A DNA stretch of 34,193 nt from a virus. Under the pieces are notes generated by a model that was not told where the DNA came from, did not search any database, and saw nothing but the letters and a program-made list of their open reading frames with translations. A program made the translations under genes and the position numbers. The stretch is from positions 1-34,193 of IMG/VR virus record IMGVR_UViG_3300025133_000361. One strand, written 5' to 3'. Below, in pieces: positions 1 through 34,193 of the stretch (its first letter is position 1; each line of letters begins with the position of its first letter).

Positions 1-96
1 CCCCTATTTTGTGCAAACTCACTACAATAACTGTGCCCCCCTGGCTGGGGTCAATCGATCTACCCCAGGGGTGGGGGAATACCAAGGGGGTCTGTT

Positions 97-471
97 TTGA
101 ATGAGCTAAAAAAGTGCGGGGGTTTCTGTGGTGAGAAATTACCCATTGACCAATTCCACAAAGACAAGACAAAAAAGGATGAGAGGCAGTCTGTGTGCAT
201 CACATGCTGCGCCAGGCGCAAGAGGGCCACAAAGCATGGCATCAGTCTTGAGCAGGTCATCAGATGGGAGCAGCACACCAGATGTGACATCTGTGGGAAA
301 CCTCTTGACCACTATGCAGGCAGGGGCAAGAGTGCCTGCCTTGACCACTGCCACACCACAGGAAAAATCAGAGGGGTGCTCTGTCATCATTGCAACCTCA
401 TCTTGGGATCTGCAAAAGATAACCTGCACATCTTGTCTGCTTGCCAAGATTATCTGGTCAAACACACATAG
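97..471 (+). CDS. Recombination endonuclease VII-type nuclease (copy 1)
   Basis: This 124-residue protein matches the phage T4 endonuclease VII family, which cleaves Holliday junctions, branched DNA and mismatches, typically to clear DNA before packaging. The signature is visible: a CDICGKP knuckle near residue 64, then LDHCHTTGKIRGVLCHHCN at about 81-99, giving the His-Cys-rich metal and zinc site, followed by a short helical tail. An N-terminal Cys pair (CITCC) adds a second possible zinc knuckle. The start is a TTG at 97, chosen because AAGGGGG lies six bases upstream and no ATG fits; the next Met would remove conserved sequence. A second member of the family sits at 32081-32578. The family assignment is strong; the substrate is inferred from the family. 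Confidence 0.9.
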   Translation: MNELKKCGGFCGEKLPIDQFHKDKTKKDERQSVCITCCARRKRATKHGISLEQVIRWEQHTRCDICGKPLDHYAGRGKSACLDHCHTTGKIRGVLCHHCNLILGSAKDNLHILSACQDYLVKHT

Positions 472-485
472 GATTGACTTTTTTT

Positions 486-524
486 GATTGCCAAACTTTG
501 TTGTTTGGCTATTTATAAGGATAG
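486..524 (+). promoter_or_regulatory. Hairpin plus AT-rich element, copy 1 (promoter-like)
   Basis: The gap between the nuclease and the next gene holds an inverted repeat GCCAAAC (490-496) / GTTTGGC (503-509), followed by TAT, a TATAAG hexamer (514-519) and GATAGGG. The same arrangement recurs at 9763-9804, and part of it at 12449-12468. TTGCCA lies 20 bp upstream of TATAAG, which is long for a sigma-70 promoter. It may instead be a phage-specific late promoter, an operator or an mRNA 5' hairpin. The function is inferred from recurrence and position only. Confidence 0.45.
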
Positions 525-562
525 GGAAACCCCCAGTTTTCAACCCCCCAGGAGAAACTCAA

Positions 563-1072
563 ATGGGTCTTTTTTCAAACTTCTCTCAGTTTGCATCTTT
601 GCTCAAGTGGCTTGGTCAGGTTGACCCAGCTGACATTGGCAAAGTCAAGAGCGCAGTTGCTGCAATTCAATCAGAGGCATCAACTCTGCAAGAGCAAGTG
701 CAGGCAGCTCTGGTGATTGCCGATGTGGCCACAGACTACATCCCAGGTGATTTTGATGATGCTGTGGTTGATGCCATCAGCTCTCTGGTCAACAGAGATG
801 ATGTCTGGCTGATGCTGTCAGCTGCCAACATTGTTGATGATGGCTTGGCTGATGCAACTGCCCTGGCAGATGCACTTGCTGGGGGTGCTGACTCTCTTGA
901 TGCTGGCAATGCCAAGGCACTGATTGAGCTGCAAGACAAGAACCCAGATGGCTGCCCAGTCAGAGTTGCTGGGGCAGACAAGCCAAAAATGATACCATGG
1001 CCAGTCATTGTGCAGCTGAGCTTCTGGGCCATCAAAGTCATCAAAGCCATCAGAGAGAAACGCAATGGTTGA
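563..1072 (+). CDS. Unknown protein with hydrophobic C-terminus
   Basis: I do not recognise this 169-residue protein. I start it at ATG 563 because AGGAG lies just upstream at 550-554; an upstream in-frame extension would begin inside the hairpin element. It is mostly helical and acidic, with Ala/Asp-rich stretches, and ends in a hydrophobic segment (about IPWPVIVQLSFWAIKVI) followed by a basic tail, so the C-terminus probably associates with the membrane. It is the first of three overlapping genes (563-1741) that each carry one hydrophobic segment. A lysis or membrane role is possible but not shown. Confidence 0.7.
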   Translation: MGLFSNFSQFASLLKWLGQVDPADIGKVKSAVAAIQSEASTLQEQVQAALVIADVATDYIPGDFDDAVVDAISSLVNRDDVWLMLSAANIVDDGLADATALADALAGGADSLDAGNAKALIELQDKNPDGCPVRVAGADKPKMIPWPVIVQLSFWAIKVIKAIREKRNG

Positions 1073-1301
1073 TTGGCTCCCATATGCTCTTGGCGCGCTG
1101 GGGCTGTTGGTCTTTGCAGGGGCACCCATTTACAAATGGGGCAAGAGCCTCTTTGCAAAAGACCAGCCCCCAGCTGCTGAGGATGACAGACTTGAGATGA
1201 TTGCTGCCCTGCTTTATATCTATGATGGGCTGCCCACTCAGTCTGACAAAGATCGAATTTTGCCACTGGTCAGCTCTCTTGTCAAAAGGCACAACCCATG
1301 A
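1065..1301 (+). CDS. Small single-pass membrane protein
   Basis: This 78-residue protein has one predicted transmembrane helix near the N-terminus (about residues 5-22, YALGALGLLVFAGAPIY) and a soluble, charged C-terminal part. It overlaps the end of the previous gene by eight bases and shares ATGA with the next, so it is probably translated by coupling. Size and topology would suit a holin accessory, antiholin or other small phage membrane protein. I see no family signature, so no function is assigned. Confidence 0.7.
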   Translation: MVDWLPYALGALGLLVFAGAPIYKWGKSLFAKDQPPAAEDDRLEMIAALLYIYDGLPTQSDKDRILPLVSSLVKRHNP

Positions 1302-1741
1302 GCAGGCTCAAAGCTGACTCAACAGTGGCAGGCATCTCTTTGATTGCTGTGGCAGCTGTCTGGCTCTGGATTGCCAACCAAGCTGATGCCCCAACTGTCA
1401 ACTCTGACTTGACAGTTGAGACCCAGCAGATGCTGGTTGATGGTTTCAAATACAAGAAGCAAGATGCAAAGGTCTGGGGTGGGATGCTTGAGGGTCTGGG
1501 CAGATTTGTCATGGGGGATGGCAAGACTGACCAGCCAATCATCAAGACAGTTGCTGACATTGACAAGCTGAGAAGGTGTGCTGTCATGGCTGCCCTTGAT
1601 GCTGTTGATGGGGGTGATGTGGTTGGCAGGGCTCTCAGCATCCCCCTGGCTGAGCTTGGCTCTGGAGAGCTGACACCAGCCAAGAGGCAGCAAGCTGCTG
1701 AGATTTTCATCAATGCAGGTCAGCTGCTGGGGGCTCTCTGA
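1298..1741 (+). CDS. Unknown membrane-anchored protein
   Basis: This 147-residue protein has a basic N-terminus followed by a hydrophobic helix (about residues 9-26, TVAGISLIAVAAVWLWIA). The remainder is soluble and would lie outside the cytoplasm if the helix is a signal anchor. The C-terminal half is helical with a GELTPAKRQQAAEIF stretch. I do not recognise the family. It sits between a small membrane protein and the DNA methyltransferase, overlapping both neighbours by one to four bases. Confidence 0.7.
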   Translation: MSRLKADSTVAGISLIAVAAVWLWIANQADAPTVNSDLTVETQQMLVDGFKYKKQDAKVWGGMLEGLGRFVMGDGKTDQPIIKTVADIDKLRRCAVMAALDAVDGGDVVGRALSIPLAELGSGELTPAKRQQAAEIFINAGQLLGAL

Positions 1742-2397
1742 TGCTTGAGCCATACTACAGGCATGAGGGCTGCACCATCTATCATGGTGATTGTGCTGAC
1801 ATCATCCCCCAGCTGCCCATGGTTGACCTCTTGCTGACTGACCCACCATATGGGATTGGTGAGGCACAGAACAAAAGGGGGGGCATACAGGGTGGCAAAG
1901 CATGTGCCCCAAGTAAAGACTATGGGGCAGCAGACTGGGATGACCAACCAGCATCAGATGCCTTGCTTGCTCTTGCCATTGCCAGGGCAGAAAAAAGCAT
2001 CATCTTTGGTGGCAACTATTTTGACCTTCCCCCATCAAGCTGCTGGCTGGTCTGGGACAAAGACAATGGCAAGAACACATATGCTGATTGTGAGCTGGCT
2101 TGGACAAACTTGAGCAAGGCAGTCAGGCTCAAGAGATGGCGCTGGCATGGCATGCTGCAAGAAAACTCAGGCAGCAAAAAAGAGGTTAGACAGCACCCCA
2201 CACAGAAACCATTGGCAGTGATGGCATGGGCTCTTGAGATGGTGCCAGATGCTGCTGTTGTGCTCGATCCGTTTATGGGATCTGGCACCACACTCAGGGC
2301 AGCCAAAGACAGTGGCAGGGATGCCATTGGCATTGACCTTGATGAGCGCTATTGTGAGATAGCAGCAGACAGGCTGGCCCAGGAGGTGCTCTTCTGA
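1741..2397 (+). CDS. DNA adenine-N6 or cytosine-N4 methyltransferase (beta class)
   Basis: This 218-residue protein belongs to the N6-adenine/N4-cytosine DNA methyltransferase family (Pfam DNA methylase N6/N4). The catalytic DPPYGIG motif is at residues 34-40, HPTQKP at about 152-157, and the S-adenosylmethionine-binding DPFMGSGTT at about 176-184. Catalytic motif before cofactor motif is the beta-class order. It probably methylates phage or host DNA, for example to protect against restriction. No restriction enzyme partner is visible nearby, so it looks like an orphan enzyme. The sequence specificity cannot be read from the protein. It lies in the membrane and peptidase gene run. Confidence 0.9.
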   Translation: MLEPYYRHEGCTIYHGDCADIIPQLPMVDLLLTDPPYGIGEAQNKRGGIQGGKACAPSKDYGAADWDDQPASDALLALAIARAEKSIIFGGNYFDLPPSSCWLVWDKDNGKNTYADCELAWTNLSKAVRLKRWRWHGMLQENSGSKKEVRQHPTQKPLAVMAWALEMVPDAAVVLDPFMGSGTTLRAAKDSGRDAIGIDLDERYCEIAADRLAQEVLF

Positions 2398-3371
2398 TGG
2401 CTCAAAAATTTGGATGGCAACCTGATGACAGTGGTGCTCAAGAAATTCTTGATGATGCATCTGCCCCAGTCTACGCGCTGACAGATGCCAGGATTATCAA
2501 CAGGCTGAGTCAGCCATCTTGGTCAGCCAGGAAGCAGCCCATCGTGCTCTTTGATGCACTCAGAGCCCTGCACCCTGGCTGGGTCAGGAGAGCCCAAGGC
2601 ATTGGGGACTGTGTCAGCTGGGGGTATGAGCTGGCATGCACACTGGTGGCAGCTGTTGATATATTCGTGAAACGCGAACCCTGGCAATGGCTGGGTGAGT
2701 TTGCCACAGAGCCCATATATGGTGGGGCCAGAGTTGAGGCACTGGGCAAGAGGTCTGGTGGCTGGGCAGATGGCGCATATGGTGCAGCTGCTGCCAAGTT
2801 TGTGACACAGTGGGGAGCACTGCACAGGATAGACTACTCTCTCAGCACTGGGGATGAGAGCCACAACCTGACAACCTACTCAAAAGACAAAGCAAAAGAC
2901 TGGGGCAACTTTGGCTGTGGTGGCAAGCAAGACGGTGGGGCACTCGATAAAGTAGCCAAGAGCCAGCCAGTTGAGAATGCCTATAAAATCACAACCTTTG
3001 AACAGGCAATGCTGGCTATTGAGTCAGGATACCCCATTGCAGTTTGCAGCTCCCAGGGTCTGGGTAAAAGAGACTCAGATGGCTTTGCCCCACCAATCAG
3101 AAAAGCATGGCACCACTGCATGTGCTTTGCTGGGGTTCGATATGACAAGCCAGGGCTTCTGGTCAGCAACTCTTGGGGCAACTCTTGGGGTGCATCTGGC
3201 AGGGTGCCAGGGGTTGAGTGGGATTCTGTCAAGAAGTGCTCTGCATGGGTGGATCACAAAACAGCTGGCCACATGCTTGCCAGGGGTGACTCATATGCCC
3301 TGACTGGTGTTGATGGTCTCAAGTCAAGAAAAATAGACTGGTCAGGAGGTTGGCAGATTCATGGCAGATAG
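2397..3371 (+). CDS. Papain-like (C1-fold) cysteine peptidase
   Basis: This 324-residue protein shows the layout of papain-family peptidases. Gln68 and Cys72 lie in QGIGDCVSWGYELA (oxyanion-hole Gln and nucleophile Cys, compare QGxCGSCW). A His-containing strand, KAWHHCMCFAGV, is near residues 236-247, with His240 as the likely base. The Asn motif VSNSWGNSWG is near residues 256-265. All three catalytic positions are retained, so it is probably active. There is no signal peptide. Neighbours are a methyltransferase upstream and a lipoprotein plus a holin-like protein downstream, so a lysis enzyme is possible; alternatives are a virion-associated protease or processing of host or phage proteins. 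The fold call is strong; the role is inference. Confidence 0.8.
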   Translation: MAQKFGWQPDDSGAQEILDDASAPVYALTDARIINRLSQPSWSARKQPIVLFDALRALHPGWVRRAQGIGDCVSWGYELACTLVAAVDIFVKREPWQWLGEFATEPIYGGARVEALGKRSGGWADGAYGAAAAKFVTQWGALHRIDYSLSTGDESHNLTTYSKDKAKDWGNFGCGGKQDGGALDKVAKSQPVENAYKITTFEQAMLAIESGYPIAVCSSQGLGKRDSDGFAPPIRKAWHHCMCFAGVRYDKPGLLVSNSWGNSWGASGRVPGVEWDSVKKCSAWVDHKTAGHMLARGDSYALTGVDGLKSRKIDWSGGWQIHGR

Positions 3372-3735
3372 ATTCTGTATTTTGTGGTTTGTTCTTGTCT
3401 TGCTCCTGGCATACTTGCCAGGGTGCAGCACAGCTGATGTTGATGCAGCCAGATTCGATGGCTGGGCAGCTGCTGTGGCTGGTGCATCAAAGATGCCAAC
3501 ATCAAAGCCAACACCCACACCAACCCCAGATGGCAAGTGCATCAGCTGTGGTGGCACAGGGCAGGTTGGTGATGGTGTGATTTTCTCTGTGTGCCTTGAT
3601 TGCAATGGCACTGGGGTCACAGATGAACCGAAACCCAGCACCCCACCAACCACATGCACAGCAAACAGCTGCCAAGGCTCCTCAAGAAAAACTATTTTCA
3701 AGCGTAGACTCTTTTGGAGACTTAGGCGCAGATGA
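3361..3735 (+). CDS. Lipoprotein with DnaJ-like CxxCxGxG zinc motif
   Basis: This 124-residue protein begins with a hydrophobic signal (about residues 5-19) ending in the lipobox LPGC (Cys21), so it is probably exported and lipidated. A Pro/Thr-rich spacer (KPTPTPTP) follows, then CISCGGTG and CLDCNGTG, the paired CxxCxGxG motifs that form one zinc site in DnaJ-type cysteine-rich domains, and finally a Pro-rich segment and an Arg-rich tail. It overlaps the peptidase gene by 11 bases and the holin-like gene by four. A small Pro-rich phage lipoprotein next to a holin recalls an outer-membrane spanin, but the zinc motif is not typical of spanins. Confidence 0.7.
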   Translation: MADRFCILWFVLVLLLAYLPGCSTADVDAARFDGWAAAVAGASKMPTSKPTPTPTPDGKCISCGGTGQVGDGVIFSVCLDCNGTGVTDEPKPSTPPTTCTANSCQGSSRKTIFKRRLFWRLRRR

Positions 3736-4013
3736 ACACCACTATTGATTGGCAAACAGTAATTGCAAAGGTGCCAGAGCTGGCAGCCCTTGGGGGGATT
3801 GTGTGGATGTTTCTGAGGTATCTCAACACCAGAGACAAAGAGAGCAAGTCAACCACATCAAGCCAGCTGGGCTTGGTGGCTGACTGTGTTGACAAGATCT
3901 CAATCACCCATGAGCGAACCATTGACAGTCTTGACAGGAACACAGATATGTGTGGGCAGGTCAACACCAGACTTGACCAGCTGACAGAATTAGAAAGAAA
4001 GAGGCTGGGGTAG
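3732..4013 (+). CDS. Holin-like small membrane protein
   Basis: This 93-residue protein has a single hydrophobic helix (about residues 13-30, ELAALGGIVWMFLRYL) followed by a charged, heptad-like region (HERTIDSLDRN...TRLDQLTELERKRLG) that could form a coiled coil. This topology occurs in one-helix holins and in XhlA/BhlA-like phage lysis proteins. It lies directly after a peptidase and a lipoprotein and before the tail fibre genes, a usual place for lysis genes. There is no motif that proves holin function; it could also be an inner-membrane spanin partner. Confidence 0.55.
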   Translation: MNTTIDWQTVIAKVPELAALGGIVWMFLRYLNTRDKESKSTTSSQLGLVADCVDKISITHERTIDSLDRNTDMCGQVNTRLDQLTELERKRLG

Positions 4014-4014
4014 C

Positions 4015-4854
4015 ATGCCATCAACATCATACAATTATCTTGACATCTTTGATGGCACACCATCTGGTGGTGGTGGTGTCATTCTCAATGACAACTTCTC
4101 AGACATCAGCGACCTAACGCTAGATGCCATCCAGGGGCTGCACACAAGCAACGGCACAGATGCCAACCACGATATTGACATCACTGCCGGGTCTGCCACA
4201 GATTCAACCAATGCAGCTGTTCTTGTGCTGGCATCTGCCATCACAAAAAGGATTGATGCATCGTGGGCTGTTGGCTCTGGCAATGGTGGGATTGATACAG
4301 GCTCAGTAGGCTCAAACACTTGGTATGCCATCTGGTTAATTAAGAGGTCAGATACAGGTGCTGTTGATGCTTTATTTAGTACGTCATTCTCATCACCAAC
4401 AATGCCAACCAACTATGACCACAAGAGATACATCGGGGCCGTGTTGACAAATGGTTCAGCCAATATTCTGGCCTACAGCCAAAAAGGTGACACGTTTAGG
4501 TTTGAACTCTTTTTTGATGACCTATCAGATGCCACACCGCCAACATCATTCACAACACTCAGGCTCTCAACGCCCCCCATTTTGACATTATGGGATGGCT
4601 CTGGGTACATTAAGCCTAGCTCTGGCGGGGCAGAAAAATATATGTATATGCTGCCAGGAGATGCGCTGAGTGACACTGGGGGTGCATTTGTTGTTGCATC
4701 ATATAATGCTAACCAATGGGGACATGGGCGAACTTTATTCTGGACTAATTCAAGTGGCCAGATCAAATACAGGGCAACTCATTCATCTGGGTTTTCTTAT
4801 TTTATTATTCGTACTTACGGGTGGATTGACCCTAGGGGAAGGTCGGTGGAGTAA
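4015..4854 (+). CDS. Tail fibre / receptor-binding protein
   Basis: This 279-residue protein is rich in Gly, Ser, Thr and Asn and has the beta-structured, low-charge look of phage fibre tips. The middle section around TWYAIWLIKRSDTG and PTNYDHKRYIGAVLTNG resembles a domain seen in many phage tail fibres. Base composition changes here: the DNA is more AT-rich, uses more TTA/TAT-type codons and has more CpG than the flanking genes, especially after about 4300, suggesting recent horizontal acquisition or exchange. The next gene has the look of a fibre partner. The receptor is unknown. Confidence 0.65.
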   Translation: MPSTSYNYLDIFDGTPSGGGGVILNDNFSDISDLTLDAIQGLHTSNGTDANHDIDITAGSATDSTNAAVLVLASAITKRIDASWAVGSGNGGIDTGSVGSNTWYAIWLIKRSDTGAVDALFSTSFSSPTMPTNYDHKRYIGAVLTNGSANILAYSQKGDTFRFELFFDDLSDATPPTSFTTLRLSTPPILTLWDGSGYIKPSSGGAEKYMYMLPGDALSDTGGAFVVASYNANQWGHGRTLFWTNSSGQIKYRATHSSGFSYFIIRTYGWIDPRGRSVE

Positions 4855-5237
4855 TGGGGACAGCAATTAAAAACACAGAAGGCAATGTTTTTTCATTTGT
4901 TCAAAATGACCCACCAAGACCATTAAGGGCAGGTGAGTCATACATCAATGACGTTGACAGCATCGAGGACGCAAAGAGCGATACACAAAAAGCAGCAGAG
5001 GCAAAAGCCAAAGCAGTCGCGAGCATCAAGGCAAAGGCTGGTGCTGACATTGTGGCAATTGTCCCAGAGTACAAGCAACGCAACGCGCTAGCTCGTATGT
5101 TGGAATTGGTCAACAAAAAGGTTGATGGTGGCACACTGACAGACGATGAGCAAAGCGAGGTTGCCACCATGCAATCATTGTGGGGCACACTGGCAGCTAT
5201 CCGAGCACAATCCAACGCAGATGAGGCATCTCTATAA
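4854..5237 (+). CDS. Small fibre-associated protein
   Basis: This 127-residue protein starts on an ATG overlapping the fibre stop codon (TAATG). It has an Ala/Lys-rich helix (about residues 43-65) and a helical C-terminus beginning IVPEYKQRNALARMLEL, a sequence type I associate with small phage tail fibre companion proteins. It may be a fibre chaperone or a short structural partner. CpG is frequent here (14 in 4921-5220 by eye), unlike most of the genome, matching the compositional island of the fibre gene and suggesting the two moved together. Confidence 0.6.
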   Translation: MGTAIKNTEGNVFSFVQNDPPRPLRAGESYINDVDSIEDAKSDTQKAAEAKAKAVASIKAKAGADIVAIVPEYKQRNALARMLELVNKKVDGGTLTDDEQSEVATMQSLWGTLAAIRAQSNADEASL

Positions 5238-5384
5238 ATGGCTCTTGACTGGGATACGCTGACAATAGCTGAGTGGGATACACTCACAGTTGCTGAGTGG
5301 GGCACATTCATTATTGATGTTGTGGCTGGTGGGGGGGATGTCTCACCAAATTACTACCACCAACACATTGCAGGCATGGGATAA
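5238..5384 (+). CDS. 48-residue protein with WDTLT(I/V)AEW repeats
   Basis: This short open frame begins immediately after the previous stop codon (TAAATG) and ends six bases before the next gene. It reads MALDWDTLTIAEWDTLTVAE and continues WGTF, so the unit LDWDTLTIAEW is followed by a near copy WDTLTVAEW. The tandem repeat, tight packing and lack of any other frame in the gap support a real gene. It lies among fibre genes and is probably a small virion or fibre component. I do not recognise a named family. Confidence 0.6.
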   Translation: MALDWDTLTIAEWDTLTVAEWGTFIIDVVAGGGDVSPNYYHQHIAGMG

Positions 5385-5390
5385 ACCATC

Positions 5391-6794
5391 ATGGGATTAG
5401 AAAAGAACACAGCTGGTAAGTGGGTTGTCTTTGCATATGGGGGGCCAGACCATGCTTCTGCTGGGCTTTACATCACAGGTGATGCATCCAACATCACAGC
5501 CAACATCAGGATTGATGGGGGTGCTGCAAATGCTATTGATGACACCAACCCCACAGAATTAGAAGATGGGTTTTATGTTTTCGATGTGACAGCCACAGAG
5601 ACCAATGGGGATTTGCTTTTGATCTGCCCTGAGTCTGCATCATCTGATGTGATTGTGATCGGTGCGCCAGCTGTGGTGCACACAGTGGCCCCCAATTTCA
5701 ATGCCCTTGGCATTGAGTCCGATGGGGATCTCACCAAAGTCAATACACTCAATGGCCACACAGCCCAGACTGGTGACACATACACCCTGGCAAATGGGTC
5801 AACTGGATTTGTGGCAATTGACACAGTTGTTGATTCAATTCTGGTTGACACAGGGACCACATTACCAGCAACTCTTTCAAACATTGAAACAAAGGTTGAC
5901 ACAGTTGACACCAATGTTGATGCCATCTTGGTTGACACAGCCACCACATTGCCAGCAACTCTTTCAAACATTGAGACCAAAGTTGACACAGTTGATGGGG
6001 TGGTTGATGCCATTCTGGTTGACACAGGGACCACCATACCAGACAGACTGACCACCATTGATGGCAGCCTGTTTATTATTGATGGGATTGTTGACCAGTT
6101 GTTGGTGGCTGCTGTGGTTATGGATGCAAACATTGATTCAATTCTGGTTGACACAGCCACCACATTGCCATCAACATTGACAACCATTGAGGGCAAGGTT
6201 GACACCATTGACACAGTTGTTGACTCAATCTTGGTTGACACAGGGACCACATTACCAGCAACTCTTTCATCAATCAGCAGCCAAATTGTCACAGTTGACA
6301 CAGTGGTTGACAACATCAACATTATGACCACAGTAATTGACAACAATGTTGACTCAATCTTGATTGACACAGGAACCACACTGCCAGCAACCCTGACAAC
6401 CATTGAGACAAAGGTTGACACAGTTGATGGGGTTGTTGATGCAGTCTTGGTTGACACAGCCACCACTCTGCCAGCAACCCTCTCAGGCATTGAGACAAAG
6501 GTTGACACAGTTGATGGGGTTGTTGATGCCATTTTGGTTGACACATCAACAACCCTGCCAGCAGCCATCCCATCAGTCTCTGACATCTGGACAACAGCAG
6601 TTTCTGAGGCATACAGAACAACAGGGGCAACTGGCTCAGCTGCTGAGCTGCTGCATGAAATACTTGCCCATCTTGCAAGGCATGCCACAGTGGGCACAAC
6701 CAAGACTTTATATGAACTGGATGGTGTCACACCAGCAAAAACATCAACCTACGATGATGCCACCAGCCCCACATCAATCACAGAGGCAACCTGA
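5391..6794 (+). CDS. Repeat-rich fibrous virion protein (probable tail fibre)
   Basis: This 467-residue protein has an N-terminal globular part of about 130 residues (starting GLEKNTAGKWVVFAYGG), then a long array built from a unit of roughly 30-40 residues with the core D(S/A)ILVDTxTTLPATL followed by xxIExKVDTVD. I count eight clear copies between about residues 145 and 400, plus two degenerate ones (near LLVAAVVMDANI and NINIMTTVIDNN). The spacing of hydrophobic residues suggests a coiled or trimeric shaft. A short C-terminal domain (SEAYRTTGATGSAAELLHEI...) follows. It is probably a fibre shaft or adhesin. The matching DNA repeats could support copy-number change by recombination. Confidence 0.7.
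   Translation: MGLEKNTAGKWVVFAYGGPDHASAGLYITGDASNITANIRIDGGAANAIDDTNPTELEDGFYVFDVTATETNGDLLLICPESASSDVIVIGAPAVVHTVAPNFNALGIESDGDLTKVNTLNGHTAQTGDTYTLANGSTGFVAIDTVVDSILVDTGTTLPATLSNIETKVDTVDTNVDAILVDTATTLPATLSNIETKVDTVDGVVDAILVDTGTTIPDRLTTIDGSLFIIDGIVDQLLVAAVVMDANIDSILVDTATTLPSTLTTIEGKVDTIDTVVDSILVDTGTTLPATLSSISSQIVTVDTVVDNINIMTTVIDNNVDSILIDTGTTLPATLTTIETKVDTVDGVVDAVLVDTATTLPATLSGIETKVDTVDGVVDAILVDTSTTLPAAIPSVSDIWTTAVSEAYRTTGATGSAAELLHEILAHLARHATVGTTKTLYELDGVTPAKTSTYDDATSPTSITEAT
5826..6570 (+). repeat. Tandem degenerate repeat encoding the fibre shaft
   Basis: The DNA repeats a unit with core TTCTGGTTGACACAGGGACC or a close variant, followed by a CCAGCAACTCTTTCAAACAT-like segment and AAGGTTGACACAGTTGA. 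Clear copies start near 5836, 5925, 6014, 6139, 6229, 6356, 6451 and 6532. Unit spacing is irregular (about 80-130 bp), showing past duplication with drift. The whole array lies within the 5391-6794 gene and stays in frame. Confidence 0.8.
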
Positions 6795-7075
6795 TGAGCA
6801 TTGCACTGATTGTGACTGGTGGCTTTGCCAATGGCACCCTGACAACCACCATCGGCAACATCACAGCCAGGGGGTTCTTGGCTGGTGCTGTGGTGCCATC
6901 TGCATCAGGCATTTTTGTTGCTGTTGATGATGCCAGACCATATGCCAAATTGGTTGATGCCAGACAGTATGCCAATCTGGTTGATGCCAGACCATTTGAG
7001 AAACTGATTGACCAAAGGCCATTTGTGGCACTGGATGACTTGAGACCAATGATAAAGGTGCAATATGACAATTGA
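6794..7075 (+). CDS. Small protein with DARP(Y/F)xxLVDAR repeats
   Basis: This 93-residue protein begins on an ATG overlapping the previous stop. After an N-terminal beta-rich part (IALIVTGGFANGTLTTTIG) it carries four or five short repeats: VDDARPYAKL, VDARQYANL, VDARPFEKL, IDQRPFVAL, LDDLRPMIKV. The arrangement suggests a small structural or attachment protein of the virion. It lies between the fibre shaft and an Ig-like protein, both probably virion parts. I do not know a family name. Confidence 0.6.
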   Translation: MSIALIVTGGFANGTLTTTIGNITARGFLAGAVVPSASGIFVAVDDARPYAKLVDARQYANLVDARPFEKLIDQRPFVALDDLRPMIKVQYDN

Positions 7076-7388
7076 GCTTGATGCTGTGGCTTGTCTCTCT
7101 GTTGATGATGTTGAGGCATTCAAGATAGACCTCTCAAGCCATCTGGGTGATGACACCCTCTCAGGCAGCCCCACAGTGACCCTGGTGGCTGCTGACTCTG
7201 CTGTGACAATTGGCACACCAGCCAACAACACAGCCACATATACTGACCAAGATGGCAACACAGTGGCCATTGGCAAAGCTGTTGAGTTTACTTTTACCAG
7301 CACCAGCACTGGCAGCCACAGTCTGCTGATTAAGGCAACCACAGCAGCAAGAACAATCAACAGGCTCTTGAGTGTGGTGGTTGAATGA
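7065..7388 (+). CDS. Small beta-rich (Ig-like?) structural protein
   Basis: This 107-residue protein overlaps the previous gene by 11 bases and the terminase by four. It is Thr/Ser/Val-rich with alternating hydrophobic residues (PTVTLVAADSAVTIG, ATYTDQDGNTVAIG, EFTFTSTSTGSHSLLIKAT), consistent with an immunoglobulin-like beta sandwich, as in decoration or tail-associated phage proteins. No catalytic motif is visible. It could decorate the capsid or fibres; this is inference from composition and neighbourhood. Confidence 0.55.
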   Translation: MTIELDAVACLSVDDVEAFKIDLSSHLGDDTLSGSPTVTLVAADSAVTIGTPANNTATYTDQDGNTVAIGKAVEFTFTSTSTGSHSLLIKATTAARTINRLLSVVVE

Positions 7389-9445
7389 GCAAAGCAAAGG
7401 GCATCAGTCAAGAGCAGCATGCCAAGTATAAGGCAGCCAACAGCCAGCGCTGGTCTGATGCAGCCGCCCTGGCAAATGACTTGGGCTCTCTGCCAGAGCC
7501 AGCTGATGCTGCCCAAAGGGCAGCTTGTGGGGAGTCATTCCAGCTCTGGTGTGAGACCTACAGGCCAGAGGCTTTTTTTATGGGCTGGTCAGATGACCAC
7601 ATCAAGATTATCAAGCAGGTTGAGGCAACGGTCAGGGATGGTGGGCTCTTTGCCCTGGCAATGCCCAGAGGCTGTGGTAAGACAACCATTGTTGTCTCAG
7701 CTGCCATCTGGGCTTTGCTGTATGGGTATGCCAGATGGGTGTGCTTGATTGGTGCCACTGGCCCCAGAGCACAAAAGCTGCTGGGCAGCATCAAGACTGA
7801 GTTGCGTTTCAATGCTGCCCTGGCTGCTGACTTCCCAGAGGTCTGTGGCCCCATCATCAAGCTGGAGGGCAAAGCCATCAGAGCCAACAGCCAGACCCAT
7901 GGGGGAGTGCCCACCAACATCATCTGGCACAAAGATGAGCTTGGGCTGCCATTTATCGAGGGCTCCCCATCATCTGCTGGGATTGTCACAGTGGCTGGGA
8001 TCACAGGGGACATCAGAGGGCAGCAAAAGACCACACAAGATGGCAGGGTCATCAGGCCAGACTATGTCATCTTGGATGACCCACAGACCAGAGAGAGTGC
8101 CAAGTCTGGCACCCAGACTGATGACAGACTCAGCACTCTCATGGGTGACATCTTGGGGCTGTCTGGGCCAGGGGTCAAGATTTCTGGGGTGATGCCCTGC
8201 ACAGTCATCAGCAGAGGAGACATGGCTGACCAGATTCTTGACAGAGACCAATGCCCTGAGTGGCATGGTGAGAGGACCCAATTATTATATGGCTGGCCCG
8301 TCAAGATGGATCTCTGGGGAAAATATCAAGAGATGAGAGAAGAGGAGTTTCGCAACTCAACAGACGAGACAGGCAGCTTGGCTTATTACATGAACAACCA
8401 GCCAGAAATGGACATGGGATGTCAAGCAGCTTGGGATGAGAGACACACAGAAGATGAGGCATCTGGCATACAACATGCCATGAATCTGTTTTACAGAGAT
8501 GAGGCAGCCTTCTGGGCAGAATTTCAGAACCAACCTCTTGAGACCTCACAAGATGACACCATCTCTGAGGATGAGCTGCTGCAAAGAACACACCCAGTGG
8601 CAAAGGGCAGCTTTCCCACTGGTGGTGAGCTGATGACTGCCTTTGTCGATGTGCAAAAAGACTTGCTCTATTATTGTGTGATTGCTTGGAAACCAGATTT
8701 CACAGGGTGGGTGGTTGACTATGGGGCATGGCCAGACCAGAAAACCACAAATTTTAGATTGAGTCAGGCAAAAAAGACCATCGGCAAACAGTGGCCAGGG
8801 CAGTCTCTTGAGGTTGTCTTGACTAAGGCTCTCAATGCTTTGGTTGATGACCTTTGCAGCAGGAGCTGGCAGAGAGAGGATGGGGCAGAGCTGTCAATTT
8901 CAAGATTGTTGATTGATGCCAATTGGGGTCTGAGCAGAAATATTGTTTACGAGTTTTCGCGCAACACACCACACCGCGCTGTGGTGATGCCATCCCATGG
9001 CAAATATGTTGGTGCCAGCAATGAGCCTCTCAATGCAACCATTGCAAAGAGGTCAGGCAAAAGGATTGGAACCCATTGGAGAATACAAAAAGCAAAAGAC
9101 AACCCAGCCCAATATGTGCTGTATGATGCCAACCACTGGAAAAGTTTTCTATTCTCAAGATTTGCCACAGAGCCAGGGACAGCAGGAGCACTGACTTTGT
9201 TCCAAGCATCACCCAGGATACATAAAACATTTGTCAGGCATCTCAAAGCTGAGTACCCAGTCAGGACCTCTGGCAGAGGCAGAGAGGTTGATGAGTGGAA
9301 ACTGAGACCAGACAGGCCAGACAACCACTGGCTTGATTGTGCAGTGGGCTGCTGTGTGGCTGCATCAATTCAATCATGTGACACCACAGCAGCAAAGCCA
9401 AAGACCCCCAAGAAAAAAAAGAGCAGAGGAGTGACCTATTTATGA
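7385..9445 (+). CDS. terL: Terminase large subunit
   Basis: This 686-residue protein is the DNA-packaging motor ATPase and nuclease. The ATPase Walker A is MPRGCGKT at about residues 93-100 and Walker B is YVILDDPQT at about 227-235. The C-terminal half has acidic, RNase H-like nuclease strands: LMTAFVDVQKDLLYYCV, then SRLLIDANWGL, then DNHWLDCAVGC near the end. The length fits large, GpA-like phage terminases. No small terminase subunit is evident; the small zinc-ribbon gene downstream or an unknown gene may take that role. CpG is very rare (5 in the first 600 bp by eye). The family call is strong. Confidence 0.92.
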   Translation: MSKAKGISQEQHAKYKAANSQRWSDAAALANDLGSLPEPADAAQRAACGESFQLWCETYRPEAFFMGWSDDHIKIIKQVEATVRDGGLFALAMPRGCGKTTIVVSAAIWALLYGYARWVCLIGATGPRAQKLLGSIKTELRFNAALAADFPEVCGPIIKLEGKAIRANSQTHGGVPTNIIWHKDELGLPFIEGSPSSAGIVTVAGITGDIRGQQKTTQDGRVIRPDYVILDDPQTRESAKSGTQTDDRLSTLMGDILGLSGPGVKISGVMPCTVISRGDMADQILDRDQCPEWHGERTQLLYGWPVKMDLWGKYQEMREEEFRNSTDETGSLAYYMNNQPEMDMGCQAAWDERHTEDEASGIQHAMNLFYRDEAAFWAEFQNQPLETSQDDTISEDELLQRTHPVAKGSFPTGGELMTAFVDVQKDLLYYCVIAWKPDFTGWVVDYGAWPDQKTTNFRLSQAKKTIGKQWPGQSLEVVLTKALNALVDDLCSRSWQREDGAELSISRLLIDANWGLSRNIVYEFSRNTPHRAVVMPSHGKYVGASNEPLNATIAKRSGKRIGTHWRIQKAKDNPAQYVLYDANHWKSFLFSRFATEPGTAGALTLFQASPRIHKTFVRHLKAEYPVRTSGRGREVDEWKLRPDRPDNHWLDCAVGCCVAASIQSCDTTAAKPKTPKKKKSRGVTYL

Positions 9446-9666
9446 CCAAGAAACGCGCAAAAAAGAAGCCAGTTGTCACAGTGACCCCACCAGAGTGCCC
9501 ACACTGTGGCCACCAGAAACATAAAAAGCAAAGAGGAGCACACAGAGAGCTTGATTGCTTTGCCACTGGTGAGCATGTGGCTTGGTTCTATGTGGCTTGC
9601 AGTGGGTGCTCAGCTGTCTTTGTCATCAGAGAGGTCACAAAACTGCCCCCAGCATCTCACCCCTAG
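9442..9666 (+). CDS. Small zinc-ribbon protein
   Basis: This 74-residue protein overlaps the terminase stop by four bases. It has a Lys/Arg-rich N-terminus (KKRAKKKP), then CPHCGH and, about 35 residues later, CSGC, together a four-Cys zinc ribbon. Small DNA-binding zinc proteins next to terminases can assist packaging or regulate transcription; nothing here decides between these. It is the last gene before a terminator-like hairpin. Confidence 0.6.
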   Translation: MTKKRAKKKPVVTVTPPECPHCGHQKHKKQRGAHRELDCFATGEHVAWFYVACSGCSAVFVIREVTKLPPASHP

Positions 9667-9729
9667 TGTGGCCACGCCAGGCAATGGCCATGAGAGGGGT
9701 GCCGGCGTTTTTGTCAAGCATCAACCACA

Positions 9730-9761
9730 ATGGCAGATTCTGCCATATTGGTTTGGTTTTT
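9730..9761 (+). terminator. Probable Rho-independent terminator
   Basis: An inverted repeat TGGCAG-ATT-CTGCCA (9731-9745), extendable by one A-T pair, is followed by a T-rich stretch ending in TTTTT (9757-9761). It lies after the terminase and zinc-ribbon genes and before the head module, where a transcription boundary makes sense. The stem is short and the T-run is interrupted, so activity may be partial. Confidence 0.5.
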
Positions 9762-9762
9762 A

Positions 9763-9804
9763 ATTGCCAAACAGCTCTGTTTGGCTATATCTAATGATAG
9801 GGGG
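9763..9804 (+). promoter_or_regulatory. Hairpin plus AT-rich element, copy 2 (promoter-like)
   Basis: This is the second copy of the element at 486-524. It has ATTGCCAAACAG (9763-9774) and CTGTTTGGC (9777-9785), forming a 9-bp stem with a 2-base loop. TATATCTAATGATAGGG follows, with TCTAAT at 9790-9795 as a possible -10. Conservation of both arms, the TAT after the stem and the GATAGGG end between two unrelated intergenic sites supports a regulatory role, probably transcription start for the head genes. GGGGG within it also serves as the ribosome binding site of the next gene. Confidence 0.5.
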
Positions 9805-9809
9805 GATCT

Positions 9810-10049
9810 GTGCCAAATACAAAAGCCAATAAGCTGGTCTTTGCAAGACAGATGGTAGAACAAATTGAGTCAGCACTTTTGCAGGGTGCTGCTGGTGTGA
9901 CCTCAATTTCTATTGATGGTGTCAGCACAACGTACAACAGGCAGCAGCTGCTGGCTGAGCTGGCCATCTGGGAGAAAAAGGTTGCCAGATATTCGCGCAG
10001 CTCTGGCAGCAGGTCAACAACAATCAACTTGAGCAACTCTCATGGGTAA
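9810..10049 (+). CDS. gpW-like head-tail joining protein
   Basis: This 79-residue protein resembles lambda gpW, which enters the capsid portal after packaging and provides the platform for tail attachment. The gpW pattern is visible: an N-terminal helix (about residues 8-25), a beta hairpin with TSISIDGVSTTYNR (about 31-44) and a C-terminal helix (QQLLAELAIWEKKVAR). The start is GTG at 9810 with AGGGGGGAT just upstream. It overlaps the portal gene by eight bases, and gpW next to the portal is the usual order. Confidence 0.75.
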   Translation: MPNTKANKLVFARQMVEQIESALLQGAAGVTSISIDGVSTTYNRQQLLAELAIWEKKVARYSRSSGSRSTTINLSNSHG

Positions 10050-11436
10050 TCTTTTGACAGACAGGCTTGGGCAGTTTGCCAGATATATTGCTGGGGAGCC
10101 ATCCAACACGCGCAGAGACCCAGGCACACGTATACAGTCATCAGACCAGATTCTCACACCCACAAAGCGCAAGAGAGCCACAGAGGGTGCCAGAGAGCTT
10201 TGGCGCAATTACTCAGTGGCAGCATGGGCAATCAGGAAACATCTTGATTATGTGAGCACATTTACATTCCAAGCTGACACAGGCAACCCAGCTCTCAATG
10301 AGCAGCTGGAGAGCCTGATGAGCTGGTGGGGCAGACCTCTCAATTGTGATGTGGCAGGCAGGCACAGCCTCAAGAGAATCATCAGGCTGGCTGAGGCCAG
10401 GAGGGTGATTGATGGTGATGTATTCTTGGTCAAGATGGCAAATGGGATGTTGCAAGCTGTTGAGGGGGATCGGGTCAGAGACCCTGACAGGATGCCCCCC
10501 AAGAAACTCAATGAGCCAGCTGCTTACACACATGGCATCAGGACAAACAAAGCTGGCAAGATGCTGGCTGCATCAATTCACAGGCGCAATGCAGATGGGA
10601 CATACACACTAGAGAGAGAGATTGGCGCTGGCAGGCTCCTGCACTTGGCATACTTTGACAGCTTTGACCAAGTCAGAGGGGTCAGCCCCATCATCAGTGC
10701 CATCTCTGGGTTCCAAGATGCTCTTGAGGTCTCAGATTATGCACTGGCAAAAGCAAAGATAACGCAGCTCTTTGCCCTGGCATTTACCAGAGAGCAGTCT
10801 GACAGCTTTGATGATGATGATGATGAGGCTGCCAGTGGCTATCAGATAGACTTTGGAAAAGGGCCAGTATCTGTTGACCTTGACCCAGGTGACAAAGCTG
10901 AGTTTCTGGAGAGCAAGCACCCATCAACAGAGTTCCAAGCATTCCTACAGGCAACCTTGCAGGCAGCTCTCAAGAGCCTTGATATTCCTTGGAGCTTTTT
11001 TGACGAGTCATATACAAACTTTTTTGGCAGCAGGTCAGCTCTGGTGCAGTATCAAAAGAGCTGTGAGTCAAAGAGAGATGACCTCAAAGAGATTCTCAAC
11101 AGGCTGACTGGTTGGCGCATCAGCAAATGGCTGGCCAATGGTGTCATCAGCCTGCCCCCTGGCTTTGATGCCCACAGCCTAAAATGGGATTGGATACCAG
11201 CAGGGCTGCCATGGTGGGACCCCAGTAAAGAGATTAAGGGTGATGTACTGGCCATTGAAAACAATCTGCGCACAAGGTCAGAGATTAGAAAAGAGCGATA
11301 TGGGGACAGCTGGAGAGATGTAGTCAGGCGCAAAGCAGAAGAGGACCAATTCCTGATTGACACCCTTGGGCCATCTGCCATGGGGGCTGCACCATCACAA
11401 CCCACAGAGATTGAGGAGAATGACACAGATGACTAA
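10042..11436 (+). CDS. Portal protein (lambda family)
   Basis: This 464-residue protein is the dodecameric portal through which DNA enters and leaves the capsid. The lambda-type family is recognisable from RARELWRNYS-like sequence (here ARELWRNYSVAAWAIRKHLDY near residue 48), the central RRVIDGDVFLV strand, QAVEGDRVRDP, the RGVSPI segment (FDSFDQVRGVSPIISAI) and SFFDESYTNFFGSRSALV in the clip/stem part. The acidic C-terminus is typical. Between gpW and the protease it holds the standard position. An acidic run, SFDDDDDEAA near residue 255, is distinctive. Confidence 0.9.
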   Translation: MGNLLTDRLGQFARYIAGEPSNTRRDPGTRIQSSDQILTPTKRKRATEGARELWRNYSVAAWAIRKHLDYVSTFTFQADTGNPALNEQLESLMSWWGRPLNCDVAGRHSLKRIIRLAEARRVIDGDVFLVKMANGMLQAVEGDRVRDPDRMPPKKLNEPAAYTHGIRTNKAGKMLAASIHRRNADGTYTLEREIGAGRLLHLAYFDSFDQVRGVSPIISAISGFQDALEVSDYALAKAKITQLFALAFTREQSDSFDDDDDEAASGYQIDFGKGPVSVDLDPGDKAEFLESKHPSTEFQAFLQATLQAALKSLDIPWSFFDESYTNFFGSRSALVQYQKSCESKRDDLKEILNRLTGWRISKWLANGVISLPPGFDAHSLKWDWIPAGLPWWDPSKEIKGDVLAIENNLRTRSEIRKERYGDSWRDVVRRKAEEDQFLIDTLGPSAMGAAPSQPTEIEENDTDD

Positions 11437-12427
11437 GGCAAAGCAAGCTGACCAATATTTTCACATGGCCACTATTGCTGGTGGGGATCTGCACAAGATT
11501 GACAAAGTCAACAACATCATCAGGGGTGCCAAGATTGCTCAGCTGGGGGCTGTTGGTGATGACAGGCCATGGCATGCTGATGAGGCAACTCTGAGCACAG
11601 TGGCAGAGCTGGGCAACCAGCCAGCCAAAGGGCTCAAAGCCAGATTCTCACACCCAGAGCCAGGGCAGTCAGGCATGGGCAGATTTGTGGGGCGTTGGCG
11701 CAATTTTGAGGTGAATGATGGGGCAGTCTATGCTGACCTACATTTGTCACAGGCTGCATTCAACAGCCCAGGGCTGGGTGACATTGGCAACTATCTATTT
11801 ACTCTGGCAGCTGATGCCCCAGAGGCTTTTGGTGTCAGCCTGCATGCCAGAGTTGACCAAGATGCAACCTTTGAGGCTGATGGGGCTCTGAGATTCTCAG
11901 GGCTCAAAGCTGCTGACTTTGTTGATGACCCTGCTTTGACCAGTGGGGGTCTCTTTGAATACCAGCACCAATCAATTGAGGCTGGTGCAGAAACTTTTGA
12001 TAATGGGGGCCATGAGATGGCAAAAGAAATTGATGATGTTGTTGATGTGGTTGAGACACCAGAGCCAGTTGAGGCTGTCTTTGATCTGGCTCAAGCTGGG
12101 CAAGAGGCAAAGCCATTTATTGATGCCTTTGGTGCAGAGGGAGCACAGGCATTCTTGTCTGGTCAGACCTTGCTTGAGTGCTATCAGGCCCATGTGGCTG
12201 TGCTGGCTGACCAAGTCAAAGCCAGGGATGAGAGCCTTGCAGCTCTCAGCAAAGAGCTGGCTGACCTCAAAGCATTTGCTGCCAATGATGGTGAGGATGA
12301 GCCACTGTCATCTGCCCCAGCCGTTGAGACCAGCAAGGCCAGCCAATTCGCCAATGAGCAAATGGCAAAGGGTGTTGCACCATTGACAGCCAAGCTGATG
12401 GGTGGGATGTACGGCGAAAAAGAGTAG
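11429..12427 (+). CDS. Capsid maturation protease / scaffold
   Basis: I start this protein of about 332 residues at ATG 11429, ten bases after GAGGAG and overlapping the portal stop; ATG 11420 is the alternative. The N-terminal part (FHMATIAGGDL..., GLKARFSHPEPGQSGMGRFVGRW, VYADLHLSQAAFN, DAPEAFGVSLHAR) resembles prohead protease/Mu I-like proteins that cleave scaffold and capsid precursors. The C-terminal third is helical (LADQVKARDESLAALSKELA) and acidic, as in scaffolding domains fused to the protease. It lies between portal and capsid genes, as expected. Catalytic residues cannot be assigned with certainty by eye. Confidence 0.75.
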   Translation: MTKAKQADQYFHMATIAGGDLHKIDKVNNIIRGAKIAQLGAVGDDRPWHADEATLSTVAELGNQPAKGLKARFSHPEPGQSGMGRFVGRWRNFEVNDGAVYADLHLSQAAFNSPGLGDIGNYLFTLAADAPEAFGVSLHARVDQDATFEADGALRFSGLKAADFVDDPALTSGGLFEYQHQSIEAGAETFDNGGHEMAKEIDDVVDVVETPEPVEAVFDLAQAGQEAKPFIDAFGAEGAQAFLSGQTLLECYQAHVAVLADQVKARDESLAALSKELADLKAFAANDGEDEPLSSAPAVETSKASQFANEQMAKGVAPLTAKLMGGMYGEKE

Positions 12428-12448
12428 AGACAGACAGAGACCAAGCAA

Positions 12449-12484
12449 GACTTTTTGATTTTACCAAACACAACAATGAGGGGG
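12449..12484 (+). promoter_or_regulatory. Partial third copy of the GATTnnCCAAAC element before the capsid gene
   Basis: The 64-bp gap before the major capsid gene contains GACTTTTTGATTTTACCAAAC (given here only as a landmark: GACTTTTT at 12449-12456, CCAAAC near 12464), which resembles the left half of copy 1 (GACTTTTTTTGATTGCCAAAC-like, 477-496). The right arm of the hairpin is absent. GAGGGGG (12478-12484) follows as a strong ribosome binding site eight bases before the capsid ATG. A capsid-specific promoter or operator is plausible; it is not proven. Confidence 0.35.
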
Positions 12485-12491
12485 CCAGAAA

Positions 12492-13427
12492 ATGGCACAT
12501 GCATATTTAACTACTAGTGACGTTGCAATCTTTGGGGCTGCTGACATGGAAGGCATCATCAGTGATGTCTTGGATGAGGCACCATTTTTGGCTGCACTTG
12601 CAGCACGTACGGTGGCAGGCAACTCGTTTGTATACTCAAAGAAAACAGCAAACCCTGCTGTTGGCTTTCGTGCTGCAAATGATGGGGCTGAGAACGTCAA
12701 AGCAACTCGAAGCAATGTCACGGTTTCTCTTGGTATCCTTGATGCTAGTTTTGCTGTTGATATTGCAGTGGCAGAAGCCGATGAGATGGGCTGGCAGCAT
12801 GTGATGGGTGTTGAGGCTGCTGACCATTTGCGTCAGGCGATGCGCGAAGTTGAAGAGCAAATCATCAACGGCACAGTTGGCAATGTTGCCAGCAATGCTT
12901 TTAATGGCTTTGCTGACCAGACCAATCTTGATGGCGCATCTGATGCCATGGTGATTGATGCCACTGGCACCACATCCAGCACTGGCTCAAGCTGTTACTT
13001 GGTACGAACTGGCCCATCTGACGTTGAGGCTCTCTGGGGGCAGTCGGGTGTCATCTCGATCGGTGAGCGTCAGATTGTTGAGCGTGCAGGTAGCTCTTCT
13101 GGATTGTTCCCAGCTTATTACCATCCCATCACAGGCTGGGCTGGTGTCAAGATTGGCAGCACGCTGTCAGTTGCACGCATTGGCAACCTGACTGAGGACA
13201 GTGGCAAAGGTTTGACTGATGATCTCATCAGCCAGGCTTTGGCTTTGTTCCCAGCTGGACGTGGGCCAAACTTGTGTGTGATGAATCGCCGAAGTGCCCA
13301 ACAGCTGCAAGCCAGCCGGACGGCAACCAACCCCACTGGAGCCCCAGCGCCGTATGCTGACAGCTCTTTTGGCGTTCCGATTGTTGTGACTGACAGCATT
13401 GGCTCAACAGAAACTTTGTTATCATAA
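12492..13427 (+). CDS. Major capsid protein (HK97-type)
   Basis: This 311-residue protein has the position, size and sequence character of an HK97-fold major capsid protein. It has an N-terminal helix (ADMEGIISDVLDEAPFLAAL), an E-loop region with KATRSNVTVSLGILDASFAVD, a spine helix (QAMREVEEQIINGTVGN) and C-terminal LCVMNRRSAQQLQASR and SFGVPIVVTDSIG, typical of the P-domain and C-terminal strand. Codon use differs from neighbours: many CGT/CGA arginines and frequent CpG (21 in 12541-13140 by eye versus 5 in 600 bp of the terminase), consistent with selection for high expression or a different ancestry. Confidence 0.88.
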   Translation: MAHAYLTTSDVAIFGAADMEGIISDVLDEAPFLAALAARTVAGNSFVYSKKTANPAVGFRAANDGAENVKATRSNVTVSLGILDASFAVDIAVAEADEMGWQHVMGVEAADHLRQAMREVEEQIINGTVGNVASNAFNGFADQTNLDGASDAMVIDATGTTSSTGSSCYLVRTGPSDVEALWGQSGVISIGERQIVERAGSSSGLFPAYYHPITGWAGVKIGSTLSVARIGNLTEDSGKGLTDDLISQALALFPAGRGPNLCVMNRRSAQQLQASRTATNPTGAPAPYADSSFGVPIVVTDSIGSTETLLS

Positions 13428-13780
13428 TGAGCGTGGTTTCTGATGCAATTATCGCAGGCATTAAATCAGCCCAGACGGCTGTGGGTGCCAGCGTGACATA
13501 CACCAGGGCAGCTGTGGGGTCAGTGACTCTCACAGCTGTGCCAGGTGACTCTGTGCATCAGACAACCACAAGCAGTGGTTATGTCTCAGAGACCAGAAGC
13601 AAAGATTTTATCTTTCTGGTCTCTGAGCTTCTGCTGTCAGGAAGTGCGGTTACACCAGCTAGGGGCGACACCATCACAGACGGCTCAACAACATATGATG
13701 TGCTGGCTGTGGGGGGAGAGACTCACTGGCGATATACAGATCCAACTCATGTGGCCATGAGGGTGCATTGCAAAGAATAA
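13427..13780 (+). CDS. Head closure / head-tail adaptor protein
   Basis: This 117-residue protein has the short beta-barrel layout of head closure proteins (lambda gpFII / SPP1 gp16-like): an N-terminal helix, then beta strands SVTYTRAAVGSVTLTAVPG, DFIFLVSELLL, RGDTITDGSTTYDVLAV and THVAMRVHCKE. The phrase pattern 'R-G-D-x-I-x-x-G-x-x-x-Y-x-V' is common in this group. It follows the capsid gene directly (TAATG overlap) and precedes the tail terminator. Confidence 0.7.
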   Translation: MSVVSDAIIAGIKSAQTAVGASVTYTRAAVGSVTLTAVPGDSVHQTTTSSGYVSETRSKDFIFLVSELLLSGSAVTPARGDTITDGSTTYDVLAVGGETHWRYTDPTHVAMRVHCKE

Positions 13781-13789
13781 GGTGATTAC

Positions 13790-14215
13790 ATGGCAGGAGC
13801 TGCTGAGAGTCTGGTTGATGCTGTTGTGACCTTTCTGGGTACAAAGACCTTGACTGGTACACCCGGCATTGCCAAGGACTTATATGTTCTTAGGCAGCTT
13901 GAGAACGTGACAGCTTTGACAGTTGTTGTCAGTGCTGGGGCAGAAGAATGGGAAAAACTCACCAGAGCTGGTGACTGCGAAAAAACCTATTCAGTCTCTG
14001 TCTTTGTAATTGCCCCATGCGATGATGATGATGCAGAGATTGGCCCATTTTTGGAGCTGGCAGAAGAATTAAAGAGCGAGTTGATTTCTGGCGGCAGCTT
14101 GTCTGGTCTTGCCCCAGTCTCTGTTGACCAGACGGAACCATTTAGTCAAGAGCACATGTATGAGGCTGGCCAATTCTTTGCCAGCATCACACTCAATTAT
14201 AGGGGGGTCAGCTGA
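13790..14215 (+). CDS. Tail terminator / tail completion protein
   Basis: This 141-residue protein resembles gpU-type tail terminators, which cap the tail tube and join it to the head. It shows an N-terminal helix (ESLVDAVVTFLG), a strand LTVVVSAGAEEW, KTYSVSVFVIAP, then a helix (FLELAEELKSEL) and a C-terminal strand FFASITLNYRGV. AAGGTGATTAC just upstream provides the ribosome binding site. The position between head closure and tail tube genes fits. Confidence 0.68.
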   Translation: MAGAAESLVDAVVTFLGTKTLTGTPGIAKDLYVLRQLENVTALTVVVSAGAEEWEKLTRAGDCEKTYSVSVFVIAPCDDDDAEIGPFLELAEELKSELISGGSLSGLAPVSVDQTEPFSQEHMYEAGQFFASITLNYRGVS

Positions 14216-14658
14216 TGGCTCATGTTTTAAGCGAAAATGCTAAACTTTATTATAATACAGGCAGCTATGCCAGCCCAACTTGGACAGAGGTTACACTTGT
14301 CAAAGATGTCACTCTCAATCTTGAGAAAGACGAGATTGACTTGACGACGCGGTCATCCGGTGGGATTAAAGAATTTGCTGATGGGCTGATTGATGCTTCG
14401 ATTGATTTCAACCATCTCTGGGATGCATCTGATACAGTTTTCACAGCTCTGCAAACTGCCTTTTTTGCAAAGACTGCTGAGGAGTTTCTTTGCCTTGATG
14501 GCTCATCTGCCACCAGTGGCAACCAGGGGCTCAGAGCAACCTGCATGATTAAGAATTTCACCCGCAACGAGGCATTGGGTGAGGCTTTATCGGTTGACAT
14601 CAACATTAAGCCAGTCAAGAACTCTGACGCAGCCCCTGCTTGGTACACCGTCCCCTGA
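14215..14658 (+). CDS. Major tail (tube) protein
   Basis: This 147-residue protein is probably the tail tube subunit. It has the beta-rich tube pattern: LYYNTGSYASPTWTEVTLVK, LNLEKDEIDLTTRSSGGIKE, IDASIDFNHLWD, ATCMIKNFTRNEALGEALSV and a C-terminal strand. The 'DVTLxxxxDEIDxTTR' stretch is characteristic of siphophage tube proteins. CpG frequency is somewhat raised (for example 14341-14400), as in the capsid gene, consistent with high expression. The tail chaperone and tape measure follow, the standard order. Confidence 0.75.
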   Translation: MAHVLSENAKLYYNTGSYASPTWTEVTLVKDVTLNLEKDEIDLTTRSSGGIKEFADGLIDASIDFNHLWDASDTVFTALQTAFFAKTAEEFLCLDGSSATSGNQGLRATCMIKNFTRNEALGEALSVDINIKPVKNSDAAPAWYTVP

Positions 14659-14672
14659 TTAAGTGAGACACC

Positions 14673-15080
14673 ATGGCAAAGATTTTCAAAGATTCCAAAG
14701 GCCAGTCATGGCGGTTGGCTCTCAATGTTGGCTCTCTGAGAAGCATCAAAGACCAGCTTGGCATTGACTTGCTCAACCAGCCAGGAGACATGCCAACTGA
14801 GCTGTCAGGTATTGTAGACTGCCTCTGGGTGGCTCTCTTTGACCAGATACAGGCCAGAGAGATGACTGAGAAAGACTTTGCCCAGTGCCTTGATGGTGAT
14901 GTGCTGGCTGTGGCAGTTGATGATTTCATGGCAGAGTTGGCAGCTTTTTTTTTGAAGATCCAACCCAGCAAGTCAATGGCCATCAAGGGGATCTGGGAGA
15001 AAACGAAAGACTTGGAGAAGATGCAGCAAGAGGCTGTGACAGCAATGCTTGGCTCAGTCTCTATAGACTTGCAGGAATGA
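14673..15080 (+). CDS. Tail assembly chaperone, unshifted form (gpG-like)
   Basis: This 135-residue protein is mostly helical (LALNVGSLRSIKDQLGIDLL, GIVDCLWVALFDQI, KDFAQCLDGDVLAVAVDDFMAEL) and lies between the tail tube and tape measure, the place of lambda gpG. These chaperones coat the tape measure during tail assembly and are absent from the virion. A run of nine T at 14945-14953 within it allows a -1 shift into a frame that stays open to 15265, giving a longer gpGT-like form. This arrangement strongly supports the assignment. Confidence 0.78.
   Translation: MAKIFKDSKGQSWRLALNVGSLRSIKDQLGIDLLNQPGDMPTELSGIVDCLWVALFDQIQAREMTEKDFAQCLDGDVLAVAVDDFMAELAAFFLKIQPSKSMAIKGIWEKTKDLEKMQQEAVTAMLGSVSIDLQE
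14945..14954 (+). other. Slippery site for -1 ribosomal frameshift
   Basis: Nine T residues followed by G, read in the zero frame as GCT TTT TTT TTG. The last seven bases form the canonical X XXY YYZ heptamer T TTT TTG. Slipping back one base puts GAA (14954-14956) next, and that frame has no stop for 103 codons. RNA polymerase slippage on T9 could give a similar result. No downstream pseudoknot was worked out. Confidence 0.72.
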
Positions 15081-15265
15081 TTGGCATAGACCCAGCCCCA
15101 TTGCAGGGCTGGCAAATTATGGAATTGGCCAAGGGCTCATGCCCAGAGGTCTTTGACACAAATGGCAAAAGTGGCAGGGGTGTTGAGAGGCACCCAATTA
15201 CAAAGCAAACCATCTCAATGTTAAAGGTCTTTGTTGATGTCAATCGGTCTAATATGGGCTCCTGA
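14954..15265 (+). CDS. Frameshift extension of tail chaperone (gpT-like part of gpGT)
   Basis: I read this frame by hand from the slippery run: EDPTQQVNGHQGDLGEN and onward through WLSLYRLAGMIGIDPAPLQG, QIMELAKGSCPEVFD, ending at TGA 15263-15265. It has 103 codons with no stop and would give a fusion of about 197 residues. The part after 15077 is also an ATG-started frame, but that ATG has a poor ribosome binding site (AGGA directly abutting it), so production as a fusion is more likely. In lambda the T part contacts the tail tube protein. Confidence 0.7.
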   Translation, partial: EDPTQQVNGHQGDLGENERLGEDAARGCDSNAWLSLYRLAGMIGIDPAPLQGWQIMELAKGSCPEVFDTNGKSGRGVERHPITKQTISMLKVFVDVNRSNMGS

Positions 15266-15824
15266 GCTAAAAGATGCCTTCTTTGACAGGGTTGCAATCC
15301 AGAAGGCATTTGACAAGACAACCCACAAGAGCTTGCTCTGGCTTGGGGGTAAGGTCAGGTCAAAAACCCGCCAAAGGATTGGCAAGCCTAATCTTGCTGG
15401 CACAAACAGAGTCAACAAAAAAACTGGCCAAACATCTGTGGTCAAGAGCAGGAAACCAAGAAAAGCAGGAAAGGCACCCATTGCCAGGGTCAATGACAGC
15501 AACACACTGACCCTGAGGAATGTGCAGTTTGTGGCTGACATTAAAGCCAGCAATGTGATTATCTTTATTCCCATCTTTGGTGATGATGATGTGCCAGGGG
15601 TGCATGAGCATGGTGGCACAGTCAGGGTCAATGCCAAGCTGGTCAACCAGTTGACCAAGAGGGGCTCTGTCAAAAAGAAAAAAGGGCAGGCACAGAAAAG
15701 GCTCATCTTTGGCAAGCAGCTGCCCAAGATGTCTTTTGCGATCCCAGCCAGGCCAATGCTCAAGCAGCCCTTTGAGCAGGCTGTCAAGAAATTCAAAGAC
15801 AAGATGCAAAGAGAGGCATTTTGA
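15237..15824 (+). CDS. Minor tail protein, gp10/gpG-morphogenesis-like
   Basis: This protein of 195 residues starts at ATG 15237, after AAAGG with nine bases spacing; TTG codons just upstream are less likely. It is very basic in the first half (VRSKTRQRIGKPN, KSRKPRKAGKAP), then has VHEHGGTVRV, and ends in IPARPMLKQPFEQAVKKFKD. That ending resembles the 'PARPFLxPAxE' ending of HK97 gp10-like and virion-morphogenesis proteins. It overlaps the T extension by 29 bases and the tape measure by one. It is probably a tail completion protein; the family match is by eye. Confidence 0.55.
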   Translation: MSIGLIWAPELKDAFFDRVAIQKAFDKTTHKSLLWLGGKVRSKTRQRIGKPNLAGTNRVNKKTGQTSVVKSRKPRKAGKAPIARVNDSNTLTLRNVQFVADIKASNVIIFIPIFGDDDVPGVHEHGGTVRVNAKLVNQLTKRGSVKKKKGQAQKRLIFGKQLPKMSFAIPARPMLKQPFEQAVKKFKDKMQREAF

Positions 15825-17257
15825 TGGCAATCAATGCAGGCAAAGCATTTGTTGAGCTGGCCATCAAAGGCAAAGCAAAGGCATTCTCAGTTCTTGATGC
15901 TGTCAAGAAGAGGATGAGAGCCTTTGGGGGAGCTATGCGCAAAATGGGTGGGGCTCTTGCCAAGGTGGCAGCAGTGGGGGCAGCAGCAACCCTGGCTGGC
16001 ATTGGTGTGGTTTTGACCAAGGGTATCAAAGCCGCATCTGATATGCAGGAGACAATGAACAAATTTAATGTTGTCTTTGGTGAGTCAGCTGAGACCATGA
16101 AAAACTGGTCAGATGCAACTGCCTCAGCATTTGGCAGAAGCAAAGAGCAGATTGCCTCAGCTGTGGCTGGCTATCAGGATTTATTGGTGCCCATGGGGCT
16201 CAGTGGCACAGCTGCCCAAAGCCTCAGCAAAGACCTGGTTGCCCTTGGTCTTGATGTTGCCAGTTTCAACAACAGAACTGATGCTGATGTTGTTGCAGAT
16301 TTTCAAGCAGCCCTGACTGGGTCTGGTGAGGTGATGAAAAAATATGGGGTTGTTCTCAATGAGGCAGCTGTCAAAGCTGAGCTGATGAATAATGGCATTG
16401 ACCCTGAGCATGCAACCAATGCTCAAAAAGCCATGGCCAGATATAACATAATTCTGGCAGGCACATCAGCAGCACATGGTGATGTTGCAAGGTCATCAGA
16501 CAGTTTTGCCAATCAGCTCAAAGCCATCAAAGCAAAGGCATCTGACTTCTTGGTGGTTGTTGGCGAAAAACTCTTGCCCATCTTGGAAAGCTGGATGGCT
16601 GACTTGCAGGCACTCTTTGCAGTGCTGGCTGGGGATGAGACCATTGCCAGTGCAGAGGGTCAGGTTGATGCCTTTGCTGAGTCAATCAAAAATATGGAAT
16701 CCCCCATCGTGCTCATCACATCTGGCATTGCTGGCATCAGCGGGGTGATTAGAACCATGCAGGCTTTGCTTTCAAGAGGCACAGCTGGGATTTTGAGATT
16801 TGGTGCAGCCATTGTCGAGGCTGGCAAGTTTATCTTTGGAGATGATGGGTCTGACCAGAACACATTGAGAGACATGGCAGATGCTGTTGACCAAACAGCT
16901 GATGAGCTTGAGGCAAAGGCAAAGGTCAACTTTGAGGCAGCTGGCACAGACAACATCAGAAAAAAGATTGATGAGGCAAAGAGAGACATCAAAAAAGACA
17001 GAGATGCAGCAAAAGTAGACCTCAAGAAGGCTGAGAAAAAGGACTTTGATGACCCTGACTATAGTGTGCCAGCTGAGAAGATGGAAAAAGCAGCTGAGAA
17101 GATGATTGCAGCAGCCAACCCAGAGAGTCTTGATGTGACCAGAGACATAAAGGCATTTACACAGTTTCAACAAAATAAGACCAACCAAGAGCTGAGGGCA
17201 CTCAAAGCAATTGAGAAAGCCATCAAGGCACAAAAAACGGCAGTTGGGGTGGTATAG
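15824..17257 (+). CDS. Tape measure protein (short)
   Basis: This 477-residue protein has an N-terminal helical region, a hydrophobic segment (about residues 43-68, ALAKVAAVGAAATLAGIGVVL), then the tape-measure core with KGIKAASDMQETMNKFNVVF, FGRSKEQIASAVAGYQDLLV and SSDSFANQLKAIKAKASDFL, typical of TP901-type phage tape measures. The C-terminal third is charged and helical (KKDRDAAKVDLKKAEKK). At roughly 0.15 nm per residue it predicts a short tail of about 70 nm. I use ATG 15824, overlapping the previous stop, with GAGAGG upstream, rather than TTG 15821. Confidence 0.85.
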   Translation: MAINAGKAFVELAIKGKAKAFSVLDAVKKRMRAFGGAMRKMGGALAKVAAVGAAATLAGIGVVLTKGIKAASDMQETMNKFNVVFGESAETMKNWSDATASAFGRSKEQIASAVAGYQDLLVPMGLSGTAAQSLSKDLVALGLDVASFNNRTDADVVADFQAALTGSGEVMKKYGVVLNEAAVKAELMNNGIDPEHATNAQKAMARYNIILAGTSAAHGDVARSSDSFANQLKAIKAKASDFLVVVGEKLLPILESWMADLQALFAVLAGDETIASAEGQVDAFAESIKNMESPIVLITSGIAGISGVIRTMQALLSRGTAGILRFGAAIVEAGKFIFGDDGSDQNTLRDMADAVDQTADELEAKAKVNFEAAGTDNIRKKIDEAKRDIKKDRDAAKVDLKKAEKKDFDDPDYSVPAEKMEKAAEKMIAAANPESLDVTRDIKAFTQFQQNKTNQELRALKAIEKAIKAQKTAVGVV

Positions 17258-18187
17258 ATGGCAGGCACACTTTGTGGCATACAGTTTGGCACAGCATCCA
17301 CAGAGACTTGGGATGCTGAGAATAGACGCACAGGCAGAGAGCACTCAGCAACCTATGTGGTGCAGACTGCATCTGACTCAGAGAGAGAAGATACAGTCTT
17401 TGCAACAACAGGGGTGCCAGAGATTGGTGGGGCATCTCCTCTATATACTGGTGCCACATGCAAAGCCAGGACAGCCACAGAGATTGGCAGCATGGCTTGG
17501 GAGGTGCAGTGCTCTTTTGATGACACAGTGGCAGTTGCTGGCTCATCACCAGATGATGGGGGTGGGGCTGATGGGAAGCCATGGGATCGACGACCCACAT
17601 GGGGTTGGACATCAGAGAATTTTGAGGAGCCTCTTTGGCATGATGCCCAAGACAAGAATAAAAGGTTTCTCAACTCAGCTGGGGACCCTCTGCCACCACT
17701 GATGACCCACAAGGGCATTGCTGTCTTGCGTATCAACCGAAAAGAGCTACGCTTCAACCCTTTGATTATCCAACAATTTACAAACAAGGTAAACAAAAAC
17801 AGATTCTGGGGGGCTGACACATCAGAGGCACTGCTGTCATCAATTGAGGCAGCCCAGGAAAAAGTGGGACCATTTACCGTTTGGAACGTAACTTACACAA
17901 TCAAATTCAAGCATGATGGTGTGGGGTGGATTGCCAGGGTTCTTGACCAAGGGCACCAATACTACAAAGCAGGCTGGGCCACAGACCTCAACCCGACGAA
18001 ATACCCATTTGGTGATGATGCTTTCCAGCAAGTGCTGGGCAATCTTGATGGGGGTGGCAGGCGACTCAATGACCCAGATGCAGTTGCTGGGGTGGGTGAA
18101 AACCCACACAAGAACACAGGGGTATTTTTGAAATTTAACAGATTCGCCAGCGCGGATTTTCAGTCTCTCAATTTAGGACCTTGGTAA
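17258..18187 (+). CDS. Unknown tail-tip or baseplate-region protein
   Basis: This 309-residue protein follows the tape measure, where distal tail or baseplate proteins usually lie. It is beta-rich and aromatic (KPWDRRPTWGWTSENFEEP, NKNRFWGADTSEALLSS, FTVWNVTYTIKF). I do not recognise a named family. Its aromatic content and the small structural genes after it suggest a tail-tip component. The final third (17700-18180) has more CpG (CGTATCAACCG, CGACGAAATACC) than the first part. Confidence 0.6.
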   Translation: MAGTLCGIQFGTASTETWDAENRRTGREHSATYVVQTASDSEREDTVFATTGVPEIGGASPLYTGATCKARTATEIGSMAWEVQCSFDDTVAVAGSSPDDGGGADGKPWDRRPTWGWTSENFEEPLWHDAQDKNKRFLNSAGDPLPPLMTHKGIAVLRINRKELRFNPLIIQQFTNKVNKNRFWGADTSEALLSSIEAAQEKVGPFTVWNVTYTIKFKHDGVGWIARVLDQGHQYYKAGWATDLNPTKYPFGDDAFQQVLGNLDGGGRRLNDPDAVAGVGENPHKNTGVFLKFNRFASADFQSLNLGPW

Positions 18188-18188
18188 C

Positions 18189-18560
18189 ATGGCAGATGAA
18201 ATAACAGTCAGCAGCTCTTTGATTGTGGACAATGGCAGCTTTGACCCAGCTTGGTCAACAGGCTCTCAATCAGTAGACCAAGCAACTGCTGGGGGTGGTG
18301 CTCCTGGCTTTGTCAATATTGGCACATCAGAAGAGGCAATCAGCTTTGGGGATGTCAGCACTCCTGGCTGGGCATTTATCCGCAACATAGACGCAACCAA
18401 TTATGTGGACATTGGGCCAGACTCAGGTGGCTCAATGGTTGCTGCATGCAGGCTCAAGCCAGGAGAGGGATTTGCCATCAGGCTGCACCCATCATCAACG
18501 TGGAGAGGGCAAGCCAACACAGCTGCTGTTGATTTGGTCTTTGCTGTTTTGGAGGATTGA
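18189..18560 (+). CDS. Small beta-rich tail-associated protein
   Basis: This 123-residue protein begins two bases after the previous stop. It contains FIRNIDATNYVDIGPDSGG and CRLKPGEGFAIRLHP, sequence types found in small phage structural proteins that occur with fibres and tail tips. The fold is probably a beta sandwich. No enzyme motif is present. I infer a virion role from context. Confidence 0.6.
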   Translation: MADEITVSSSLIVDNGSFDPAWSTGSQSVDQATAGGGAPGFVNIGTSEEAISFGDVSTPGWAFIRNIDATNYVDIGPDSGGSMVAACRLKPGEGFAIRLHPSSTWRGQANTAAVDLVFAVLED

Positions 18561-18565
18561 GCCAG

Positions 18566-19156
18566 ATGGCAGATGAGCCACAGGTCTTTGGCTTTACAAA
18601 GCCAGTTGCAATGATGCTCAAGCAGCAGGCGCTGGGGGGTGGGTCAATGACCAACCCAGTGCCAGTTTTCAACCCCCCAGGCAACATTGTGGGTGCTTGG
18701 TTGATGGAAGCCACCAGCATCATCACAGCTGCTGTTGATGCCAGCACAGCTGGTGAGGGCACAGCTGCCATTGCCAAAAGAGACAAGGATGGCACCACAG
18801 GGGCTGAGCTTGTCAGCCACGCCAATCAGGATATGGTGGCAACTGTTTACAATCTGGGGCCAGAGATTGCCTCTGGTGCTTTTTTCATTGGGGTCAGGGC
18901 TCTTGAGGGCACCATATATGCCATCAGTCTGCCAGCCAACCCAACACATGCAAAGACATCTGGCACCATCACAGCAAGGTCAGGGGCAACTCTGGGCTCT
19001 GGCTCTGTGGATCTGCTTGAGGATGACTTGACAACCACTGGGGTCACAGTCACGGCCAAGAATATCTTTGGCTCATCCATTGCCACAGCTGCCTACTGCA
19101 TTGTGATGCTCTTGGCATCTGGAGATTACACTATTGTCAGTGTGGATTGCCCATGA
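18566..19156 (+). CDS. Unknown structural protein
   Basis: I start this protein of about 196 residues at ATG 18566, ten bases after GGAGG; a TTG at 18557 is possible but only one base from that site. It is Ala/Thr/Gly-rich with beta-like segments (GAFFIGVRALEGTIYAISLP, SGTITARSGATLGSGSVDL, VTVTAKNIFGSSIATAAY). I know no family. It lies in a run of four genes after the tape measure, so a tail or accessory virion role is likely. Confidence 0.6.
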   Translation: MADEPQVFGFTKPVAMMLKQQALGGGSMTNPVPVFNPPGNIVGAWLMEATSIITAAVDASTAGEGTAAIAKRDKDGTTGAELVSHANQDMVATVYNLGPEIASGAFFIGVRALEGTIYAISLPANPTHAKTSGTITARSGATLGSGSVDLLEDDLTTTGVTVTAKNIFGSSIATAAYCIVMLLASGDYTIVSVDCP

Positions 19157-20319
19157 GATACAGCCCTGGCTGCAAGTGCTGCTGCACATGCACATCAAAG
19201 ACAGACCAGCCACCAGCATCAACTGGGGCAACTCTTGGGGGTGACTGGACAGATGCAGTGGCTGGCTGGGACAGGCTCAACTCAGGGGGCAGGTGGGGCT
19301 ATTCAAACACAGCTGGGGAGCTGGCAGTTCTTGACACCCTGGCTGACAACAATGACTACCAGATTCATTTTGACAATTTCCCCAAGATCAAAAATGCAAC
19401 CCTTGATGATGCCATGAGTCTGCTGGTGGATTACACAGACAGCAGCAACTATGTTTTTATCAGATTTACATTAACTGACAGGATCACCAGCAGCAGGCTG
19501 GGGTGGAAGGTTGAGGTTGGCACTGTCATCAGTGGCACTGAGACAGTTGAGCACACAGCTGAGCAAGTCAACCATGGTGCTGATGATGTTGGTGGCAATG
19601 CTCTTGGGGGTGATTTGCGGGTCTGTGTCGGTGCTGGGTTGATAAGGGTGCAAACAGAGGATGTCAACCTTGTGGCTGGCAGCATAGATGTCACAGGCAT
19701 CAGTCTCAATGACACAAAACAGATTGCAGTGCTCTCTGATGTTGTGACCACTGAGGTCAGTTTCAACCTGCTGAGTCTTGAGGATTGTTGCAGCTGCACT
19801 GAGGATGATGTGCAACCCTATTGTTGGAATTGTGGCAGTGATGATGATGGGCCAGTTGTGCCTGATGAGATTGTGGTTGACTTGGGTGCTGGGGGTTGGA
19901 CAGACAGAGGTGACTCATGGGCATGTGACAGCACCCCAGGCTGTGCTGAGGTGCAGGGTGAGTTTTCTCTTGTGAGGCCAGGGTCAGGCACCCACTCATC
20001 AGATGAGGATTGCACTTGGTCGTTCTCAGATGATTGGTGTGCTGATGCATATACTCTGCCATCAACCTACTCTTTGACCATTGACCTTTGGACATCCTAT
20101 GATGCTACAAACTATTATTTTCATCTGGAGGTGCATCTTGAGGATGGGGTGGGCTCTCAGTGTGAGGAGATTTACGAAAAGACAGTTGCCAAGTCTGGGG
20201 CTGACAGCCTCGATTGTGGGGCAACCCATGAGCTGACAAGGCAGAGCAGCTTGGGGCCATATCTGCCTTGCAACACATCTGGCAGACTACCAGCAACCAT
20301 CACCATCACCCCAGCTTGA
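19153..20319 (+). CDS. Cysteine-rich probable tail-associated adhesin
   Basis: This protein of 388 residues starts at ATG 19153 (ATGA overlap). It opens with an unusual Cys cluster (CKCCCTCTS, residues 7-15), then two similar-looking modules of about 180 residues, each with a GG-W-T-D pattern (LGGDWTDAVAGWDRLNSGG and LGAGGWTDRGDSWACDS) and an SSNYVFIRF / ATNYYFHLEVHLED strand. The modules are joined by a Cys-rich linker (EDCCSCTEDD, YCWNCGSDDD). The pattern suggests duplicated carbohydrate-binding-like beta sandwiches. Cys-rich starts of this kind remind me of planctomycete proteins. A host-binding role is inferred. Confidence 0.6.
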   Translation: MRYSPGCKCCCTCTSKTDQPPASTGATLGGDWTDAVAGWDRLNSGGRWGYSNTAGELAVLDTLADNNDYQIHFDNFPKIKNATLDDAMSLLVDYTDSSNYVFIRFTLTDRITSSRLGWKVEVGTVISGTETVEHTAEQVNHGADDVGGNALGGDLRVCVGAGLIRVQTEDVNLVAGSIDVTGISLNDTKQIAVLSDVVTTEVSFNLLSLEDCCSCTEDDVQPYCWNCGSDDDGPVVPDEIVVDLGAGGWTDRGDSWACDSTPGCAEVQGEFSLVRPGSGTHSSDEDCTWSFSDDWCADAYTLPSTYSLTIDLWTSYDATNYYFHLEVHLEDGVGSQCEEIYEKTVAKSGADSLDCGATHELTRQSSLGPYLPCNTSGRLPATITITPA

Positions 20320-20320
20320 T

Positions 20321-20716
20321 ATGCTTTGCAATTTCAAAACAACAGGCAGGGTGATTGATGGCAGGCACCAGATGAGATGCAAGAGCTGTGGGTCTGTGGT
20401 TGGCTTTGCTGGCAGCAACCCAGCCAGATGCAGACGGGTCTGCAAGCCAAGAAGAGTGCATCCCAACAACCAGCCCACCACACCCTGGCAGCTGGTCAAG
20501 AGATACATCAGGGCAGTTGCTCTGTGGTATTGGCATGGGTGCCCCACCAGAACCAAAAAAGAGGTTGCCAGGATCTATGACAACCTCTGCACCCCATGTG
20601 AGCAATTCCATGATGGGGGCTGCATGGCTTGTGGGTGCAGAATTAACCGGTCAGAGGCTGGGCTGAGAAATAAGCTGGCCCAAAAGACCCAGCACTGCCC
20701 CAATGGTCTCTGGTGA
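20321..20716 (+). CDS. Multi-cysteine zinc-binding protein with CPNGLW ending
   Basis: This 131-residue protein has two Cys clusters: RCKSCG...CRRVCKP near the N-terminus, and CTPCEQF...GCMACGCRI followed by LRNKLAQKTQHCPNGLW at the end. The pattern C-x2-C-x(6-8)-C-x2-C-G-C ... CPxGxW is familiar from small uncharacterised phage and environmental bacterial proteins, and looks like a zinc finger. The role is unknown. It closes the plus-strand late block; its stop codon directly abuts that of the opposite-strand primase gene. Confidence 0.65.
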   Translation: MLCNFKTTGRVIDGRHQMRCKSCGSVVGFAGSNPARCRRVCKPRRVHPNNQPTTPWQLVKRYIRAVALWYWHGCPTRTKKEVARIYDNLCTPCEQFHDGGCMACGCRINRSEAGLRNKLAQKTQHCPNGLW

Positions 20717-20719
20717 CTA
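20714..20719. other. Zero-spacing convergent gene junction
   Basis: TGA of the plus-strand gene (20714-20716) is followed immediately by CTA, the reverse complement of the TAG ending the minus-strand primase gene (20717-20719). There is no room for an intergenic bidirectional terminator, so transcripts of the late and early blocks either overlap or stop at signals within coding sequence. Confidence 0.8.
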
Positions 20720-22894
20720 GCTCAGAGTATATGCTGTGCCTCTGCCATCAGACTCAACCCTCAGCTCCCCAGACTCTTGCAGGGTCAGCACTATTTCATT
20801 GAGAGCCCTGGCTGGCAGCCTCACATGGCGCAGCAGGTAGGATCTGCCACAGAGTTGGTTCCTCTTGGTGAATGCACCCACAATGTCAATGACCTTTTTT
20901 CTGTGCTTCTCATACACACTGCCACCAATGACCTCATCAGCCATCTTTGTGCAAAATGAGTCAGTGGCCCAGATTATAAAATCACAGGCCCATCTGGCTG
21001 CACTGTCATCAACCATGGGAAGCATGGGGTCTTCTGAGCATGCATAGACCATGGCCAGCCGTCTTGCTTTCTCGATTGACCTTGACCAGATGGTGCTGTT
21101 TTGAGGGTGGTTCTCATGGGTGTCTGACTGCCTGACAAGATCTGCAAAGATGGCTGATGCAGCTTTGGTTTCTTGTATCAGTCTTGGCTCTGGGTTGATG
21201 TCTGAGAGGTTGCCACCAGCTTGAAACTCTTGCCAGATGGCAACTGTGTCAAGGATTGACTGGGGTGGGGGCAGCTCCTCTTTGTCTTGCTTTTTTCCTC
21301 TTGGGCCAGTATCAACCACCAGCAGCCTGCCAGCAAAGCCATCAAAAAGATGGCTCTCCTCAAGAGATTGCCAAAAGTGCTCAGCAACTGTCAGCCCCCA
21401 AAAAGATGCACAAGGGTGCTGCACTTCTCGATTGTATTTGCTGTCAGCCATGCTTTTGTGCTTCCACAAACAACCCGTTTCGTTCCACAGCTCAAGCAAG
21501 ACCTCCTGCACAGCATGCAAATGAGCATTCCCAGGCTTGTCTGCTGACTTGGCAAGAAACCTACCAAACTCATCCCAGAGCCAGACCTTGCTGGGGCTCT
21601 GCATCAAGTCTTGGGCCAGGGCTGACTCTGATGCAACCTTGCCACCATATAAATCAGTCAGGCCAGCCAGCCCAAGGATTTTCTTGAGGCAGGTCTGTGG
21701 GGCTTGCTTGCCACCACCAGATGGTGCCAGTGCCACCATATACAGATTAGTTCTCTGGCCAGACTTGTCTCTGACTTTCCTACCACACAGAGCAGCCTGC
21801 AAAGCAATTCCCCCCATCAATGACAGGATTGGCTGCACCACATTATTCTGTGAGTCAATCCACTCAGCAACCTCACCAATGAACCCTGGCACATGCAGCA
21901 GATGGGCAGGGAAAGCCAGCTCTTTTTTCTTGGGCTTGGCAATCAGCTCATCAATGTAAGCCTCATATTGCCCCAGCTCAGATGCCTTGACTGGTTGGTG
22001 AGAGTCAGCAAAAGATTGCTGAGTCAGCAGCCAGCCTCTGGGGCCATCAGCTTTGGTTGCTTGGTCTACTTTGTGCTCCAGCTCTCTCAAAGACCATGGG
22101 GGCTGACAGGTCTGATTGTATATGTCTTGCAGTATTTGCAGAGCAGCTGCTGGTGACAGCTCAAAGCCATTGACCAGAACACATGCAATTCTAAACAAGG
22201 TGCCATGCCCATCTTGGCCAGAGATTGCTGGGGGGTATTTGGCAATGTAAGCAACTGCCCTGGCAGCCACATCAGTCTGCCCTGGCTCTGGGTGACACAC
22301 ACTGGCTGAGCCACTGGCTGTGACTGTGCTGGGGGCTGACTGGGCTTGCTTTGATGGGTATGTGGCGTTGAGCCAGTCAAGACCATCTTGGCAGTGGGCC
22401 AGGGGCATGGCTCCCAAGAAGTCAACATCACCAGTCACAGTAAAATATCTGCCCTGATGGTAGACCTCGATCACACCAACAGAGTCTGGCACTTTGACTC
22501 TTCTGCCCTTTGGGCTGCCAGGGTCTGATGTGCAAAACAGCTTGAGACCATTGCCACTGGGGCTGATTTCTGCATAGGTGGGCAGCTGTCTGATGACCTC
22601 TTTGGCCCATGGCTGCAAGACCCCATCAACAATGGCATCATCGAGGTCAACACCAAAAAAGTCATCATCAGGAGAAAAGACAAAGCCAATCCCAGACCTT
22701 GATGAGCCTGCTTTGTAAGCTGCTGTTGTGATGTCATCAAATGTTGACCAGTGTGCAGGGTCTGTGGTGCTGGCTCTGATGCCACTGGCTTGGTAGGGCA
22801 CTTTGGTTGGCTTTCCTCCTCTCTCCTCATAGCGCCAGAGGACCCACTGAGCTGCATCTTTCATCTGGGGTGGTATGTGATTGTATTTAGACAT
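20717..22894 (-). CDS. Primase-polymerase fused to DUF3987-type helicase-like domain
   Basis: This 725-residue protein probably primes and drives phage DNA replication. The N-terminal 200 residues form an archaeo-eukaryotic-type primase-polymerase: catalytic GVDLDD at 81-86, SPSGNGLKLF at 111-120 and EVYHQGRYFTVTG at about 143-155. A linker domain follows (about 210-310). The C-terminal part resembles DUF3987: LYMVALAPSGGGKQAP (a P-loop-like GGGK), KVWLWDEFGRFLA (Walker B-like DE) and FAGRLLVVDTG. It is the last gene of the minus block and overlaps the preceding small gene by eight bases. A separate superfamily 2 helicase lies two genes upstream. Confidence 0.85.
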   Translation of the reverse strand: MSKYNHIPPQMKDAAQWVLWRYEERGGKPTKVPYQASGIRASTTDPAHWSTFDDITTAAYKAGSSRSGIGFVFSPDDDFFGVDLDDAIVDGVLQPWAKEVIRQLPTYAEISPSGNGLKLFCTSDPGSPKGRRVKVPDSVGVIEVYHQGRYFTVTGDVDFLGAMPLAHCQDGLDWLNATYPSKQAQSAPSTVTASGSASVCHPEPGQTDVAARAVAYIAKYPPAISGQDGHGTLFRIACVLVNGFELSPAAALQILQDIYNQTCQPPWSLRELEHKVDQATKADGPRGWLLTQQSFADSHQPVKASELGQYEAYIDELIAKPKKKELAFPAHLLHVPGFIGEVAEWIDSQNNVVQPILSLMGGIALQAALCGRKVRDKSGQRTNLYMVALAPSGGGKQAPQTCLKKILGLAGLTDLYGGKVASESALAQDLMQSPSKVWLWDEFGRFLAKSADKPGNAHLHAVQEVLLELWNETGCLWKHKSMADSKYNREVQHPCASFWGLTVAEHFWQSLEESHLFDGFAGRLLVVDTGPRGKKQDKEELPPPQSILDTVAIWQEFQAGGNLSDINPEPRLIQETKAASAIFADLVRQSDTHENHPQNSTIWSRSIEKARRLAMVYACSEDPMLPMVDDSAARWACDFIIWATDSFCTKMADEVIGGSVYEKHRKKVIDIVGAFTKRNQLCGRSYLLRHVRLPARALNEIVLTLQESGELRVESDGRGTAYTLS

Positions 22895-23198
22895 TTGGGG
22901 TATTCTCTAGTTTTGAGGGGTTGGCTGGTCTGATGCTGGTGATGGGGTGGGCTCTCATATACTCAACCCTAGCTGCAAGCCAGTCTTGGCACTTGGCAAG
23001 CTGGTCTTTGCTCATGGGCTGGCTGTGAGTACCGAACCCTTTTGTGTGGTCCCCACCAACATTCTCACCAACCATCAAAGCCAAGATTTCTGACTCATCT
23101 GGTGTGGTTGGCAGGTGGTGCTCAATGCCATGAGCTGTGACATATCTTGAGGTGGCACTATTCTTGGGCTTGGTTGGTCGATCAAAATGGGATGTCAT
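22887..23198 (-). CDS. Unknown small protein between helicase and primase
   Basis: This 103-residue protein overlaps the helicase gene by 17 bases and the primase gene by eight, so it belongs to the replication operon. It is hydrophilic with one helical segment (SKDQLAKCQDWLAARVEYMRA). I see no recognised motif. Its place between two replication genes suggests an accessory replication role, but nothing in the sequence proves it. Confidence 0.65.
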   Translation of the reverse strand: MTSHFDRPTKPKNSATSRYVTAHGIEHHLPTTPDESEILALMVGENVGGDHTKGFGTHSQPMSKDQLAKCQDWLAARVEYMRAHPITSIRPANPSKLENTPNV

Positions 23199-24831
23199 CT
23201 TCTTGGTTCTCCTCTGTCTCTGGGATTGCTGGGAGCATCAGGTTGCTGTGCTTCTTGATGCTGTCAAATTTGCCACTGATGTCAACTGAGATGGTGCTGG
23301 GCTCTTTGAGCTGGCCAGAGTTGCCAACCTTGGCAGCTGCCCTGGCAGTCTGTGGGCAGGGCTGGTCTGACCTCTTTGCCCACCATGCCAGAGCCTTCTC
23401 AAGACCATACCCAGAGTGCTCAACACAGACCCATTCTGAGATGGGGTATTGTAGGCACTCAATGTGGTAATCAACCCTCAGGGTCTTTGGCACTGTGTCA
23501 TCAGCACCCTTCTTGGTGTGCTCAGAATAACTGACTTCCTCAACCTCATAATCTTTGGGGGGCTGACTCAGGATGTCTGCCACTGATGCCTCTGTGTCAT
23601 GGGTGGGGTTGCTGTCAACCTCAAAGACCTCACCACACTCTGGGCAGACAGCCACAGAGATTGGCACAACCTCTCTGCATGCTTTGCAATGTTTGCCAGC
23701 TGGTGGGGCATTCTTGCCAGAGCCATTTGGCTTGGGCTTGATGGCCATTTTGTCAATTGGCCCATGCCTCTCAATGTTGCCACCAAAGTCAAGGATGAGG
23801 CAGTCAGCTTTGCCAGGGGCAACTCTGAGACCTCTGCCACACATTTGATAGTAGAGACCAGGGCTGAGGGTTGGTCTCAGCATGGCAACACAGTCAATGT
23901 TGGGAGCATCAAAGCCAGTGGTGAGCACATCAATGTTGATGAGGTATTTGATGGCACCCTCTTTGTAGTATGCCAGGGTTGATGCTCTCTCTGTTGGTGA
24001 GGTCAGGCCATCAACCATAGCCACAGATGCCTCTGGGGCCAGGAAGGCAATCATCTCAGCAACTTGGCTGGCATGCTCTCTGCCAGCACAAAAGATGAGC
24101 ACTGATTTTCTGTCTGTGGTCTTGCTGAGCATCTCAGCAACTGCCTCAGCAACCACCAGCCCATCAGACAGCTCTTGGTTGAGCTGGCTTGCAACATATT
24201 CACCAGCCCTGACAGCAACCTCAGAGAGGTCTGGCTGTGCCTCTGCATGCTTGCTGATGAGTGGGGAGAGGTAGCCATCTGCAATGAGAGGCTTGATGGG
24301 GATGCTGTGACAGATTGTGTTGAGCACTCGATCTGGCCCACAGACCAGACCCTCTTTGAGTCTGTAGGGTGTGGCAGTCAGCCCCACCACTCTCACAGCA
24401 GGATTGATGAGCTTTGCATGAGTCAGGAAGGTCAAAAACATGCCATCCCCATCAGCTGGGATCAAGTGAGCCTCATCAACCAAGATGACATCAAAGGCAC
24501 CCAGCTCATCGGCTCTGCCATGAACCGATTGTATGCCAGCCACAATGCAGCTGTGCTCTGTGTCCCTGCTGGAGAGCCCAGCAGAATAGATGCCCACATC
24601 AACCATGGGGGCCAGGGTCTTGATTTTCTCAGCATTTTGCTCAATTAGTTCTTTCCGATGACAGAGGATGAGCACTCTGCCAGACCAGTCAATCACATCT
24701 TTGACCAGCTGGGCAATGATGAGAGATTTGCCAGCCCCAGTGGGTGCCTCAATACAGGGGTTGGTGGTTGTGCTTTGTATGTGCTGCCAGCAGCTTGCAA
24801 CTGCCTCAGCTTGGTATGTCCTTAATTTCAT
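23182..24831 (-). CDS. Superfamily 2 DEAH-type DNA helicase
   Basis: I start this 549-residue protein at ATG 24831 (MKLRTYQAEAV), the normal N-terminus for this family; a longer frame upstream overlaps the previous gene and adds nothing conserved. Motifs are Walker A APTGAGKS (29-36), DEAH box VILVDEAHLIP, GLTATPYR (motif III), VLTTGFDAPNID (motif V) and YYQMCGRGLRVAPGK (motif VI). A four-Cys zinc finger (CKAC...CPECGE) follows, then a poorly conserved C-terminal tail that may bind partners. Such SSL2-like helicases unwind DNA at replication forks or during recombination in many phages. Confidence 0.9.
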   Translation of the reverse strand: MKLRTYQAEAVASCWQHIQSTTTNPCIEAPTGAGKSLIIAQLVKDVIDWSGRVLILCHRKELIEQNAEKIKTLAPMVDVGIYSAGLSSRDTEHSCIVAGIQSVHGRADELGAFDVILVDEAHLIPADGDGMFLTFLTHAKLINPAVRVVGLTATPYRLKEGLVCGPDRVLNTICHSIPIKPLIADGYLSPLISKHAEAQPDLSEVAVRAGEYVASQLNQELSDGLVVAEAVAEMLSKTTDRKSVLIFCAGREHASQVAEMIAFLAPEASVAMVDGLTSPTERASTLAYYKEGAIKYLINIDVLTTGFDAPNIDCVAMLRPTLSPGLYYQMCGRGLRVAPGKADCLILDFGGNIERHGPIDKMAIKPKPNGSGKNAPPAGKHCKACREVVPISVAVCPECGEVFEVDSNPTHDTEASVADILSQPPKDYEVEEVSYSEHTKKGADDTVPKTLRVDYHIECLQYPISEWVCVEHSGYGLEKALAWWAKRSDQPCPQTARAAAKVGNSGQLKEPSTISVDISGKFDSIKKHSNLMLPAIPETEENQEDDIPF

Positions 24832-25261
24832 GGGGGAGATTTTCCTTTTTTGCTTTGGTTCTAATATCAGCAACCATGGCTGTGATTGTCTGACGATGAC
24901 AGCCAAGACTGGTTGCAATTTCTGAGTGGGTGTTGCCAGAGAGCAGCATCACAGTGATGGTGGTTTGGTTTGGTGTGAGATGACAGCCCAGCCAGTCAAC
25001 TGCATCAGCTGACCAGCTGGGGTCTGTGTCATCAACAAAGTCAGAGACATGCCAGGGCAGCACTGGCAGCTGCTTGGCATGAACCCTCAGCTCCTTTTGC
25101 AGGGCTCTGAGCCAGACAACCTTGGTTGATGGGTTGGCTGTCTCAAGCATCATCAGAGCCAAGTCTTGGTAGGCATCAATTTGCTCAACATGGGCAAAGA
25201 TTGACGCCAGCACTCTTGACCTTGAAACCAGCCAACCCTCATATGCTGCCAAGTCAACCAT
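24806..25261 (-). CDS. HTH protein, probable phage regulator
   Basis: This protein of 151 residues starts at ATG 25261, overlapping the previous stop (TGATG); an upstream TTG is possible. Most of it is helical with no known motif. The C-terminal region LTPNQTTITVMLLSGNTHSE, then IATSLGCHRQTITAMVADIR (about residues 95-135), matches a LuxR/sigma-region-4-type helix-turn-helix. It may bind DNA as an activator or act in replication initiation. It sits inside the replication operon rather than beside the divergent control region, which argues against a classical lysis-lysogeny repressor. Confidence 0.65.
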   Translation of the reverse strand: MVDLAAYEGWLVSRSRVLASIFAHVEQIDAYQDLALMMLETANPSTKVVWLRALQKELRVHAKQLPVLPWHVSDFVDDTDPSWSADAVDWLGCHLTPNQTTITVMLLSGNTHSEIATSLGCHRQTITAMVADIRTKAKKENLPHEIKDIPS

Positions 25262-25728
25262 CAGCTCTTTGCCCAAGGGGCAGGGCTGTTGGCTGGGTCA
25301 GATGCAGTCTGCTGGGGTGCAGACTGCTGGGGTGCATCACCGATGCGCCGGTAGGCAACAATGTTGTTGCCCATCTGGCCATTGCCTTGCTTCTTCACTC
25401 GCAACTCAATCATCATGGGGATGTTGTGCAGTTGCTCAGTCTTGCTGGGGTTGAGGATGCCCAGTGCCTCAGTGATGGCTTTGAGATTGCTCTGTGCAAT
25501 GCCCTTTACCTTGGGGTCTGGGTGGTAAACTGAGAGATTGTCAAAGACGAGCCTATTGGTGTGTGGCCCATCAACCACTGCAAAGACTAACTTGATGTAC
25601 TCATGCCCAGCTTGGCTTGTGGGTCTGTCACTGTCTTTGATGATGACAGCGTAGGACCCATTGGGCAGGGGCTCAAAACTTGTCTGCACATCTTCTGCAT
25701 CTGATGTGTTAAATCCAATATCAGCCAT
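25261..25728 (-). CDS. DUF669-type, probable single-strand DNA-binding accessory protein
   Basis: I start this 155-residue protein at ATG 25728 (MADIGFNTSDAED), with AAGAGAG upstream. The sequence FEPLPNGSYAVIIKDSD, GHEYIKLVFAVVDGP, FDNLSVYHPDPKVKGIAQSN and IPMMIELRVKKQ is typical of DUF669, a family next to Sak-type recombinases and thought to bind single-strand DNA. It ends in a Pro/Gln-rich tail with PAPWAKS, like the acidic/hydrophobic tips of SSB proteins but not acidic. A 15-bp tandem repeat (QQSAPQQTA region, about 25300-25330) lengthens the tail. The ATPase next to it fits this role. Confidence 0.75.
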   Translation of the reverse strand: MADIGFNTSDAEDVQTSFEPLPNGSYAVIIKDSDRPTSQAGHEYIKLVFAVVDGPHTNRLVFDNLSVYHPDPKVKGIAQSNLKAITEALGILNPSKTEQLHNIPMMIELRVKKQGNGQMGNNIVAYRRIGDAPQQSAPQQTASDPANSPAPWAKS

Positions 25729-25730
25729 GG

Positions 25731-26495
25731 TCAGCTCTCTTTCTTGGCACTGGGTGCCACAGTCTTGGGGGTAAAGTGCTGGGCATACGCTGCCCAATTA
25801 AAGTCAATTTCATCTGGCAGGTTGAGGCGGTTCTTTGCAACTGCTGTGGGTCTTGCAACCGTTCTCAAGACCCTCTTGCCACCATCAAGTGCCTTGGTGG
25901 TCTTGCGACCAAAGCCACCATCTTCTGTGGTTGTCAGCACTTTGAGATGAGCAAAAAGCATCTCGTCAGCCCACTCAAGCAAGAGGGCTGAGACATGCTT
26001 GTGCAGCTTGGGAACCCATCGGTCATAGTCAGGATTCTCAGGGTCTTTGTGGCTCTCAGTCTTGGCATGGGCAATAATGATGATGTGCATGCCTTTGGTC
26101 TGCCTGAGTGCATCAAGACCAGTCAAGACAGCTGAGAAGAGATTACATGCCAACACATAGCCCTTGCCATAACTGCCAGAGGCTTGCTCAATACTCTCAA
26201 CAGACTGCTGCTGACAGATTGACTCCCAGATGAGCCTCTCAAGCCAATCAGCTGAGTCAATGACCACAGCTTTATAGGTGTGCTCTTCTGTGTAAAGCTG
26301 GCCAATGTTTGTCATAACATCATCATAACTGGCAGCAATGTCAAAGCTGTGGCAGTCGATCTGCCCCAGCCCATCTTCTGTGGGCAAGAAGATGGCATCA
26401 GGGCACTGGCTGGCAATGGTTGATTTGCCAATGCCAGGGCCACCATAGATGACAGTTTTCCTTGGTAGCTGTTGTTTGCCTCGATTGATTTTCAT
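25731..26495 (-). CDS. RecA-like ATPase, Sak4/AAA_24 type recombinase
   Basis: This 254-residue protein has Walker A GGPGIGKST (18-26) and Walker B KAVVIDSADWLE (about 75-86), followed by HIIIIAHAKTES (sensor-like) and a C-terminal region of mixed helices. The pattern is that of phage Sak4 / AAA_24 proteins, which catalyse single-strand annealing or strand exchange with an SSB. Neighbours support this: a DUF669 protein downstream and a RecE-like nuclease upstream, together a complete phage recombination module. The start ATG 26495 is preceded by the conserved leader AGAGAGACCAAAGACC. Confidence 0.82.
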   Translation of the reverse strand: MKINRGKQQLPRKTVIYGGPGIGKSTIASQCPDAIFLPTEDGLGQIDCHSFDIAASYDDVMTNIGQLYTEEHTYKAVVIDSADWLERLIWESICQQQSVESIEQASGSYGKGYVLACNLFSAVLTGLDALRQTKGMHIIIIAHAKTESHKDPENPDYDRWVPKLHKHVSALLLEWADEMLFAHLKVLTTTEDGGFGRKTTKALDGGKRVLRTVARPTAVAKNRLNLPDEIDFNWAAYAQHFTPKTVAPSAKKES

Positions 26496-26520
26496 GGTCT
26501 TTGGTCTCTCTCTTTGGGGG
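26496..26520 (-). promoter_or_regulatory. Start-abutting leader repeat, gene ATG 26495
   Basis: On the minus strand the bases before the ATG read AAAGAGAGAGACCAAAGACC, then ATG. It is a copy of the leader whose consensus is AGAGAGAACCAAAGACCATG, with one A missing. Confidence 0.7.
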
Positions 26521-26531
26521 TGGGGGTGATG

Positions 26532-27389
26532 TCACAGGGTAATAATATCAGCAAAGCGCGAAGGCCAGATGTCATCTGCCAAACACTGCTTGTACTCATG
26601 CATGGTATTTCTATTTTGCTCCTCAGCTGCATCAAGGGTGGCTGCACTCATCTCAAAGACACCAACCTCAAAAGGCTCAGTTTTCTCAACTGCCACAATA
26701 TACACTTTGTATATCTCACCAGTCAGAGCTGCCACCATAGACCGATAGAAGGCCAGCTGGTGAGGGTAGCCAAAGATGTTGGCATCTCTTGCAAACTTAC
26801 AGGGATAGTGGGTGGTGTGGGCAGAGCCCAGGTCAGCACAGGTCTTGAGGTCAACAATCGTATTGTTGGCACTGTCAAGCCAGTCAATCTTGCTCTGGCT
26901 CTTGATGCCTTGCAGGGTGCCTCTGATGGTCAACTCTGGTCTGCCATATTCTGTGCCCAGCAGCTTGCTGGCTTCTGCATGAGTCTCAATGTGGTTGCTC
27001 ATACATTTTATTTTGTAATAGTCAGCCTCTTTGATGGGGCTCTTGCCAGCTTTGGTCAGCTCCTCAATCCACTCTGTATATCGTTTTGAGGCTGTGCCAA
27101 AAGGCTTGTCAGTCTTGGGATTGACTGGGCCATCTGAGATTGAGTAGGCAGCATGAAAAGCATCTGCACCCTCAAGAATGTGGATGTGTGCAGCTGTGCC
27201 AAAGGCAAAGGCTGGGCTCTGGTGCCTCTCAACCAGACCCAGCTGGGATCTGTGGTAGCCCATTGGGCTGTGCCTAAAAGATTGCAGATTGTGGGCTGTC
27301 ATCCAATTGGCATAGTCAGCAAAGTATTCTGCATCAGTCAGATTGTGGAGAGATGCCAGGGCAGTCTCCCAGGGCTGTGGCTTAGTCAT
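26532..27389 (-). CDS. RecE-like PD-(D/E)XK exonuclease
   Basis: I begin this protein of 285 residues at ATG 27389 (MTKPQPWETALAS), which overlaps the stop of the preceding gene; the longer open frame to 27752 runs over that gene and has no conserved sequence. Visible motifs are FGTAAHIHILE near 64-73 (GxxxHxxLE), E152, KIDWLD with D169, DLKT at 180-183 (the D-x-K of the fold) and HQLAFY at 210-215. These match the RecE/YqaJ-type nuclease used with annealing recombinases. It would resect DNA ends for the Sak4-like protein encoded downstream. Confidence 0.78.
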   Translation of the reverse strand: MTKPQPWETALASLHNLTDAEYFADYANWMTAHNLQSFRHSPMGYHRSQLGLVERHQSPAFAFGTAAHIHILEGADAFHAAYSISDGPVNPKTDKPFGTASKRYTEWIEELTKAGKSPIKEADYYKIKCMSNHIETHAEASKLLGTEYGRPELTIRGTLQGIKSQSKIDWLDSANNTIVDLKTCADLGSAHTTHYPCKFARDANIFGYPHQLAFYRSMVAALTGEIYKVYIVAVEKTEPFEVGVFEMSAATLDAAEEQNRNTMHEYKQCLADDIWPSRFADIITL

Positions 27390-27756
27390 TAAGGTGGCAC
27401 TCCAAGAAGAGGGTATTGGTGGGGGAAGCAGACAGCAGAGGACAAACAAAGTCAGCTGTGACTGCCAGCAGCTCTTGCAGCTCATCATCAACCAAGATGA
27501 AACTTGGCTCATCACAACGCCAGTCATCAAGGCAGAGGGCAACTCTGTCGGGAGCTGGCTCTGCCCACAGGCTGAGGGTGATGTCTGTGGTTGTCTCTGG
27601 GATGTCAAAGTGCTTGCCAAGAGAGGCACAGAGCACAATTGGCAGCTCTGGGCATTCTGTGACCCAGGAGCAACCACAGGGCTCAATGGTGCCTCTGCTG
27701 TTGATGCTAAAAGATGCACCCCCATGAGTCTTGACAAATGAGAGGTTGGCAATCAT
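27382..27756 (-). CDS. Unknown protein in the recombination operon
   Basis: This 124-residue protein overlaps the nuclease gene by eight bases and the NDT-like fusion gene by four, which supports its reality. It is beta-rich, with scattered Cys and Trp (IEPCGCSWVTECPELPIVLC, ALCLDDWRCDE). A Cys-rich start recalls a zinc or metal site but the spacing is irregular. No family is recognised. Confidence 0.6.
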   Translation of the reverse strand: MIANLSFVKTHGGASFSINSRGTIEPCGCSWVTECPELPIVLCASLGKHFDIPETTTDITLSLWAEPAPDRVALCLDDWRCDEPSFILVDDELQELLAVTADFVCPLLSASPTNTLFLECHLND

Positions 27757-28601
27757 GCCTCAACCTCATGCTCTCTCTGCATTGCCTCAGCAATGTCAGC
27801 ATAGTTGCAGAGGTCATCATAATTGTCTTTGTGGTAGCAGATGCGCATTCTGTTTAGTTTGAGAGCACACATCATCAGAGCCACCACATGCCCTGGCAGT
27901 GGGATCTGGTTGTTGATGTTGTCAGCATGGGGCTGCAAGAGGCTGGCCCACATCATTGCAATGCCTTCGTGATTTTCTTTGGGTGGGCCATATACTTTGC
28001 CTCTCTCCTCAGTGATGGCTTGACGATGGGCAGCAGTGGTCTGGGGCACATCACCAAAGAGCTTCTCCCATGTGGCATTGGCATCTTCTGCCTCTTGATG
28101 AGATGCAATGATGCTCTCAACTGTGTGAGATGGCTCAACTGGCCCAGGTGTCAGCTCTGGCAACTCTGGCAGGTTGTCTGGCAGCTCAGCTGCATCTGGT
28201 CTGGCCAGCCTGCACTCTGCACACATCTGGTCAAGCTGGCCCAGGTCTTTGCAGTGGGCCAGATGGTCAATCAGCTTTGACAGAGGCTCATCGTCAAAAG
28301 TGCAAAAGACAGGAATGCCCAGCTGTAATGCCAAACTGACCTCATCATCTGCCCCAGTGCTCTCACCATGCAACCTGATGAGAAGGTCAGCAGATGCAAC
28401 CCATGGCAGGCACGATGCCATCCAAGTGCTGTGTGGGATGTCTTGACCCCCAGGCAGCATCATTGTCAGGCCAGGGTTGAGTGGGGCAAAGCCAGCTGCC
28501 AAGAGTTGGCGCTGTGCCTCACAGCTGTTGTCAAAGTTTGTCCCATCAGGGTCAAGGGTGATGGGGCAGGCAATGTAGACTTTGAGAGGTGTCTTTGTCA
28601 T
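27753..28601 (-). CDS. NDT-like (DUF4406-type) domain fused to DUF6378-like domain
   Basis: I start this 282-residue protein at ATG 28601 (MTKTPLKVYIACP). Residues 1-105 resemble nucleoside 2-deoxyribosyltransferase-like/DUF4406 proteins: VYIACPITLDPDG, ADLLIRL and STGADDEVSLALQLGIPVF, where Glu87 aligns with the nucleophile in the SxGxxxE motif. An acidic Pro-rich linker (ELPDNLPELPELTPGPVEP) leads to a C-terminal domain, residues ~200-282: TEERGKVYGPPKENHEGIAM and VVALMMCALKLNRM...DNYDDLCNYADIAEA. It resembles the phage DUF6378 family. A role in nucleotide metabolism is likely but unproven. The conserved leader precedes the ATG. Confidence 0.7.
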   Translation of the reverse strand: MTKTPLKVYIACPITLDPDGTNFDNSCEAQRQLLAAGFAPLNPGLTMMLPGGQDIPHSTWMASCLPWVASADLLIRLHGESTGADDEVSLALQLGIPVFCTFDDEPLSKLIDHLAHCKDLGQLDQMCAECRLARPDAAELPDNLPELPELTPGPVEPSHTVESIIASHQEAEDANATWEKLFGDVPQTTAAHRQAITEERGKVYGPPKENHEGIAMMWASLLQPHADNINNQIPLPGHVVALMMCALKLNRMRICYHKDNYDDLCNYADIAEAMQREHEVEA

Positions 28602-28630
28602 GGTCTTTGGTCTCTGGGGGTGGGGGTTGG
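28602..28630 (-). promoter_or_regulatory. Start-abutting leader repeat, gene ATG 28601
   Basis: Minus strand: AACCCCCACCCCC, then AGAGACCAAAGACC directly before ATG. It retains the C-rich 5' part and the CAAAGACC end; the GAGAGAA part is shortened. Confidence 0.7.
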
Positions 28631-28653
28631 TAATAAAAAGAGGGTTGGTTTCC

Positions 28654-29016
28654 TTACAGTCTGGCTGGGGCTGATCGGTCAAAGGGCTGACCAGCTGGGG
28701 TCTCTGTGGCCCATGCTGCCAGCTCTCTGTATATCTTTTTTTTGAGGTTGGTGTCAATCAGGTATTTTTTCAGCACTGGCCAGATGGTGCAGATGCACTC
28801 ATGGGGATGGCTGAGGGTGGGGGTGTGCTCATCAGCTTTGTATGAGCAAAAGATTGCTGGCAGGTGTCTGTCAATCCATAGCTCAAGCTGGCCAGTGCTC
28901 ATCTGCTGAGCTGCCCCATCTAATCGAAAAGCCAGGGCATCAGCCCAGCTGGCATGGGGGCTCCTGGCTGACATCAAGGGCACTGTGGGCCATTTGTGTT
29001 GGTCTGGGTCTGTCAT
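28654..29016 (-). CDS. Unknown small early protein
   Basis: This protein has 120 residues from ATG 29016, directly after a leader copy. The sequence is mixed helical (WADALAFRLDGAAQQMS, LELWIDRHLPAIF, VLKKYLIDTNLKKKIYREL) and has no known motif. It contains A AAA AAG (minus strand, near 28735-28745), the classic -1 slippery heptamer, but the shifted frame ends after about 17 codons and looks accidental. Its place among the leader-bearing early genes suggests a host-takeover or regulatory role. Confidence 0.6.
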   Translation of the reverse strand: MTDPDQHKWPTVPLMSARSPHASWADALAFRLDGAAQQMSTGQLELWIDRHLPAIFCSYKADEHTPTLSHPHECICTIWPVLKKYLIDTNLKKKIYRELAAWATETPAGQPFDRSAPARL

Positions 29017-29040
29017 GGTCTTTGGTTCTCTCTGGGGTTG
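29017..29040 (-). promoter_or_regulatory. Start-abutting leader repeat, gene ATG 29016
   Basis: Minus strand: CAACCCC then AGAGAGAACCAAAGACC, immediately followed by ATG. This is a full-consensus copy. GAGAGA, the only Shine-Dalgarno-like run, lies ten bases before the ATG. Confidence 0.75.
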
Positions 29041-29085
29041 ATGTTGCGTTTCCTCGGGGGTTGTCAATATGTCCCAAGGTTTCGG

Positions 29086-29721
29086 TCAGTTGGGGTCACA
29101 GCTGATGCAGCCTCTCTGGCAGCACTTGGTGGGCTCAGTGGTGCCATCATGCAACTGCCTCAGCTGCTGATGACCATTGCTGTCAATGTAGTCAGCCCTT
29201 GACCACATCACATACCCCTCTGACACATCGGTGTGAAACTCCTCACCACTCATATCAATGTCATTCTGCCAGAGCAGCTCAACCATGTTGGCTGCAAGCC
29301 ATGTGGCATCTCTTGGGGGCTGGGTGTCTTTGTTCCAACAGCTGACAGACTGCCTGACCTCCTCACCATTAAATGAGAAGGTCAGTCTGGCTTGCCAGCC
29401 AGGGTTGCTGACCATTGCTGTGACTGGATAAAAGATCTCAGCTTTGGTCAGGATTTCATTTTTGAATTGCTTGCTCATGGTCTTTGGTTCTCTCTTGGGT
29501 TGGTGGTTGCAGCAGCTGCCAGCACACTGAGAGACCTCATCTCTCAGCTGCTGGATGACCTCACCCACTGTGCTCTCACAGATGCAGTGGGTGTCATCAA
29601 ATTTATTGACCCAGCCATCTGCCAAGTGCAGCCAGTGGGACTCACCATCATACTCATAACTGTCAATTCTGGCGTCTTTATTGGCCAGGGCTTGCAGTGT
29701 GGTGCTGTATCTTTGTGCCAT
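29086..29721 (-). CDS. Unknown early protein, apparent fusion across an internal leader copy
   Basis: From ATG 29721 (MAQRYSTTLQALANKD) the frame stays open for 211 residues to 29086. At residues 72-81 it translates a full leader copy as NHQPKREPKT, directly followed by a second start (MSKQFKNEI, ATG 29478). So the frame looks like two once-separate small genes, of about 71 and 130 residues, joined because the first lost its stop. The second part has YPVTAMVSNPGWQARLTFSF and MWSRADYIDSNG; its C-terminus is Cys-rich (CCQRGCISC). Either the fusion, or both the fusion and the short 130-residue form, may be made. No family is recognised. Confidence 0.6.
   Translation of the reverse strand: MAQRYSTTLQALANKDARIDSYEYDGESHWLHLADGWVNKFDDTHCICESTVGEVIQQLRDEVSQCAGSCCNHQPKREPKTMSKQFKNEILTKAEIFYPVTAMVSNPGWQARLTFSFNGEEVRQSVSCWNKDTQPPRDATWLAANMVELLWQNDIDMSGEEFHTDVSEGYVMWSRADYIDSNGHQQLRQLHDGTTEPTKCCQRGCISCDPN
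29479..29509 (-). promoter_or_regulatory. Internal leader repeat before ATG 29478
   Basis: Minus strand: AACCACCAACCCAAGAGAGA then ACCAAAGACC and ATG. It is a full-consensus copy located inside the open frame of 29086-29721, which supports independent initiation at 29478 or a past gene fusion. Confidence 0.7.
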
Positions 29722-29750
29722 GGTCTTGGTTCTCTCTTGGTCTTGGGGTT
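29722..29750 (-). promoter_or_regulatory. Start-abutting leader repeat, gene ATG 29721
   Basis: Minus strand: CAACCCCAAGACCAAGAGAG then AACCAAGACC and ATG. It is the short variant with CCAAGACC instead of CCAAAGACC. Confidence 0.7.
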
Positions 29751-29762
29751 GAGGTTGGTGGT

Positions 29763-29945
29763 CTACTTGGCTGGGGTCTCTTTGACGATGGTGCAATATT
29801 TCTTCTCAACAAAGATGCCCACATGCTGGCTGGCCATCATGTAGTGATTGCTTGAGATGGTGCAGTGCAGCATGGCATACGTGCCATCTTTGATGCTGGG
29901 GCAGTTGCTGACTTTGATTTGCATGGTCTTGGTCTTGGTTGTCAT
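29763..29945 (-). CDS. Unknown 60-residue early protein
   Basis: From ATG 29945 this gives 60 residues (MTTKTKTMQIKVSNCPSIKD); an internal ATG at 29924 would give 53. The peptide TTKTKT before the second Met is encoded by a partial duplication of the leader end (ACCAAGACC twice), so the true start could be either. The body is beta-rich (GTYAMLHCTISSNHYMMASQ). No family is recognised. It overlaps no other gene. Confidence 0.5.
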   Translation of the reverse strand: MTTKTKTMQIKVSNCPSIKDGTYAMLHCTISSNHYMMASQHVGIFVEKKYCTIVKETPAK

Positions 29946-29967
29946 GGTCTTGGTTCTCTCTGTGGGG
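29946..29967 (-). promoter_or_regulatory. Start-abutting leader repeat, gene ATG 29945
   Basis: Minus strand: ACCCCACAGAGAGAACCAAG then ACC and ATG. A truncated second copy (ACCAAGACCAAGACC before ATG 29924) lies 21 bases downstream. Confidence 0.7.
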
Positions 29968-30001
29968 TCTGTGTGGTGGCTGTTGATGTGAGTGGTGTGA
30001 C

Positions 30002-30508
30002 TTAGTTGATGTTGGCAAAGACAGACAGGGCTCTCTCTCTTGATGCCATGCATGGGATCTGGCAGACAAGACCAGACTTTGATGAGAGCCTGACTGCAAA
30101 AAGATCTTCTTCGACACAGTAACCGTAGACAGCAATCAGACCCTCTTTGGTGGTCTTTTGTTTGAGGGTCTCAATCTTGATGGGGTGGTTGTGCACATAC
30201 CGTTCTGAGAAGGCTGGCAGCTCCTCTGGCAGAGGGTAGCTGTCTTGATGTTGACCAACCAGCACATCCCACTGGTCTTGGGGCAGGTCAGACTCATCAC
30301 CCTGCACAACAACAAAGCCAGTGCCCCAGACCTCACCATCTTTGTAATCGTAGACAGCAATCACAAGAGTGGTCTCTGGGAGATAATCAAACTTGATTGC
30401 CCTTGCTGTCTCAGCTTTGTCTTTGCAGTTGAGCACTGCCACACAGTGGGCAGTCAGCTGGCCATCTTTGACTGAGTAAATTTCTGCATTTGGGAAGGTC
30501 ATTGTCAT
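30002..30508 (-). CDS. Unknown early protein
   Basis: This 168-residue protein starts at ATG 30508, immediately after a leader copy (ATG 30502 is an alternative). It is beta-rich with an unusual alternation of aromatic and acidic residues (LVIAVYDYKDGEVWGTGFVV, LIAVYGYCVEEDLFAVRLSS); two similar AVYxYxxxE segments suggest a duplicated fold. There is no signal peptide or recognised domain. Confidence 0.6.
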   Translation of the reverse strand: MTMTFPNAEIYSVKDGQLTAHCVAVLNCKDKAETARAIKFDYLPETTLVIAVYDYKDGEVWGTGFVVVQGDESDLPQDQWDVLVGQHQDSYPLPEELPAFSERYVHNHPIKIETLKQKTTKEGLIAVYGYCVEEDLFAVRLSSKSGLVCQIPCMASRERALSVFANIN

Positions 30509-30530
30509 GGTCTTGGTTCTCAGTGGGGTG
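30509..30530 (-). promoter_or_regulatory. Start-abutting leader repeat, gene ATG 30508
   Basis: Minus strand: ACACCCCACTGAGAACCAAG then ACC and ATG. It is the short variant, with the GAGAGA run reduced to GAGA. Confidence 0.65.
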
Positions 30531-30579
30531 TTGGTGTTGGTGGTCAGCCAGGGCAGCCCCCTGGCTCTCTGTGGGTGGT

Positions 30580-31527
30580 CTATTTCATCATGCCATCATC
30601 GTCAACCCAGCCCAGCTCCCAGCCAAGAGAGATGACCTCAGCAGCTGGCTTTCTGGCTGTCTGCCAATAGGTTGCGACTAGGCTTTTTTCATTGCTGTTG
30701 GTCAGCACATTGCCATAACTGTCAGACAGCTTTGCCAGGATGGCTTTTTTTGTGGCTTTGACCTTCTTGGGGGCAGCTGGCTTGGCTGGGGCTGTCTCAA
30801 TTTCTGCCAGCACTTGTGCAATGGCACAGCCATTTGCTCTGCCTTGGGCAACTGCACTCTCAAAGGTCTCTGGCTCATCAGCTGTCTTGGTCTGGGCTTG
30901 CTCATCAGCAGCAAAGTCAGCAGACTCACATGCCTCACAGCCTGCCTCATGTGTGGCACACTCTTTGGCTGATGTGCAGGGCTGGCCACAGCTGGTGGTT
31001 GCAACAACCTCTGGCTCAACAATCTGGCTGGTGTGCCAAGCAGCTCTTGTGGCTTGGAATCTGGCAGCCTTTGCAGCCCACTCAGCAGCACCAGCCCCAC
31101 CAAACTTTGCTGTTTTGGGGCTGACAGCCTTTGCAGCCCACATGGCTGAGGTCTGTGTGGCAATGTCTGCCACTGATGCATGAAAGATGTTTTTTTGCTC
31201 TTGGGTCAGGCTGCCAAGGTAGTCAATGGTGGCTGAGTCAATCATGGCAGGGTAGCTTGCCAACTCGATTGTCTTGGCAAGAGCATCTGGGCCATGGTAG
31301 CCATTGCCATCAAGCACAAAATCACAATAGCTGGCATGAGCAGCCTCATCATCTGCTGCATAGGTGCCCATCTCAATTTCTGACTCAAGGCAACACATCA
31401 GGTCTGCAATGGCCAGGGCTGGGGATGTCTCAGGGGTCTTGCCATCTCTCTTGGCTTGCTCAGCTGCATTGTAGAGGTCAGCAGCAGCTGTGAGCAGTTG
31501 GTCTCTTGTGGTGGCTTGGCTTGTCAT
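30580..31527 (-). CDS. Unknown early protein with Cys-rich middle
   Basis: This protein has 315 residues from ATG 31527, after a divergent leader copy. The N-terminal half is helical (RDQLLTAAADLYNAAEQAKR, ALAIADLMCCLESEIEMG). Two similar WAAKA segments (TSAMWAAKAVSPKTAKFGG and AEWAAKAARFQATRAAW) come from a 60-bp direct duplication near 31065-31140. A Cys cluster follows (TSCGQPCTSAKECATHEAGC), then an Ala/Lys/Pro-rich hinge (PAKPAAPKKVKATKKAIL), and a C-terminal domain with QTARKPAAEVISLGWELGWV. It is the first gene of the minus block, next to the control region. No family is recognised. Confidence 0.6.
   Translation of the reverse strand: MTSQATTRDQLLTAAADLYNAAEQAKRDGKTPETSPALAIADLMCCLESEIEMGTYAADDEAAHASYCDFVLDGNGYHGPDALAKTIELASYPAMIDSATIDYLGSLTQEQKNIFHASVADIATQTSAMWAAKAVSPKTAKFGGAGAAEWAAKAARFQATRAAWHTSQIVEPEVVATTSCGQPCTSAKECATHEAGCEACESADFAADEQAQTKTADEPETFESAVAQGRANGCAIAQVLAEIETAPAKPAAPKKVKATKKAILAKLSDSYGNVLTNSNEKSLVATYWQTARKPAAEVISLGWELGWVDDDGMMK
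31065..31140. repeat. Short direct repeat within an early gene
   Basis: The sequence GCAGCCTTTGCAGCCCAC occurs at about 31065 and again, as ACAGCCTTTGCAGCCCAC, at about 31125. It encodes the two WAAKA segments of the 30580-31527 protein. Confidence 0.6.
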
Positions 31528-31550
31528 CGTTTTGGTTCTCTCAGTTTTGT
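31528..31550 (-). promoter_or_regulatory. Divergent start-abutting leader repeat, gene ATG 31527
   Basis: Minus strand: AAAACTGAGAGAACCAAAAC then G and ATG. It keeps GAGAGAACCAAA but changes the last bases (AACG instead of GACC). Confidence 0.6.
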
Positions 31551-31839
31551 GGGATGTGGTCTCTTGGGGTTTCTCCCCCACACACATCATCAGCTTCTCA
31601 GCACCAACAATCAACACCATTCTGGTTATTTTATGAAAAACCGAGCATCTTTTTTGCTGGTGGGGGGTGGGCTGCTGGTGCAGGGTGTGCCACCAGCTGG
31701 GGGTGAGATACCAGAGGTTGCCTCAGTGGTGGGGGTTGGTCTGTTAAGATTTTCCTAACATGGGGGCCTACTGGTGGGTGGTTTGGGGGGGGTGTTTGTC
31801 GAATGTTGGTGAATGCTGGGGAGGGGAGAAAAACCAATA

Positions 31840-31861
31840 ATATACTATATATATAGTATAT
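31840..31861. repeat. 22-bp AT palindrome
   Basis: Perfect inverted repeat with no spacer, the lowest-GC point of the window. In a genome otherwise near 50% GC it marks a DNA-melting or protein-binding site; it is the strongest candidate in the window for an origin or a strong promoter core. Confidence 0.75.
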
Positions 31862-31933
31862 ATCTATCTATTATTATGTATGTTTCACGTTTCACACCCT
31901 CTCTGTCTCTGGCTCTGTTCCAGTGGGACAGAC

Positions 31934-31956
31934 TTAGTGTGAATTGTGAACACTAA
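31934..31956. promoter_or_regulatory. Inverted repeat, operator-like
   Basis: TTAGTGT, nine bases (GAATTGTGA), ACACTAA. Seven-base arms with centre-to-centre spacing of 16 bp would suit a dimeric HTH repressor. The 151-residue HTH protein at 24806-25261 is one candidate binder. Function is inferred from shape and place. Confidence 0.45.
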
Positions 31957-32080
31957 ACTGATGCCCCCCAAGTGGCTAAAACCAGGCAGACCCAAAATAG
32001 GGGGTATGCTGGGGGGGGGCTGATGAGTAGATTTATCTTGGCACACACCAACCCAGGGCAACTCTAATGAGAGCAAGCTG

Positions 32081-32578
32081 ATGCAGAGCCATTTTGATTT
32101 CAAGCAGGTTGACAGAGACCTTGATGGGGCTGGGGTCTGGGTTGGCAATGTCAGAGATGACAGTGGCACCAGAGCCTGCATCAAGTGTGGGGTGAGAAGG
32201 CTGCTGGCCAGATTTACAAAAAAAAGAGGCAGGAAAAGGGGCAGAGAAGAGTGCAGAGTCTGTGACAGCAGGAGAATGAGGGCTGCAAAGTATAAGCTGA
32301 CTGAGGCTGAGGTCAGGCAATGGGAGAGGGTCACAGTGTGTGGCAACCCAGGATGTGCAAAGGCTGTGGTACACTACCCACAGGCCACACATGGCAAAGG
32401 CCATGGCATGCTCTGTGCACATCTTGACCATTGCCACAAGACAGGCACTGTCAGAGATGTGCTTTGCAGCAACTGCAATATTGGCTTGGGCTGCTGCAAA
32501 GACAGCCCAGCCATTTTGAGAGGTCTGGCAGATTACATAGACCAGCACAATATTGATGTGAGGCAACAAAACAGATGA
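32081..32578 (+). CDS. Recombination endonuclease VII-type nuclease (copy 2)
   Basis: This 165-residue protein is a second member of the endonuclease VII family. It has an N-terminal zinc knuckle (CIKCGV...CRVCDSRRM), a helical middle (LTEAEVRQWERVTVCGNPGC) and the catalytic/zinc core HLDHCHKTGTVRDVLCSNCN, followed by a short tail (AILRGLADYIDQHN). It is longer than copy 1 at 97-471, with an added N-terminal arm of about 35 residues, and shares the order of motifs. GAGAGC lies before the ATG. It is the first gene after the control region on the plus strand and is followed by another junction nuclease. Confidence 0.88.
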   Translation: MQSHFDFKQVDRDLDGAGVWVGNVRDDSGTRACIKCGVRRLLARFTKKRGRKRGREECRVCDSRRMRAAKYKLTEAEVRQWERVTVCGNPGCAKAVVHYPQATHGKGHGMLCAHLDHCHKTGTVRDVLCSNCNIGLGCCKDSPAILRGLADYIDQHNIDVRQQNR

Positions 32579-32910
32579 CCAATGGCAATCAAAAGGGCAA
32601 GAGGGGTGAGAGAGAGGCTGCCAGGGCTCTGACAGCAGCTCTTGGTTGCTCTGCCAGGAGAGGTCAGCAATTTTGTGGTGGGGGTGACTCACCAGATGTG
32701 GTCACAGACATCAAGGGCATGCATGTTGAGGTTAAGAGGGTTGAGAGATTTTCTCTCTATGATGCCATGGCTCAAGCCAGGGCAGATGCTGGGGACCAAG
32801 TGCCAGTGGTGATACATCGACGCAATAACCAAGAGTGGGTGGCTGTGGTGTTGGTGGCTGACTTGCAAAGGTTGGCTGACCTCCTGGCTGACAGAAAAGA
32901 TGAGGTCTGA
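32575..32910 (+). CDS. Holliday-junction-resolvase-like PD-(D/E)XK nuclease
   Basis: This 111-residue protein shows the Hjc-type layout: N-terminal GKRGEREAARAL with Glu13, then RRGQQFCGGGDSPDVV with Asp41, HVEVKRVER with Glu52-Val-Lys54, and a Gln/Ala-rich helix (AMAQARADAGD) followed by VPVVIHRRNNQEWVAVV. These acidic and Lys residues form the usual active site. It overlaps the endonuclease VII gene by four bases. Phages often encode such proteins to resolve branched DNA; having both kinds adjacent is notable. Confidence 0.78.
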   Translation: MTNGNQKGKRGEREAARALTAALGCSARRGQQFCGGGDSPDVVTDIKGMHVEVKRVERFSLYDAMAQARADAGDQVPVVIHRRNNQEWVAVVLVADLQRLADLLADRKDEV

Positions 32911-32911
32911 T

Positions 32912-33088
32912 GTGGCTGGTGTTTGTCTCTGGGTTGGATGGCTGGGGGTGGTCTGGTGTCTGTTGGTTCTCACATCAAGACACCCCAGCCATCTCTCTCT
33001 CTGGGTGGTAATCCCCCTGGCTCTGGCTTGGCCCATCTGGCTGCCAGTGATGTTGGTCTCTCTTGCTTGGAAAGCAGGCTCAAGATGA
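32912..33088 (+). CDS. Small two-helix membrane protein
   Basis: From GTG 32912 (GAGG six bases upstream) this gives about 58 residues; ATG 32900 adds four. Two hydrophobic segments are visible (VCLWVGWLGVVWCLLVL and LWVVIPLALAWPIWLPVMLV), rich in Trp, joined by SRHPSHLS. A competing 33-codon frame starting at ATG 32910 is less convincing. Size and topology are holin-like. It shares ATGA with the next small membrane gene. No family is recognised. Confidence 0.5.
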   Translation: MAGVCLWVGWLGVVWCLLVLTSRHPSHLSLWVVIPLALAWPIWLPVMLVSLAWKAGSR

Positions 33089-33225
33089 CAGATGAGATGA
33101 GCATGATGGCAGCTGGTGCCATTGGGGTTGGCATTGGCATTGCTGTTGTTGTTGTTGTCAACCTGATTGCCTTTGCAATTTATTGGTGGCTCGATAACAT
33201 GCCAGACACAAGGGGCATGAGATGA
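33085..33225 (+). CDS. 46-residue single-pass membrane protein
   Basis: The frame begins with MTDEMSMMAAGAIGVGIGIA, overlapping the previous stop (ATGA), and ends in ATGA with the next gene. One long hydrophobic helix (about residues 8-35, including AVVVVVNLIAFAIYWW) is followed by a short polar tail (LDNMPDTRGMR). With the upstream two-helix protein it may form a holin/antiholin-like pair or other membrane function. A low-complexity GTT run (33142-33153) encodes the Val stretch. Confidence 0.6.
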   Translation: MTDEMSMMAAGAIGVGIGIAVVVVVNLIAFAIYWWLDNMPDTRGMR

Positions 33226-33647
33226 CACAAGACCCACTGACCCACAGAGTCTATCTTTGTGGCCCCATCAATGGCTGCACTGATGATGAGGCAAATGGCT
33301 GGCGAACCACAGCCATCAGCCTGCTGTATGCAAATGCCCTGGCACCAGTTGACCCCATGGCAAGAGACTACAGAGGCAGAGAGCATGAGCCAGGGATGTG
33401 CAAAGCCATTGTTGACTGTGACACGTATGACATCAGCACATGCCACACACTGCTGATGATGTTTGAGAGGGCATCAGTGGGGTCTGCAATGGAAGTGCTG
33501 TTGGGACATCAGATGGGTCTTGATGTGATTGTTGTCAACCGATCTGACAGAGAGCTGAGCCCATGGCTGGTGTATCATGCAACCCATGTGGTGCACACAT
33601 TGGGTGAGGCAGTTGAGACCATCAAAGTCAGTCAGGGGCCAGGGTGA
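33222..33647 (+). CDS. Nucleoside 2-deoxyribosyltransferase-like protein
   Basis: This 141-residue protein resembles the NDT/DUF4406 superfamily, which cleaves or exchanges the N-glycosidic bond of (deoxy)nucleosides or related nucleotides. Motifs are VYLCGPINGCTDDE (10-23), APVDPMARDYRG (41-52), VDCDTYDIS (64-72) and SVGSAMEVLLGHQMGLDVIVV (given as SVGSAMEV at 85-92), where Glu91 aligns with the catalytic nucleophile. It could act in nucleotide salvage, modified-base metabolism or defence evasion. A related domain is fused in the 27753-28601 protein. Confidence 0.8.
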   Translation: MTQDPLTHRVYLCGPINGCTDDEANGWRTTAISLLYANALAPVDPMARDYRGREHEPGMCKAIVDCDTYDISTCHTLLMMFERASVGSAMEVLLGHQMGLDVIVVNRSDRELSPWLVYHATHVVHTLGEAVETIKVSQGPG

Positions 33648-34057
33648 TGGCAGCAGTGCTCATCATCATGGTCTGCATCATCCCAAGAGGGGCAGCAGTG
33701 CATCAACACTATGACATGCTTGAGGTCAACAGTGTGCATGATGACCAAGGGCAGCTGGTTTTCATCCAAGTGCTTTATTGTGAGTGGCACAGACTTGAGA
33801 GGGCTTGGCATGTGCATGACTGGAGATTACTAAAAGATCACAACCAAGTGCCAACCCTCTCACCCATCTCTGGCATATACAATGCGCGCTGGGATGATGG
33901 GGGGGTGATGAGGCATGTGAGTTGCGACTATCTTAGGAAAACAGCAACAAACTTTGACCCAGAGCTTGATGACAGGGGCAGCTGGCCCCAGGAGCTGAGG
34001 AGAACACTCATCAAGCCAGACAAGCACAGAGACCCACATGGGTTCATTTATAATTGA
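33647..34057 (+). CDS. Unknown protein, possibly exported, planctomycete-like
   Basis: This 136-residue protein starts at ATG 33647 (TGATG overlap; GTG 33644 is possible). A short hydrophobic start (AAVLIIMVCIIPRGAA) may be a signal or anchor. The body, HYDMLEVNSVHDDQGQLVFI, EWHRLERAWHVHDWRLLKD, YNARWDDGG and NFDPELDDRGSWPQELRR, resembles an uncharacterised family I recall from Planctomycetes genomes ('EVNHFYDxxGxLVFDQ...YDW...VRxWRLxK...YDPEL'). If confirmed by search it would point to the host group. Confidence 0.6.
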   Translation: MAAVLIIMVCIIPRGAAVHQHYDMLEVNSVHDDQGQLVFIQVLYCEWHRLERAWHVHDWRLLKDHNQVPTLSPISGIYNARWDDGGVMRHVSCDYLRKTATNFDPELDDRGSWPQELRRTLIKPDKHRDPHGFIYN

Positions 34058-34066
34058 GTGACTGAG

Positions 34067-34193
34067 ATGCCAAACAAAAGACAGCAAGAGCCAGACAGCC
34101 CCCAGGGTGGATCTGATGAGACACAGGGCAAAAGACAGCCCTGGCTGGGGGCCAGGGTCAATGGGTCCTTTTTTGGGAATGGCCCCCCGTATT
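34067..34193 (+). CDS. Open frame running off the right end (possibly completed at the left end)
   Basis: From ATG 34067 there are 42 open codons (starting PNKRQQEPDSPQGG, later QPWLGARVNG) to the edge. If the ends are joined directly, the frame continues from base 1 (…PPYSPILCKL…PPWLGSIDLP…) to TGA at 102-104, giving 76 residues and overlapping the TTG of the endonuclease VII gene by eight bases, like other pairs here. The hairpin inside (34139-34157) argues for caution. Initiation signal is weak. Confidence 0.35.
   Translation, partial: MPNKRQQEPDSPQGGSDETQGKRQPWLGARVNGSFFGNGPPY
34139..34174 (+). terminator. GC-rich hairpin followed by T6
   Basis: CCCTGGC (34139-34145), loop TGGGG, GCCAGGG (34151-34157), then eleven bases and TTTTTT (34169-34174). 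The stem is strong, but the T-run is too far for a classical terminator. It could be a weak terminator, a packaging-related structure or coincidence within the open frame. Confidence 0.3.

Follow-up and report, generated by a model that had tools for sequence, protein, structure and literature searches.

Repeats that directly precede start codons are known as start-associated sequences (SAS) from mycobacteriophages of cluster K (PMC3203893) and from Microbacterium phages of cluster EF (PMC7302621), and in phages of clusters O and EG palindromes of 17-18 bp recur upstream of starts (PMC4351075, PMC7302621). In enterobacterial mRNAs, ACA motifs enhance initiation at a loose spacing (PMC3879156). 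Low-Shine-Dalgarno (SD) phyla include Planctomycetes and Cyanobacteria, and the non-SD genes of several phyla, Cyanobacteria among them, are reported to have a C beside the start and C/A near -15 (PMC5397173). Here we compare with these systems a leader repeat in a window of DNA from an uncultured virus, 34,193 nucleotides long (IMG/VR record IMGVR_UViG_3300025133_000361), in which an earlier note had reported near-identical sequence before the ATG at eight minus-strand starts.

All eight copies were found, each with 0-2 mismatches. At a threshold of two mismatches, the consensus AGAGAACCAA(A)GACC matched nine times on the minus strand between 24700 and 32000, eight of these matches adjoining an ATG, whereas 200 dinucleotide shuffles of the same region gave on average 0.165 matches (maximum 3) and 0.01 ATG-adjoining matches (maximum 1). 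The motif search of the whole genome that the note had proposed gave no match within two mismatches on the plus strand. Matches away from starts were rare, namely 29930 (within a local duplication) and 24615 (coding), so that equal occurrence away from start codons, named in advance as evidence against a start-specific element, is excluded. The leaders and the genes around them are as follows.

31840-31861: ATATACTATATATATAGTATAT, a perfect palindrome at the point where the window is richest in TA; a candidate for the promoter/operator region that serves the minus-strand operon
31528-31562, minus strand: leader of gene 31527-30580, two mismatches, adjoining the ATG (profile E 2.6e-5); weakest of the eight, ending in ACG (ACTGAGAGAACCAAAACG)
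30580-31527, minus strand: first leader gene, 315 aa, without family match
30509-30543, minus strand: leader of gene 30508-30002, one mismatch; a GC hairpin (AGCCAGGG-GGCTG-CCCTGGCT) is predicted by folding immediately upstream
30002-30508, minus strand: leader gene, 168 aa, without family match
29946-29980, minus strand: leader of gene 29945-29763, no mismatch, within a 41-nt T-free run
29763-29945, minus strand: leader gene, 60 aa, with a second ACCAAGACC-ATG at 29924
29722-29756, minus strand: leader of ORF 29721-29086, no mismatch
29086-29721, minus strand: leader ORF, 211 aa by translation, with a second complete leader and an in-frame ATG (29478) inside
29479-29513, minus strand: internal leader, no mismatch; the in-frame start at 29478 would yield a 130-aa product
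29017-29051, minus strand: leader of gene 29016-28654, no mismatch
28654-29016, minus strand: leader gene, 120 aa, without convincing family match
28602-28634, minus strand: leader of gene 28601-27753 (CCAACCCCCACCCCCAGAGACCAAAGACC), two mismatches; the relative L005 has another subtype
27753-28601, minus strand: leader gene, DUF4406 and DUF6378, nucleotide-metabolism-like (Pfam, PHROGs)
26532-27756, minus strand: coupled genes without leader, a 124-aa protein and a DUF3799 exonuclease (start 27389)
26496-26528, minus strand: leader of the Sak4 gene, two mismatches, identical in L005 (L005:6018-6053)
25731-26495, minus strand: Sak4-like single-strand annealing ATPase (AAA_24; Pfam, PHROGs), the last leader-bearing gene
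20717-25728, minus strand: coupled genes without leader, judged by overlaps and upstream sequences (DUF669 SSB-like, HTH-like, helicase, 103-aa protein, primase-like)

The start at 29478 had been taken for a separate gene; the ORF from 29721 reads in frame and stop-free through this leader (...CCNHQPKREPKT-MSKQF...) to 29086, so that the leader precedes seven ORFs plus a single in-frame start within one of them. Of two weaker copies suspected earlier, the one at 29924 (four mismatches) is a local ACCAAGACC duplication seven codons into the 29945 gene, and the one at 25728 (AGAAAGAGAGCTGACC-ATG, two bases past the upstream stop) falls below the threshold and is not a copy. We also rejected 23198 (GAGGAGAACCAAGAAG-ATG, three mismatches), which falls within the gene upstream and is not retained in the relative L006. 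That the genes behind the repeat are unrelated is borne out by their translations and by Pfam and PHROGs searches, and most of them have no homologue among the loci compared. Rfam family models gave no match in the window at gathering score.

The repeat marks a subset of genes, as had been proposed, and the subset follows a simple rule. Every minus-strand gene with an upstream gap of at least 36 nt has the leader (7/7), and it is missing from all seven genes that overlap or directly adjoin the upstream neighbour, a split with a chance of 1/3432; the rule is also obeyed in L005. Judged from this gene layout, the leader is placed only where coupling to the upstream gene is impossible. In composition, leaders are 84% C+A and nearly T-free, and the predicted folding energy of positions -40 to +15 averages -1.1 kcal/mol, compared with -12.7 for random 55-mers and -8.9 for plus-strand starts, a predicted absence of structure that is partly a consequence of composition. 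CpG and TpA stand at 0.13 and 0.32 of expectation in the window, and such DNA could make C/A-rich spacers look alike. We regard this explanation of the repeat as very improbable, given that shuffles retaining the dinucleotide composition do not yield it and that picocyanophages with near-normal CpG (0.81-0.99) likewise have C/A leaders. The uniformity of the AGAGA-ACCA box, too, is beyond what C/A-richness alone explains.

Pairing with the anti-SD was -3.8 for leaders, -6.2 for plus-strand genes and -2.5 for random sequence; among gapped genes only, it was -3.7 for early and -5.6 for late genes. GGAG was looked for in the leaders and found in none. Since their GAG-type pairing slightly exceeds random, SD may contribute weakly. 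The distance from box to ATG varies, from about 11-12 in the window to 5-6 in L005 and 2-3 in the picocyanophage contig L076, and therefore fits an SD helix poorly and an unstructured landing tract well.

The same features bear on the suggestion that the repeats are DNA operators, that is, phage repressor sites or terminator-like sites comparable to stoperators or to the cluster O palindromes. Phages of clusters O and EG do have repeated sites ahead of their starts, in the form of inverted repeats (PMC4351075, PMC7302621), but the leader is non-palindromic, occurs in a single orientation, lies within a base or so of the ATG and has no -10-like T, while the sole striking palindrome (31840-31861) lies ahead of the whole operon. 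A protein site need not be fixed to a start codon; here eight of nine matches adjoin one. An early-promoter reading was rejected, as the leader lacks the T that a -10 box requires and takes up all of the 36-nt gap at 26495. Because of the missing symmetry and -10 T, the filled gap and what is apparently one long operon, we disfavour operators and early promoters, and rate the operator reading as distinctly improbable.

Whether relatives lack the repeat, a further point on which the earlier note had staked its reading, received a mixed but favourable answer. In the one informative relative, L005, the 26495 leader is unchanged in every letter and the 28601 homologue is preceded by a variant leader, while the more distant Sak4 relatives tested have no such repeat; when closer relatives were sought by means of the 28601 gene and the L005 clamp, only L004 and L005 came up. 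Homology between L005 and the window begins at the 28601 ATG, everything upstream being unrelated and compositionally foreign (CpG 0.65 vs 0.16), so that in L005 the leader is the exact point at which unrelated genes meet the 28601 homologue. This junction, and the scarcity of homologues for most leader genes, would suit a view of the repeats as mainly recombination joints, shared linkers for the exchange or capture of early cassettes with no special role in expression. Only a single such junction was seen, however, and since the leader subtype changed when the module did, the copies are something other than plain identical blocks of homology; a role at the translation start is moreover demanded by the exact ATG register, T-freeness and the gap rule. 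We therefore hold a mere joint to be improbable. The near-identity of the copies may instead be the joint outcome of selection and of gene-plus-leader cassettes having spread or been exchanged, as the L005 junction suggests.

Outside this virus, matches to AGAGAACCAA(N)GACCATG among 2.9 million viral contigs precede ORFs of 2, 11 or 62 codons only and were rejected as leaders. In the same scan, CAAAGAGAGAACCAATG matched mostly a conserved coding stretch (...KEPKREPMMF...) and stood at an apparently real gene start only in L005 (two copies), L076 (one) and L073 (one, before a 415-aa ORF and behind a TATAAATA-like sequence). A blastn search of the leader against phage records gave chance-level matches only, and none of 246 genomes from a planctomycete genome's phylum contains the exact pattern. 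A scan of 243 loci for leader pairs found, beyond this virus and L005, SD-free start-adjoining pairs of note only in L076 and S38-C3; the other pairs were SD, coding or chance matches and were set aside.

Picocyanophages share the design. Their contigs L076 and L248 bear a closely similar box (common GAGAGA-ACC), and a C/A tract adjoins the ATG in the isolated Synechococcus phage S-SRP02 and in 20 of 27 ArdC-gene relatives. The same architecture precedes early genes of S-SRP02 and S38-C3, and late genes of S-SRP02 use SD. The leader letters are phage-specific yet repeated within each phage. No published description of these leaders was found in the literature searched.

Considering the position and repetition of the leader, the gap rule, its composition and predicted lack of structure, an anti-SD pairing weaker than that of late genes and the picocyanophage design, all of them read from the sequence, we think it probable that the repeat is an SD-independent translation-initiation leader for early genes. 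It would act in the mRNA, as a stretch of about 30-35 nt, nearly T-free, C/A-rich and unstructured, which contains a conserved AGAGA(G)-(A)CCA box and usually ends in ACC directly before the AUG. Ribosomes would thereby load on early cistrons without a strong SD helix where a cistron is unreachable by coupling to the preceding gene, and initiation would presumably be raised, as it is by ACA/CA-rich elements in enterobacteria. The earlier note had left the choice between a translation element, an operator and an RNA-binding-protein site; the first has the best support, given a leader that keeps a fixed place at the ATG, is T-free and unstructured, and is confined to uncoupled genes, the second is disfavoured, and the third is conceivable. 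In that third case, the AGAGA-ACCA box would be bound by an RNA-binding protein of phage or host origin, or else by a GU-rich small RNA, which would switch the early genes together, the C/A tract serving only as an accessible platform. It would account for a box more uniform than a general need for C/A explains and for phage-specific letters repeated per phage, as expected of a co-evolving factor, and the usual targets of the GU-rich small RNA GcvB are CA-rich start regions (PMC3879156). Against it, L005 holds two subtypes with differing box-to-ATG spacing simultaneously, no candidate regulator was identified, and the window encodes no long RNA complementary to the minus-strand leaders, since the plus strand has no match within two mismatches; such a regulator site is in our view unlikely, if worth keeping in mind. 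More speculatively, and with rather little confidence, the initiation leader could belong to a pair of start codes in phages of low-SD hosts, a phage-specific SD-free C/A box for early and classical SD for late genes, with a trans factor or ribosome state that reads the box setting an early translational regulon.

Planctomycete prophages have the same exonuclease-Sak4-SSB-helicase-primase order, with identities of about 26-54%; because Sak4 is also 40% identical to that of Synechococcus phages, we make no host call between the two. One probable SD-free start signal in eight copies, confined to places that coupling cannot serve, amounts to a natural experiment that bears on how low-SD bacteria choose start codons, and since isolated Synechococcus phages have the same architecture, it can be tested in culture. 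It also extends start-associated repeats beyond actinobacteriophages and, in the annotation of such genomes, provides a pointer to the true start codons.

Among known systems, the repeats of clusters O and EG likewise recur in short intergenic gaps upstream of starts, but they are palindromic and lie at variable distance from the ATG, and the leader is neither. Closer are the enterobacterial enhancers (PMC3879156), ACA/CA-rich and near the start codon without strict spacing; the leaders are likewise ACA/CA-rich, predicted to be unstructured and near the start, yet those enhancers work beside a real SD in single host genes, whereas the leader is repeated along an operon, mostly without SD. The picocyanophage leaders (S-SRP02, S38-C3, L076 and relatives) are similar C/A tracts of about 20-30 nt running into the ATG of early or lysogeny genes, and are repeated. 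They sit, however, in T7-like podoviruses, often behind a long GC hairpin and before genes not homologous to those of this virus, which has gpA-type terminase, portal and tape-measure genes; with SD-free repeats in so different a virus type, the likeness may be convergent. The comparison with SAS drawn earlier is apt: near-identical copies (about ten or more per genome in SAS phages, eight here) lie in one orientation directly upstream of the starts of unrelated gene families, in a subset of genes only. SAS are 13-bp sequences (GGGATAGGAGCCC / GGGAAAGGACCCC) with an SD core, whereas the leader is C/A-rich and T-free and lacks an SD-like core complementary to the 3' end of 16S rRNA; inverted repeats of 17 bp (ESAS) accompany half of the copies in cluster K, whereas the leader has none, a hairpin lying immediately upstream at 30508 only. 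From sequence comparison, the leader is thus best described as an SAS-like but SD-free start repeat, SAS being the closest known kind.

The repeat that the earlier note had described as adjoining start codons of minus-strand genes was found by a mismatch scan in the window, an entire IMG/VR virus record of 34193 bases. With patterns AGAGAACCAAAGACC and AGAGAACCAAGACC and a threshold of ≤2 mismatches, nine leader matches were obtained on the minus strand between 24700 and 32000, eight of them ending exactly at ATG, as compared with means of 0.165 matches and 0.01 ending at ATG in 200 dinucleotide-preserving shuffles; the plus strand of the entire window gave none at that threshold. Further, a sequence-only profile trained on eight window copies and three from a relative, L005, recovered all window copies at E 3e-4 or better in 1.3 million bases, and the better copies in two viral loci outside the training set (L076 and L248) at E 0.007-0.085. 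Similar scores occurred otherwise only at L011, L013, L033, L037 and L045, loci fetched because the box occurs there within coding sequence or ahead of very small ORFs; ORFs are naive calls, and part of the loci compared had been chosen for containing the motif.

The claim that the leader marks a subset of genes was also borne out, because only genes with an upstream gap have it. Every minus-strand gene preceded by a non-coding gap carries a leader (31527, 30508, 29945, 29721, 29016, 28601 and 26495, named by start position; smallest gap 36 nt), whereas those overlapping or nearly abutting the preceding gene (27756, 27389, 25728, 25261, 24831, 23198 and 22894) have none. L005 obeys the same rule: its leaders at 464, 3969 and 6051 all follow gaps, and its coupled starts lack one. 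This points to independent ribosome loading.

Three further starts listed in the earlier note fared less well. The ATG at 29478 falls in frame within ORF 29721-29086 with no intervening stop, so that it is not a separate gene start; the internal leader before it is translated as HQPKREPKT. Two leaders and an internal start in the same frame thus sit in this single ORF; either stop loss has fused two leader genes, or the inner ATG is a nested start that would give its own product. At 29924 a second ACCAAGACC-ATG is indeed present, but inside the 29945 gene, while 25728 is not a copy of the leader at the threshold used. The start at 23198 was likewise ruled out.

Two other features of the window were recorded:

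31801-31861: by far the TA-richest spot in a TA-poor genome, a short distance upstream of the first leader gene; it contains a perfect 22-bp palindrome, ATATACTATATATATAGTATAT, and is a candidate promoter, operator or origin
7385-9445: gpA-type terminase, 686 aa, in which the N-terminal half, about 370 residues, stands against about 270 profile positions (phrog_38), suggesting an insertion

Over the 30 nt upstream of ATG, gapped genes are 84% C+A with a mean of 0.6 T. Predicted folding of -40..+15 averaged -1.1 kcal/mol for leader genes vs -12.7 for random same-strand 55-mers and -8.9 for plus-strand starts, values that are partly a consequence of base composition. Mean pairing with the anti-Shine-Dalgarno (anti-SD) sequence was -3.8 for leaders and -2.5 for random sequence, as against -6.2 for plus-strand genes; many of the latter carry AGGAGG-type sites. 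Among gapped genes alone, it was -3.7 for early leaders vs -5.6 for late genes. The GAGA box lies about 11-12 nt from ATG in the window, 5-6 at L005:464 and 3969, and 2-3 in L076, and spacing this variable does not fit an SD helix.

The best-supported reading is that the leader would be an SD-independent translation-initiation element. The sequence itself shows where it lies and that it is repeated and recurs elsewhere, along with the gap rule, the composition and the predicted lack of structure; we infer that it acts in mRNA and enhances initiation. In Salmonella mRNAs, ACA motifs enhance initiation without strict spacing (PMC3879156). Phyla including Planctomycetes and Cyanobacteria have small SD fractions, and non-SD genes of several phyla, Cyanobacteria among them, show C adjoining the start and C/A near -15 (PMC5397173). 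The near-identity of the box goes beyond C/A-richness and is not accounted for by an initiation leader alone, which leaves room for a specific binder of the box, or for an origin by recent duplication and the spread of cassettes.

The analysis covers one virus and two informative relatives. At 99.97% identity, L003 and L004 count as the same virus, and L005 and L006 are relatives with 85-91% DNA identity across shared parts. The 26495-type leader is unchanged in L005. Upstream of the 28601 homologue nothing in L005 matches the window; a DNA methylase (PF01555), a helicase-like ORF and a DNA polymerase III beta clamp stand there. Homology to the window starts at the ATG of the 28601 homologue, and the new genes come with a variant leader, AACCCCAACACAAAGAGAGAACCA-ATG, which occurs twice. 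In this segment the CpG observed/expected ratio is 0.65, vs 0.16 in the remainder, so that positions 1-3950 look foreign; they meet the window-like genes precisely at a leader, which in this single case is also where modules were joined. The window itself, about 51% GC, has CpG at 0.13 and TpA at 0.32 of the expected level and encodes arginine mainly by AGA/AGG; such depletion is extreme for a dsDNA phage and is seen likewise in L006 and part of L005.

The same design recurs elsewhere. In L076, a scan hit, six minus-strand genes lie behind CACCACCACC..GAGAGAGACC-ATG or, in one case, CCAAAGAGAGAACCA-ATG, and its relative L248 likewise has these leaders. L076 and the isolated Synechococcus phage S-SRP02 have terminases of 81% identity; in S-SRP02, early genes 10903, 11692, 12103 and 13986 are preceded by CCAACAACCACCACCACC-type tracts and late genes by GGAGG. 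S38-C3 has CCAACCAACCAACGGACTCAAACCA-ATG and S31-C1, by eye, CACGACAACACC..AAACC; a C/A tract runs into ATG in 20 of 27 ArdC-gene relatives (counted by eye from printed starts). Early C/A leaders with phage-specific letters are thus common in these picocyanophages. In gene order, the window's replication genes match planctomycete prophages (identity about 26-54%), and its exact leader was not found in 246 genomes sampled from that phylum. Separately, L073 (833-849), a contig of 37% GC, holds AAGAGAGAAC twice, the second copy being CAAAGAGAGAACCA-ATG ahead of a 415-aa ORF and behind TATAAATA-like sequence.

Long GC hairpins directly before the C/A tracts of early leaders were noted in three loci, sharing a recurring TGCACTG...TCTCTGCAG pattern with paired arms and a small internal loop; they look like processing sites, for instance those of RNase III cleavage. 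Examples are:

L076:2921, L076:1868 (minus strand): GC hairpins
L160:39765 (minus strand): GC hairpin
L161:12026: GC hairpin

A literature search covering few subscription papers found no description of this leader, and reports of start-associated sequences (SAS) only for phages of Actinobacteria. The repeats of cluster O phages are palindromic (PMC4351075), unlike the window leader. The likeness to SAS drawn in the earlier note is fitting. The SD-like core was tested for in the window leaders and is absent, so that the leader is not a member of the class known from cluster K mycobacteriophages (PMC3203893) and cluster EF Microbacterium phages (PMC7302621), but it is similar to that class in its working.
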